From contig JBAMJV010002089.1 in NCBI GenBank assembly GCA_037951105.1, positions 1 through 64,000 on the forward strand: a stretch of DNA of 64,000 bases, read 5' to 3'. The DNA comes from Echinarachnius parma. Taxonomy: Eukaryota; Echinodermata; Echinoidea; Clypeasteroida; Echinarachniidae. The notes beneath the pieces are model-generated. The model saw only the letters and a program-made list of their open reading frames with translations. It was not told the origin of the DNA and did no database searches. Positions 1 to 64,000 of the stretch are shown here, piece by piece; the stretch's first letter is position 1, and each line of letters begins with the position of its first letter. A program made the translations under genes and the position numbers.

Positions 1-191
1 AACCAATGCCTTTTAAAAAAGCGCCCTCTTGTGTTTGAATGGCTCTTTTTTAATGATAACAGGCTTTTTACTTAGTCGTTTGTAATTTTGTATACCTTTC
101 GAGCATGGTGGAGTTATAACTATTCGTTTATAATGTTACTGTGCAGGTTTTAGCTACTTAAGTTCAGCCTTACCAAAACTAAACTACCCCT
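1..191 (-). mobile_element. TTAA MITE family 2, copy cut by window start
   Basis: This is the end of a short element whose other copies are at 26443, 39780, 40590 and 48335. It reads in reverse orientation and ends with ACTACCCC just before TTAA at 192-195. Shared internal stretches include the cttttcgagcatggtgga-like segment near 100 and the Ala/Ser-free noncoding AT-rich core. It has no coding capacity. Membership is clear by comparison with the 48.3-kb copy, which has the same orientation. Confidence 0.7.
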
Positions 192-194
192 TTA

Positions 195-330
195 AATAGG
201 AAATCAAAGGTGTCCTACCAAGAGTCTCATAAATGTAATTTACAATGATAAATCATAAGCAGGATTCTAGAATTATTTGATTTAATTTCAAAAATTGCGT
301 CTGAATGTCCTTCCGTTACCGTGAAATTGC
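195..330 (+). repeat. Fragment of CCTTCCGTTACCG repeat
   Basis: About 135 bp nearly identical to 24679-24814, including the end motif GTCCTTCCGTTACCGTG followed by AAATTGC. In the other copy this is the right end of a roughly 750-bp element with inverted ends; here only that right end is present, directly beside a TTAA MITE. Confidence 0.7.
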
Positions 331-627
331 ACTCATGAAAGTATGTAAGGCTACACATTTACAGAGTTACTTACCACGTACAAAGATTGGTACACATGTC
401 GTGCATGTGATAAGCAGGGTGTTTACCAGGGTTTACAATCGAAATGAGTTTTCTTGAATTGAATAAAAACGGAATAATGCACTTGGACGAGTAGTCATCA
501 AAAGTCGTAGAAAATGTTCGCAGCCGAGACCGCGAATTTTCGACATTTTCGCGACCGATACCAGGTCCGTCCATAATTTACGAGACCGAGACCAAGATCC
601 AGTGGTTGAGAATCCTGTTAGCAGGGT

Positions 628-698
<71 letters not shown>

Positions 699-820
699 GG
701 GGGGGTAGTCGCAGTTCAAGGCCGAGACCACGGTTTTTCGCACTTTTCGAGGCCGAGACCATCGAATATGACTGTCTAGACCGCTAAAATTTGGTCTCGA
801 GACCAGTTAAAATTTGAAAT

Positions 821-851
<31 letters not shown>

Positions 852-945
852 CAAACCCCCCAAAACAGTCATTTTGGTACGCCTATGGAGAGAGCTATAG
901 AGAGGTGGGAGCACGGGCGTAGCGACTTACGTAATACCTATTCAT
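331..945 (+). repeat. Homopolymer-rich dispersed repeat with G70 and G29 runs
   Basis: The stretch holds an uninterrupted run of 70 G at 628-697 and one of 29 G at 821-849, embedded in a sequence with many GGTCTCG / CGAGACC words. Related sequence on the opposite strand lies at 3370-3910. Glycine/proline 'ORFs' across the runs are artefacts of the homopolymer. Run length is unlikely to be exact in an assembly. Confidence 0.75.
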
Positions 946-1212
946 CAGGGGGGATGAATGAATAGATCATCCCCCCCCCCCCCCCAAGTTGAATGGGTAT
1001 CAATCAGTGGCGTAATGAGCAAAAACTTTTGGGGGGCAGAACCAATCCGTATCACCACCGGATATTGCGAAAGAGCTTTTTTTGCTAGGGGGGGGGGGGG
1101 GGGGGGGGGTTGACCCAATGACGATGCGGAGCATCGTCCTCGAGGCGCGAAGCGGCGATTTTTTTTGCTATTTTGAACCCCCGTAAGTGATGTCTTTTTG
1201 CTAAGTGTGACG
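946..1212. repeat. C- and G-run repeat with ATGACGATGCGGAGCATCGT motif
   Basis: A C run near 970 and a G run near 1089-1109 flank repeat sequence. The segment from about 1116 (ATGACGATGCGGAGCATCGT, then a CGCGAAGCGGCGATTTTT-like stretch) recurs at 2681-2730, so this is a dispersed repeat. No gene is visible. Confidence 0.6.
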
Positions 1213-1330
1213 TGGTGTGGCAAGATCGGTAGAGCGCGCGCTTTCTGATCTCGAGTTCCCGAGTTCGAACAACGGCAGTGTTGGAGTCATACTTCTATGG
1301 TTCGAACCCAGCACACTCCGTTTGTCATTC
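1213..1330 (+). repeat. tRNA-derived SINE remnant
   Basis: A box-A-like segment (GATCGGTAGAGCG) is followed by two box-B-like segments (GAGTTCGAAC and GGTTCGAACCC). The arms do not fold as an intact tRNA, so this is best read as a decayed tRNA-derived SINE head rather than a tRNA gene. Confidence 0.45.
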
Positions 1331-2495
1331 AGCAAGACAATTAATCCACATTGCTGCTCTCTACCCAGGAGTATAAACAGGCCCCGGTGGAGCACCCCGG
1401 ATTTGCATATCATTATCGGCCCGCGCTATTTGAATTTCCAACGGACTTTTAAGTGAATCCAAAAACGTGGTTTCAAAAATGCAAAATCTTGAAATCCGTG
1501 TTGTGCCTTTTTACTGCAATTACCGGTCTGAAACTTTTTATACTAACTAAATTTATTATGAACTCAGTGTGTGTGGAAAAATATGAAAATCTATCGAAAT
1601 TATTTGAGATTTTAGTGTGTTTTGAATTTTACCCATTGATAAACAAGCTGTCTATTTTTTTCTGACTCTGCCCTAATCCAGCAATTCCTAAAGTAGAGAC
1701 TTAGTATGTATAATAATGAGGATTGAATCTATTTATGGGTGAAGTTTCCGCTTGGCCGATGTTGTACTTTTAGAGTTATAAGTATTGTTTTCAAGAGCAT
1801 TAATTTAAAAATGTGTAGTCAGCGTACTCTACTGCGCATGCGCCTGATCATGTACACAATTGATATCGGTCATCCACCATTCTGGCAAATCAGCTGACCC
1901 GACAGTGCAGCAGATCGCCCATTGTCTATGTAACGAGCGCATGCAAGAGATTTAGAAATATACACAACTTTGAACGTGAGGGACTGGTTATCACAGTCGC
2001 CCAGGCATTTTTTTCAACGAGACTCGGACATTGAGGTACGTTTTTTTCTGACTCTACCCTATCCAGTTACGATGGACAATCGATATTTCATGAGGATTGA
2101 GGTCATTAAATTTCCGTTCAATGGTTATTCAGTGATTTTTTGCCGCTCTCGGAAAATTGTGAATTACAGGTGAGTTCCTGTCTCATTTTTTTCGTTTTTA
2201 TCGTAAAAAGTATCCTTAAAATTTCGCATTTTCGATGCATCAATCACTCTTGTCATATTATGAGTGTCTTTTAGTTCTATCAGGTTATCTATTTAGTAGC
2301 TTCGATTGCAGCTATTCATCATACTTGAGACGATTTCGCTTTCTTTATTTGTTTACCTTTTTTGCATTGGCCGGTAAACAGTTGTTGATTTTATGCAAAT
2401 GATGTTTACTTGGCGGATATTCGAACGCTCGTTAATTACAGTGCTCCACCGCGCCTGTAAATGGGTACTTGGTCGGGTGTTAATTAGCCTTCAGC
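1331..2495. other. No gene seen
   Basis: AT-rich intergenic sequence. Open frames here are short and show no recognisable domain. Nothing in it could be assigned. Confidence 0.6.
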
Positions 2496-2499
2496 GCCC

Positions 2500-2668
2500 G
2501 GTGGGCTGCTGGGCTAGTATGCTCCCCAGGGAGTTCCCAGGGAGTTGAGATGGTGCGCAAGATAATTGTGTGGGTTTGACTTGTACCTGATTACCAAGGG
2601 TAATAATAAAGCGCTTAGAAACATTGTATTAAGCGCTATAGAAATGTAATATATTGTTATTATTAAGG
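2500..2668 (+). repeat. SINE copy (GGGCTAGTATGCTCC family)
   Basis: Shares GGGCTAGTATGCTCC, GAGATGGTGC, AAGATAATTGTG and CCAAGGGTAATAATA with 47100-47250. The 3' part ends in AAGCGCT and a TTATTATTA tail, the usual form of tRNA-derived SINE tails in marine invertebrates. Family assignment is by internal comparison only. Confidence 0.6.
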
Positions 2669-3369
2669 GGGGTTTGAACCAATGACGATGCGGAGCATCG
2701 TCCACGAGCCGCGAAGCGGCGATTTTTGTTGTTGCTATTTTGACCTCCCCGTAAGTGATGTTTTCCACATCACAAATTTAACTTGGCAGCCCAAGGGGAG
2801 GGGTTTAAACCCCCTAAACCCCCCCCCCCCCCCCCTGTTGATCCGCCACTGCGAAGGAGCGAAGCGACTGAGCGGGGTGTGGGGGTGGGAGGGGGGTGTC
2901 CCCCCTCCTCTGGTAGGGAGCATTTTTGCACTTGAAACTGTGCAATCTGGTCCATACATGTACCTGGAAAAGAAATTCTGACTATACGACATTTAGTATA
3001 ATGTGCATTACCCGGGGGGTTGGGGGTACTCAGATTATAGTCGGACGGGGTTGTGCGGCTGAGACCTCCCAACCCTTACCCACATCCAAGGGTCCTTTTG
3101 CTGTAAAAAGGTACTCATGTCTATGGATTTTTTTTGAAAAAATGGACCCATGTATAAGGATTTTTTTGTGAAAAATGGACCCATGTCTGAGGATTTCGAA
3201 CTTTAAATATTACATTTTTTAGCTGTAATATAAATCAATGGCCAATCATTTTGCATTTTTTGGATACATTTTTGTATTATTAGTGAACTGTACCATACTA
3301 CAGGGGGGCGCCAGGGTATTTTCCTAGGGAGGGCGAAAGTGTATACATTGAGGGCATAGGCGTACCCAG
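2669..3369. repeat. Mixed dispersed repeats with C runs
   Basis: Contains the second copy of the ATGACGATGCGGAGCATCGT segment (2681), a run of about 17 C near 2819, and words such as CGAAGCGACTGAGCGGGG that recur around 3930. Open frames are produced by the low-complexity sequence. No gene is supported. Confidence 0.55.
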
Positions 3370-3912
3370 GGGGGGGGGTTTGGGGGTTCAAACCCCCCCC
3401 TTTGACCAAAAAATGGCTGTTTTGGGGGGTTTGAACCCCCCCCTTTTCAAATTTTAGTCGGTCTCGAGACTACTTATAAGCGGTCTCGACCGTCTAAAAC
3501 CTGGTCTCGACCGACTAAAACCCGGTCTCGACCCACTAAACCCTGGTCTTGGCCCCAAAATTTTTCGAAGATCTGTGATCTCGGGCCCCAAATTTGTTTA
3601 AGTACTTGGTCTCGGCTTCGAATATTTTCTACGGACACCCCCCCCCCCTCCCCCCCCCCCCCCCCCCCCACTGAGAGAGGTTTACAACTTTGAAGGTACT
3701 TGGTCTCGGCCTCGAAAATTTGAAAAGTACTTGGTCTCGGCTTCGAAAATTTTCTACTGACCCCCCCCCCCCCCCCCCCCCCCCCCCCCACTGAGAGAGG
3801 TTTTCAACTTTGAAGGTACTTGGTCTCGGTGTCGAAAATTTGGAAGGTACTTGGTCTCGGCTTGGATTTTTTTACAAAATAACCCCCCCCTTAAAAAAAT
3901 CCTGGGTACGCC
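3370..3912 (-). repeat. GGTCTCG / poly-C dispersed repeat with internal duplication
   Basis: Opposite-strand relative of 470-860. It holds two poly-C runs (about 3639-3669 and 3762-3789), each followed by a near-identical segment starting ACTGAGAGAGGTTT and preceded by TTGGTCTCGGCTTCGAA. The poly-C plus flank unit is therefore duplicated in tandem at about 120 bp. Confidence 0.65.
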
Positions 3913-4069
3913 ACTGATTGAGGGTGCGAAGCGACCGAGTGTGGGGAGGGCAATTTTTACACTAGAATGGAGCTATCTGGTGCATATCGGAGGTGAAATT
4001 CTCAATTTTTCAAATGATTGAAAACAGTGAATAGTCTTCAATTATGATGCAGTAATTTGCATACATATT

Positions 4070-4715
4070 AATAATGCGAGCGAGCGGAGCGAGCTTGAAA
4101 ATTTTAGCAATTTCACAGCGAAAAAATTGCCATTTGTTTCAATATTATTGTATGGGTATATTCGTTTTTATTACTTATGATATGGCGTTATGAAGGGTAA
4201 TATATAAACACGCGAGGTTGTGAAATATCATTTATTCGAGCGAGCGGAGCGAGCTTAAAATTTTTGGCAAATTTCACATCGGAACATTTTTTGTTCCAAT
4301 ATTATTGTATAGGTATCTTCGTTTTTACAATATGGCGTTATGAAGGGTAACATATAAACACCCGAGGTTGTGAAATATCATGTATGCGAGCGAGCGGAGC
4401 GAGCTTGAAAATTTTAGCAATTACACAGTGGAAAATTGTCATTTGTTTCAATATTGTATGAGTATATTCGTTTTATTACTTATGATATGGCGTTATATAA
4501 CACCCCAGGTTGTGAAATATCATGTATGCGAGCGAGCGGAGCGAGCTTGAAAATTTTAGCAATTTCACATCGGAAAATTGTCATTTGTTTCAATATTGTA
4601 TGGGTATATTCGTTTTATTACTTATGATATGGTGTTATATAACACCCGAGGTTTTGAAATATCATGTATGCGAGCGAGCGGAGCGAGCTTGAAAATTTTA
4701 GCAATTTCACATCGG
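4070..4715 (+). repeat. Tandem array, 142-160 bp unit, five copies
   Basis: The motif GCGAGCGAGCGGAGCGAGC (first base changed in copy 2) starts at about 4076, 4236, 4386, 4528 and 4670. Between motifs lies shared sequence with AATTTTAGCAATTTCACA, ATATTCGTTTT and GGTTGTGAAATATCA. The last two spacings are exactly 142 bp and the older ones are longer, consistent with recent addition at the right end. Confidence 0.85.
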
Positions 4716-5577
4716 CAAATCCCCAAATCCCGGAACAATGAGGGAGAAAAGAGGGGAAAGGAATAAATGAAAAAAGGGACCCATGTCTAAGGATTTTTAA
4801 AATGAAAATGGGACCCATGTCTAAGGATCTTTCTTGTAAAAGTCACCCTTCCCAGCGGCACATCCCCGTATACCCAATATACGTGAGAACCCCCCCCCCC
4901 CCGCCCCCGGGGTGCGTTAGTGCGTCATCATCGTCATGATTCTTAACCAGAAGAGGCGATTGATTCGTGAAGAAAAACAAAAATGCACCCCAAAAATAAT
5001 ATTCGCAAAGTGACATATTCAGTTCAAACAGTGCATCAAAATCATTATTTTATGACAAAACATGAACATTGTATTCCAGACGTATACAAGACCGATTCCC
5101 GAGGGAGCGAAACGATAACCGAGGGGGGAAGGGTGATGGGAGGGTGTGATGGTAGGTGGGTGCACGGTAAAGGTGCCTTTGCAATGTTTTAATTGAAATT
5201 ATGCAATCTGGTGCATACTTGGGAAGGAAATTTGACTTGACATGAAGTAAGATCCGAGTTTTCTTGTCTAAAGAAATACTCTTTTCTTTCAATCACTTTT
5301 ATCGAATTAGATAAAAGCCATGATTTGAATTTATTTGGGGGGTCAAGCGCCCCCCCATGACCCCCCACCAGTACGCCAGTGGTATCAATGTCAGTGACGC
5401 CCGTGGGTGGGAGGACTGTCCTCTTTTATTCTCCCACCATCTTTTACACTTACGGTACACGCACTCCCCTCCACTCCGCGGCCGCCCCGAAAAGGCCGGT
5501 ACCAGAGAGATTCGATACTGAAGCGTATAGCTGTACAATACGCTTATTGTACAAATACGCTTAATATATTTAAATAT
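4716..5577. other. No gene seen; low-complexity and repeat pieces
   Basis: Contains a duplicated GGGACCCATGTCTAAGGAT segment near 4776-4825 (also at 3117-3195), a C run near 4890 and a GC-rich patch around 5470-5510. Overlapping open frames on both strands have no recognisable domain. Confidence 0.5.
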
Positions 5578-6420
5578 CCTTGGCCGGTACCAACGAACGT
5601 TGAGGGCGGTAAACACGAGACCGTGCACAGAAATACAATATAAATACTAGAACCACAACTGAATAAGCGTATAGCGTTTTAACCACAGAAATAGGCCACA
5701 CCTTTATCAGCAAGTTTTTGAAAATACGCACCGAATGCCATGCAAATGAGGTAGTACGTCAGATTTTTTTCATTTGAATAAATTATCAGACGTGGATTCA
5801 TTGGATAAATTAACACATTACGCAAAAAGCTAAAGTAATTACGCATTGCGCACTTGCAGTTGCCATGGCATTTAAACACGCACTTCTCAGCAAAATTGCG
5901 CTTCATAATACCAAAGACGCTTAAGTATTCTAATTCATCTCTATTATTTTAATTACGCGCAGTACTAACAGTTACGCGATGTCATGTATTTAATTGCGCA
6001 CAGTCAAGAAACAGGGGATTTCCCTACTAGGATCAAAATATTGTTTTTCATTGTGACGTCATAACAGAGGCATACCATAAATTCGTGCGTGATAATTGTG
6101 AAGTTCGCGCCCGCGCATTATTATGAATGAATTTACGCTAATATTACCATGGCAGCCAGTCGAATTAACATAACAATCGGTGGTTCTCTTCATTACAAAT
6201 TTGGCCAACTTCCATTTTGAGTTGGGGGGGCCTGAGACCGTGTTGCCTTCAGGAAGGTCAACTCGTATATTGTTATTCACGCAGTCTATGAGAAATCGCG
6301 AATTATTTTTTGTGACCATTTCGAAGGGCGCCCCAGTTGACAGTAACGTTTTTCGGTAGATTGTAGATTTGATAAATAGACCAGAAGTCCGATTTGGTAC
6401 AGATTGACACTAAATATATA
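5578..6420 (-). repeat. Inverted duplication arm 1 (partner at 12080-12275)
   Basis: The ends match the reverse complement of 12080-12275: GGCCGGTACC / AACGAACGTTGAGGGCG at the left and GGGCGCCCCAGTTGACAGTA with TTCGGTAGATTGTAGATTTG at the right. This arm carries about 600 bp (5615-6225) absent from the other and a further insert of about 33 bp near 6268-6300. It is probably two copies of one mobile element. Confidence 0.65.
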
Positions 6421-6830
6421 ATTTTGTTTGACATTTCATGAATATGGGAATTTTTTACAAAATCGTTCATTCCAATCATAGTCTTATTAAAATAAACCGC
6501 ATCGGCATTTTCATGATATAACAATTTTTGTCGGCAAAACTGTGTGTACAAAAACCGTTTGTGAGTGAGGATGACGTATCGAGATATTAAGCAGACGACA
6601 AAAACGAGCATTCTTCAAAAAGCCGGAATTGTATTTGTATGCTATTTATTCCTGTCTTAGACTTAGGATAATTAACTGACGTTAGCGTATAACATCATTT
6701 AAACTAGAACTAGACTCTGTGGCGACTCTGCCGATTAAGCACATTAATGTGCTTTATTTAAAACAAATGTGCGACTTACTCTTGCCCATTGGCATTGACA
6801 TTGTATACGTACGATAGTGACCGGCAAGTG
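6421..6830. other. No gene seen
   Basis: AT-rich sequence beyond the inverted-duplication arm. It contains the small palindrome AGCACATTAATGTGCT near 6737. No gene or repeat family was assigned. Confidence 0.5.
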
Positions 6831-6960
6831 ACTTCGCGATACGGTGTCTGAGAATGAGCTACGCCGGTCGGGTCGGCGGCAGGCGAGGCTAGTCTGCCGC
6901 TCATTCACCGGGCTTCTGCTCCGGCCGGCTCTGACTCGACGCTAGCTCATAGATTCATGC
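6831..6960. other. GC-rich patch
   Basis: A GC- and CpG-rich stretch of about 130 bp in AT-rich surroundings (GGTCGGGTCGGCGGCAGGCG and following). It could be a promoter or part of a repeat. No exon is recognisable beside it, so no role is assigned. Confidence 0.3.
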
Positions 6961-9629
6961 AGTCAGTCTCGGTCCCCCGTCTCGGTCTTTATACGAAAGC
7001 GGTGGTTTTATTTTTACCTTATATAATGTATGGCCTACTTTGTATCATTATTGAAGGAGATCCAGTTTATCAATTCCAACCCAAATCATGTAACTTAATC
7101 TTGTTCTTGGAGATTTCACCTCAATCTTTGAGTCTTGTATTGACTATTGGACCTTTTTACTCGCTTGAATTTGATACCTGTTTTTGTTGGTCAAGTTAAA
7201 AAAGAAATGTCTAGCTTAGACGTAGCCTAGCAGGCTAGGGTAGGGTAGGCCCTATTTAGATAGGTCTTAGCCTTAAGCCCTTATTTGGGGTAATAGTACG
7301 TTTGACCAGGTTTAATTACATTTAAATTAGATCTGGTTTGCAAAACAAAAAGAAAAGTCAATTCAAATCATGTGCAAATTGCATTTTTTTTGTAGGGGGG
7401 GGGGGGGGGGGGGGTATAAGACTATCCAACCCCAAAGGCATGTACATAGTTGCCTGCATCAACCAGTATGATCATGAGTGGGGAGAAATTAGCCTAAAAA
7501 AACATGGTGTCCATTCTTTAGGAGTGTAGGCTTACTTATTTGAACCCCTTTATTATCTTTCATTGAATATGTGGTCATGATTGCATTGTAGATGTAAATT
7601 GGGGTTTAATGCCTAAAATAGATAGAATTATTTTGTAAATCTTTACTCCAGGAACTCAACAACAAAAAAGGGAAGCTAGGCAGCGTAAAAGGAAACTGGC
7701 ATAATATTAATATAATACTTCCATTTTGTTTCTCATTTGGGTAAAGGATGGGGGTGGTCCAGAATCAAGCCTTTAATATTCCAGTGAATAGATGTCGATG
7801 TCTTATTCCTCTTCCAATAAAGTGCAGCTTCAGGCTTGAAGACTATGCACCATTTATCAAAACAAAATAATTTACATCAATTTCTTTATTCACCATCAAT
7901 CATAGCCACCTTTCAACTAATCATTTAACAGGAGGGGGTCAAAATAGTAAAACATACATGTTTTGCAATGATTTGACAAAAATATCCTGACCTCAAGAGG
8001 AAAATATAAGACTATCATGCCACACTTCATACACCCTGTTAGTTAAGAGGAGCTCTCCAATCAGGAATTCCACCATGACACTCAACATCATCCACTAACC
8101 ATTATCACCACAATCAGTGTGCCAACAAAATAACAAATATCTCTCATTTAGCTTCAATTTAAAAATAAGAAATAAACATTAGATACCAAAGTAATAAGAT
8201 TTGTTCTTGAATTATGATATTTCATAGATTATTTTGTTTGCAATATTGAAAGTTGTAGATGGATGCAAGTAAAAAATGCAAGTAAACCATTCATTGATAA
8301 AAATGTGGCTTTTGCATGAATCTATTTATCTACACACCGAGACCAAGTTTGTAATACATTATAATTTGACTGTAAATCAAATGAATGAGTGAGAGTTGAA
8401 TAGATTTAAACATGATGTCCTCTTTTTGAAAGACAAAGCAAATGGTTGAGCCTTGAGAGATAATTATAATATGAAGGAAAAAAATGTTTTTAAAGCTAGC
8501 CTGAGAAGGGGCTTGGAAATGTAATCTCTGCATGCATGTTGAGGTAAATTGAAGGCTGGTCGTCTAAACCACCAATAATTACACATCGCACCATTCGTTT
8601 CAGTTAAGAATGCATTCTTTCATGCATCGTTTATTGAACTCATTGGGAGAGTATCAGCTTGTATGTACACACTGGTTATATACACTCTGGTTGTATACAG
8701 AAAGTGTATGGTGTATGCCTAAAGCTATGCATGCACCCCATGCACATCACATGTACAATGCAATTGCAGTCTACATAATTTAATATGTTGTTTACAAGTA
8801 CAACAACAGGTCACTGTTTGACCTACATTCAGTTAGGCAAATCTAGAATTGTCTAGACTGCAACTAGTCTGGGTTTTCCTACGAAAATACACCGCGCTGG
8901 TGGACTACCAAAACGGAAGAAAAAGACCCTAATAATATACTACAGAAAATACCTGGGAACATTTTTAAAATTCAGATCTTGAAATAACAAAAGGTTGTAA
9001 CAGCCATTTCATCAGTCTAACTAAGATCTTTTACCAATCTGTAAAGTGAAACCTTGTTATAACGAGCATGATGGTTCTCAGATAGCCTTGGGTTTAAAGC
9101 AATTACCTCACTATATCATTATCAGGTAACTTATGTGATAACAGGTCTCCTTATAAAGAGGTTCCACTATAATAATGATAAATTTTCACCAAAAAAATAT
9201 TACATCTATTCAGGTTTGCCTACAATGAAAGTGATTCAATCAATTTTGTTATGGGGCGATTTTATCATTTTTCTTTTAACTTGACCATAAGGAAAATGGA
9301 AATCTATAATATAGATTCAGAATAGAAAAGAAATGAGCCTGAGGGTTAGACAATTAGATTATGGAATTATCATTTTTCTTGCATCATTTTAATTCTGTAT
9401 CACTGCAAATGATTTCACCAACTAAAATGACTAGAGACGTCAACTTTTGCAAGGTCATGCTCTATAAGTCTCTAACCTCTGAGCTACATGGCACTCCTTC
9501 AAAGATTCTTCCTCAATGCACATACTAGACGGGTTCAGGAAAGTACCACTATGAGATGCATTCTAGTTCAGTGCGGGTTAGAACACAGTAGAATCATCCT
9601 ATTTTCTTTGCTCACTTTCATTAAATTAA
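6961..9629. other. No gene seen, 7.0-9.6 kb
   Basis: AT-rich sequence with one G run near 7396-7414 and scattered short repeats, including an AACCTTGTTATAACGAGCAT piece near 9051 resembling the degraded CAAACCTGTCTATAA family. Open frames are all below 82 codons and carry no recognisable domain. The part next to 9630 may be 3' UTR of the minus-strand candidate gene. Confidence 0.5.
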
Positions 9630-9635
9630 TTTATT
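9630..9635 (-). promoter_or_regulatory. Possible poly(A) signal of minus-strand candidate gene
   Basis: TTTATT on + reads AATAAA on -, about 170 nt after the TAG at 9807-9809. It supports that exon being terminal, but AATAAA is common in AT-rich DNA. Confidence 0.3.
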
Positions 9636-9806
9636 TCTGATCAGTTCCCATATGTTTGGATTTAAAAGAATTATGAATGCCTAATTTTGTTACAGTGGAA
9701 CCTTTTTATACCAAACTTCATTATATAACGAGGTACCTGATATAGCATGGCTTGTCCATTGCTTGTGAACACTACCAAGTAACATCCATGGTGATCTGTC
9801 ATGCTC

Positions 9807-9821
9807 CTATAGTCCGAAGAT
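9807..9821 (-). CDS. Candidate terminal exon, coding part
   Basis: On - an acceptor TTCTTTAATTACAG is followed by five codons encoding I-F-G-L and TAG. The phase fits the exon at 10406-10535, which ends on a complete codon. Because the coding part is so short, the evidence is the phase match, the acceptor and a downstream AATAAA. Confidence 0.35.
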   Translation of the reverse strand: MFGL

Positions 9822-10405
9822 CTGTAATTAAAGAATGCAAACACACACAGAGAAAGAATGTTAGACTATAGATAGCAATTGCACTGTCAGCCCATTTATT
9901 GATTTTGGTATAACATATTCTCGAGTCCATGGAAAACAGAGTGGAGTATTTTTAGGGAACAGTCATGAATGAGTTAATATTAATAAAACTTTATAAACTT
10001 TAAAATAAATTGTCTTGACCTCAAAAAGCATGTAGAGTAATAAAAGTTATCAACAAAAATTACCAAAACATGCAAATAAATTGAATAAGAAGGTGACAAA
10101 TGATATTGAACACAATGAAGAAATTTGCTTGAATTATTTATATAGCTTAAAGTTTTATCATTCATTGCCACAAACCAATAAATAAATTCACTGAGAAGTT
10201 GATCTCCGAGATAGTTAGGATGTATAATACCAATAAATAATGAATTCAAAATATGAAAAGAAAAACTTGAATGGCCTTAATTATTCCTCTTATCCAAATT
10301 AATACTTAATTATAAATAACGGGGAAAAAGCTAACCTATGAAGAAAAAAAAAGAATCCTGCACAAAAAAATGAGTGGGATGATTAAATTATAGTAGAAAG
10401 AATAC

Positions 10406-10535
10406 CTGTGCCTGTCGATAGCTGACTAGCTGTGCATAGCGAGTAAAGAACCGGCAGATAAGTAATCCTGAAGTACCACTGTAACACCAGCCTATCACCA
10501 GTCGCCAGTCCTTGAACCACATCCTCAAAATATTC
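10406..10535 (-). CDS. Candidate exon of a small membrane protein, unknown
   Basis: On - a strong acceptor (TTTTTTTCATCTCATAG) precedes a 130-nt stretch that ends in CACAG followed by GTATTC. Read with its first base completing a prior codon, it is open for 43 codons. It contains a likely membrane segment (VIGWCYSGTSGLLICRFF) and then a basic, polar tail (TRYAQLVSYRQAQ), which joins in phase to I-F-G-L-stop at 9807-9821. Another frame is also open across the exon, so frame choice rests on that join. I do not recognise the family. Upstream exons and the start codon were not found; they would lie between 10.5 and 12.5 kb. It would be divergent from vasohibin. Confidence 0.4.
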
Positions 10536-10539
10536 CTAT

Positions 10540-12079
10540 GAGATGAAAAAAATATAACATTCATAAGAAAAAATATTCACTTAATTTCACTAACATGTTC
10601 TTGATGTGGAATGAAAATACTAGACCAAAATAGTAAAAAAAATACATCTGTTCAAAGAGTGCAAATTAGTAATTAGCTCCTGAAAACAGTGAAATGACAA
10701 ACGAGCTCCTGTAAAGTCTCAGTTAAAAAATGCAAAATTGATTGATTGACTTTAGGGTTTAAACTGATGATTAGGTACTACATTTACTTTTCAGTCAAGA
10801 GCCAGTTAAGTAAACGTAAAAAAAAAAAAATCCTTGAAAAGAAGTTTTTTTATTACTTTAATAGACATTTCTTGGTCCATCATTTTGTATTGTCATCAAT
10901 GATTTAGAATGGGCTACAAACGATACATCTTAAACGTGCAATCAGATTATCAGAGTATTAAATAAAGGGGTTGAACAAAAACATCAGATACAAATGTGAA
11001 TTAATGCTTTCCAGTCTGGGGCTGGCATGTGTTTGCAGGACAAATTGAATGTCAGTGCAGTGGCTGGAAGAAAATAATAATCCAGGCCTAGGGTCAGTCT
11101 CTCACTCTCGGAATCGTTCTTGTTTTTAATTTAAAATTTTAAAAAAATATTATTAACCACTAACCAGGGCCAGGCAGGAGTCGGGACCGCAATACAAATC
11201 AATGATTAATAAATCATTGAAAGATGCTAGGACAAGTCAACTGATCTCTCTAAATCTAATGTGATTAAACATTACCGGTTCTTGGATTATCTAAGGTAGA
11301 TGGCAAACCATCGTTTTAAGGCCGAGTATATTAGTCCAGATTGTCGAGACGGCCAGAGAAGCCGAGTATGAGAGAGGGACACCTTAGCCTAGCTTCGCCT
11401 GCCGACAAGACCGGCGTGGCTCACTTCTAGTTCTAGCCCACCGGCACCGGCAAAGGCAAAGCCGGTGAAGTTACCGACTTTTACTTTTAGAAGTTTAGCA
11501 CTTGCATGTCTTTGTTGCCATCCATTATTCAGTCTTAGAGTTAGATCGATCGACAAAATGAATCGTTTCATTGCCTATTTTACTGGTTATTTTAGTAATA
11601 GAATGGCCGACAGTAAGAGACTGAAATTAAATGTTAAAAGATGCCACAAAAACAAAAGATTTGTCTATCTATTCCAGCCGCGCCCCGCCCTCAAGCTCAG
11701 ACCAGTAATTCCACTTCCAAATATTTCTTTCAAATTAATAGGCCTAATGAAAATGAACTCACAAACTAGTTTCAGATATTATTTCAATTTTGTCGACATG
11801 ATGACAAGTAGACACAATCTATAAAATAAGGTATTACAGCATTTTAAAATAAAATCGACTTACTATTTTGTGAAAGTTGGATTCCGCCGTTCAACAGCTG
11901 TACGTTGTCGTCTGCTATTTTAAAAGGCTCAGTCACTATTGTGATTTGCACACACAGTTGAAATGCCAAATATGTATAATAACTTCGGAATGCCGGTGTA
12001 ACTTCTTTTATTAAAAAATTAATTTGAATGACCAATTTTGGTTACATTTCACATATCTGATGAAATGTCCAGAAAAAAA
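10540..12079. other. No assigned gene; may hold 5' exons of the minus-strand candidate
   Basis: Mostly AT-rich. A moderately GC-rich patch at about 11340-11480 and a 119-codon open frame on + (11465-11824) with no recognisable domain are present. A polypyrimidine/CAG acceptor on - near 11064 has no convincing exon after it. Confidence 0.4.
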
Positions 12080-12275
12080 TATATGTTCAGTGTCAATCTG
12101 TACCAAATCGGACTTCTGGTTGGTGTATCAAATCTACAATCTACGGAAAAACGTTACTGTCAACTGGGGCGCCCTTCAAGTGGTCACAAAAAATAATTCG
12201 AGTTGACCTTCCTCGAGGCAACACGCAAGTGTTATACGCCCTCAACGTTCGTTGGCCGGTACCTTTTATATACTG
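12080..12275 (+). repeat. Inverted duplication arm 2 (partner at 5578-6420)
   Basis: Reverse-complement relative of 5578-6420, sharing TACTGTCAACTGGGGCGCCC, GGTCACAAAAAATAATTCG, TTGACCTTCCT and CCTCAACGTTCGTTGGCCGG. It is the shorter, more compact copy and lies about 280 bp upstream of the vasohibin start codon, so it may overlap that promoter. Confidence 0.65.
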
Positions 12276-12558
12276 TCCTATACCTCAAAGCAAGTCACTT
12301 GGCGACGTATAAACAAATTACGGGTAGCTGCATCGGATACGCTACGGTACCGTATCGGTCGCTCACCCCGCACGCAGCGGGCTGGCCGAACGTCACACAC
12401 GGCCTTTAGATGTGCAAATTCTCCGGCCCCATATTTACAACACTCCTTTGATCTATTCTTTTTGTGGCTTAATTGAAAAGCTCCAACTTGGAACAACATC
12501 GTCTCAGCATGCACATCAAAATGATTGCCACATTACCTGGTAATGGACCATCATCATA
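12276..12558 (+). promoter_or_regulatory. Vasohibin 5' flank and 5' UTR
   Basis: A GC-rich patch at about 12320-12440 precedes the gene. TAA at 12541-12543 is in frame with the ATG at 12559 and closes the reading frame upstream, supporting that start. The transcription start is not determinable from sequence alone. Confidence 0.4.
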
Positions 12559-12786
12559 ATGGCATCACCAGCTAAAAAGACACTGGGGTCCGGTGACAAG
12601 AGCGATGATGAAATGGTCGAGAATGAAGGCGGAAGTGGTTCTGGTGGTGTGTTGTTTTATGTCAATAAGGATGGCTTTCCCATGACGAGTCAAACTACAG
12701 AGAAGATGTGGAACCATTGTGCAAGAATTCATCCAGATGGAGAAGCCATGACAGACAAAATTCGTGGGAACAAACATTTGCCAAAG
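12559..12786 (+). CDS. VASH: Vasohibin exon 1
   Basis: Residues 1-76. The ATG has A at -3 and G at +4, and an in-frame TAA lies 18 nt upstream. An acidic Gly/Ser-rich leader is followed by the conserved start of the core. It ends LPK then GTACGT, phase 0. Confidence 0.93.
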
Positions 12787-15700
12787 GTACGTATTTCAAG
12801 GTGTTGTAGAACGTGTCGTATTACCGGACATGCAAATTCACATAGGAAAAATGTCCTTATTTTAAAGTTGAATTTGAAAGTCGGTATTAACGGAGGATGA
12901 TAAATGGACGTTCAGCAACATTTTCCCGTCATTTCCCGAAGAAAATGAGCGTCCTGAGGCGTTTTACGCGCACCTGTGGCAGCGCGCATATCTATGACAT
13001 TCCCATGCAAAACGGGAATAATCGATCACATTCGGCACTACAACACAAAATTTTGCGTCGGGAAGAGGCTTCTTTTTTGGAAGGGTTTACAAGAAAGTCG
13101 ATTTGGAGAATAATGTGCAAATTCTTTAAGACATTTTACAACAGATGTATTCTTTATGAGTTTATGCAGCTGCTGGTATAATTTCCACTTTTATTTGATG
13201 CATCTAATGTTTGTTTTGTGAGGTGAAACTAGTTGGTATCCGGTAATATCCGGTAAAATCATATATGAAATTATGCACCATCTCACAATCTGTGCTCCCG
13301 AGAAATTGTGTGTATGGTTTGTAAATGTTCATACCCTAGAAGTAGAATGATCATTTAGTAATAATTGTAGATGTGCTTTTGCTAGGGATGACCTAACTAT
13401 GATCAGCTCTGTGCGTAGCACAGAGCTGTGAATTACTGACGATCGAAATGGTGTAGCGTTTTTGCGATGAGGTGTTTTTATCACCTTTAATTATAATTTT
13501 TTTGTATTTGGTTAACCTTTTCTAGAGAACAAAAGTGCGTTTTATCTGCGCGCTACATAGAAATTATATGAAAAGAATAATAACTTACCTCAAATTGATG
13601 ATTAATCCCAAACGGCTTCGCACAAATATTCGAAATTGTCCTGTCGCCTCCAAAGTCATCGGCAATGCATGCTGGGATATATAGGCGAGGTTTTATTCCG
13701 GTTCCGCGCGTAAGTGGCGATCGGTTGACTAATACATATAAGCCAGGCCACTGTACTCAATGTTAACCTAACCGCCTGGCATATACATCGCTCGAAATCT
13801 TGCAGGAACATGTTTGTAGATGGGCGATGAGGTGTTTTATCCTCTTTAAGCAGATTTTTTAAAAATTTTGTTTACTTGTACTGCACCCTAAAATACCTAT
13901 GTACGACGGCGCTACACAAAATTGCTATAAAAAGAATGATAACTTACCTCAAATTGATTATTTATGTCGATCGTCCTTATTAGAATCCGGCTTTTTTTTC
14001 TCGATCCGTCGGCATCGCACAGCGGGATTCTAACAAGGACAATCGACATAAATAATCAATTTGAGGTAGGTTATCATTGTTTTTATAGCAATTTTGTGTA
14101 GCGCCGTCGTACATAGGTATTTTAGGGTGCAGTACAAGTAAACAAAATTTAAAAAAAATCTGCTTAAAGAGGATAAAACACCTCATCGCCCATCTACAAA
14201 CATGTTCCTGCAAGATTTCGAGCGATGTATATGCCAGGCGGTTAGGTTAACATTGAGTACATCTTGGCTCGTACACCAAAGTTTGACCTGCGACCTCACG
14301 CATGCGCACTGTGGACACAAATTCGGATACCATTTTGGAATTTTTGCTTCTTACCACAATCTGGACGATAAAAACCTAATTTTGTGAATTAATACACCGA
14401 ATGGAGCCTCATGTATCAAGACAGTGGACCATTGATGTCCATGGATAACATCCGTCGTAAGTATAAAACCAGATATAAATTGTATAGTACCTTATATACT
14501 ATTTTTACCAATAATTGTTACGACCAATACACCTAACACACACTTCAATATGCCAGACTCTGTGCTACGCACAGAGCCTGGTTAGGTTAGGGATGACCCT
14601 GAGATAGTATTACAAAATTTCCTTTTTTTCTTTTCTCAACAAGGTCTCGATACCTACAGCTCCTTCCGTTCACCTCTATCAGACCGTGTCATCAAGAATT
14701 GAAGCCGTACAAGACTACATGAATGATCTCCAGTATCCTTGCATTCATTTTATTCTATTATAGGGTAATGTAATTGAAAACAGAATGTGTGATTTTTTTA
14801 ACTCTGTATGTTTATATATTTATACCATCATTTTAATAGGACCCCGTGGAAGAACAGAACCATCGTGTTGATGGTTCTGAAATGGGCTATCCTCCCGATA
14901 TAATTTTCTTATAATATGCAACATACTATTTATATTTTTATGACTCTGTAATTTGAATATTGTTAACATCTTTGTATATTGTTTTATGATGAATGTTATG
15001 ACTTTTGTTGTATTTTTAATTCGGAAATAAAAACAAACAAACAAAAATTTTGTATATACCGTCTTACAAAATATTTATGATAAAGATTTACTGTATTTAC
15101 TTTGTTGTAATATGAGATACAATATAAGATGTTTTGCTTTAATTGAGGAAGCCACCTTTACTAAAACTACCAACCCAGATACAATCACACAGGAATGCAG
15201 TTTTACGAAGTCAAGAAAAATCGACCAATATCAGGGTAAGTCTCACTTCTATGAATTAAACGAGGTGCATACATGTAGAAGGTGTGCCCCAGCAATGTGT
15301 TCTGATGATATTAATGTCTACTGAATTTTATTTTCTTGTTCAAATTGTATTTTTTCTTGTTCACCCCTACCTGCTTTCTTTCTCTATGATTGAATTTAGT
15401 TATCCTATAGTATAAAGGTTACCTACATTAAATTATAGAGAAAGAAAGTATGTATTGTTTTTCCTCCTAGACTTTCAAAATGCATCAATTAACTAGTCTT
15501 CCTTTGTGATAATTATTATTTTAGATGTGGGTGAATATTGAACAGTGAAGAAAAAGGGTCAAAAAGCCAATTCTAGCCATAATCTGTGACCATTATAACC
15601 AAGAAACTTTTACTTACATGAGATCATTGATTATACAAACCTGCAATATCAATGACAAACTTGTACAGTACCACTGGATCCTTTGCCATGTGACCTTTCA

Positions 15701-18700
15701 CATTTGTGCCTGTTAATAAATACAACCAATGTCAATGAGATGGATCAGATGGCATTCTCTTCGAAGACATGCCCACGACTTGGCATGCATAACTAAAAGA
15801 ACCGATGCGCTATACAAATTGCTTTGAACATGGGTTCTCTTAGTCATGCATACCAAGTCGTGGGCACGCGTCTTCGAAGAGAATGCCGATCAGATAGTCG
15901 TGCACTTCCAAATTGTTGTAACTTACCAACAAATTAAATGTTGACTTCTTTAGATGATTAATTTGAAGAAACCTTGCAGTATCATCAATGAGAATCATTT
16001 AGAACACAATTGATTTACCTTTCCTTTTTTACCGTGACCTTTGACATCTGTGCAGGTTGATGAATACAGATGGATCAGATAGTCACTTCCAAATTATTGT
16101 AACTTCTTGCGATGATTCATGAACAAAATCCTGCAGTTTCAATGCATGAGGACCATTTATAAAAACAAACCGTATCTAACTTTTTGTTGTGACCTAATTG
16201 TTTCCGTATGACCTTTGACATTTGTGCAGGTTGATGGATACAGCCAAGGAGATGATCAGAGAGTCTCTTCCAATCAAGTGCCTGGAATCTGTCATTCTCG
16301 GAATGTATCCTTGCTAAATATGATATATTCATACATTAGTTATTCAGTATTTTATCTAAATACCACCTTTGCTCATAGCGCCATGGTCGCATTTTCTTGT
16401 TTTGCTTTCTATTTTTATAAAGGGGGGGGGGGGGGGGGGATGTCTGTGTTTTTTTTTAATAAAGAAAACATAATTTATAATATATTCCTAGTATTTCTAT
16501 GTCCATGGAAAGTTAAAAGTAAATGTCTCGCCACATAAAATAAGGTGTATGTATCTTACCAATCACTACCATCACTGTGATTCACCAGTAGAATTTGATT
16601 ATTTTTTAGGTTTTATAGCTTTAGAATTTGACATTTTTTAGGTTTTATAGCTTTAGAATTTGACATTTTTTTAAACAAAAAAGTGATTGATTTATGTATT
16701 ATACTATATATAGATTAGTAGTGGCAGTAATGAATTCACATAACATTGCTTGACAAACAATGATATTTAGTGACTTAATTGAGGTAATATTTTTGTTTAA
16801 ATGTACAATTACGGCGCCTTAATTACCAACAAATGGAACCTCAGCTACCTGACCAATGGTACCCCTGGCCTGGAGCGGTTCCCCATTGGCTTCAAGACAC
16901 AGTTTCATGGTAACATCCACCGCCACGTGGTGCTAGGGCTGGTGCACAACTCTCGGTACGGCGCCATGGGCCTGAGCAGGAGGCAGGATCTGATGGACAA
17001 GCCACTGGAATTTAAGGTTCAACCCTTATTCATTTTCATTTAATTTTTGTGTGTTAATTTTGAGAAGTGAATAAACAAGGCTCTGCAACACATTTCTGAA
17101 TTATAACCAGTTACTCATAATAATTTGGTTCTAGATAACTTGACCTGGCTGGGCAAGTGACTCCAAACTCACTATATTATTTATTTGATATTATGCCGGT
17201 TATTAGGATATGTCATTGGGCAATACAATTAGGTAGGATTTCACAATATTTTTCAAATTTGTGGATATATATTATAATTAGCCTATAATTATAACTCAAA
17301 GAGCTATTATCTGAATGATCAAATCTTTATGTCGTTGCTGAGTTTAGAAAGTGTAACCTTCTTATTACCTGCCTTTTCCATTAATTCCATTTCCAGACAC
17401 TGTCAGAACTCATATTCAGCTATCAAGATGCCTACAAGAAATGTGAGTACCGGTTCCATTTTGTCTTGCTTCTAATTGGTTTGTAGTTATTTTTCGCCTC
17501 CAAAATATTCTGTGTGGAATTTAAACTGTAGGAGCCTGAGGGTCGACCAACACACTAGATTGCTTTAGAGTGGGGGGATGCTTTAAATGTGTCAGAAAAT
17601 AAAGAATTTTTAATTATATAACCATAATTGAAACCTGCTTTCACAAATTGTTTTCTAAAAATGTAAAGCTCAGTGGAATCAGAGTCAGATTGTCAAAAAT
17701 TTGTTGGAACATGATATTTGACCCTGTTAAACTACAGTCTCTGTCCTTAAAGGGTACCACCACCCGAAAATAATATTCTTATTAAAGAAAGGTAACATCT
17801 TTAGTATTCCATTCCATGAACAAGTTCACAAAAATATGTTTCCAGAAAGAAAAAAAAATTGGAAACGCATCACCATTCTAAAGCATGCGTTCATGCGGTC
17901 TGAATTACGCAGACTGCTATGTGTGCGGTGAATTGCAATGCATGCAGAGCGAACGAATCGCCCGGGAATCTATTGTTTACAAACGTGCGCGTGAATAGCA
18001 TCGGCGCACTCGCAAATGGTTGGCCCGTATGGAACCAGGAAATAGCAGTGGTTCTGTAAGTGGTGGAAATTAATTGCTTTGTTTATGAATTACACAACCC
18101 TTTGCAAAATGTTGGGTATCTATTTGATATCACAAAACGGTACCAAAACATATAATAATGTGTTGTTCTTTGCCTGGTGGTCCCCTTTAAATTGCAACAG
18201 TTTTAGTTCTTGGGATAGAGACCTCTCACACGATGCATCTTTTTTCGTTGCTGCAATGCTGGAGATTGTAAATTGCGTCATGTTTTATAACTTGAAACAG
18301 CAAAGTCTCCTCGTAGGAATTATTAAGACCCGCTTTAAACAGTTTTAATTGTCTCTTTTTTTTCTTCTCTGGACTACAGATTGGCATACAGTAAAGAAAG
18401 TGAAAGTTGGATTGCCAGTGGCACATGATCCTCACAGCTTTGAGCAGATCCAGTGGAGGGTGAGATTATTTATTATTATTATTATTATTTATTTTGTGTA
18501 TTTTTGTTGTTGGAAACTTACTTTCTTCTGTCAGGTTTTGAGGGTTCCTTTTCTGTGTGTGCATTTAAATGTTTTTTTCTTGTATGTGTGTGTAGATTCA
18601 AATCAGAATGAAAATTACAGGGGCTCTTTTATGATTTTGGAGGGCTCTTGTGGCATTTCGGGTTCTACATTGCCCTGAGGCCACCCCCCCCCCCCCCCCC

Positions 18701-21581
18701 TCCTGTATTTTGTAAATGGTGGCGATAAGTGTCGCTGTGTAATCATTAAAGTAACAATCATTTTCTCTTTAATTTCCCCCAATGCATGCAGCATCTTTCC
18801 GTGAACATGTGGAAGATGAGCAGAACTGAAGCAACCAGAGAGATTGACAAGTATGCCAAAGACATGAAAGCATGTGTGAGTATTAGTACAGGCAAACCTG
18901 TCTATAAAGACCGCTTGAGGGAGACAGGACATGTGGTCTTTATAAGCAGGTGGTCTTTATAGATGAGGTCATACAGTCAAACCTGTCTATAAAGACCGCT
19001 TGAGGGAGACAGGACATGTGGTCTTTATAGATGGGTTCATGATTACAGTCAAACCTCTCTATAAAGACCACTCATGAAGAGATGGAACATGTGGTCTTTA
19101 TAAGCAGGTGGTCTTTATAGATGGGTTCATGAGTACAGTCAAACCTCTCTATAAAGATCACTCAAGGGAGACAGAACATGTGGTCTTTATAAGCAGGTGT
19201 TCTTTATAGTTTGGTTCATACATACAGTCAAACCTGTCTATAAAGACCGCTTGAGGGAGACAGAACATGTGGTCTCTATAAGCAGGTGTTCTTTATAGAT
19301 GGGTTCATATATACAGTCAAACCTGTCTATAAAGACCACTCATGAAGAGATGGAACATGTGGTCTTTATAAGCAGGTGATCTTGATAGATGAGTTCATAC
19401 AGTCAAGCCTGTCGACCACTCGAGGGAGACAGAACATGTGGTCTTTATAAGCAGAGTCTTTATAGATGGGTTCATATATAGTCAAACCTGTCTCAGTATA
19501 AAGACTACTTGAGGGAGACAGGACATGTGGTCTTTATAAGCATGTGGTCTTTATAGATGGGTTCATGATTACAGTCAAACCTCTCTATAAAGACCACTCA
19601 AGGGAGACAGAACATGTGGTCTTTATAAGCAGGTGTTCTTTATAAATGGGTTCATACAGTCAAACCTGTCTATAAAGACTGCTCAAGGGAGACAGAACAT
19701 GTGGTCTTTATAAGCATGTGGTCTTTATAGATGGGTTCATATATACAGTCAAACCTGTCTATAAAGACCACTTGAGAGAGACAGGACATGTGGTCTTTAT
19801 AAGCAGGTGGTCTTTATAGATGGGTTCATATATACAGTCAAACCTGTCTATAAAGACCACTCAAGGGAGACAGGACATGTGGTCTTTATAAGCAGGTGGT
19901 CTTTATAGATGGGTTCATATATACAGTCAAACCTGTCTATAAAGACCACTCAAGGGAGACAGGACATGTGGTCTTTATAAGTAGGTGATCTTGATAGATG
20001 AGTTCATACAGTCAAGCCTGTCTGACCACTCGAGGGAGACAGAACATGTCTTTATAAGCAGAGTCTTTATAGATGGGTTCATATATAGTCAAACTTGTCT
20101 CAGTATAAAGACTACTTGAGGGAGACAGGACATGTGCAGGTGGTCTTTATAGATGGGTTCATGAGTACAGTCATACCTGTCTATAAAGACCGCTCAAGGG
20201 AGACAGGACATGTGTGTGGTCTTTATAGATGGGTTCATATAAAGTCAAACCTGTCTATAAAGACCACTTGAGGGAGACAGAACGTGTGGTCTTTATAAGC
20301 AGGTGGTCTTTATAGATGGGTTCATACAGTCAAACCTCTCTATAAAGACCACTCAAGGGAGACAGAACATGTGGTCTTTATAAGCAGGTGTTCTTTATAA
20401 ATGGGTTCATACAGTCAATCCTGTCTATAAAGACTGCTCAAGGGAGACAGAACATGTGGTCTTTATAAGCATGTGGTCTTTATAGATGGGTTCATATATA
20501 CAGTCAAACCTCTCTATAAAGACCACTCATGAAGAGATGGAACATGTGGTCTTTATAAGCAGGTGGTCTTTATAGATGGGTTCATGAGTACAGTCAAACC
20601 TCTCTATAAAGACCACTCATGAAGAGATGGAACATGTGGTCTTTATAAGCAGGTGGTCTTTATAAGCAGATGGTCTTTATAAATGTATTAATATATAAAG
20701 TCAAACCTCTCTATAAAGACCACTCGAGGGAGACAGAACTTGTGGTCTTTATAAGCAGGTGATCTTGATAGATGAGTTCATACAGTCAAGCCTGTCTGAC
20801 CACTCGAGGGAGGCAGGACATGTGGTCTTTATAAGCAGGTGGTCTTTATAGATGGGTTCATGATTACAGTCAAACCTGTCTATAAAGACCATTCAAGGGA
20901 GACAGAACATGTGGTCTTTATAAGCAGTCTTTATAGATGGGTTCATATATACAGTCAAACCTGTCTATAAAGACCACTCAAGGGAGACAGAACATGTGGT
21001 CTTTATAGATGGGTTCATGATTACAGTCAAATCTGTCTATAAAGACCACTTGAGGAAGAGTAAGAAAATGGATGTAAACAGCCTCCCAAGTATGGTCATA
21101 GTTACCTAAATGTTCCAGACATTTTGATTTGTGATAAAGAAAAGAATTCATGAAAATTCAAGACTCATTTTAGTGTATTTCTTCAAAAATATAAGTTATA
21201 TGTGACATTAATCAATCAATTGTCTTCTTCAAAAAAGTGGAAGGGGGGCCAACAAATTTAGTTAAAATTCTTATGAAACATAATACAGTAGTATATTGTT
21301 TATAATGAAATTGTGTCCTTTTCATTTTGTGTGTTTGTATGCGTGCATGGCAGTACAAGTCAAGTCGATCTGGCAATACGAGCTATCAGTTTGTGCAAGA
21401 GACAAACCCCTACAACTCACCACGCAGAAACCCCGGTCAGGGGGCAACACCCCGCATCGGTCAGTCCAAATCGTTGTCGCCCGTAGCCATCAAGATGACG
21501 TCGACGGCAGACGATAGCGACGATGATGGCCCCTTGGTAGAAAAGAAACTTGGGGGAGGAGGATATGAAATAAGAATATGA
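12559..21581 (+). CDS. VASH: Vasohibin, tubulin tyrosine carboxypeptidase (complete, 9 coding exons)
   Basis: Vasohibins remove the C-terminal tyrosine of alpha-tubulin, usually in complex with the small protein SVBP. Joining nine exons gives 1059 nt, or 352 residues, close to vertebrate VASH1 and VASH2. Every junction is in phase with GT donors and AG acceptors. The core begins near residue 30 (VLFYVNKDGFP, then a WNHCARIHPDGE segment). The non-canonical catalytic residues are Cys142 (LPIKC), His177 (IHRHVVLG) and Ser194 (GAMGLSRR); spacings of 35 and 17 match human Cys169, His204 and Ser221. Tyr107, Lys141, Lys167 and Arg195 also sit at the positions of the conserved human pocket residues (offset 27). 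The C-terminal tail is Ser- and Arg-rich and ends GGYEIRI, like vertebrate family members. The sequence does not decide between VASH1 and VASH2; a single pre-duplication ortholog is likely. No frameshift or lost key residue was seen. Confidence 0.95.
13383..14598. mobile_element. Foldback element in vasohibin intron 1, with flanking 11-bp direct repeats
   Basis: TAGGGATGACC occurs at 13383-13393 and 14588-14598. Just inside are small hairpins with the stem CTCTGTGC / GCACAGAG (13406-13426 and 14558-14576). Within lies a long palindrome: left arm 13752-13987, loop 13988-14032, right arm 14033-14261. A third, more diverged copy of the arm sequence lies at 13430-13650. No transposase is visible. 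The direct repeats look like a target duplication, though they sit a little outside the hairpins. Confidence 0.75.
14644..14732 (+). CDS. VASH: Vasohibin exon 2
   Basis: 89 nt after TTCTCAACAAG. It encodes VSIPTAPSVHLYQ and the conserved RIEAVQDYMNDLQ helix. It ends within a Gln codon (CA) before GTATCC; the codon is completed by exon 3. Confidence 0.92.
14830..15047 (+). mobile_element. LINE 3' tail in intron 2
   Basis: Starts near GGACCCCGTGGAAGAACAG, continues with AAATGGGCTATCCTCC, and ends in GAAATAAAAACAAACAAACA. This is the usual layout of a 5'-truncated CR1/RTE-type LINE 3' end in invertebrates. No reverse-transcriptase codons remain. Confidence 0.55.
15179..15235 (+). CDS. VASH: Vasohibin exon 3
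   Basis: A 57-nt exon after CCAACCCAG. It completes Gln106 and encodes YNHTGMQFYEVKKNRPIS plus two bases of Gly125, followed by GTAAG. Tyr107 matches the conserved human Tyr134. A longer open frame runs through the exon in another frame and is not the gene product. Confidence 0.93.
15640..16260 (+). repeat. Tandem triplication reaching into exon 4
   Basis: Three diverged units, each starting near CCTGCAGT..TCAATG, lie at about 15640-15940, 15970-16115 and 16130-16260. Each contains a version of GTGACCTTTGACATTTGTGC followed by exon-4-like sequence (TTGATGGATACAG). The third unit carries the true exon-4 acceptor. The second keeps an AG acceptor (decoy exon start 16056), while the first has lost it (GCCT in place of GCAG). 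Confidence 0.8.
15751..15887. mobile_element. 137-bp MITE with 8-bp target duplication
   Basis: Perfect terminal inverted repeats begin GGCATTCTCTTCGAAGAC, and the arms extend to about 60 bp. GATCAGAT flanks it at 15743-15750 and 15888-15895. The paralogous unit at 16071-16100 carries the same flanks without the insert, which proves the insertion and its borders. An 8-bp duplication is typical of hAT-type transposition; the transposase source is not visible. Confidence 0.9.
16230..16304 (+). CDS. VASH: Vasohibin exon 4 (catalytic Cys)
   Basis: 75 nt after CATTTGTGCAG. It completes Gly125 and encodes LMDTAKEMIRESLPIKC and LESVILG, with catalytic Cys142. It ends with two bases of Ile150 before GTATCC. 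Its acceptor and first third are the template of the upstream decoy copies. Confidence 0.95.
16845..17016 (+). CDS. VASH: Vasohibin exon 5 (catalytic His and Ser)
   Basis: 172 nt. It completes Ile150 and encodes YLTNGTPGLERFPIGFKT, the HRHVVLG segment with His177 and the RYGAMGLSRRQDLM segment with Ser194. The acceptor (AAATGGAACCTCAG) lacks a good pyrimidine tract, but protein continuity fixes it. The exon is clearly more GC-rich than its surroundings. Confidence 0.95.
17397..17442 (+). CDS. VASH: Vasohibin exon 6
   Basis: A 46-nt exon between CCATTTCCAG and GTGAGTA. It encodes TLSELIFSYQDAYKK and the first base of Tyr223. It is too short for an open-frame search and was found by continuity with the family. 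Confidence 0.9.
17751..18186 (+). mobile_element. TTAA MITE family 1, copy a (intron 6)
   Basis: Bounded by TTAA at 17747-17750 and 18187-18190. The ends are AGGGTACCACCACCC and GCCTGGTGGTCCCCT, which are imperfect inverted repeats. Very similar copies lie at 26871-27291 and 49175-49591. It is noncoding. Confidence 0.88.
18380..18459 (+). CDS. VASH: Vasohibin exon 7
   Basis: 80 nt after TCTCTGGACTACAG. It completes Tyr223 and encodes WHTVKKVKVGLPVAHDPHSF and EQIQWR, the well-conserved HDPHS segment of vasohibins. It ends phase 0 at AGG before GTGAG. Confidence 0.95.
18792..18875 (+). CDS. VASH: Vasohibin exon 8
   Basis: 84 nt after CCCCAATGCATGCAG, 28 codons. It encodes HLSVNMWKMSRTEATREIDK and YAKDMKAC, matching the C-terminal helix of the catalytic domain. 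The GTGAGT donor follows TGT. Confidence 0.9.
18890..21060 (+). repeat. Self-complementary minisatellite filling intron 8 (unit about 95 bp)
   Basis: More than twenty units of the form CAGTCAAACCTGTCTATAAA, GACCACTCAAGGGAGACAG, ACATGTGGTCTTTATAAGCA, GGTGGTCTTTATAGATGGGT, TCATATATA. Units differ by point changes, by loss of one of the two GGTCTTTATA halves, and by higher-order blocks: the degenerate AGCCTGTCTGACCACTCGAG type recurs at about 19404, 20014 and 20787. Each unit can pair internally (CTATAAAGACCAC with GTGGTCTTTATAG). Confidence 0.92.
21354..21581 (+). CDS. VASH: Vasohibin exon 9 (C-terminal tail and stop)
   Basis: Starts at TACAAG after TGCATGGCAG. It encodes a Ser/Asn/Pro-rich tail, an acidic patch (ADDSDDDG) and the end GGGGYEIRI, with TGA at 21579-21581. 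This tail is the least conserved part of the family apart from its last residues. Confidence 0.93.
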   Translation, partial: YKSSRSGNTSYQFVQETNPYNSPRRNPGQGATPRIGQSKSLSPVAIKMTSTADDSDDDGPLVEKKLGGGGYEIRI

Positions 21582-21631
21582 GTAAAGTAAACATATTATA
21601 TAGGAATGGGTGAGCCTAGCTATTTATTTGT

Positions 21632-21637
21632 AATAAA
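21632..21637 (+). promoter_or_regulatory. Vasohibin poly(A) signal candidate
   Basis: AATAAA lies 51 nt after the stop codon, followed by a T-rich stretch. A short 3' UTR is therefore possible, but other AATAAA sites occur downstream. Confidence 0.5.
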
Positions 21638-21639
21638 TA

Positions 21640-22219
21640 TTCAGTCTTTCCATATTACAATGAGTGTCTTCTCTTGTTTATTTGCATGTTTTGTTTTTTT
21701 ACACCAACAATTATTATGTTTAAAGTTTGTTGGCATCACACAATATGTGATTTTTTAAATTTTTAATACATAATCAGAAGTTGAAATACAGAATTACGGT
21801 AGAAAATGTACATTGTCTCATTTGTTGGTATGACTGATGTTTCAATTGAATGTTATTGCACACAAGATCCCAATAAAGGGTCATTATAATTCATGAGAGC
21901 AATAAGCATATAGTAAAATGTTGAATAAATAAGAGAGACACAGTATACTGTTGTTTTAGACTTTGATTTGTCAATATTCAATGTCAATGATATGATTTGT
22001 GAATCCTGAGCCAGCAATTTTGTCCACCCAACAACTGCTTCCTCCTTTTGGACTACTTTTCTAGACCCAGGAATAGTTTCCTCATAATGAGGTCCTTGAA
22101 ATGTTTACCTTTTTATATAGAAGTAAAAAAGAGAAGAATATAATCTGTGCTCTTTATAATGAGGTTCCACTATAGTATACCTGGTAGCTAGAGTAAGGCT
22201 GTAATAGACAATGGCCCCA
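21640..22219. other. No gene seen, vasohibin 3' flank
   Basis: AT-rich sequence that may include alternative 3' UTR. An AATGAGGTTCCACTATAGTA piece near 22158 belongs to the degraded repeat related to the intron-8 minisatellite. Confidence 0.5.
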
Positions 22220-22222
22220 TTA

Positions 22223-23241
22223 TGCCTCGGTCAAACCTTTGCGTATGTTGCTGCGTATTGCTGCGCTAGGCGGGGTATATCAATACGCAGCCTTACCCAG
22301 CAATACGCAGCGATTTTTAAGTTAGCAGTCACACTATTGCGTATTGTAGCTCGTATGCCGCTCGTATAGAGACTGCGTACGGTTGCCTATGGTCCCGCTT
22401 TAGCTCGCTGTTGCTCGAAGCAGTACGATTCAATACGCAGTGTGCTCGCCACATTGCGTATGGAACTCGTTCTTTGCTCGCTTGCCGCTCGCTAGCCGCT
22501 CGCACGAGTTGGTATCGTTGCGTCTCACTGCGTATTCGCTCGCTTTAGCTCGACTGCCGTTCGTACTGTTGCGTGCCAACTCGCTCTGAAGCGTACCAGC
22601 TCGCTCGGGCTGCGGCGGTAGATAAAAACTGGTCATTTTGCGGCCCGTCTTTTTTTGCAAATCGTCCTGCTAGGCAGCCAATCGTAGTGCTAGCGAGCTA
22701 AAGCGAGCGGGAACCAGCGAGAGCGAGCTAAATCGAATGGCACACGAGCTAGACTCGCAGCATAGCGAGTGGCACACGAGCGAGACTCGCAGCAAAGCGA
22801 GTGGCCATCGCAGTGATTCGTGTTGCTAGGAGCGGTGTGCGAGCAACAGCGCAGCAATACGCGCAATCATGCGAACGACAACGAGCTACAGCGAGGTAAA
22901 TCGTATGGGAAACGCAGCTATACGCAGTGACACGCGCTCTAAAAAAATGAGGTGCGAATGATTGCGTATACCTGCGCTAGGTCACTCGCTGTCGCTCGCT
23001 GTTGCTCGCATTCACTGGTTGTCACTCGCTCCCGCTCGTATGCAATTTGACCTTGCGTTTGCTTGCGAGAGTTAACATTTTAAAACTAGTGAGCGACATA
23101 CGCAGGCCCCTGCGCTAGTCTGCGTATTGAGTACGTAGTGAGCTCGCATCATTGCGCTTTATTGGGTGTGTCTGCGTATGTCTGCGTTCGAGCAATACGC
23201 AGCAATACGCAAGCCCAATACGCAAAGGTGTGACCGAGGCA
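22223..23241. mobile_element. 1,019-bp TIR element built of CTCGC and TACGCAG words, TTA target duplication
   Basis: Ends are TGCCTCGGTCAAACCTTTGC at the left and the reverse complement of TGCCTCGGTCACACCTTTGC at the right: one mismatch in 20, and the match continues a few bases further. TTA flanks both sides (22220-22222, 23242-23244). The interior is almost wholly permutations of CTCGCT/AGCGAG and CTGCGTA/TACGCAG, in blocks of alternating orientation (CTCGC-rich at 22440-22600, GCGAG-rich at 22680-22910, CTCGC-rich again at 22970-23060). The TTA duplication fits PIF/Harbinger-type target choice, but no transposase is present. Confidence 0.8.
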
Positions 23242-23259
23242 TTACATCAACTTTTTCCA

Positions 23260-24065
23260 TTGCTGTCAATGTTTGATTATGTAACCAGTAGGTCATCAGC
23301 CAATCAGCACAGAGCACTGAAATCGTTGTCATGGTAATTACAATAATTTTACTCTTACAACAATTGCACATATTTAATGAAACGGGGCCCTGCTTGCATG
23401 CTTACATATGCAAATTTTATGCAAATCCTGATAATATTCATGTATTTAGGTTATTCCTGGCATCCTGAACACTTTACCAATGTTTGCCAGACATAGCAGC
23501 AACTTATGTATACAAGGTGGATTCCCAGAAACGTTCTTTATATTAATTCATTTTTCATGTTGATTAAATGGCTGGGTCATCAGGTATGGAAATCACATAC
23601 ATTTGAGTATTTTAGCGATCACTATCACATTTATCAAAGTGATCCCCCTAACTTTATAAGATTTTTCCAAAAGTGATTTTCTAGATTTCAATCATATATA
23701 CCAGTATCATCGCAAGATTCTTTTGAATGATTTGTGATATTTGATTACTTATTATTACTATTGACTGCAATTGAGGAGCATATTCCAGAATGCTTTTGAA
23801 TTCAATCATAAATATCTCCATAATCAGGGAGACATTTGAAAAATCAGAACCTATTTAGTTCTTCTGTTACCATACATAGCCTAGCTAACAACTTGGTGCA
23901 AACGAAGTGTGAACGCTCCAAGTCATTTTGGTTTAATTGATCACTATAAATACAAATTCAAATGTGCCCCTTTTATAACATGAAATAATAAAGATTAGTA
24001 GAATAGCAGACAAATCAAAATGTTTTGAACCATATATTAGTAAAATCATTAAAACAATGCAAATG
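23260..24065. other. No gene seen; a diverged TTAA family 6 copy likely at about 23615-23945
   Basis: AT-rich. Between AAAGTGATCCCCCTAAC near 23637 and TTTAATTGATCACTATAAA near 23934 the sequence resembles the 56.0-57.1 kb and 59.1-59.6 kb elements (TCAATCATAAATATCTCCAT). The borders are not clean. Confidence 0.4.
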
Positions 24066-24069
24066 TCAA

Positions 24070-24818
24070 TGGGCAATTCCACGCCAAATGAGCCAAAAGT
24101 GGAAAAATCAAATGACGATTATTTCTGATCTTGTTTATTTTTTCTGGATTATTTTTTAATAAATCATGATCACATAATGATATCTTTCAGTTTACATGAA
24201 AAAAAATATATTGGGCGTCTCCTGATAGGAGAAACAGACACAATACATGAACCTATTCTTCTTCATTTTTTGCTTTCCTTTCTGGTATTTTTCTGTTTTA
24301 AGGTACCAAATTGGATGATTGAATATCACAATGTGTGTTCAGGTGATATTTTCAGTCTTTTGAGAGCCCTAAAGTATATTTTTAATGAATCAAAAACTCT
24401 GTCCTTCCGTTACTGTCCTTCCGTTACCGAACAGTGAAGCAACTAACTTCTTGTAATTAATATACCAATAGACATATTTTTTTCAAATAAGTGTTGTAAT
24501 ACTCTTTGAACATTAGGGAATGGACTATGAGCCAATGTAACATAATAGTCCTCTTAACTTCACAGAGATTGGATCATAACTAAAGAACTTGAAAATCCAT
24601 GTCCGTTTTGCCGTCCTTCCGTTACCAGCCTCGTTAGTGTCCATATCTAATAAACGTAATGTAACAAAAATAAATTAAAAATAGGAAATCAAAGGTGTCC
24701 CACCAAGAGTCTCAGAAATGTAATTTACAATGATGAATCATAAGCAGGATCCTGGAATTATTTGATTTAATTTCAGAAATTGCGTCTGAATGTCCTTCCG
24801 TTACCGTGGAATTGCCCC
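24070..24818. mobile_element. TIR element with repeated CCTTCCGTTACCG
   Basis: The left end GGGCAATTCCACG is the reverse complement of the right end CGTGGAATTGCCC. TGTCCTTCCGTTACCG-like words occur near 24400, 24413, 24610 and 24793. The right 135 bp recurs at 195-330. No coding sequence is recognised. Confidence 0.65.
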
Positions 24819-25087
24819 AATGTTTATTTATCAGTATAAGTACTATATAAAATGTTTTGTTTATAACAAATATAGGACACTGTATTGTTCATGCTTGCCA
24901 CAATATTTGGATATTTGATTTGTAAGGATTCCTTTCTCAGTCTTGATTTTTATCCTAAATGGTATTCTAATATTCCTACATTTTTGTCCAAGTCACTCCC
25001 CTATTTTTGCAAAGTTTTCACGCTAAATACTATTTTATGAGAGTTCCCTTGTTTCCTCTCTACTTTCTGATTGGATGTTTGGAAATA
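24819..25087. other. No gene seen
   Basis: AT-rich sequence with no recognised repeat or exon. Confidence 0.4.
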
Positions 25088-25268
25088 CAGTCAAACCTGT
25101 CTTAGTGGCCACCTGTCTATAGCACCTAACCTGCCTATAGTGGCCACTGAACATGATCCCCTGCATATAAAAATAATGGAATGAACCTGTCTATAGAGGT
25201 CACCTGTCTACAGTGGCCACTTTTCTTACTTCCCTGTGGTGGTCTCTATACACAGGTTTGATTGTATT
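25088..25268 (+). repeat. Dispersed relative of the intron-8 minisatellite
   Basis: Contains CAGTCAAACCTGTCTTAGTG, GGCCACCTGTCTATAG, CTGCCTATAGTGGCCACTG and CACAGGTTTGATTGTA. It has the same plan as the intron-8 unit (CAAACCTGTCTATA ... GACCAC) but with GGCCAC in place of GACCAC, and is not tandemly amplified. Confidence 0.6.
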
Positions 25269-25521
25269 AGGCATTGGCTCACATCTGCCCAGCGGGCTTG
25301 GCCGCCACTTATTTGCAGTAAGATCTTCCCAAGTCAATACATGTATTTTAGAATACCACTGTTTGCCCTTATGCACTTCCTAACTTCCTGACCTCGGACA
25401 CAAATTAAGAAGAAAATTAAGAACGATATTTGAAATAAATTTGGGCTGACACAGTGCTGCTTGATGCCCACCATAAATACTCATTATTCAGAGCAATTAT
25501 ATTACATTTGTGTTCAGTTAA

Positions 25522-25904
25522 AGGGATCTAGTAACTTTGTTAACATGTGCAAAAAGAGATTTAATGGTTGATATGATATATATTGTTGTCATCTATTCAT
25601 ATGTCCTGGGTATTGTGTGAAAATTTCAAGATAAATGAACGTTATATGGCTGAGTAATGAGCTAAAATGCAAAGTGATATTCACTAACTCATATTGCACC
25701 TACTTTGTGCATGGTTACGACTATCCAGTGGATAGTTTTACATCTGAACACTTCAATTGTAAATATCCTTTTAACGAAAGGGAAATTCGAAAAAACCGAA
25801 ACCTGTCCCATGCTTCTATTGTTAATATGAATACAACAAGGTATGAGGGAACCGCTAGAATTCCAATTGGATTTTGAGGACTTGGACAATGTTACTAGAT
25901 CCCT
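25522..25904 (+). mobile_element. TTAA MITE family 3, copy a
   Basis: Bounded by TTAA at 25518-25521 and 25905-25908. The ends AGGGATCTAGTAACTTTGTT and ACAATGTTACTAGATCCCT are inverted repeats. Other copies lie at 45363, 52507, 57697 and 62706. It is noncoding. Confidence 0.88.
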
Positions 25905-25908
25905 TTAA

Positions 25909-26280
25909 GTGTTAAAAATCAGATATATTTAGGACATATTGAAGAACCCTAGTCTTTCATGTTTGACAAGGTATTTGTATTTATATATGTATTTCTTATA
26001 TGAAATAACTTTATAACATTTTTAACATAATGATAGGCTATGCATATTTCTGATTCCAGTGTGTGAAAGTAGATGCCTTTACTATGTTTTCTTTTAACAA
26101 TATGATGTTAAATTCATGTATTTAAGATATTTTTTTAATAAAATACTGAAATAAATATTTTGTGCACTTGTATCCGATTTTTGGATAATAAATGAAATAT
26201 GAAAATGTGAATGGAAATATTGCAATGAATACTTTCTTTATTCATGTTAAGAAAACCCTTTTATCCAAGAGGTTGTAGGG
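25909..26280. other. No gene seen
   Basis: AT-rich sequence without recognised features. Confidence 0.5.
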
Positions 26281-26295
26281 ACGAACACCAGCACT

Positions 26296-26368
26296 AGGTC
26301 TTTCTGCTGGTAGAGCACCGGTCTATCAATCAGGAGGTCTCGGGTTCCAATCCCGGAGAAACCCTATC
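26296..26368 (+). repeat. tRNA-like sequence, shortened D arm
   Basis: CTGCTGGTAGAGCACCGG resembles a D arm and box A, and TCTCGGGTTCCAATCCCGGA is a good T arm and box B with a 7-nt loop. The acceptor ends GGTCTTT and AGAAACC pair with one mismatch. The D arm is about 5 nt short and the anticodon stem has mismatches, so a tRNA pseudogene or SINE head is more likely than a working tRNA. Confidence 0.5.
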
Positions 26369-26442
26369 TATATGTACTCGTTTTCATTAATATGCAACCC
26401 TTTAGAGTTACATAGAACATGAAACAAAGTAAGAATGTTTAA

Positions 26443-27383
26443 AGGGAGAGGTGAGTTTTGGTATAGAGAGTACAGTTTTTGTCAAACTGAATTTTAGTAA
26501 CCCAACCTGCACCATTACATTAAAAACTAATAGCTATACCTCCATCATGTTCGAAAGGTATAAAAAATTACAAAGTAAAAAGCCTGTTATCATTAAAAAA
26601 AGAGCCGTTAAAACTCAAGAGGGCGCTCTCTACAACTCATTGGTTTCAACCATTTTAAATAAAAAATTGTGTATGTGATGTTTTGTTTAAACTAGTGATT
26701 AAAAAGAGAGATCATCAACAACTATTTAAAAACATCTTTTGTAAATTAAGTGTTTGTTTTTTTCTTAATGGCTGGTTCAAAATTATTAAATGGTTATATT
26801 TAGGGATATTTCAGCCTCTCTGATCCGATTTGGATCAAATAAAGTTTATTCTGTCATTAAAGGGTACCACCACCCAAAAATAATATTCTTGTTATATAAA
26901 GGTACCATCTTTAGTATTCCATTCCTTCAACAAGTTCACAAAAATATGTTTTCAGAAAAAAAATATATAATTGGAAAACGCATAACCATTCTTGACCATG
27001 CGTTCATGCGGTCTGAATTGCGTAGACTATATGCGTGCATAGCCAGATCGCACTGTGCAGAGCGAATGAATCATCTGGGAATCTATTGACGTACGCGTGA
27101 AAGCATTGGCGCACTCGCAAATGCTTGGCCCGTATGGAACCAGGAAATAGCAGTGGTTCCGTAAGTGGTGGAAATTAATTGCTTTGTTTATGAATTACGC
27201 AACCCTTTGCAAAAAGTTGGGTATCTATTTGATATCACGAAGCGGTACCAAAACATATAATAATGTGTTGTCCTTTGCCTGGTGGTCCCCTTTAAAATTG
27301 TATGCTCTTTCAAATTTGACACTCAGTTTTTCATTACCTCACAAACAATTATTTACCCTCTATACCAAAACTCAACTATCCCT
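26443..27383 (+). mobile_element. TTAA MITE family 2, copy with nested family 1 element
   Basis: Bounded by TTAA at 26439-26442 and 27384-27387. The right end is CCAAAACTCAACTATCCCT. It matches the 39.8- and 40.6-kb copies on both sides of an inserted family 1 element (26871-27291). Confidence 0.85.
26871..27291 (+). mobile_element. TTAA MITE family 1, copy b, nested
   Basis: Flanked by TTAA at 26867-26870 and 27292-27295. It interrupts family 2 sequence that reads TTCTGTCATCACAATTGTAT without interruption at 40244-40263. The insertion therefore came after the family 2 copy. Confidence 0.9.
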
Positions 27384-27387
27384 TTAA

Positions 27388-28920
27388 TTTAACAAACGCC
27401 ATCGTATGGTATTGAATCATGCAAATGAGAAACAGGGGGAGAGAGAGAAGGGGGGAGGGGTTTCTCTGCCATTGTGCAAGTTATGATAATATTGAGTTCT
27501 GAAAAGGTTACATATATTTTTTCTGGCTTTGAATAAGGAAAATCATTCACTTAAAAATACAATAACATTTTATGTGAGTAATCTCAGCATTAAATGTGAT
27601 AAGAAATAAACAAAAACAAACACACAAACGAATATATGGATCACACACTCCAGATTGCCTTTATTCTCAGAGGTATCACAGAAGAAAAAATCAAAATATA
27701 AAATATTTTATGTAAATCTATCGGTTTTATAAACGATATACAGTAGAAAATAACATTTTAAATGTTATGTTCGCAAGAAAATAACATTTTCTGACACACT
27801 TGATTGAAAGAGATGAGTCCAAACTTTACAAACAAAAGTGGAAGACGTACTGGGAAAAATACTATGCATGATGCATAAACTCTACAATACTTCCAAAGAA
27901 AAAGTATATTTGTTGTATATGGCCTTATTTTAACACTCTGTTTATACTTATCTATCATCTACTCATGAAATCTTACGTAATGTATTATATTGTTTTATGT
28001 TTATGCCCTGCATCGACAGTTACGCGTCATGTCCTGGGCTACTTTTATCATTGTAATGTAACACGTTATTATGTATGTTCAATTTTACTTGTTACTTTTA
28101 CTCTTGTTCCTTTGTTGAATTTACAATAAAGCGATATCAAATCAAAATTTAATATGACCAGGCAAGTGTGATCTATTTACAAAATTAGAAGGTCATACGC
28201 TTATGCACATATTGTAGTTATACTTTCTTACAGTCGAATATTATACTGTATATACATTATATTATACAACCCTTTTTAGGAATTTCATATTTTGTGACTT
28301 AATTACCATAAAAACTAGACCTAAGAGTTTTATTTATATGCGTGCAAGTATCTTTTTCTTGTCACGCTGTCGTTTGAATTAAAAAAACACCTAAATAACA
28401 AGGTACAAACTGGCAAGAGACTTGGATTTGTGATGACCCAAGCATAAACGTTTTCAATACGTTAAATCATTTTAAAACTATGAAGGTATATATCTGTTTT
28501 TTGAGCGTTATTTTCCCTTCACATATTTCAGTAATTGTTTGATAAACATTTGAGAGAGATATCGTAAATAATTTGGCGTAGAACGGAATTGGAATAATAT
28601 GCATTGCTGTTCAATTTCAGCCTGGAATTCAAAGTTCATATATATTTGCGTTGTATGAGTAACTGGTAGCTTTGATGTCTAAACCTGATTTTTTCGATTT
28701 CTCTAATAATTATATTAAATAAATCAAAAAATGTATAACTGAAACATATGTTATTCAATGTACATGGACTCATGTGAGGAAGAAAAAAAGAAATGATGAG
28801 GTGGTTGTAGCTCTTTTTGGAGTTATCATTAGGTGATTCTATCGTTAGTTTGATTTCCACCATCGTGGTAATCAACTCGGTCACATTCTTATCCGTTTCT
28901 GACAGTTTTATCATTTACTG
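27388..28920. other. No gene seen; possible LINE or gene 3' tail near 27960-28145
   Basis: AT-rich. The stretch ending TTTACAATAAAGCGATATCA near 28140 looks like a transcript end with a tail of short repeats. Open frames on - (27758-27958 and 28636-28914) have no recognisable domain. Confidence 0.4.
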
Positions 28921-29875
28921 TCAACAATCCCAGCTGTGTTAACTGCCCCCCCCCCCCCGAGGCCCAGTGCTATCACAGAGAGAGGGGCTAGTGATAAGAA
29001 AGTGTCAACAGTGATAAAAATCTACTCGATGCAGGCTTGAGACCTGAAATATCATACCGCTTGTCGATCAGGCCCTGAGAAGCGGTTTTCTCTAAGCGAT
29101 GGAATCACGTCATGTTTCCTCATTATTTCCAAGCTTTAGGCAACGTGGCCCATCTTCATGGTAGCTGGGGTAGTGCATCATATTATGTGGTGTGTTCCTA
29201 TTCTAAATAATTCCTTTTTCTATTCTACATGTAAACTGAGTTGCCTTTCCTGAAACTGGCAATAAAATGGCTCAAAATGATTCAACATCATTATTCGACA
29301 TATAGCTCGTATTTAAAAAAAAAATCCACAATTTTAGATACTGCAATATTACCTCACAACATAATTTCAACATTCACAGTGTATATAAAAAGTACTGTAC
29401 ACCTACCAATATATTATGTTTATACACAGTTATGCAAATCTTATAAATCTCCTATATCGATATATTTGATGCTAACCTAAATAAACCTAGTATTGATATC
29501 ACTGCCATTTCATTATTCATCTAATATACTGCAATATTTACAAGCAATTTTTTTTCTTCAAAAGAACAATTATTTAACAGATAATTATCAATTACAATAA
29601 TAGTTGAACTGGCTGAAATCGTGGCAACGTAATGGCTATAGTCTTAAAACAAAATGCACATGAACTTTCTTTGAATTGGACCCCCTCCCACTACGCGCCC
29701 CGTCCCACTCACTCGCTCTTCTTCTGTAATGATGTAACGTTCCATTCAAACACGACGTGTTTGTTATTTCAGAAAAAGAGATATAATTTAGCTTGATTTA
29801 CCTTTAAATACGACATTCATGCATACCACCCTCTTTATGTAAACAATTTTCACCATATATATATTCAACAACAAA
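28921..29875. other. No gene seen
   Basis: Contains a C run near 28946-28959. The rest is AT-rich with no recognised family. Confidence 0.5.
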
Positions 29876-29877
29876 AA

Positions 29878-30925
29878 GGTAACGAAAGTGGTGACAAAAA
29901 TGAACAGAACGAAAGTGGTGACGAAAGTTGTGACGAAAGTGGTGACAAGGTGGCGCCAAAATGGTGGCAAAATTGATGACGAAAGTGGTAACGAAGGTGG
30001 GGACGAAGGGTGTGACAAAATATGGGATGTATTGGTGACGAAAATCGACAAAAGGAGTGACGAAAATTGGGACGAACGTGTGAATTAAAGTGATGACGAA
30101 TGGGGGAACGAACGAGCTTTTGTATATAAGTGGTGACGAAATTGGGGACGAAAGTAGCGGAGAAAGTGGCAACGAATGTGGGGACAAAATGGGGACGAAA
30201 GTGGTGATGATAGTGGTGATGATAGTGGTGACGAAAGTGGTGACAAAAGAGGTGATGATAGTGGTGACGATAGTGGTGACAAAAGTGGTGACGATAGTGG
30301 TGACAAAAGTGGTGACGAAAGTGTGGACGAAAGTGGTGACGATAGTGGTGATGATAGTGGTGACGATAGTGGTGATGATAGTGGTGACGATAGTGGTGAT
30401 GATAGTGGTGACGATATTGGTGACGATAGTGGTGACGATAGTGGTGATGATAGTGGTGACGATAGTGGTGACAAAAGTGGTGATGATAGTGGTGACGATA
30501 GTGGTGACGAAAGTGGGGACGAAAGTGGTGATGACTAGTGGGGACGATAGTGGTGACAAAAGTGGTGATGATAGTGGTAACGAAAGTGGTGACAAAAGTG
30601 GGGACGAAAGTGGTGATGATAGTGGTGACGAAAGTGGGGACGATAGTGGTGACGAAAGTAGGGACGATAGTGGTGTCGAAGGAGGGAACAAGGGTGTGAC
30701 GAAATATGGGACGAAAGTGGCGACGAAAGTGGAAATGAGAGTGTCGACGATATAGTGGGGACAACAAAATGGGAAGAAAGTGGGGACGAAAATGATGCCA
30801 AAAGTGGGGACGGAAGTGGTGACGAAGATGGGGACGGAAGTGGTGACGAAGATGGGGACGGAAGGTATTAAGACGGGACGAAAGTGGTGACAAAAGTGAC
30901 AACGAAAGTGGTAAAGAGACTGGTG
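29878..30925 (+). repeat. 12-bp minisatellite GACGAAAGTGGT / GATAGTGGTGAC
   Basis: About 1 kb of tandem 12-bp units with variants (GATGATAGTGGT, GACAAAAGTGGG). The core at about 30200-30540 is the most regular and the edges are degenerate. Because the unit is four codons long and stop-free, long open frames appear on both strands, including 516 codons on -. They are by-products of the repeat. The array lies beyond the 3' end of the zinc-finger gene. Confidence 0.93.
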
Positions 30926-31104
30926 ACCAAATGATCTTGTGGAAAAAGTAAAATATCCCGAGTGTGCCCTTCAAAACATGGGCGTAGGAGCAAAAAAAAA
31001 ATTTCTTCAGGGGCTGAGATCTTTTGCCCGAATAATTATAATCCCGTCTTTTCACACGGAAATGGTATGTTGTTGATGGTTTAGTTCGTAAATAACATGA
31101 TTCT

Positions 31105-31330
31105 ACCCAAATGTGAGACGGCTTTGCCCGAAAATGACATGGCTTTGCCCACATATAACATGACTTAGCCCGAAATTGACATGACTTTGCCCGATAATGA
31201 CAAGGATTTGTCCGAATATGACTTGGTTTTACCCGAATATGACATGGATTTGCCAGAGTACGACTTGGTTTGGCCCGAAATATGACATGGATTTTGCCCG
31301 AATTTGAGGTGCTTTTTGCCCGAATATAGC
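31105..31330 (-). repeat. About 24-bp tandem repeat, roughly ten imperfect units
   Basis: The unit is close to GACATGGCTTTGCCCGAATA plus ATGA-type spacers. It is a separate array from the 12-bp minisatellite and is followed by a C run at about 31349-31378. Confidence 0.8.
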
Positions 31331-31531
31331 AGTTTTTAGATTCCAGGGGCAGCAGCCCCCCCCCCCCCCCCCCCCCCAACGCTAGCCATGTGCTTCGTAA
31401 TAAGACAAAATACACACATCATCAAATTTAAGTCAACATTCAATTAAACTATAAAGTGTGTTTGTCGGTGCGACTTGCTACAATGTCATCCCCAAGACAA
31501 AACAGCGAAACAAATCAGTTTAAAGGAGTTA

Positions 31532-33631
31532 TCAACTTTCAGAAGATGGTCTGACAGGCTCTTTCTTGAATACATCATCCTTGGATTTAACTGTCTTCGT
31601 TTGTCTACCCGCGCCCTTTGTCTTTGGATCCTCTCGTCGGTGCTTCCGTTCATGCTGTACGAGGTCATAGTCAGACCCTTGGGTCTCGCCGCAGTAGCGG
31701 CACATGTGCAGCGCCCTCGCGTGGATCCGTTCATGACGCTTGAGGTGCGTCTTATAGTGGAAGACCTCCTTGCAGTAGCGGCAAGCGTGGTTCCTGTCCT
31801 GCCGGTGACTCCTCTCGTGGTTCTTTAGCCCGATGCTATGCTCGAATTCGCGCACGCAAAGCTCGCAGCGAAACATCTGCTTTGTATGGTTTCGTTGCTG
31901 GTTACTCTCCTTCTTGACTTTCTGATGGGAGTCACTCGTCGTCCTCTGTGCCGGTGTAGCTTGTGGATTTGATGGGTTAGCTGAAAGGTGTGAAAACTGT
32001 GTTTGCATCTGATTAAAGCCATACCCAGGACTCGGTACTTTGTTGCCATTTATTTCCCACGACGGTGAATTAGGACTCTGTAACGGTGACGGCTGACCGA
32101 CGAAGCCGTTGAAAGATGCGTGTGTTTGATCGCTTGGCGAAAACTGGCCATGGGGCAACTGCTGGTCATTCAACAAGGCTACAAAGGAAAAGTTGTTTGT
32201 CATCGGTTCGTTTAGAGAAGTTGAATTGATAGAATGATCAGTTCTCTTTTCTGCCATTTGCATTGAGATTTCGGACGCAGTTCCCGGCCCGTGTGGAACG
32301 GCGTTCTGTTTTGACATCTGCGATGTATTGTATGCATGATCTTGAGATCCCGTGCCTAGGTAATTTGTCTGTGAAGATAGGGGTGATATTCGTCCAGCCA
32401 AGTTATTCAGATTATGGAAGTTGTTTGATGTTGGGCTTAAGGGGGAGTGCGGTGAAGAGTTGGGTGATGACGAAACGGGAGAACCTAAAGGATGTAATCC
32501 ACAGGGTGACGAGGGTTGCGAGGGGCCGAGAAGTGGGGAAAGTTGACCACTCTGGTTTGGCGAAGGCGCGGTAGGTGATAGAAATGATGGTAGAGTTGTG
32601 TTTTGAGCGATTGGATTCTCCAGACGGTGCAGCTGGTGTGACGACGTTGGACCGATAAGGGAAGGTGAAGACACGGGACTGACTAACGGTGATGCACCGA
32701 GAGAGGACGGTGTGGTACAAAGAGGTGAATCGGGTTCTGACCCAATGCTATGGGTGCGATAGCAGTCCTTGCTACCACCCTGGTGCATGATTCGCGGAGG
32801 CTGAATGTTATTCCCGAGGGATGTCAAGGTTTCAGGTTGGTGGATCTGTCCCGTCAGGGAATTCCGCTGAGCCGAGTCAAGATTTCCTTGTGATGACTGT
32901 TTTGCCGCCGAGACACAAGTTGTTTGACTGTCCGAAACGAATGTTCTAAGATCACTCCAGATTTGTATTGTTGGCATATTGTTTCCAACAGCCAGTGAGT
33001 TTGGTCTGGTAAATGACAAGCTCTGGCATGATCCTGGTTCCGTTTTTGCCGGCCACATAGGTATTTCTCCATTCTGGTCATACCCGTTCTGTTCACCCTG
33101 TGTCTGATTTACAGAAATCTGAGGCATGGTCGCGTTGAATTCCATGTCACTGCAAACGTTATCAAATGTTAGGGACTCGTCCGTCTGCGTACGTGATGAA
33201 ATGTAAGTATTCCCATCTTCTCTCGAGTTATTTCTGCTAAATGTTTGTGAAAAGCTAGGCAGTGTCTGTGTATTTTGGCAATTTCTCTCGACCGATTCTT
33301 CGTTCAAGTCAGCATAAACCTTGCAGAGCACGTCACCAATGTCAAATACGGATGACTTTTCTGCGCCATCTTTCAAGATACCGTCGTCGGGGAAGAATTC
33401 ATATGGGCTTTCCGAAAATATGTCACAGATGTCATCGACCTCGGATAGGGTGATCTCGGGTAGATTTTCCATGCTCGTATGATTCACACCGTTATGTTGG
33501 ATATTGGTTGTCAGAGTCTGCTTCATATCGTGGGTGTCTGTCGAGGCCATGCTGTCAAACTTCACTCGTCCGTTGGCACCAATGGTTGGGGAGTTGAGAA
33601 GGAGAGGGCAAATAGATATCGACTCTGCCAT
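31532..33631 (-). CDS. C2H2 zinc-finger protein, 699 residues, ortholog not recognised
   Basis: Likely a nuclear DNA-binding regulator. Three canonical C-X2-C-X12-H-X3-H fingers lie at the C-terminus: 589-609 (CELC...HERSH), 617-637 (CRYC...HERIH) and 644-664 (CRYC...HERKH). Finger 3 lacks the usual aromatic residue after its second Cys. A basic tail follows (TKTVKSKDD, then PSSES). About 580 residues before the fingers are low-complexity and rich in Ser, Pro, Asn and Gln, with Pro-Ser repeats in the middle. An acidic hydrophobic segment near residues 60-85 (EVDDICDIFSESPYEFF) could be an activation domain. The start is supported by an in-frame TAG four codons upstream. The whole coding region is one exon. 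The fingers do not let me name a family such as KLF, EGR or SNAI. Confidence 0.9.
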   Translation of the reverse strand: MAESISICPLLLNSPTIGANGRVKFDSMASTDTHDMKQTLTTNIQHNGVNHTSMENLPEITLSEVDDICDIFSESPYEFFPDDGILKDGAEKSSVFDIGDVLCKVYADLNEESVERNCQNTQTLPSFSQTFSRNNSREDGNTYISSRTQTDESLTFDNVCSDMEFNATMPQISVNQTQGEQNGYDQNGEIPMWPAKTEPGSCQSLSFTRPNSLAVGNNMPTIQIWSDLRTFVSDSQTTCVSAAKQSSQGNLDSAQRNSLTGQIHQPETLTSLGNNIQPPRIMHQGGSKDCYRTHSIGSEPDSPLCTTPSSLGASPLVSPVSSPSLIGPTSSHQLHRLENPIAQNTTLPSFLSPTAPSPNQSGQLSPLLGPSQPSSPCGLHPLGSPVSSSPNSSPHSPLSPTSNNFHNLNNLAGRISPLSSQTNYLGTGSQDHAYNTSQMSKQNAVPHGPGTASEISMQMAEKRTDHSINSTSLNEPMTNNFSFVALLNDQQLPHGQFSPSDQTHASFNGFVGQPSPLQSPNSPSWEINGNKVPSPGYGFNQMQTQFSHLSANPSNPQATPAQRTTSDSHQKVKKESNQQRNHTKQMFRCELCVREFEHSIGLKNHERSHRQDRNHACRYCKEVFHYKTHLKRHERIHARALHMCRYCGETQGSDYDLVQHERKHRREDPKTKGAGRQTKTVKSKDDVFKKEPVRPSSES

Positions 33632-33705
33632 CTTTGCAATCTACTTGAGACGTTGTCGGTTTATCGGCCATGCAATATTCTTCAAGTTGCCATCAAGAGT
33701 TGGAT
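33632..33705 (-). other. 5' UTR part of zinc-finger coding exon, splice acceptor at its edge
   Basis: On - ATATTTCCACAG ends at 33706 and is followed by 74 nt leading to the ATG, with an in-frame TAG 12 nt before the start. At least one noncoding exon should lie upstream. A donor-like AGCAG|GTACAT on - near 34066 is one possibility. Confidence 0.6.
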
Positions 33706-33719
33706 CTGTGGAAATATAA

Positions 33720-34880
33720 TATACAAAACGATGCAATAGGTTATTAATACTTATAATTGTATACGAAATGTTATAATTATAATTTTGTATAAATATTTTT
33801 GTGCAAATTATAAATGTCATTATGCGGCCAATATAATAATGCATGTTTGCAAGATAGAAGAAGTGCGCTAAAATCCATGATTTGTTTTTCGTTTTGTTTT
33901 TGTTCAAATGTCAAGTTTTATTTGTCATTTTCAACATGACAAAATGCAAATCATATAAAATATATAAACCATAAACACATGTTGTAATGTATACAAAACT
34001 AATAATAAACGAATTGCTATATGGGTATACACCAAACTAATACAGTAATATAAATGTATGTACCTGCTATTTTTTCTTGCGTTACAAAGAGTTCATACTT
34101 GTATCTCTTGAGTAACAACAAATTACACTTTGTTCATATCATATAAAAGAACTCAAGAAATGGTCTTGTTATATAGAATGGAAGGGGTCACTAAAGGGCA
34201 TGATCTGACTTAGGCGGCGGTTCCCTCAAAATAAAACTAATAACTGCTATCAGTACAAAGATTAAACTGTCAACAATAAAATGAAAATGAGGAAAACAAA
34301 CAAACAAAACGTGCAATTATATTCACAACGAACAAATTAAATTAATGAACATGAAAATAAGCGAAGAACCTATAATAAACCTATATATAAAGTACACTGA
34401 TACTATAAAGGGATTAACAGAAGTAGAAACGGTACTACGCAAGAATAGCATCATGAACTGAAATTACTATAATGACATGATTTACTAGTAGAGAAGACGA
34501 CAATGCGAAAATAATGTTTACTATATCGTATGCTTTATTGAAATATAATGGAATAGAGAAATACAAAAGGAATTAAAAAGTGTATGAATGTGAGTACCGT
34601 ATGTGTTTTTTTCCCCTGACAACATTGCAGTAACCAAACTGGTGCGATTACCCGTCTGTTTCAATAATTATGAAAATTATTTATTTCCTTTTTTTGTTGT
34701 TCTATAATCTGTTCAAATTCATCAGAATAAATTACTGTTGAAAAGTGGCAAAGACGCATTCTTTATAATTTTGAGTTATTTTATTGGTTGTAAACACTGA
34801 CCTCTGCTAAGTAGAGATCAGTGGTTGCAAATCAAGTTGAAAGGGGATTATAGCAATTCTGTAGTAAAAGCGTCAAACCG
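33720..34880. other. No coding sequence; intron and upstream region of the zinc-finger gene
   Basis: Very AT-rich, with no open frames of note and no recognised repeats. It probably holds the first noncoding exon and intron of the minus-strand gene. Confidence 0.5.
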
Positions 34881-35115
34881 AAAGGACACTCTTTCTGTTG
34901 GATCCGAGAGCCTCTGCTGAGATTCGTGCATGAGCGCCATCTACGACTTGATGGTATCCAACTTCGGCGCGGCATTGTACTTTTTGTACACGAATTTGGA
35001 TTCATGTTTGTAAACATCATCATCAAGGTGGTGAGTGTGTCGCCGTATTCGTCTCTGACGTTGAAATATACCTAATGCGACTGAGAATTAGAACTTTTCG
35101 AATGATAGAAAGAAC
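34881..35115. promoter_or_regulatory. Likely shared promoter region of divergent genes
   Basis: A moderately GC-rich stretch with CpGs lies just before the ACSS1-like ATG, and the zinc-finger gene reads away on the other strand. The head-to-head arrangement suggests a shared regulatory region. No TATA box is evident. Confidence 0.4.
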
Positions 35116-35548
35116 ATGGCGCTTCTGTATCGACCACATTTATCGTCTATCGCTTGGTTCAAGAGCGCGTTGCCTACTTTCGCGGGCATCTGCCAGCGAT
35201 CCACGGCCAGCGTTGGCCTTGGCCCGTGTTTTGATAGCCGTGCCCGCCGATCATCCAGCCCGCTGGTCTCGGCTAGTTTAGTGAGAGGTTTCCGGGGAAC
35301 ACCAGCGTGGCATGCGAAACAAGTCTCATCGACATACATTCCCGAGCTTGACGAGTTCGAGAGGCTAGGTTTCTCGTTTGACAGTCACCAGGAGCTGTAT
35401 GATTTCTCGCTGAGAGACCCCGAGCAATTCTGGGGAACTTTTGCTCGCTCAAGGCTTCGATGGAACAAAGATTTTGAGAAAACCATGAACTGCAATTTGT
35501 CTGAAGGCCAAATTTCCTGGTTCTTGGGCGGGCAAATAAATGCCTCAG
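35116..35548 (+). CDS. ACSS1: Acetyl-CoA synthetase, mitochondrial type, exon 1 only
   Basis: This family makes acetyl-CoA from acetate, CoA and ATP; ACSS1 acts in the mitochondrial matrix. The exon encodes 144 residues and ends phase 1 at a GTGAAT donor. Residues 1 to about 70 are rich in Arg, Ser and Ala with almost no acidic residues, as expected for a mitochondrial presequence. From about residue 85 the start of the synthetase N-terminal domain is clear: SHQELYDFSLRDPEQFWGTF, RWNKDF, and GQISWFLGGQINAS, which aligns with the GWFLGGQLNVS segment of ACSS1. ATG at 35116 has A at -3 and G at +4. The AMP-binding and catalytic motifs would be in later exons, none of which I found up to 64000. 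Confidence 0.85.
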
Positions 35549-37250
35549 GTGAATATAGAATCTATCATTGTTTTGTATGAAATTCAGAACTTCAATGCAT
35601 AAAAATATGACAAAATTAACCACCATTTAAATTCACATCAATCAGTCCATGATCATATTGGGCAATCAACAGTAAACAAACCTAACATTTTAACAAATAC
35701 ATTAATAATAATATTATATGTCATTGTCCCATTGACATTGTGCCACATGCAAAATAATATCTAACTAACCGCATTTTTCCTTTTGCTAGGGCACTTCTGT
35801 TTGGGAATAAGTTCATAACCATCATTGATGCTATGCGGCGAACAACTGCCAAAGTAGATGACTGTTCTATGAGTATGAGCTCACACCCTGGGGCACTGCA
35901 AGGGGGGGGGGGGGGGCATTGAAATTATTTTTTGACAGTGATGTGCCGCACGGAACTCTGAAATGGGGGTCTGAAGAGCTGACTAGTACAAGCACAAAAT
36001 AAAGGATCTTTGGAGCTACAAAAACCCTGAAACGGGAGTTAAGAGGTCTAAGGAGCAGACTTTAACTACAAAATACATAGACTTGGAGCTACCAAAAAAA
36101 ACCCCTCAAAAAGGCTCAAATGGTGGTCCAAGGAGCCGAACTAGAAGAATAATAATGGACTTGGCGCTACTTAAATACATTGCCAAGTCATTCCGAGGGT
36201 CTATGGAGCCGAACTAGAAGAAGAATAATGGACTTGGCGCTACTCAACTACCTAGCCAAGTCATTCCGGGGGTCTATGGAGCGGCAATTTTTGAAAATCG
36301 GGTATCTTTAAGAGCTGCGATCGGGTGTGAAAACGGGGTTCTTTTAAACAGCACATACCCGTCTTACATTATACATGAGTTGTTGATTTGTTATTCAAGC
36401 ATATTGATATCGATGAGTTAGAGCCAATGATGCTTATTAAGATGGTAAATGTCGCTGGTCCGTAATCGGGCCCCTGCCCCCAGGTCCCATGCTTTCATTG
36501 CATTTGTAAAGTTTCTTATGCAGGCCATCCTCTTCCTGTTCCTAACCATTTTTTCCAGATAGCACAGCCAGAGGTCATGCAAATGGTAATACTAGTACAT
36601 ACTGTTATGCACAATTTCCTGGTCGTACTATGTATTAAGACAATGCATGTGTTAGCATGTAAAAATTGATCCCCCAGCTATGCATTGCCTATTGATTGAC
36701 TACAACGCATGATAGAATTGTAATATATGGATGAGAGAAATATCCCTAAGTATTCAAAATGAGTCAAACATAGTGGTCCCGTGTTGTAATCAAGTGGTGG
36801 GCATGCATGTCTAAGTGTGGATGTGGTGGATGCAGTTCAAATACTACTCTTGACACGCACTGAGGTCGCCATGTAAAAAAGCGAGCTTTAGAACTAGCTC
36901 GCATTGTGCGATAACGTGCCTTTCCCCAAACTCCCCAAAGCAGAAAAGAATTCAGCAGAAAATATTCCTTCCCTTGGAATTGGATAAGATAAGATTGAGG
37001 TCCCGTTCATAGGAGAGTAACACCCTGTGCCGTTAATAGTTCACCCAATGGGTAGGGTGAAAACCTGTGTAATTACATGTAGTACAGCCGAACATCTCAG
37101 TGGTGGGCTAGGACTTCAACCCTGTGTTGTAAACAAATAATGTTTAACGTCTTGATTTATAAAATAAAACATGTATATTTTTTAGAATTGATCCCTGGCT
37201 ATCATTCATAGCATGTATTACAATGTACATGTAGGGGCCATAAACATTGA
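35549..37250. other. Presumed ACSS1-like intron 1, start; no exon seen
   Basis: Contains a G run at about 35901-35916 and a 73-bp duplicated unit with GGAGCCGAACTAGAAGAA and AATGGACTTGGCGCTACT (36132-36280). No synthetase motif was recognised in any frame. Confidence 0.5.
36132..36284 (+). repeat. 73-bp tandem duplication
   Basis: Two consecutive copies share GGAGCCGAACTAGAAGAA, AATGGACTTGGCGCTACT and CCAAGTCATTCCG. A third partial start follows at about 36278. Confidence 0.75.
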
Positions 37251-37254
37251 TACT

Positions 37255-37358
37255 ATGATAATGATGATGATGATAATGATAATTATTATTTGTTATTATT
37301 ATTATTGTTATCATTATTATTAGTATTTTTATTATTATTATTATTATCATCATTATTG
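37255..37358 (+). repeat. ATT/ATG-rich simple repeat
   Basis: About 100 bp of TGATAATGATGATG and TTATTATTATTA simple sequence immediately before the Helitron 5' end. Confidence 0.8.
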
Positions 37359-37369
37359 AAATAACATGA

Positions 37370-38313
37370 TCTATTATATTAATACGGTAAGCTTCAACCC
37401 CCCAAATGCCTCCCACTCGAGATATCCTCACCCCGAGAATTCGGCGACTCCCCGACCGTCGGGATCGAAGGATATACGTTTTGCGGAGGATAATAAGGTT
37501 TTCCCGAGTCGCTCCCGCCCCGTGGTCGTCCTCCAGATCAAAGAAAAGGGAAAGTCAGCAATGCGGTTGCTAAAGTTAAGGCGCCGAGCAATGACTACCG
37601 ATTTACCGCCGCAACTTTGTTTGACGAATATAAAACGGAGTTTAAAAAGCAAGATATATATTACGAAACAATTCAAAGTTTACGAGTTGCAAAACTGTCC
37701 AGTTTTGGATAAATATAAATTATTATTATCACGCAAATGGTCCATATGATCCGTAAGTTTGAAGTTGACAACGCACTGTAACGACAACGAGTGTAATAGT
37801 AGCTTAGTTCAATAGTTTCGTCATCGTTGTTTTGCATGTGTTATTCGCGAGCCCACATGCTTTGTACACAGCTGAGCGAGCGAGCTAATCCTTTTGTACA
37901 CGGTGCAATTGTGCATTGAAGTGAATATAGAACGGGGGGAACAATGGTTGAGGGGAGTTTCTTTCGTATTTATACATTGACCAGGGCATCGGCTAATCTT
38001 GCTAAAATCGCTCCATGGTTTTGCTGCGAAGCTACTATATTATCAAGAACACGAATGTAGTGGACCATAATTATGAAATATGGGGGATAACTTTGCATGG
38101 GTACTGAAACCATCATGATTTTGTTATACATTGGCCGGATGTATATTGTTGACCAGGGCTCCGACGGGTTGTGGGGCGGGATTTAGTTGCCCGTGTCTAT
38201 TTTGTCTCACTATTTAAAATGATGGCTATGGGAATAGTATAGTTTTAAAGTGTCGTTATGTCGTTATCGCCTTTCTCTCACACAAACCCGCGGATTTCCG
38301 CGGGTACAGCTAG
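37370..38313 (+). mobile_element. Non-autonomous Helitron, 944 bp
   Basis: The 5' end is TC (TCTATTATATTAATACGGTA) after a host A. The 3' end is CTAG before a host T. Ten bases inside the 3' end is the hairpin ACCCGCGG-ATTT-CCGCGGGT. These are the diagnostic Helitron features, including insertion between A and T and no target duplication. Rep/helicase motifs are absent. A coding-like stretch at 37430-37735 has its two best reading frames offset by a frameshift, so it is a degraded fragment. Confidence 0.85.
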
Positions 38314-38319
38314 TTTTCA

Positions 38320-39640
38320 ATTCAATAGTATAATGAGTAGAACTACATCTTAGTATTATTCTATCAAACTAACAAATAATGACTAATTTTATAATATAGA
38401 ACACCATTTAAAATCAACATGGATTATGAAACCAGAGATTAGCATTTATGAAATGTTTGATTATACAAATTTGTACATGTCATGTACCTGTAGTCCTGTA
38501 CATGTACCTGTAGTCCTGTACATGTACAGCATTGTACCCCACAGCAATTGCAGTGTGGGACTTGGGTATACAATGTTTTGGTGATTCTAGTTGTCTTGTT
38601 TGTAACTAAAGAGGGCAGTATGTTAGTAAATACCATTAGTCATGGCACGGCACTAATCTACTGACTGAGACATGGAACTGGAAGGAGATTATAAGTTTGC
38701 ACATTGTGCGACACCAGGGACATAGCCGGTAGAGTGGTGGTGGTGAGGGGGGGGGGGGGGGGGGGGGCTGCTGGGGCATGTGCTCCTTAGGTTTGTGTCC
38801 CAAACTTGACAAATTGTATTGATGAAACATGGACTATTTGACTGATAATGCTGCTGTTTGGAAAATAAATGAAAAGGTGATTTTGGCACAAATATTTACA
38901 ATTGAGTCATATTGGCAATAACAAATAGTAGCATTAATAACATGAACCCCTACATGCAGGTGCCGGTTCACACACAAACAAATATGATCAGGAACCACAG
39001 CCACTATTAAAAAAATAATCACACCATCAAAAGTGGTTCACGGCAAATATGAACTTGAATCTAGTGGTTTCACAGTTGAATACATGTAGGTTGGCTTACT
39101 TTGAAAATATATCGCTCATTCCAAATAATAATCCACTTTTATGTACGTAGGCCAGCCACAGAGGGCCAATTCAATCAAGCTGCTCTGTCGATGGAATGGG
39201 ATTCTTATGTGTGTGTATGTGTGCGTGCGTGTGTGCGTGCGTGCGTGCGTGCGTGTATCTTTACAAATTGTTGGGACAATTTGATCTTCCTACCCTGATG
39301 CATGATAGCGTGTGACACGCTTCATTTCATCTCAAGGTTTACAATGATCATGCGTAGTGCATGGATAAGCTTCATTCTCCTCAAATTTACTGTGAAGTTC
39401 TGCACACACAAAAATGACCAACCAATTAATGATTGATAAAGACTCGATCAATATTTATTTCTTCATCATTGTGTGAACAATATTTATTATTATGTACAGT
39501 ATTATGAATAAAACTTTTGTGGAAGAGTGCTAGTATCGAGTCAATACAGACAGGAAGTTCATTGTTGAACAGAAGTGGCTAAAAACTCTGGTCAGTGCTT
39601 ATACTGAGACCACTTTGATGGTAGGTGACTGACCCATAGT
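38320..39640. other. No gene seen; short tandem and simple repeats
   Basis: Holds a 22-bp duplicated unit (ACATGTACCTGTAGTCCTGT) at about 38475-38530, a G run at about 38748-38767, and a GTGCGTGC simple repeat at 39210-39255. No exon is recognised. Confidence 0.55.
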
Positions 39641-39647
39641 GGGAATT

Positions 39648-39760
39648 GTTAATAATAATAATATACTTGATTTATATAGCGCCTAATATGATTGATAATC
39701 ATCTCTCTAAGTGCTTTACAATGAATATTATTACCCCGGACATATGATGTAGGATACATT
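39648..39760 (-). repeat. SINE 3' segment (TTTATATAGCGCC type)
   Basis: AATAATAATATACTTGATTT followed by ATATAGCGCC and AAGTGCTTTACA. This is the reverse form of the tail found in the SINE copies at 2500 and 47100. Only the 3' part is visible. Confidence 0.5.
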
Positions 39761-39779
39761 GCAAACCAGCACACATTAA

Positions 39780-40349
39780 AGGGATAGTTGAGTTCTGGTA
39801 TTTTAAAAGAGAGTACAGTTTTGGTCAATCTGAATTTTAGTAAGCAAAACCTGTACCATTACATTACAAACTATTAGATAACTCCACCATGCTAAAAAGG
39901 AATAAAACATTACAGATGACTTAGTAAAAAGCCTGTTATCATTTTAAAAAAGAGCCGTTAAAACTCAAGAGGGCGTCTCTAAGCACTCATCGTTTTTAAC
40001 CATTTAAAATAAAATATTGTGCATTTGATATTTTGTTGAAATAGTGATTAGATCTATAGAGAGATAATTAACAACTATCTAAAAACCTATTTTGTACATT
40101 TTTTTAAAAGGGGAAGCATTAAAAAAAAATTAAACGGCTGGTTCAAAATTGTTGAATAATTGTGGGACCCCAAATTTATTACAAATGGCTATGTTTATGG
40201 ATAATTCAGCCATTTCTGAACCGATTTTGATCAAATAAAGTTTATTCTGTCATCACAATTGTATGCTCTTTCGAATTTGACACTCAGTTTTTCATTATCT
40301 CACAAAAAAATATTTTGTGAAGCACCCTCTATACCAAAACTGTATCCCT
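39780..40349 (+). mobile_element. TTAA MITE family 2, uninterrupted copy
   Basis: Bounded by TTAA at 39776-39779 and 40350-40353. It starts GGGATAGTTGAGTTCTGGTA, preceded by A. It supplies the empty site for the nested insertion in the 26.4-kb copy. Confidence 0.88.
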
Positions 40350-40589
40350 TTAATTTGAGAGACTCTTTGTTTTGTGGTTTCATACATACATGTATGCATG
40401 TCCATGACATATATCTATCAAAGAGGCCTTTTTTTTTCTTCTTCAAATTTCATTCAAGACTAACATTTAAATAAAAAGCATTAAAATCATACAAGTAGAA
40501 TAAAAAAAAAAACACAAACAAATAGAGATAGACCGTAAAACTGTTATTAATCACTATGGAAACGAGGGTTTTGTTGACTGACTGTTTAA

Positions 40590-41143
40590 AGGGATAGTTG
40601 AGTTCTGGTAAGGAGAGTACAGTTTTGGTGAAACTGAATTGTAGTAACCAAAACCTGCATCATTACATTACAAACTAATAGTTATAACTAGAAAGGAACA
40701 CAAAATTACAAATGACGTAGTAAAGATCATGTTATCATTCAAAAAGAGCCGTTAAAACGTAAGAGGGCGCTCTCTAAACACTCATCGGTTTCAACCATTT
40801 TGAATAAAATATTGTGCATTTGATGCTTTGCTGAAATAGTGATTAGATAGAGAAATAACTAACAACTATTTAAATACCTATTTTGTAACTTTTTGAAAAG
40901 AGAAAGCATTTTTTTGAATTTTTAACGGCTGGTTCAAAATTCTCTAATAAACCCGGGGCCCCAGGTTTATTACAAATTGTTATATTTATGGATATTTCAG
41001 CCGTCTCTGAACCGATTTTGATCAAACAAAGATGATTTTATTATTTAAATATTATGCTCTTTCAAATTTTACACTCAGTTTTTCATTACCTCACAAAAAA
41101 AAAAGTAGTCTAGCGCCCTCTCTACCAAAACTCAACTATCCCT
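40590..41143 (+). mobile_element. TTAA MITE family 2, copy 240 bp downstream
   Basis: Bounded by TTAA at 40586-40589 and 41144-41147. Ends are AGGGATAGTTGAGTTCTGGT and CCAAAACTCAACTATCCCT. Same orientation as the preceding copy. Confidence 0.88.
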
Positions 41144-41149
41144 TTAATC

Positions 41150-42115
41150 AATTGCTGAAAGACTGGTGTATGTTGAGGTTGACTGCTTATCAGTTGACTA
41201 GCCATTTGAATAATGTGCGCGAACAAACAGAGAAAGTATCATAAATCTTCTTTTGTTTGTATAATCTTTGAATAATAAAAAGTTTTATATAATTTAATTA
41301 GGGCAAAAGTCACGGTTTATGAATAGATTGTGCCATGGGACATTAAGGTGAGGCTACTTCCCACACAACTTTTCTTTTTAATGAAACCAACTCCCAACAA
41401 AACAAACAAATAGTCACAGCTTGTTCAGGTTCTGGAACACTTGCTAATCTGTATTCATGTCTAGACGAAAATGTCTGAAAGGGGTTTGTGTTGTACAGGA
41501 AAAACACTTTGTACTAGTATTTGTCAATTTTCTGAAAAATTAAAACCCTCTTAATCATCTTGGTGAAGAGTCTCACAGTTGGTGGACTTATATTAAAAGA
41601 GAAGTGCTAAAACGCAAGTTCTTTAATAACCCGTTCCCTTTGAGTTTCTGAAATCCCCATAGACTTTGTACACAACCCACCCGGTTCCCATAGTCAAGGG
41701 GTTAACAGACGGGCTTGTTGTGTTTATTTGTAGTATTTATAGCAGTTCATACTGAAGAGACTACCCACAAGTAAAAAAAATATATATAAATAAATAAACA
41801 AATACATAAATTAATTAATAAATAAATAAACATATAAGTAAATCAAGAAATAAATAAATTAATAAATTAAGTAAACAAGTAAATTAATAAATTAATACAA
41901 ACAATTAATGTCAAAGGTCATTGTATGTTTATTGCAAGGGTGTACAAGGGCCCTCATACTTACAGTACACATCCCTTCTAGGTTTAAAACTCTGTACTGT
42001 ACACAATTTATACAGTGACACCTCGTTATAACGATCACCTCGGGCCCATTGAATTTACCTTGTTATATCAGGTATCTTGTATTAGGGCTTAAAAATAATA
42101 AAATACATAGAGCCT
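41150..42115. other. No gene seen
   Basis: Contains an (AAAT)n-like stretch at about 41775-41905 and a CACCTCGTTATAACGATCAC piece near 42017. No coding sequence is recognised. Confidence 0.5.
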
Positions 42116-42116
42116 G

Positions 42117-42508
42117 GGGGGTGTTTCACAAAGATCCTAAGTTGATCTTAGCACTAAGATGGTCTTAAATATAATGGAAAGCCATTAGTGTCTTGAAACA
42201 TTTTTGTAATTTAAGTTATGTTGAAATGCATAAAATGTTGATTCAAATCATATGGCAACAATAGTCAGATCTGACTGATTGCCACCAAACTAAACAACAA
42301 CATATATTTTCTAATTATCAAAGAGATTTCATGAATTCTATGTGAAGATTATGAATCTCTTTGATAATTAGAAAATATATATGATTTGAATCAACATTTT
42401 ATGCATTTCAACATAACTTTTATAAAACTGACACTAATGGCTTTCCATAATATTTAAGACCATCTTAGTGCTAAGATCAACTTAGGATCTTTGTGAAACA
42501 CCCCCTGG
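42117..42508. mobile_element. Foldback MITE with long inverted repeats (about 390 bp)
   Basis: The arms begin GGGGTGTTTCACAAAGATCC and continue through AAGTTGATCTTAGCACTAAG, ATGGAAAGCCATTAGTGTC and ATTTTCTAATTATCAAAGAG to a short centre near 42335. Nearly the whole element is palindromic, except for an unmatched segment near 42255-42300 in the left arm. The target duplication is ambiguous (CTGG or TGG) because of the G run. Confidence 0.85.
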
Positions 42509-42519
42509 ACCTTTGAAAT

Positions 42520-45358
42520 AGCCTTGCTATAGGTTCCACTGTATAACAAAACACAAAAATCTGTCCTAGACTCTACCCCACCCCCACAGTAAATAAGAAC
42601 AGACAATAACAGAGAAGGAATGATTTGTTTGAGGAAGATTTAAATGATTATTTGTTTTCCCTCCATAATCTTCTCAGGTATGTTTGTCTTCTGAGAACGC
42701 TGCCAAACCGGATTATTCCTTAAGACTTTAACCTTAAAACTTCTACTACATATATTGTTTGAAACTTCCTATATAAGATGCAAAAGTGAACAAAAGCAGA
42801 CCAGAGGGGTAGAAGGTCTCTGGAAGGCGAGTCAAATGGTTCGCTGCAGCTCAAGTACAAGAACAAAAATGCAACAAATGAAGGATTGAACAAAAAACCC
42901 AACATACAATGGCAAACAATAGATTAAACATTCACAATGAAACATTGCCTGCGAAACAGTTAATATATATTTAAAGAATAGTGTTATAGTTTTATAGTTC
43001 TAAAATCAACACTGTTTACTAAAAGTGGGGGGAAAAGGTGAACATTGATGACCGGCCCAATGATTTTTTACTACAAACAAAGCAAAGCGCTCCGGAACAC
43101 TTTGCTTTCAATCACAGATCTATCTCCATAATCAGGGAAGGTTTGCTTAAAACAACAAGGTAAAAGAGAAATTTTTTTTAACAGGGAAAGTAAGGCTTTA
43201 CTAGCATGTTTGAACTGGATCTTGCACGTACAAATGTAGGTATCATAAAAGTAGGTCATATGACGCCATATGGCATTGACTGCTCATTATTGTATCTGTA
43301 GATCATATTAAACCTGAATGCTATTTACTCTGGGGCATAGGTGAATTCCGAATTGGTCTTGTCATTATTTTTTTCTTCTATTCTTTCACGGAGGTGGAGG
43401 CAGACTGATCATATTGACTTAAAAATAGGGAGGGGAAGAATTCAAGTGATAAAAAAGGAGAAATCAAGTTTGTATTTTTATACAGTCCTTGTGTGTTTAT
43501 TACTTGTGCGTCTTTGTCATCCGTGAGTGTGGTGGCGTCTTCTTGCCTTCTGCAGAAGAGTGACAAGAATTTTCACGACCCGTTTTAGGGATATTGTATC
43601 GCTCGAAATTAGTAATAGCCCGCTAGCCCAGGATCAAGAAAATGTTATCAATTTCCAATCTGTATTGCGCAACTGGGCAAGTGGGCAACCCAAATCAATA
43701 CTTTTCTTCTCTGTTTTTTTATTTTGACTTTTGAGCAACCCAAATCTGGTTTGGGGAATTCATTAATTTGACGATTCTTTATTCTAGATACTTAACGAAA
43801 TGGATCACTGAATTATTTTTTTTTTGCTAGCGCTATTGTGAACTATCTTTTGAATGCAAGGAGGCCTACATATTAAAACCTCATTTTGTATTCCAGTTGG
43901 TCTGATTATAAAAGTCAATTCAACCTTCAACCCCCTCACCCAAAAACCAAAATGGCTAAGAATGATACAAAAAATATAGGGTAAACAAGAAAGAAAGAGT
44001 TATTTGAAGATTACTAGAGCGTTTACACGTTTTCTTTCAAATTTGTTTGCCGTTTGTTGTTGAATTTCATTTAGAAAACAATTTGCTACAAATTTTCGTG
44101 GGAATTCCTGAGATTAAGTTGAAATCTATAACAAGCGGGAACTCTTTGAAGATAACCGTTGTGTTAAATTGAAAGTTTATTGTTCCTCTATTGTATTCTT
44201 TCTTGTTCACGCTGGAGGGAATTAAAGCCTTAGCCTTGGGAAGAGACCGAGAAATCCTTGGGGGAAAATATTGTTTCTCAAATTAGTCTCTATGTTTATT
44301 TAGTTTTTTATTTCTTTCTTCTGATTTTAAGAGGTGAGCAAGCTTGAATGGAGATGACAGTTCCCACGTCCATGTCGAGTAGTCCATGAAATTACAGTGC
44401 AGAATCTTCATTATACAACTCATGAATCTTGTTCCCAGGCATATATGTACACTGTGTGTCACCAATCGAATTAACCCATTGCCTACGGAGCCCGATAGCC
44501 AAGATAGGGCCTCTATGAGGATTGCAGAATCTAGTAGGGAACAGGTAAATCTACAAACTGTATACTGTATAGCATGGATGAGGGGCTCTGGTTTCATTTT
44601 TGGCGTGGGGGCGGGGGGGGGGGGGTACCTTTGGTGATGTCACCTTTGGTGATGTCAGAAGTGCTACAGTGATTTTTGGATAATGGTGTAACATTTAAAG
44701 GTGTGAAGTAATTAAAAGTGATAATTTGAATTTGAAAGCTTGAATTGAATATGATAGGAGAGCAAAATGAAAGTCACAATCTTTGAGATTTGAAGTACCA
44801 TAATATTTATTGTTATTTATTTGATATTATTATTATGTTTTATTGTAATTTGATTTATGTATTTATTTATATTTATTTATTGTATTATTATTTTTATTAT
44901 TATTATTATTATTATTTATTTTATATTTTTTTTCTGGGGGGGGGGGGGGGGGCTTGGGTTAATCATGTTTTCTTACTTTCATGTTCTGAATGATAAATAA
45001 TAAATCATGATGTAAAACATTATTTGATATAAAGTGCATATTAAATACAGGACTCAAAATGAGCAATGGCTCCGCTGCAAGAACTGGGGTCACTTAAAAA
45101 TGAATTTGCAAATTTTGCTTGTCCGAATCCATGGGCAAACAATTATAATTCATACATTTTTAATGTTTTTTTTCTTTGTTGAGGGCCACCAGATTCAGAT
45201 TTTGTTTCCAATCAGATTTGAGAGAAATTAAGACATCTTGATCTTACTTGCCTGACTGGGTCACAAGGGAAAACAAAAAGAAAGTAGAATTCTAGTATTA
45301 CATAATGCTTTACAAAGAAATTATATTTAAAAAGAACAAAATAATTATAAATATCAAC
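42520..45358. other. No gene seen
   Basis: AT-rich sequence with G runs near 44612 and 44936-44952 and a TTA/TTTA simple repeat at 44805-44935. Open frames up to 104 codons have no recognisable domain. Confidence 0.5.
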
Positions 45359-45362
45359 TTAA

Positions 45363-45738
45363 AGGGACTTATAGTAACATTGTCCAAATCCTCAAAATCC
45401 AATTGGAATTCTAGCGGTTCCCTCATACCTTGTTTTATTCGTACGAACAATAAAAGCATGGGACAGGTTTCAGTATTTTCAAATTTCCATTTCGTTCAAA
45501 AGATATTTACGATTGAAGTGTTCGGATATGAAATTATCTACGGTACCTTTTCAGCCGTGTACAAAGTAAGTGAATATCACTTTGCATTTTCGCTCATTCC
45601 TGGGCCAAGTAACATCCAATTAACTTGAAATTTTCACACATTTTACTTTCTGGACATATCAGATCACACAGATACACATTTTTATTATTAAACCATGCAT
45701 CACTTTTTGCACTTGTCAACAAAAGTTACTAGATCAAC
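45363..45738 (-). mobile_element. TTAA MITE family 3, copy b, reverse orientation
   Basis: Bounded by TTAA at 45359-45362 and 45739-45742. Shares CAAATCCTCAAAATCCAATT and GGAATTCTAGCGGTTCCCTC with the reverse complement of the 25.5-kb copy. Confidence 0.82.
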
Positions 45739-45919
45739 TTAAGTTCGAAGTAATGAAGATTAATAATCGATAGTGTGCCTCATTGACTTCCTTCTTGCAC
45801 CCTCCTACATGTACATCATACACATTTTCTTTGTGTACAATTACAATTTTAAGTTATATTAAATTTTCAGAATTTGCTAACATACATGTATAAATGCAAC
45901 TCCATAAATCATGTCTCCA

Positions 45920-46155
45920 CACTAACCTTTTTCTGCACTGGCCCGTTCAGGCAAGTCAAATCATAAAATTTGACATTTTACTTGCCCCAATATAAAATTA
46001 ACTTGCCCTCTTACTACTAAATGAGATTTACACGTATGAGATTAGATTGTTCTCTCCCGATCGGGCAAGCAAACTTGACAATTTATTAAATTTTACTTGC
46101 CCAACACCGATTTTTACTTGCCCCGGGCAAGTGCTAGTGTCGAGCCCTGCAAACA
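45920..46155. repeat. CTTGCCCGGGCAAG repeat, copy a
   Basis: CTGCACTGGCCCGTTCAGGC at the left and CCCGGGCAAGTGCTAGTGTC plus GAGCCCTGC at the right, with many TTTACTTGCCC words. The same plan recurs at 46752-47015 and, in reverse, at 47285-47625. Confidence 0.75.
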
Positions 46156-46163
46156 TTTATGTT

Positions 46164-46715
46164 CTATATTAACATGTTGTGTTTGATTCTTCCCAACTGT
46201 TGTTGGAACTTTTTCACAGTCCTATATGACCTTCCTCTCTTCCTGCCCACACCACCTTTTATAAACACTTTTCTTTCAGGGAGGGTGGAAAGTGCAAATA
46301 ATTTGACCAGTTGACCAAAATTTTCTTTTGAGCTTGACAAGTTTTTGTGTGGGAAAAACAGTTGAGTATTTATTTGTAAGAGGAAAACCGCGAGGGTATG
46401 CACAAATGTATCTAAAAAATCATTTGATTTAGAACAACAAAACACACAATTAATTTGACCATGATCGATGCTAGAGATGAACTTTTTCTCTTGTGGTCGT
46501 TCAGAATTAACTTGAATCATCAACTGTTGCACGCCTGCAACCAGAATCAGGTATCGCAAACAAAAGAAGAACATGAAAAAGTGGTGATTTTGATTGCCGC
46601 TATGGATACATAAGTAGAGTTTTACATTAATAGGATTTTGGTAGCCCAGATTTGTTTTGGTGGCCCCAAGCCAGTAGGCCAGTGCTCTGAGGCGAGTAAA
46701 ACCAAATAAAACCAA
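46164..46715 (-). other. 183-codon open frame, doubtful
   Basis: An open frame lies between two copies of the CTTGCCC repeat. It has no recognisable domain, a patchy hydrophobic/Phe-rich composition, no clear splice sites, and ends close to the repeat. A remnant of an older element is as likely as a gene. Confidence 0.2.
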
Positions 46716-46751
46716 GAAACTTACCAGAATTTAGTGGCCCCATTATCCAAG

Positions 46752-47015
46752 CCTCCACTCTAACTTTTTTTCTGCACTGGCCCGTTCAGGCAAGTAAAAT
46801 CATAAATATTGACATTTTACTTGCCCCAATATAATAGTAACATGCCCTCTTACTACTAAATGAGATTTACACAATTGCATTCTCTCATAGCTGAATAATT
46901 ATTTAGATGCCCGATTGGGCAAGCAAACTATTAAATTTATGAAATTTTACTTGCCCAACACCAATTTTTACTTGCCCCGGGCAAGCAGGCAAGTGCTAGT
47001 GTCGAGCCCTGCATT
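46752..47015. repeat. CTTGCCCGGGCAAG repeat, copy b
   Basis: Closest relative of copy a, with the same left segment (CTGCACTGGCCCGTTCAGGC) and the same right end (GTGCTAGTGTCGAGCCCTGC). Confidence 0.75.
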
Positions 47016-47094
47016 ATCATAATAATTAAGAGGCTGGCATTGCATGATTGTATTAAATAGATCTCTATATTATTCCCAATCCTGAGTTGGACCA

Positions 47095-47252
47095 GTACAT
47101 CATGGGCTAGTATGCTCCCCTGGGAGTTGAGATGGTGCACAAGATAATTGTGCGGGTTTGAACTGTACCTGATGACCAAGGGTAATAATGCGCCTCTGAA
47201 TAGGGCACCTAGATACATGGCGCTCTATAAATGCTCTAGATTATTATTACAT
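47095..47252 (+). repeat. SINE copy b (GGGCTAGTATGCTCC family)
   Basis: Shares GGGCTAGTATGCTCCCC, GAGTTGAGATGGTGC, AAGATAATTGTG and GGCGCTCTATAAATGCT with a TTATTATTA tail. Same family as 2500-2668. Confidence 0.65.
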
Positions 47253-47284
47253 CTTGGGATTAATGAAATGTTGGTGACCTAAAG

Positions 47285-47625
47285 CAGGGTTTGACACTAG
47301 CACTTGCCCAATTGCCCGAGGCAAGTAAAAATTGATGTCGGGCAAGTGAAATTTCGTAAATGACCTAGTTTGGTTGACCGATCGGCGATCGGGCAACTAA
47401 ATTATTGGTCAACTATTAATAAAGAAGAATGTAATTTCCTTAGGTTTAAATCTCATCTAAATCTCATCAATCGGGCAAATAACATTGGAAAAGTTATGAT
47501 TTTACTTGCCCGAACGGGCCAGTTAGGAAAACAGTTACATGTAGTGTGGAAGCTTGCCAAAAGCCTATAATTTGGTGGTCTTGGGTGTTTGCAAGCCAAC
47601 TGTGCTAATTTCGAGCCCTGAATTA
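47285..47625. repeat. CTTGCCCGGGCAAG repeat, copy c, reverse
   Basis: Starts CAGGGTTTGACACTAGCACT and TGCCCGAGGCAAGTAAAAAT, and ends near GCTAATTTCGAGCCCTG. It is in reverse orientation relative to copies a and b and more diverged inside. Confidence 0.65.
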
Positions 47626-47629
47626 AATA

Positions 47630-48330
47630 GGTTAAACTTTCCATGAGCTAAATAAAGATACTTACACGAACTTGGAACTGCACACAGGTCTCATTACTCC
47701 ATCCCTCTAGTTGACAGAATCTAAATGGTCCTGAGCGATACATACAAAGATAAACAAAACAAGTTTGTGAATCAGGTTTTCTGGTCACTCATTTCAAGAT
47801 GGCTGACTGACACCGATACAATCACTCGGCACATTATGTTTTTGTCAAATACAAACTATGCTCTTGTACAAGTATGTTCAAAGATTTTGTTCATACCTAT
47901 TATGTCTTTGAATGTTTTATTTGTCGAGATGACGTGCAAGCATGCTCAGACTGTATCATAGAACACACCACCGAAGTCAAGAATCCTCCTTCCGTACTTG
48001 ATATGACACCCTTTTAGCAAATATTGCATTATTTATATTTGACAAACAGATGTAAAATGTATGATGTGGGGAATTATTATGGCACAAGTTATGGGTAAAG
48101 TTGACTTTACTATTCAATTATTTTTGTGTTCCTTTTTATGTTATGCTGGGAACCGGAGTAGTTTCTATATCAAACTTTAAAGTTGTGGTTAGTTCATTAT
48201 TTTCGATAAATTCTTCTCCGAATACAATATAAGGAACAAAATATTGAAATACGATATTTACCAGAGGTAATGTAGGATGGCTGCAAGAAGAGTAACAAGG
48301 ATTCAGTGAGTTTCAGTATTTTATAGTGAC
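47630..48330. other. No gene seen
   Basis: AT-rich sequence without recognised features. Confidence 0.5.
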
Positions 48331-48334
48331 TTAA

Positions 48335-48732
48335 AGGGATAGTTCAATTTTGGTATAAAGGGCGCTTCAAAAGAATAGTTTTTTGGTGAAGTAATGAAAA
48401 ACTGAGTGTAAAATTTGAAAGAGCGTACAATTTTAATGAAACAACAACTTTATTTGATCAAAATCAGTTCAGAAACAGCTGAAATATCAATAAATATACG
48501 CGATCGGAATAAATGTGGGATTCCACATCTACATGTATTTGATGATTTAAGAAAAAAGAAATAAAATGCTAGGCTCTTTTTGAATGATAAATAACCGCCT
48601 TTTTACTTGGTCATTTGTAATATGTTATACCTTTCGAGCATGGTGGAGTTATAACTATTTGTTTGTAATGTTATGGTGCAAGTTTTGGTTACTAATATTC
48701 TGTATAAGGCCTGCCAAAACTATTCTACCCCT
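48335..48732 (-). mobile_element. TTAA MITE family 2, reverse copy, right border decayed
   Basis: TTAA at 48331-48334 is intact and the far border reads CTAA. The internal sequence matches the 1-191 fragment (CTTTCGAGCATGGTGGAGTT). Confidence 0.8.
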
Positions 48733-48734
48733 AA

Positions 48735-49170
48735 TTCCCGGTTTCAATTGTTGACAGGAAACATTACAGAGTCAGAGAGTTTGACTAAAGAATGTACACT
48801 TGAGATTGCTATCAAAATTGTGAACATCGTCATAGTCTTGCGTTTGCATTGACGTACAACTTACATTCAATTTTTGCAAACTCATTGATGGGCAGCGCCC
48901 AAGTGAACAAATATTCATGCAATATCCTGTTTATGAATTAAGTTCACTGTTCAGTTATTTTGTTCATCAGTTCATGGCTATACAATTTTGGAGCATTCTC
49001 CATAGAGTGGTGAAGTGTGACGTCATCAAAAACCCATTACAGTTAAACACAATCTAGTGACCCACCTGTATGTAAAGACACCCTGTCTATATACAGACCA
49101 CTTTTCTTGACTACCTAGGAAGTAGTTCACGTGTCAGTGAACCTGTCTATAGATCAACCTGCTTAAAGAC
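48735..49170. other. No gene; CCTGTCTATA-type repeat pieces near 49060-49165
   Basis: ACCCTGTCTATATACAGACC and GAACCTGTCTATAGATCAAC are relatives of the intron-8 minisatellite unit. The remainder is unassigned. Confidence 0.45.
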
Positions 49171-49174
49171 TTAA

Positions 49175-49591
49175 AGGGTACCACCACCCAAAAATGATAT
49201 TCTTACAAATGAAAGGTAACATCTTTAGTATTCCATTCCATCAATAAGTTCTCAAAAATATGTTTCCAGAAAAATATATATAATTGGAAAATGCATCACC
49301 ATTCTAAAGCATGCATTCATGCGGTCTGAATTGCGAAGACTTATGTGTGCAGAGCGAACGAATCGCCCGGGAATCTATTGTCTACAAACGAACGCATGAA
49401 TAGCATTGGCGCACTCGCAAATGGTTGGTCCGTATGGAACCAGGAAATAGTAGTGGTTCCGTAAGTGGTGGAAATGAATTGCTTTGTTTAAGAATTACAC
49501 AACCCTTTGCAAAATGTTGGGTATCTATTTGATATCACAAAACGGTACCAAAACATATAATTATGTGTTGTTCTTTGCCTGGTGGTCCCCT
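49175..49591 (+). mobile_element. TTAA MITE family 1, copy c
   Basis: Bounded by TTAA at 49171-49174 and 49592-49595. Ends AGGGTACCACCACCC and CCTGGTGGTCCCCT. Same orientation as copies a and b. Confidence 0.88.
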
Positions 49592-49599
49592 TTAATATT

Positions 49600-49875
49600 A
49601 TGCAAAGCTCAACATTAGCGGTGGCCAAGGGCCACCAAAAATTGATATGGGGCCACCAAAATTTGCACATGTGTGTATACAGTGCATGCACTGTAATTGA
49701 GACAGACAGACATCTATTCTGTTTTATTGAAATCATAAAGAAAACGTGTTTGTTGGTAATTTAAAAATAATTGGTTTTTTTTCAGGCCATCAGAGATTCC
49801 ATTCGGGCCACCAAAAAATATAAATTGCAAGAATTTGGTAGCCCAAAGGGCCTTTAGAAAAAAAAGTTAATGTGG
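49600..49875. repeat. GGCCACCAAAA repeat
   Basis: GCTCAACATTAGCGGTGGCC and GGGCCACCAAAAATTGATAT at the left, GGGCCACCAAAAAATATAAA near the right. The layout resembles the CTTGCCC repeats (a short word repeated at both ends). Confidence 0.5.
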
Positions 49876-49879
49876 AGAA

Positions 49880-50569
49880 TGTTTGAAAATTTGCTTTCTG
49901 CTCAGATGTCATCTGTACTTTTGTTGCTTTCATTTGTTTGTCTACAGGCTTCTTTGTTGTAATTTATTATAACAAGGTTTTCCACATATTCATCACCATA
50001 ACTAATATAAATGCCTGTTTATGAAATGTTTTTTTTTATAAAGTATCCAGTAAGTAGCTAGGTCATGCATGTCATACAATAAAAAACATTTAATTAGTCT
50101 GATCTACTCCAGATGAATCGGTGTCATAATTAGGTAATTATTAAAAGTAGCTTAGTGAAGCATGTCATTACAAATAGAGAAGAGCTAATTAGTGTGACAC
50201 GACACGTCTGATTGATTCAGAGAATTGCCCCCTGTACATACAATTATCAAACTAGAAAGAAAAAAAAAACACTGAAAAGTACCATTATTTAATTGAAAGT
50301 AGCTTTTTAGAGGGGAATTTAATCCTGTTTTTAGAGCTTTTGGTTGTATCATCGAACTCCCCTTTAATTGTTGCCTGTATAAAAAAAAAGGAGGTATTTT
50401 TAAGTGATCAATTGAGCAAATATGTTATGTCATGGTAGATTGAACCTTTGTTACAAAACCAAACAATGCATCACCAAATGGAAAATTGATTTCGTTCATA
50501 ATCGTATGTTGAGTCATTATTAGAATTTGACACCAATCATATGTGACCCCCTTTCCTCAAACCCACATA
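49880..50569. other. No gene seen
   Basis: AT-rich sequence with no recognised repeat or exon. Confidence 0.45.
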
Positions 50570-50918
50570 AAGTCATAAAATTACTTGGAGCTTTCTCGTT
50601 TCTCAGAACTACCGTGTTGTTTAGCTTATGGTAAGAGAAGAATAAAATAGGGTTAGATTTTTCAAAATGCCCCTTTAGTATGACGATATCTATCATTCGG
50701 CTCAAAAGCGTTAATGAACAGTCATAAACCTCATAAGCGCATACAGTAATTCGTTGTAAAAGCTGACGCATATTTTCGCTTTTTTAATCAGGAAAGCAGT
50801 GTTCTTTTTCAATGAAACTTTCACACATCATTCAGACATATCTTGCAATGATTTTGGTACAGGATTGAAGTCTCAAATGTCATTTTTAGGCAATATCTGA
50901 CACTTTACAGGTGCACCT
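50570..50918 (-). mobile_element. TTAA MITE family 5, reverse copy, left end missing
   Basis: The right end ACACTTTACAGGTGCACCT is followed by TTAA (50919-50922). The interior matches the reverse complement of 53049-53422 (TTTCACACATCATTCAGACA, GTCTCAAATGTCATTTT). The left inverted end is not recognisable. Confidence 0.65.
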
Positions 50919-50922
50919 TTAA

Positions 50923-52505
50923 AAGCCTGAAGCCCAGACCCATATTTTAAAAAGCCTGCTAGCTTAGTTTTATGCTAAGTGTATTTTGGATGATGTGACT
51001 ATTAGACTAGTGGCTATACATGTGTTAAACACACAATCTTTTAGGTGCTAACTAGGGTTCACTTTGGTCGATACCCAAGGCTAAACCAGCTAACCCCAGT
51101 TGGGGACTAGGAAAACTGCTTCTAGCATGTGTACTTAATTGTACCAGTTTGAAATGCACTTAGCATGGAACTTTCAAGTTAGTAGGGTTTCATGAATATG
51201 GGCCCTGAATTATGCTTTCAAATCAAAGGGCTAAAATGAGGGAAGGTGGGGGCGGGGGGGGGGGGGGGGGGGTAAATCCTATTTGACCAAATAAGTCTTC
51301 ATAGGTTCTACACTGGAGAGAGACCTTTTTGTTTGCTCATCAAATATTCACAGATCCTATTTAAGGACCTTTCTTTACAGGTCCTATTTGATCATTGACA
51401 AATACTCCCTTTAAAGATGATACCAGTGGCGTAGCGTGGTCGGACTGATTGGGGGGGGGGGGGGGGGCGCGCAAATTATTGCGGGCACACCTTATGTATT
51501 TCTTTGTTTTGTCAAAAATGGCCCCTTATGTTTTCTATTGTATTTTAATAATTTTTTTGGGGCACGTTGGGTGGAGGGGGGGGGGGGGGCGGGCATGTGC
51601 CCCCCATGCCCCCCACCCTCGCTACGGCACTGGATGATACAATATGTGAGGTTTATGCACGAACAGAGAAGAATGTTGATTTGCGAACTGTTAAAGTTCA
51701 GAGTAAAGCTTCCTAGCTTTCTTTATATCTCGTAGTAAAGTTCAGAATGAAAAAAAACACTACCCACAGGCTTTTGTTTATAATTGCAGTTGTTTTAGAT
51801 GCTTACATCCTTCTTCTTCCTTGGTAGTGACCGCAATCAATTATTATGTCACTTTGGATTATTATGTCACCTTGAGCAGCACATAACTTTTAAATGAATC
51901 AGAGTCACCACAAAGTACATGAACTCTAAACATTGGGGTAAAACCCTATTGCCTAGGGGAACCTGGTGGGCTATAATGTACATAGCCCATAGAGATTATC
52001 GAATCCTGATGGCACAATGGGTTAAAACAAAAGCTGTTACAATCGGTTTTTAACTCTGACAAAGTGAACAAATATGTCATACATTTTCATCCATGAATTT
52101 TATAAAGAGTTGACAAAAAACTGCCTTGAAATGGAATATTTTACCAATAGAATGTTTGAAATAACTTGCTGTATGTTTTTATTAACATTAATCGGCACAT
52201 GGACAGCATGTAGAAAGTGTTTGAAGCGTGGAGTACATGTACACCATAATACTGGGTTAAGTCGGACAAACAGACATGTTTAATTTATGTGGCACAGTCA
52301 TTTCTTTGTGGAATTACAATGATAATATAAATAATGATATTCTAGTAATAATGATAATATATTGATTTTTAGGTTCAGATTAAATCATCTGAATATTTGT
52401 TCTATGTATATATGTTTTTTTCTTTCAACAATATTAATCAATCAGTTGTGCCTGTTGTGGACATGTTTAGCTGCTTTAGCATGCCATAGCTGCTAATTAG
52501 CTTCT
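50923..52505. other. No gene seen; G-run repeat at 51240-51635
   Basis: G runs near 51253-51272, 51450-51467 and 51577-51589 sit in sequence containing AGTGGCGTAGCGTGG and CGCTACGGCACTGG, the palindromic frame of the homopolymer-rich repeats. No coding sequence is recognised. Confidence 0.5.
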
Positions 52506-52506
52506 A

Positions 52507-52866
52507 AGGGATCTTTCTAGTAACATTGTCAAAATCCACAAAACTAACTTTGAACTTGAGCGATTCTCACAAACATTTTATTCATAATACCAAATAGAAC
52601 CATGGAATAGGTTTTTTCTTCTTCAAATTTCTCTTTTGTTATAAAGATATGAATGATTGAAGTGTGTGGATTGGAATGTGTCCGTGGGAGACACTTTCAA
52701 CTGTTCGCAAACTGTTAGCAAATATCACTTTGCATTTTTTTTGCTCAGAACTCAGATATTCATTTACCACAGAATTCTGACACATCACTTTATTACTTTA
52801 TTAGTAGACATACAGAAATACAAATTTTGTCAACCCTTTTTTGCACAACGATGTTACTAGATTCCT
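52507..52866 (-). mobile_element. TTAA MITE family 3, copy c
   Basis: Ends AGGGATCTTTCTAGTAACAT and ATGTTACTAGATTCCT. TTAA is kept at 52867-52870, while the left border reads CTAA. Diverged from other copies. Confidence 0.75.
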
Positions 52867-53048
52867 TTAATCTCTGCCATTACTTTGGTTGCTATTTTGT
52901 ATGCAACTACAAATCGATGCCCCCGTAGTTACCACTATTAAATTTGATTCTAAAAAATGGTATTGTTTTCAATGAAAGGAGGGTGGGAGTTCCACGTGGG
53001 GTTCAGTTCGCTTTGCGGGCGGGCTGCTGGATGAGACATCCCGTTTAA

Positions 53049-53422
53049 AGGTGCACCTGAAAAGTGTCCGATTTTGCCCAAAATTACATTTGAGACTTCA
53101 ATCCTATACCAAAATCATTGTAAAAAAGTATGTCCGAATGATGTGTGAAAGTTACATTGAAAAAAGACAACTGCTTTCCTGGTTAAAAAAGCAAAAATTT
53201 GCGTCGGCTTTTACAACGAATTACTGTATGACGTGTATGAGGTTTATGACCGTTCTTGAGCTGAATGATTATCAATGATAGATATCGTCATACTAAAGGG
53301 GCATTTGAAAATATCTAACCCTATTTTATTCTTCTCTTACCATAAGCCAAACAACACGGTAGAAGAGAAATGTGGAAGCTCAAATTAATTTTTGCGGAGT
53401 TAGACACTTTACAGGTTCACCT
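53049..53422 (+). mobile_element. TTAA MITE family 5
   Basis: Bounded by TTAA at 53045-53048 and 53423-53426. The ends AGGTGCACCTGAAAAGTGTC and GACACTTTACAGGTTCACCT are inverted repeats. A reverse partial copy lies at 50570-50918. Confidence 0.85.
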
Positions 53423-53426
53423 TTAA

Positions 53427-54370
53427 AGTTGTCAATGCAGCTCGGCTATAAAAAAGCCAAGGTACTTGTGCCTCAAGCGCTTTGAGATTTCAGTGATAAA
53501 ACGGCATATGAAAATAGATAATTACTATTATTAACGGAATTAACAAAATTGCTGCTCTTTATTGTTGATTTGTCCACCTCAAAAGAGGCTTTTACTATTT
53601 TACTTTGCATTACACTGATTACAAAATTCATTCTGTATTGTTGCAGTATAATTTTTTCATTGAAAGTTTTTGCATAATGTGTTCATCCTATACATGAAGT
53701 AAAGAAAACATAGTACAGTACATGTAATTAAGTTATAAACATTGATGCTTGTTTTGTAATTGCTTCATTTTCTATTATTCATGCCTTTTTAAACTTTTAA
53801 CTTGATGCTTTATTCAAATTGTAGTCTGTGTTTAAAAACATATATATAGAGTAGGTATATAGAAGGGACTGTCAGATGTGTTCATATAATATATAAAATG
53901 GAACCTGAATCTATCCAACACTTTAATAATAATAATACAATGACAAAATATTTGGAAGCTAGGGGCTATTGGCCCTTTGAAATTTATGCCAAAAATAGCG
54001 CCTGAAAATCATGAAAAGAAACCCTCCTAAACGTGCATACAGTTCAAGCAAGAGCTATTTTTTTATGTATAATTAAATGGAAAAACTATTAAAATGCAAA
54101 CACTTGAATAATAATAATACAATGAAAATTTGTGGAAGCTAGGGGCTATTTAGCTCTTTGAATTTTATTCCCAAAATAGCGCCTGAAAATCACAACACAA
54201 AAGAAACCCTATTAATTGTGCATATAGTTCAAGCAAGAGCTATTGCCTATGCAGACATGAATAATCCCCCCCCCCCCCCCCCCCCCATTTTTGTTCCTTC
54301 TCACTTGCTATCAAATTTGAAGTTGTTAATCAGTTGTGGGAACGGTTTGATAAACGAGAAATAAAGTGGA
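53427..54370. repeat. 182-bp tandem duplication (53919-54250) in otherwise unassigned DNA
   Basis: Two copies start at 53919 and 54101, sharing TAATAATAATACAATGA, GGAAGCTAGGGGCTATT, AAAATAGCGCCTGAAAATCA and CAAGCAAGAGCTATT. A C run follows near 54267. Confidence 0.7.
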
Positions 54371-54378
54371 CTGTATTT

Positions 54379-54647
54379 AGGGCTGAGTCCAAACGAACCA
54401 TGAAGGTCGGATACCGAATTCAAATTCTGGGATACGGGTATACGAAGGGAAAAAAAGAAGAAAAAAAAAAGAGGAAAAAAAAGGAAAAAGAAAGAAAAAA
54501 AAAGAAAAAAGAAAAAGAAAAAAAAGAAAAAGAAAGAATTTATTTATTTATTTATTTATTTTTATTTTTTCTCGGATATATCCGATATCCGTCCGTTTTT
54601 ACGCGGCTCATATCCAGATATCAAAATATCCGGTTTGACTCAGCCCT
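54379..54647. mobile_element. 269-bp TIR element carrying a pure-purine tract
   Basis: Ends AGGGCTGAGTC and GACTCAGCCCT are exact inverted repeats. Inside are an A/G-only tract of about 95 nt (54446-54538), a TTTATTTATT stretch, and ATATCC-type words (GGATATATCCGATATCC). No target duplication is evident. The 63.67-kb sequence starts similarly (GCCTGGGTCGGAACGGACGG). Confidence 0.7.
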
Positions 54648-54649
54648 AC

Positions 54650-55647
54650 TCTCTTGTATATTAACCCATTGCCTAATGGCTCATGTTTTAACTCTGCGGG
54701 GATGGCCAAACCTAGCAGGGAACATTGTTTGGAATCCTTAGACTCTATCTCTCTTTTGAAGTATATTTTTAAAGTAATATTTCTTATTGAGGTCTAAAAT
54801 AGAAATTTGGCACTCGTTTTAAACAGTTTAATTTCAACTTCTATTTGTGATCAAAAGCTCTCTCTTCGTTGTGATTTTATTAATGCATTTTGCTCTTTCT
54901 CAGTTAAACAAATTCTGCACAAAATGTAAAAAAACAAATAATGAAGCAATTTGCAGACATGCACATTTATTGCCTTTCCATACTAAAAGGATAATTTGTG
55001 GGTAATTAATTGTATACCTTAATGCTGCAGGCCATTGAAGGATATTTCAACTCCCCCGACCAAATCAACTTTTTTTTTTGCTTGTAAATTTGTACTTTGG
55101 ACATTGTTTTTCACGTTCTAAAAACATACTTGGCCCGAGGGGTCAGTGCTTGGTATTATCAAAAAGAAGGTTGAACATTTTAAAAATAATTAAATAATAA
55201 AATTAAAAAACGTACAAATATAACATTTCACTCATTTCCTTTGAAGCATCCCAAATAAGAAAGAAAAACAGAAAAAGGGGTTGAACACTTGTAAAATCAT
55301 TTTTGAAAAACACAACAAAACAACTACGCAAAACTAATATTTCACTCACCTTGTGTTTATTAAAACATCCCAAAGCAATGTTCCCATGTGTGTAGATTAT
55401 CACACAAAAGTATCGATTGCATTCACCACTCTATTGCCAAAGAAATATTAATTCCTCTTCAGTCAGAACATGTCTGAGATAACGTTGACGGAATTTATTT
55501 TTGACAACTCACACGTCGGGAATAGAAATAAACACTAGTATACTATTAGCTTGCAAAGAATACACATCTTCATGAATTAACTTTTGGAATACTAATTACT
55601 AGGCTCATGCTTTCTATCCATCTCCGGGTGCTTTGTGTGAATATATG

Positions 55648-55679
<32 letters not shown>

Positions 55680-55985
55680 AGGGTGTGTATTGCGTGTGTG
55701 TGCATATAGAGTATACGTGTGTTCAAGCGTGCAAAAGCAAAGTTGGTCTTTGTTAGAAGTGTTCGGCAAGTTTCACTGATCGACCAATGAAAATCGCAAA
55801 TGGCACGTATTACACCCATGGGAACAAACAGTGCAATTTAGGGGACACACCCTCAACGCAAATTTTTTTGCATCTCATTCACATATTCTATAGAATAGGG
55901 GGCCTGCTATTCTTTGCTCGATTCTTTTCCCATAATATGCTTTTCTCTAGTAAACGTGTATGGGCCCCACCCCAAACATTTTGTT
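54650..55985. other. No gene seen; (TG)n at 55645-55700
   Basis: AT-rich with a TGTGTG simple repeat. The minus-strand open frame across it is repeat-derived. Confidence 0.5.
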
Positions 55986-55996
55986 GCTATAGCAAC

Positions 55997-56036
55997 TGCC
56001 TGATGACAAGTAGATAGATCTACTTGTCATCGGGCA
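55997..56036. other. 18-bp-arm perfect hairpin
   Basis: TGCCTGATGACAAGTAGA, a TAGA spacer, then TCTACTTGTCATCGGGCA: arms pair with a single mismatch. It lies directly before the TTAA border at 56040 and may be a very small foldback remnant. Confidence 0.7.
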
Positions 56037-56043
56037 TTTTTAA

Positions 56044-57100
56044 AGTGATCCATTAACTTTGTTCAAATTAGACCAAAAATCACTTCAAGGCTTCCCATTT
56101 CTCTTAAACCTTGTTATATTATTTGGCTAAATTGAATGGGTTTGGATTTTTACAAAAGTTACCCTAATTATGGAGTTATTCATGATTGAATGAAAAGAGT
56201 TCCAGGAAGGCTTTCAGACTGTAGTCAAAATCATTGGGCAGTTGGCCGAGTAAAAAGAAAAACATGTTTCACGTCCGGGCTTTAAAAAAAAGAAGGAGGA
56301 AGAGGGGTTTTTATTATTTAATTTTTATTTTTCAAGGCTTCCCATTTCTCTTAAACCTTGTTATTTGGCTATGAAATGGAAACGGACAAATTGAATGGGT
56401 TTGGATTTTTTACAAAAGTTACACTAATTATGGAGATATTCATGATTGCATGAAAAGGGTTCCAGGAAGGCTTTCAGGTTGTAGTCAAAAGCATTGGGCA
56501 GTAGGCCGAGTAAAAAGAAATTTTTTTTTTTCACGTCTGGGCTTTAAAAAAAAAAGGAGGAAGAGGGGTTTTTATTATTTATTTTTTATTTTTCAAGATG
56601 GCCGCCATTAGAGATTTACGGCAATCCCTGGTGTGTTCGCTATACATGAAATGTTACAAATAAAAGAGACAATTGTTAATAGCCACGTGCAAGAACTGAA
56701 CGTATTAACATTGTTTTATATAGTGTTGGCACCTTGTTTTACAAGGCCTGAACATATTTGCATTGTTTTTATAGTGTTAGCACCCTGTTTTACACTTAAA
56801 ACAAAAAAAAAAGGGAAAACTTGTTTATTTATTTTTTAAATTAATTTTTTGGTTTAATAAAACAAAAATTAAAAATCCAGGCGGCCTCAAAAAAGGAAGC
56901 GGGCGGGGACGCGAAACATATATATTTTTTTATTTGGCCTAACTTATCAGCTGACAAATGTTATATTTTTTCTATAGGTAAACAGTGTTGTTTTGCTTTG
57001 AAATTATGCACACATCAATCAAAATAATTTTACAATTATATTGATATATGATTGAAGTCTCATATATCACTTTTGGAGAAAAAACATTAATGGATCACTT
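56044..57100 (+). mobile_element. TTAA MITE family 6, with internal duplication
   Basis: Bounded by TTAA at 56040-56043 and 57101-57104. Ends are AGTGATCCATTAACTTTGTT and ACATTAATGGATCACTT. A block of about 245 bp (AAGGCTTCCCATTTCTCTTA through GGAGGAAGAGGGGTTTTTAT) occurs twice, at 56087-56330 and 56333-56580. A smaller relative lies at about 59136-59603. Confidence 0.8.
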
Positions 57101-57104
57101 TTAA

Positions 57105-57692
57105 GGAACATGTCATTCATAATAAACTTGAAGATATTATAATGCAAGGGGTGCAAGAACACTTAGTGGGGGCTATTATTGATAGTAATATTATTGTTAT
57201 TACTTTTATTACAATTATTGTTATTATTATTATCATCATCATTATTGTTAGTGGTATAATTATTGTTTTTTTTTGTGGTGGGGGAGGGGGGGGGGGGGGG
57301 TGTTTAAAAATAAGAGAAAACAAAAGGAGAAAAAATTTCTCCACCATTATCAAGCCTACCTTATGGTTTTGCCCTACAATGACATTTTGTGTTATAATGA
57401 TGGAATTTTGGTCTCCAATAAAACAAATGTCTTGAACCTAAAATATTTGGAAGCAATGTCTATCAGAAAGGGGTATTTTTTGGAGGTGGCGGGGGATGAT
57501 AATGCATTTTGCACATAGTTAAACAAGGATGATATTTGGGCAAAAGTGGCTAGCACCCCTGCCTCCCAATATGCGCCCACGTACATGCCCATGACTATGA
57601 GCATATTATCCATAGAGTGGTTGATCTATTGTTCAGTTGACTGGCAGAGGCTATGTAGATCGAGGTTGAGTTATCTAATTATTTCTCCCTCT
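57105..57692. other. No gene; ATT simple repeat and G run
   Basis: TTATTATTATTATC-type sequence at 57175-57260 and a G run at about 57286-57300. The rest is unassigned. Confidence 0.5.
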
Positions 57693-57696
57693 TTAA

Positions 57697-57979
57697 AGGG
57701 ATCTAGTAACTTTGTTGACAAGTGCAAAAAGTGATGCATGGTTAATAAAAATGTGTATTGGTGTGATCTAATATGTCCAGAAAGTAATGTGTGAAAATTT
57801 CAGGCAATTGGATGTTATTTGGCTGAGAAATGAGCGAAAATGCAAAGTGATATTCACTTACTCATTGCACTCACTTTTTACACAGTTTTGACGATCCAGT
57901 GGATAATTCAACAAGGTATGAGGAAACCGCTAGAAATCCAATTAGAATTTGAGTATTTGGACAATGTTACTAGGTCCCT
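57697..57979 (+). mobile_element. TTAA MITE family 3, short copy
   Basis: Bounded by TTAA at 57693-57696 and 57980-57983. About 100 bp shorter than the 25.5-kb copy owing to an internal deletion. Confidence 0.85.
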
Positions 57980-57983
57980 TTAA

Positions 57984-59130
57984 ACTGTGAGAGGTGCAAA
58001 TGTGCACCAAAATACTCACACAAGTCTGCAGAGCTGAAATATGTCTGTCATGAAAAGAGTTCAATTATAGTAATTAGATCCATTCTGACAAATAACCCTG
58101 GGTGGTACCTTGGTACGTTTCATGCATCATATAATAATAATAATAATTATATGCATTTTTATATAACACTTGTCTTTGGTTTCAAAATATGATCATATTT
58201 GTTTGTTTGTGGTATTTATAAGCTTTACCTTCCAAAAATAACAATAAAAGAATAATAATTGTACAACTGCTTTATATCATTACGAATTGACCCCCAACAA
58301 AATTTGACCTCGGTCAGCATTATTGTACAACTTAAACTTATGACTCAGCAATCGGTTGAAATATTTATGGTACTTAATTTTCTGATAGAAATTCACTCAA
58401 ATGTATATATTCACTCAAACGTACATTATTTTTCTGACCTTAAAAACAATTTGTAAAAGTGAGGCAGTGAGGCACATGTTTGTGTATATGTACATGCGAT
58501 ATATAGTTAGTTAAAAGATGTACAGTACCATCTTTCTCTAAAAAAAAGAAGGTATTTACTTCAGGGGCCAAGTGCCACTCCACCACGCCACCGTAGTAAT
58601 CACACTTTAGATCAGTTAAACTGTAGTTAGCAGAACTTGGCGATCAGTTTTGATGAGAGAGTACATGTATATCTGCTCCTTGCACAGTAGATGTACAGTG
58701 GCTCTAAAAGCTCCCGCTAACTTCAGTTTTTAATGCAATCCGTGCATGCATGGGGTCCTGTATAGATTGTAATCGCTTGCGCTCTGTATTTTTTTCAAAG
58801 AGCCCATTATTATAGCATAAATAAACGTTGCTCATAGTGGGTAAAAACATGAACGTGATTGACTCAACTTAAGTTTTCCTGTGAAAAGTATTTAGAGCAC
58901 AATATGGATTTAGATCAGAGATTGAGATTATATATGTAGATGTACGTCCTTTACTCTTAATGGTATGACAATGTAATAATTACACACCCAAAATGGTCAC
59001 AATGAGAAGAATTGAACTTTTCAAGGAATAAAAATGATATCCCGTAATAAAATGGCTCTGTATGATAAATATTAAAGGAATGGTGTGGGTGTGTATTTAG
59101 TTTAATTGAAACACTTGTGTGTGAGATTGT
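57984..59130. other. No gene seen
   Basis: AT-rich sequence with no recognised repeat or exon. Confidence 0.5.
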
Positions 59131-59135
59131 TTGTT

Positions 59136-59603
59136 AGAGCGATCCATTAACTTTATATTTTCCCCAAAAGTAATGTTTGAGACTTCAATCATATACCAAT
59201 ATCATTGTAATATCCTTTTTTTTAAATCATTGTTTTATTGACATCAAATCAAATAAAAACCATGACAAACACAAAGATATGATATGTGAGAATTTCATAG
59301 AAAAGAATAAAGTTTACCCATGATTTGATCCCGATCGTTCGGGTGAAGTATCCACATTCAGATACTATGAATGATTGAGTATCCAAATTCAGATACTACG
59401 GTCGTAAACCGTCTATACATGTAGATGCTCTTGAATTCAATCTTAAATATATCCATGATTATGGAGACATTTTAAAAATAAAAACCCATTTCATTCTTCT
59501 GTTAATACCATACAAATAAGTCAAACAACAGCGCAAAAAAAGGAGTGGGAAAGCCCCAAGTGATTTTGCTTGAAATTGTACAAAGTATTAATAATGGATC
59601 ACT
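59136..59603 (+). mobile_element. TTAA MITE family 6, second copy
   Basis: Left end AGAGCGATCCATTAACTTTA, right end TAATAATGGATCACT followed by TTAA (59604-59607); the left TTAA has decayed to TTAG. A further TTAA-bounded stretch starts at the same border (59608-60333) with only AGG shared at its ends. Confidence 0.7.
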
Positions 59604-59607
59604 TTAA

Positions 59608-60480
59608 AGGTATGGTGACAAGAAAACTGCCTCAAAATTGTGTTTTACTGTATCTAAGGTAGATTTTCATGAAGATTACTAATACAAACATATTTTCCTC
59701 GTGGGAAAACCCGGTAAAATAAAAAAATCAACTTGTAAAATCACTTTCGGAACCCCCGTAAAAAAACTGAGCCCGGGCGGAAAAAAAATGACGCCATCTT
59801 TGTGACGTCACATGCAGGCAATCGCAGTTTAGCTCGGTCATAGACGTACACGCTGAGTGCAATACTCACCTTGACAGAGAGATATTATTTCCATTTGTTT
59901 CAATATTTGCAAACATTTGCTTAGGTTTATATCATGGACGATATACACTCAGATGTGTAGCTGCATCCTGTTACAATTCATTTCTTAGCAATTCTTTATT
60001 AAGCACTTTCAGTTAAGCCTCAATTTACAAGCAAAAACAAGTTTGTTTTACTCGCAAGTCATAGGCTCTGCATGTAAACCATGCACATTCCTCCGCGTTG
60101 CGGTCTGCTTGTGATGTCATGAATCGGGTGACACGTGCGCACATTCCAGCTCTGCTATAAATGACTTTTTTAGGAGCATGGAACGCCGATGCGTAATAAA
60201 GCAAAAAAGTTGCATGAAATTTCCCTTTTTTTCCCAACTTAAGGATTTCTTTGAAAAAAAGAGTGTGGTATATCAATAAAGGCACATATTTAAAGCTATA
60301 AACCTGTATCAAAGCCGTGATTTCCCCCCTCCTTTAAAACCACATCCTGTTTTAATATGTCACAGTATGGAACTGCAAATTACCTTTTAAGGACATGTTT
60401 TGCAAATGCATGTTGAATTCTGTTTATCTGTATTAGTTAGTGTACACATCAAGAATGTGTAAACTGTAAACTAAACTGCT
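59608..60480. other. No gene; weak TTAA-bounded element
   Basis: From AGGTATGGTGACAAGAAAAC after TTAA at 59604 to CCCCCCTCCT before TTAA at 60334-60337. End similarity is too short to prove an element. No coding sequence is recognised. Confidence 0.3.
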
Positions 60481-60484
60481 TTGT

Positions 60485-61260
60485 TGTCGAGCCCACCGTA
60501 GGTGGAGGGGAGACTAAGGGATCCAAATTGCGTCCGTCCGTCCGTCCGTCCGTCCGTGACGCTTATACAAATTTGAATAACTGTCAAACCCTGCATCTGT
60601 TCATAACCAAACTTGATTGGTAGATGCCCTAAACCGGCCTCCATGATATGCTGGGGTCAAAGGTCACATAAGTAGGTCAAAGGTCAAATGAGGGTCAATG
60701 TGAAGTTTTGGGGGTAAGAGTCTATTAGGGTAGATAACTTTCCAACCCTGCATCTGTTTGTAACCAAACTTGATTGGTAGATGCCCTATACCAGCCTCCA
60801 TGATATGCTGGGGTCAAAGGTCACATAAGTAGGTCAAAGGTCAAATGAGGGTCAATGTGAAGTTTTAGGGGTAAGAGTCTATTAGGGTCGATAACTTTCC
60901 AACCCTGCATCTGTTTGTAACCAAACTTGATTGATAGATTGCCTATACCGGCCTCCATGATATGCTGGGGTCAAAGGTCACATAAGTAGGTCAAAGGTCA
61001 AATGAGGGTCAATGTGAAGTTTTTGGGGTAAGAGTCTATTAGGGTCGATAACTTTCCAACCCTGCATCTGTTTGTAACCAAACTTGATTGGTAGATGCCC
61101 TATACTGGCCTCCATGATATGCTGGGGTCAAAGGTCACATATATAGGTCAAAGGTCAAATGATCAAATTTGAAAGTTTACCTGCAAGACTCTATAATGGT
61201 TGATAACTTTCCAACCCTGCATCTGTTTGTAACCAAACTTGATTGGCATGAATGCGCGAA
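60485..61260 (+). repeat. 157-bp tandem array with AGGTCAAAGGTCA, led by (GTCC)n
   Basis: Starts TCGAGCCCACCGTAGGTGGA, then (TCCG)n at 60531-60557. The unit CTGCATCTGT starts at 60591, 60748, 60905, 61062 and 61217 (spacings 157, 157, 157, 155). The first four units each carry GGGGTCAAAGGTCACATA and AGGTCAAAGGTCA; the fifth is truncated. The second motif is a direct repeat of the nuclear-receptor half-site AGGTCA spaced by one base. Confidence 0.9.
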
Positions 61261-61493
61261 ATAGGGCGAGACACATTACGGCTATCGCCTTGTATATTTT
61301 AACAATTTTAGCAATTTCCAATTTTTCCTCCAATTTGATAAGCCCCACCTCTTAACCCCTTGAATACGCGAACCGGGTGGGTTGTTTGTGTACACGGTCT
61401 ATGGAGATTTCAGAATCTCGAAGGGAACGGTTAAAATACTAGTAGATTAGAGAATCTTCTCAAACATAACATTCCCACTAATTTATTATTTTG
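61261..61493. other. No gene seen
   Basis: Short unassigned stretch. GGGTGGGTTGTTTGTGTACA resembles a segment near 41670 in reverse, so it is probably repeat. Confidence 0.4.
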
Positions 61494-61497
61494 TTAA

Positions 61498-62057
61498 AGG
61501 GGTATTCCGGGCCTGATAAAACTATTCGTTATTTGAATGAGCAGAACAAGAGGGATAATTGGTGAAAATTTGATCAAAATCGGACAGGAAACACGGGAGT
61601 TATACCTATTTGAACATCATGTAGTAATGAGCGATCGTTTCAAAATTGCCGCTAAATGCAACATCACGCACGAGCAACTCGCCATAGCTTTAGTACATGA
61701 AAATACGCTTAATTCTCATTTTCATAGCTAAAAATTAATTTGTCTCTGCTTGTTTTCACGAATTCATAGAAGAATACTGATGGGCCAACCTCATTGGAAT
61801 TTGTAAGCTCATAAATTTGCTTTGTTATGAAGAAAATTAAAATTTTGTAAAATTTCCATGTAGAAGTCAAAATGGCTGCAGCTCGCAAGTGACGTCACGA
61901 TCGATAGCAATTGCGAACGATGCTAAAAATCGGAGCAAAGTTCATCCTGTCATAACTTTTTTATTGCTCTACCGTTTTGGCTCAGATTTTCGATCATGAT
62001 TCTTCATATTCACCGCATTTTATAGCAGATATCACATTTCTTGGGTGGAATTCCCCT
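61498..62057 (+). mobile_element. TTAA MITE family 4
   Basis: Bounded by TTAA at 61494-61497 and 62058-62061. Ends are AGGGGTATTCCGGG and GGTGGAATTCCCCT, imperfect inverted repeats. It is noncoding. Confidence 0.8.
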
Positions 62058-62061
62058 TTAA

Positions 62062-62160
62062 AGGGATCTTTGTTGACTTTGTTGACATGTGCAAAAACTG
62101 AAGGAGGGTTGATAAAATGTGTATTTCTGTACATCTTTATTAAGAATTATCTATTTGAAT
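62062..62160 (+). mobile_element. TTAA MITE family 3, 5' fragment
   Basis: AGGGATCTTTGTTGACTTTG then TTGACATGTGCAAAAACTGA matches the left end of family 3. It starts at the very TTAA that ends the family 4 element and breaks off near 62160. Confidence 0.65.
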
Positions 62161-62705
62161 GTTAGTTGTATATATTGATGATTTGGTTTCAACAATTTGT
62201 ATGCCTCCGCCAACAAAGTGGCCGGAGGCATTATGTTTTCGGGTTGTCCGTCCGTCCGTCTATACGTACGTACGTCCCGTTTTCGTTCTCGCAATATCTC
62301 AAGAACCGGTTGACGGATCAACTTCAAACTTGGTATGAGTGTACATATTGAGGTGACAATGATCTGATTAGATTTTTGGGGTCATAAGGTCAAAGGTCAA
62401 GGTCACAGAGCACAATATATGTGCAAAAATAGCTTGTAATGGCAAAATCTCAAGAACTGAACATCATGCTTCAATCAAACTTGGTATGTGAATGTATCTT
62501 AGTGAGCCAATGACGCCTTATAATTTGGGGGTCATCAGGTCAAAGGTCAAGGTCACAGGACTCTATAGATGTAGATGCTAAAAAAGCTTGTAATTTGAAG
62601 TTTGAAGTTTTGAAGTTTGAAGTTTTATTAACAACAACAAAAAATACATCATCATCAAATACATGTAAGACAAAATTATCAGAAATAATTACTGTAAGTA
62701 CTTAA

Positions 62706-63093
62706 AGGGATCTAGTAACTTTGTTGAGATGTGCAAAAACTGATGAATGGTTGATGCAATGTATATTGTTGTTATCTCATATGTCCACAGGGTATTGTGT
62801 GAAAATTTCAAGTCAAATGGACAATGTATGGCCAAGTAATGAGCGAAAATGCAAAGTGATATTGGGTGATATTCACCAACTCACTGCATTCACTTTGTAC
62901 AGGGATGAAAATCTCGCCCGGAGATTTTCTTATCTGAATACTTCAATCATACATATCTTTGTAATGAAAGGGAAATTTGAAAAACCGAAAGCTGTCCCAT
63001 GATTTTATTGTTAATACGAATACAACAAGGTATAAAGGAACCACTAGAATTAAAATTTTATTTTGAGGATTTGGACAATGTTACTAAGTCCCT
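62706..63093 (+). mobile_element. TTAA MITE family 3, copy nested in LINE
   Basis: Bounded by TTAA at 62702-62705 and 63094-63097. Ends AGGGATCTAGTAACTTTGTT and ACAATGTTACTAAGTCCCT. Confidence 0.88.
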
Positions 63094-63372
63094 TTAACAA
63101 AACAATTAAAGTAAAAATAACAATGTCAGACGTGTATCTACCTAAACATTTTATAGATCAAAATCAAGTTGTCGCTAAAGGAGAACCGAAAGTTAGCACA
63201 AGTGCTAGTCGAGATCGGTCCTCTCTGTTGTATAGTATAAACTATAATACAAATGACAGTATAAAATAACTTCACTGTAAAATAACTTCAATATAAAAGA
63301 ATCATTATAATTAATGAGGTATACATTGTATACATTCTACCAAAAGACATTTTTAACCAAGCATACAATTAT

Positions 63373-63498
63373 TTATTTATTTACCAAATACATTGTGAGG
63401 GCCTTACGAAATGAATATCTTGTTTTTTTTTCTTTAATCTCCTGAGGCAAACTGTTCCAAAGTTTTGGCCCAACAAAAGAAATGGAGAATGTCCCTTG
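63373..63498 (-). pseudogene. LINE reverse transcriptase C-terminal fragment
   Basis: 41 codons ending in TAA: TFSISFVGPKLWNSLPQEIK then a SFRKALTMYLVNK end. The GPKLWNSLP and FRKALTMYL words are the typical C-terminal signature of CR1/Jockey-clade reverse transcriptases. Everything upstream is lost, so it cannot move by itself. Confidence 0.85.
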
Positions 63499-63664
63499 AG
63501 TTGTCCTACATATTTAGCAAAATCTCAAGAACTGAATGTCAGATTTCAATCAACCTTGGTACCTTAGTGTATCTTAGGGAGCCAATGTAGCCATATAATT
63601 TGGGGGTCATGAGGTCAAAGTTCAAGGTTACATAATTCATATGCGAAATAGCTTGTGATTGTAA

Positions 63665-64000
63665 AAACTAAGCCTGGGTCGGAACGGACGGAATACCGGA
63701 ATCCGTCCGGTGTGTGCGTGTTCCGGTTTTGTTTTCTCCATTCCGGTATTCCGATGAAACAATGTAATACATAAAGAATATCTTATATATTTTGTAGTAG
63801 AAAACTATCAGAAGAAAACAAATGACAAAAAAGTACAAGAAAGACGATGTCGAATGCAACTTACAACGACGAGAAATCCGCTGCGTTTATTATGAAAGCC
63901 GATCTAGCGCGCCGTGCGGCAAGTACGGCATACGATCGACGTCGTAGACTATAGCTACCCCGGCGCGCCCGCCCGCACAGTCATGCAGCTGCTATCAGTC
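63665..64000. other. No gene seen; probable start of TIR element and GC-rich end
   Basis: AGCCTGGGTCGGAACGGACG, with several GGAATACCGGAAT-type words, resembles the 54.4-kb element end. From about 63890 the sequence becomes GC- and CpG-rich and runs off the window. Confidence 0.4.

Follow-up and report, generated by a model that had tools for sequence, protein, structure and literature searches.

Internal arrays of protein-binding sites are already known from several groups of DNA transposons, including Ac/Ds, CACTA and Galileo. As far as the accessible parts of the published descriptions go, the Ac transposase binds cooperatively to the subterminal word AAACGG, the internal repeats of Spm are bound by TNPA, and the THAP domain of Galileo binds several sites in the long repeats of that element. 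Those partial sources also describe the soybean CACTA element Tgmt*, in which 28 subterminal repeats occur in direct and inverted orientation and which makes a 3-bp duplication, and mPing/Harbinger, a two-protein system with a Myb-like binder. The mobility of mPing went with internal GC content, for which its authors propose a role of nucleosomes.

The element described here is MITE-like, about 1 kb long and lies in an animal genome; the finding rests on one copy, within a window (the whole stretch of DNA that was analysed) of 64 kb. Like Ac/Ds of the hAT group it carries short repeated words, whereas Ac/Ds, in the accessible text, has an 8-bp duplication and confines them to the 200 bp next to each end. 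It shares with the CACTA/EnSpm elements Spm and Tgmt* many direct and inverted internal repeats able to form stem-loops. Tgmt*, however, is a 20.5-kb coding element whose repeats, built on a 17-bp motif, lie within 159 and 732 bp of its ends in the part of the source that describes them. Galileo, Tetris and other foldback elements may resemble it in having inverted arms with internal tandem repeats, and some Galileo repeats hold extra binding sites; the same partial accounts give Galileo and Tetris long arms and long units (about 220 bp in Tetris), in contrast to the strongly diverged arms and the unit of about 10 bp seen here. The sea urchin TU elements have arms of short repeats with a 15-bp unit and make an 8-bp duplication. 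Foldback elements of sea urchin are mentioned in the accessible part of PMC4079207, and as invertebrate foldbacks they may resemble this element, a likeness set by description and not by sequence. Among the matches listed, no title or abstract start in the open-licence literature names the element.

Ends, target-site duplication and family likeness

By sequence inspection, the element spans positions 22223 to 23241 (1019 bp) and is bracketed by TTA duplications:

22220-22222, no strand: left target-site duplication, TTA
22223-22246, plus strand: left terminal inverted repeat, TGCCTCGGTCAAACCTTTGCGTAT, matching the right end at 23 of 24 bases and containing CTCGG and TTGCGTA
23218-23241, minus strand: right terminal inverted repeat, matching the left end at 23 of 24 bases
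23242-23244, no strand: right target-site duplication, TTA

When the neighbouring A/T is included, the 25-nt arms are 96% complementary, and end-to-end similarity reaches about 44 bp with one indel. The original prediction had placed a transposon-like element with clean inverted ends and a TTA duplication at these coordinates, and it was correct: TTA stands on both sides and 23 of the 24 terminal bases pair. Its transposon-like nature is supported by the inverted ends, by the duplication and by the lack of a Pfam match in all five listed ORFs (at least 70 aa) that overlap it. The 3-bp duplication is nonetheless counted as weak evidence for a transposon because similar inverted pairs with 3-bp flanks exist elsewhere in the window. 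The 64 kb hold 13 pairs in which 11-base inverted ends have matching flanks of 3 bp, as opposed to 1-3 per simulated window (n=5), and when six of the other pairs were extended (six more were left unextended) three reached 17-18 exact bases.

PIF/Harbinger elements prefer TWA targets, and a 3-bp duplication of that form, TTA on both sides, is present at this one copy. The MITEs of that superfamily (Tourist, mPing) are, like the element, short, with inverted ends and a 3-bp TTA or TAA duplication. Its ends, both of which begin TGCCTCGGTC, are presumably unlike those of Harbinger, and we know of no comparable word array in mPing. Since the TTA duplication is one weak feature, the element may be regarded on that ground as a Harbinger-like candidate and not as a member. 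CACTA/EnSpm ends begin CACT(A/G); direct and inverted subterminal repeats, a feature of that family, are present here, and membership was rejected on the first bases, TGCCTCGGTC. Tc1/mariner membership was rejected as well, as it needs TA directly at the ends and here TA precedes TGCC on the left while TT follows GGCA on the right. P-type elements duplicate 7-8 bp, and neither hAT nor P/Galileo membership was accepted because no 7-8-bp duplication is found in the flanks, CCCCATTA and TTACATCA. As to the long tandem-repeat inverted arms of foldback elements, the strand from 22233 to 23231, as DNA, folds better than all 20 of 20 shuffles (z -6.8), and two internal blocks can be aligned as arms, though diverged.

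Setting of the element in the window

The element is known from one copy in the 64 kb, as judged from the 60 best matches of its sequence to the window, among which those outside it had E values of 2.3 or worse. Neither its ends nor its tandem word gave a match in a viral contig collection. Four bacterial contig matches to the ends were rejected as further copies: none of the four had a second end, and about two would be expected (an estimate for 19 fixed bases), so they are attributed to chance. No transposase was found among the 27 of 141 ORFs of the window scanned with Pfam; the other 114 fell outside the scan.

The window is animal DNA, as its Vasohibin, acetyl-CoA synthetase and C2H2 ORF matches show, perhaps that of an echinoderm-like marine invertebrate. 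Two plus-strand ORFs match vasohibin, 12544-12897 (Pfam Vasohibin, E 3.7e-14) and 18349-18675 (E 3.3e-07), the latter also matching tubulinyl-Tyr carboxypeptidase 1 in PDB; the ORF at 35092-35577 shows a match to the N-terminus of acetyl-CoA synthetase, and that at 31532-33640 (minus strand) has C2H2 fingers below the Pfam cut-offs and many zinc-finger structure matches. From the last vasohibin match (about 18462) it is some 3.8 kb downstream to the element, which would thus be either in an intron or beyond the gene. Shortly downstream of that match, at 18890-21060, is an array of about 2 kb with a unit of about 85 bp (GTGGTCTTTATAGATGGGTTCAT...CAGTCAAACCTGTCTATAAAGACCAC) that is apparently part-palindromic.

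Several other repeats are visible. A 137-bp MITE-like element at 15751-15887 has perfect inverted ends of 18 bp (GGCATTCTCTTCGAAGAC) and is flanked by an 8-bp duplication, GATCAGAT. Inverted ends also enclose 25519-25907 and 56043-57100, with 17 and 14 exact bases and flanks of AGT and TTA; both are possible small transposons, and a 273-bp stretch at 42175-42447 has 18 exact inverted bases whose flanks partly extend the palindrome (AAATATAA / TAATATTT). At 4201-4720, a 142-bp tandem unit with GCGAGCGAGCGGAGCGAGC has GCGAG in common with the element and ranks below the top 25 phased windows. At 29909-30931, about 1 kb is taken up by a degenerate 12-bp repeat (ACGAAAGTGGTG), which has strong GC skew and several open frames. 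Positions 5700-6150 are CpG-dense (o/e up to 1.6) and by eye could be a promoter island; the phased CpG cluster near there was rejected as a second element of this kind, having no visible word array and no comparable ends. No RNA gene was found at Rfam gathering scores, and a tRNA-Leu (caa) called by ARAGORN at 3354-3449, in a repeat rich in G/C runs, had no Rfam tRNA at gathering score and is probably spurious.

Words, orientation blocks and helical spacing

GC content is 0.53 in the element and 0.37 in the rest of the window, and CpG o/e is 1.40 as opposed to 0.70, figures that, like the 24% coverage below, were computed on a span one base beyond the element end. The words CTCGC, CTGCGTA and TTGCGTA cover 24% of the element exactly, compared with a mean of 3.1% and a maximum of 7.0% in first-order Markov simulations (n=500). 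CTCGC and CTGCGTA alone cover 20% (2.8% simulated, n=60), 47% with one mismatch (28% simulated, maximum 35%, n=60) and 57% with two mismatches in the longer word (46% simulated, maximum 54%, n=60). The forms CTCG[CTA] and [CT]TGCG[TC] account for 64 of the 102 CpGs in the element. All nine occurrences of TGCGTATTG in the window lie within it, as do 11 of 13 of TACGCAG and 25 of 70 of CTCGC. The original prediction of a CpG-dense island in AT-rich DNA, with words like those of its own ends, is thus borne out, CTCGG and TTGCGTA being found within the terminal 24 bases. It had also called the interior made almost only of these words; the enrichment is indeed far above chance, but exact words cover just 20-24% (about 3% simulated), and the interior is word-rich with other sequence also present.

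Between the terminal repeats, the following features can be distinguished:

22250-22311, no strand: end-proximal palindrome of TGCGTA words, arms 22250-22278 and 22283-22311, 83% complementary
22313-22320, no strand: AT-rich spacer at a block boundary, ATTTTTAA
22331-22615, plus strand: core plus array of CTCGC- and TGCG-type words, with two isolated minus words
22616-22664, no strand: word-free centre containing A and T runs at 22624 and 22650
22665-22940, minus strand: core minus array, with two isolated plus words, forming a diverged inverted repeat colinear with the core plus array
22941-22947, no strand: A7 run at a block boundary
22958-23062, plus strand: second plus array, with CTCG words at 22987, 22997, 23007, 23027 and 23037
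23063-23104, minus strand: short two-word block, with an AT-rich run at 23077 between both words
23105-23192, plus strand: third plus block, five of its six plus words of TGCG type
23193-23217, minus strand: pair of TGCGTA words adjoining the right end

The alternating orientation blocks that had been predicted are real: the 61 words fall into 16 runs of orientation, against a mean of 30.5 and a minimum of 18 in 20000 shuffles, and form eight alternating blocks once four isolated words are set aside. Word types are clustered as well (21 runs vs 31.3, p 0.005). TGCG-type words, which are also found in the core, make up all of the first six and the last six words, and it is therefore consistent with the sequence that the words were amplified from the element ends. 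Runs of A or T of at least five bases number four and are sited at three of the seven block boundaries; the AT-rich run at 23077 is an extra one inside a block.

Eight of the 28 block pairs align above z 2.5 over unit-shuffled pairs. The top-scoring pair is the core plus array against the reverse complement of the core minus array, whose score of 107 was reached by none of 100 and by one of 200 unit-shuffled pairs; this points to the two core blocks as arms of an old inverted duplication. From the mutation pattern it follows neither that the words are under constraint nor that the copy is young, because two sets of counts disagree. Among one-base variants of CTCGC and CTGCGTA, CG is retained in 38 of 60 (29 of 49 and 9 of 11, respectively), and 24 of the 36 possible variants retain it, so that selective retention of CG was rejected; the commonest variant, CTAGC (10), has no CG. 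No excess of deamination products was found among these variants within the element, with CTTGC seen 4 times (4.2 simulated), CTCAC 3 times (2.0), and CTGCATA and CTGTGTA not at all. Between the core arms, by contrast, changed CpGs are TG/CA in 7 of 11; unit-shuffled pairs gave about 4.3 of 11.4. At 19 of 30, the share of CpGs conserved from one arm to the other is near the 57% of shuffled pairs and is little informative.

That CpG words stand about one helical turn apart is a new observation, absent from the earlier account. CpG pairs separated by 10 or 11 bp occur 57 times, compared with 20.1 +/- 5.1 and a maximum of 40 in simulations (n=1000). Distances between CpGs peak at 10-11, 20-22, 30-32, 40-42 and 51-53 bp and continue to do so up to 94-95 bp, while distances of 7, 8 and 13-15 bp are depleted (31 vs 50 simulated). 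The best single period is 10.38 bp, with a power of 11.9 where the highest of 1000 simulations gave 8.1. Across the 64 kb, 415 overlapping windows of 400 bp have 12 CpGs or more, and the 14 best-phased of these all overlap the element. In the core plus array the words are mostly 10-13 bp, or about twice that, apart. Gap permutation of the words gave no excess of long-range phase over neighbour spacing (p 0.58; plus 0.69, minus 0.10), and spacing between neighbours of about one turn is therefore claimed here, not phase kept along the whole kilobase. The same permutation for all CpGs gave some extra coherence (p 0.008), which by segment was p 0.07, 0.002 and 0.20, the middle segment being 22640-22945.

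Origin and possible role of the word array

The reading that we favour, at a probability of roughly 0.45, is that the element is a cut-and-paste DNA transposon of the non-autonomous kind, its interior consisting of an array of putative sites for the transposase or for some protein that partners it. Comparison with Ac/Ds, CACTA and Galileo makes it plausible that the words are transposase-binding sites; they would be recognised either by the DNA-binding part of the transposase or by a separate binding protein encoded by the element. The words may have arisen in the ends and then spread inward as slippage and inverted duplications multiplied them. With the sites on one face of the helix, many monomers could bind side by side, an arrangement that the one-turn spacing fits; once bound, they could label the copy and bring its two ends together so that it can be excised. 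This reading draws on the TTA duplication and the 23/24 ends, on CTCGG and TTGCGTA within those ends, on the CpG spacing, the orientation blocks and the clustered word types, and on the precedents of Ac, Tgmt* and Galileo. Counted against it are the single copy, the failure to find a partner element or binding protein, the word gaps without long-range phase, the word variants without CG preference, and the fact that a functionless degenerate 10-bp array would yield much of the pattern. In a bolder version, which we consider unlikely, the entire body would be a helically phased site array for a DNA-binding protein encoded by the element, the copy acting as a protein-coated filament or as a decoy, winning transposase in competition with its autonomous parent. 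A whole body filled with sites at helical spacing would be unusual.

Such a functionless array is a serious, if still doubtful, possibility: the element would be of foldback or MITE type, its interior just a degenerate 10-bp minisatellite that replication slippage and inverted duplication expanded from an end word and that has no binding role. Local tandem stretches in the element (a 10-bp unit at 22981-23030 and a 32-bp unit at 22700-22805) agree with it, as do the alignment of the core blocks as a diverged inverted repeat, the strong folding of the strand and the lack of additional long-range phase in the word gaps. CG is not favoured among word variants, which lowered our confidence in a binding array and in its bolder version and raised that in slippage. 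Two clustered word types, one of them at both ends, are more order than plain slippage needs, although compatible with it, and our preference for a binding array over functionless slippage is slight. That the interior organises nucleosomes, with GC steps at intervals of 10.4 bp, AT steps out of phase with them and positioned nucleosomes bringing the ends together, is improbable. At the 10.38-bp period, WW and SS steps are indeed offset in phase by about 4.3 bp, and the authors of the mPing work, in the part of it that is accessible, raise such a role. However, this anti-phase is expected from any 10-bp unit containing CG, AA/TT alone is weakly periodic (power 1.8), and nucleosomes need neither fixed words nor orientation blocks. 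Least probable is that no transposon is involved and a local CpG-rich satellite or regulatory island ends by chance in an inverted repeat. No second copy was seen among the 60 best matches in the 64-kb window or in the viral and genome contig collections, and the window holds further inverted pairs with 3-bp matches, but ends of 24 bases with one mismatch, sited at the borders of the composition shift and joined by TTA, speak against chance.

Should the words be binding sites, this copy would show how far such sites can multiply and how their spacing is set, and it would be a ready substrate for testing the number of sites and the face of the helix used by a transposase system. If they are products of slippage only, it would illustrate neatly how the end of a transposon can seed a minisatellite.
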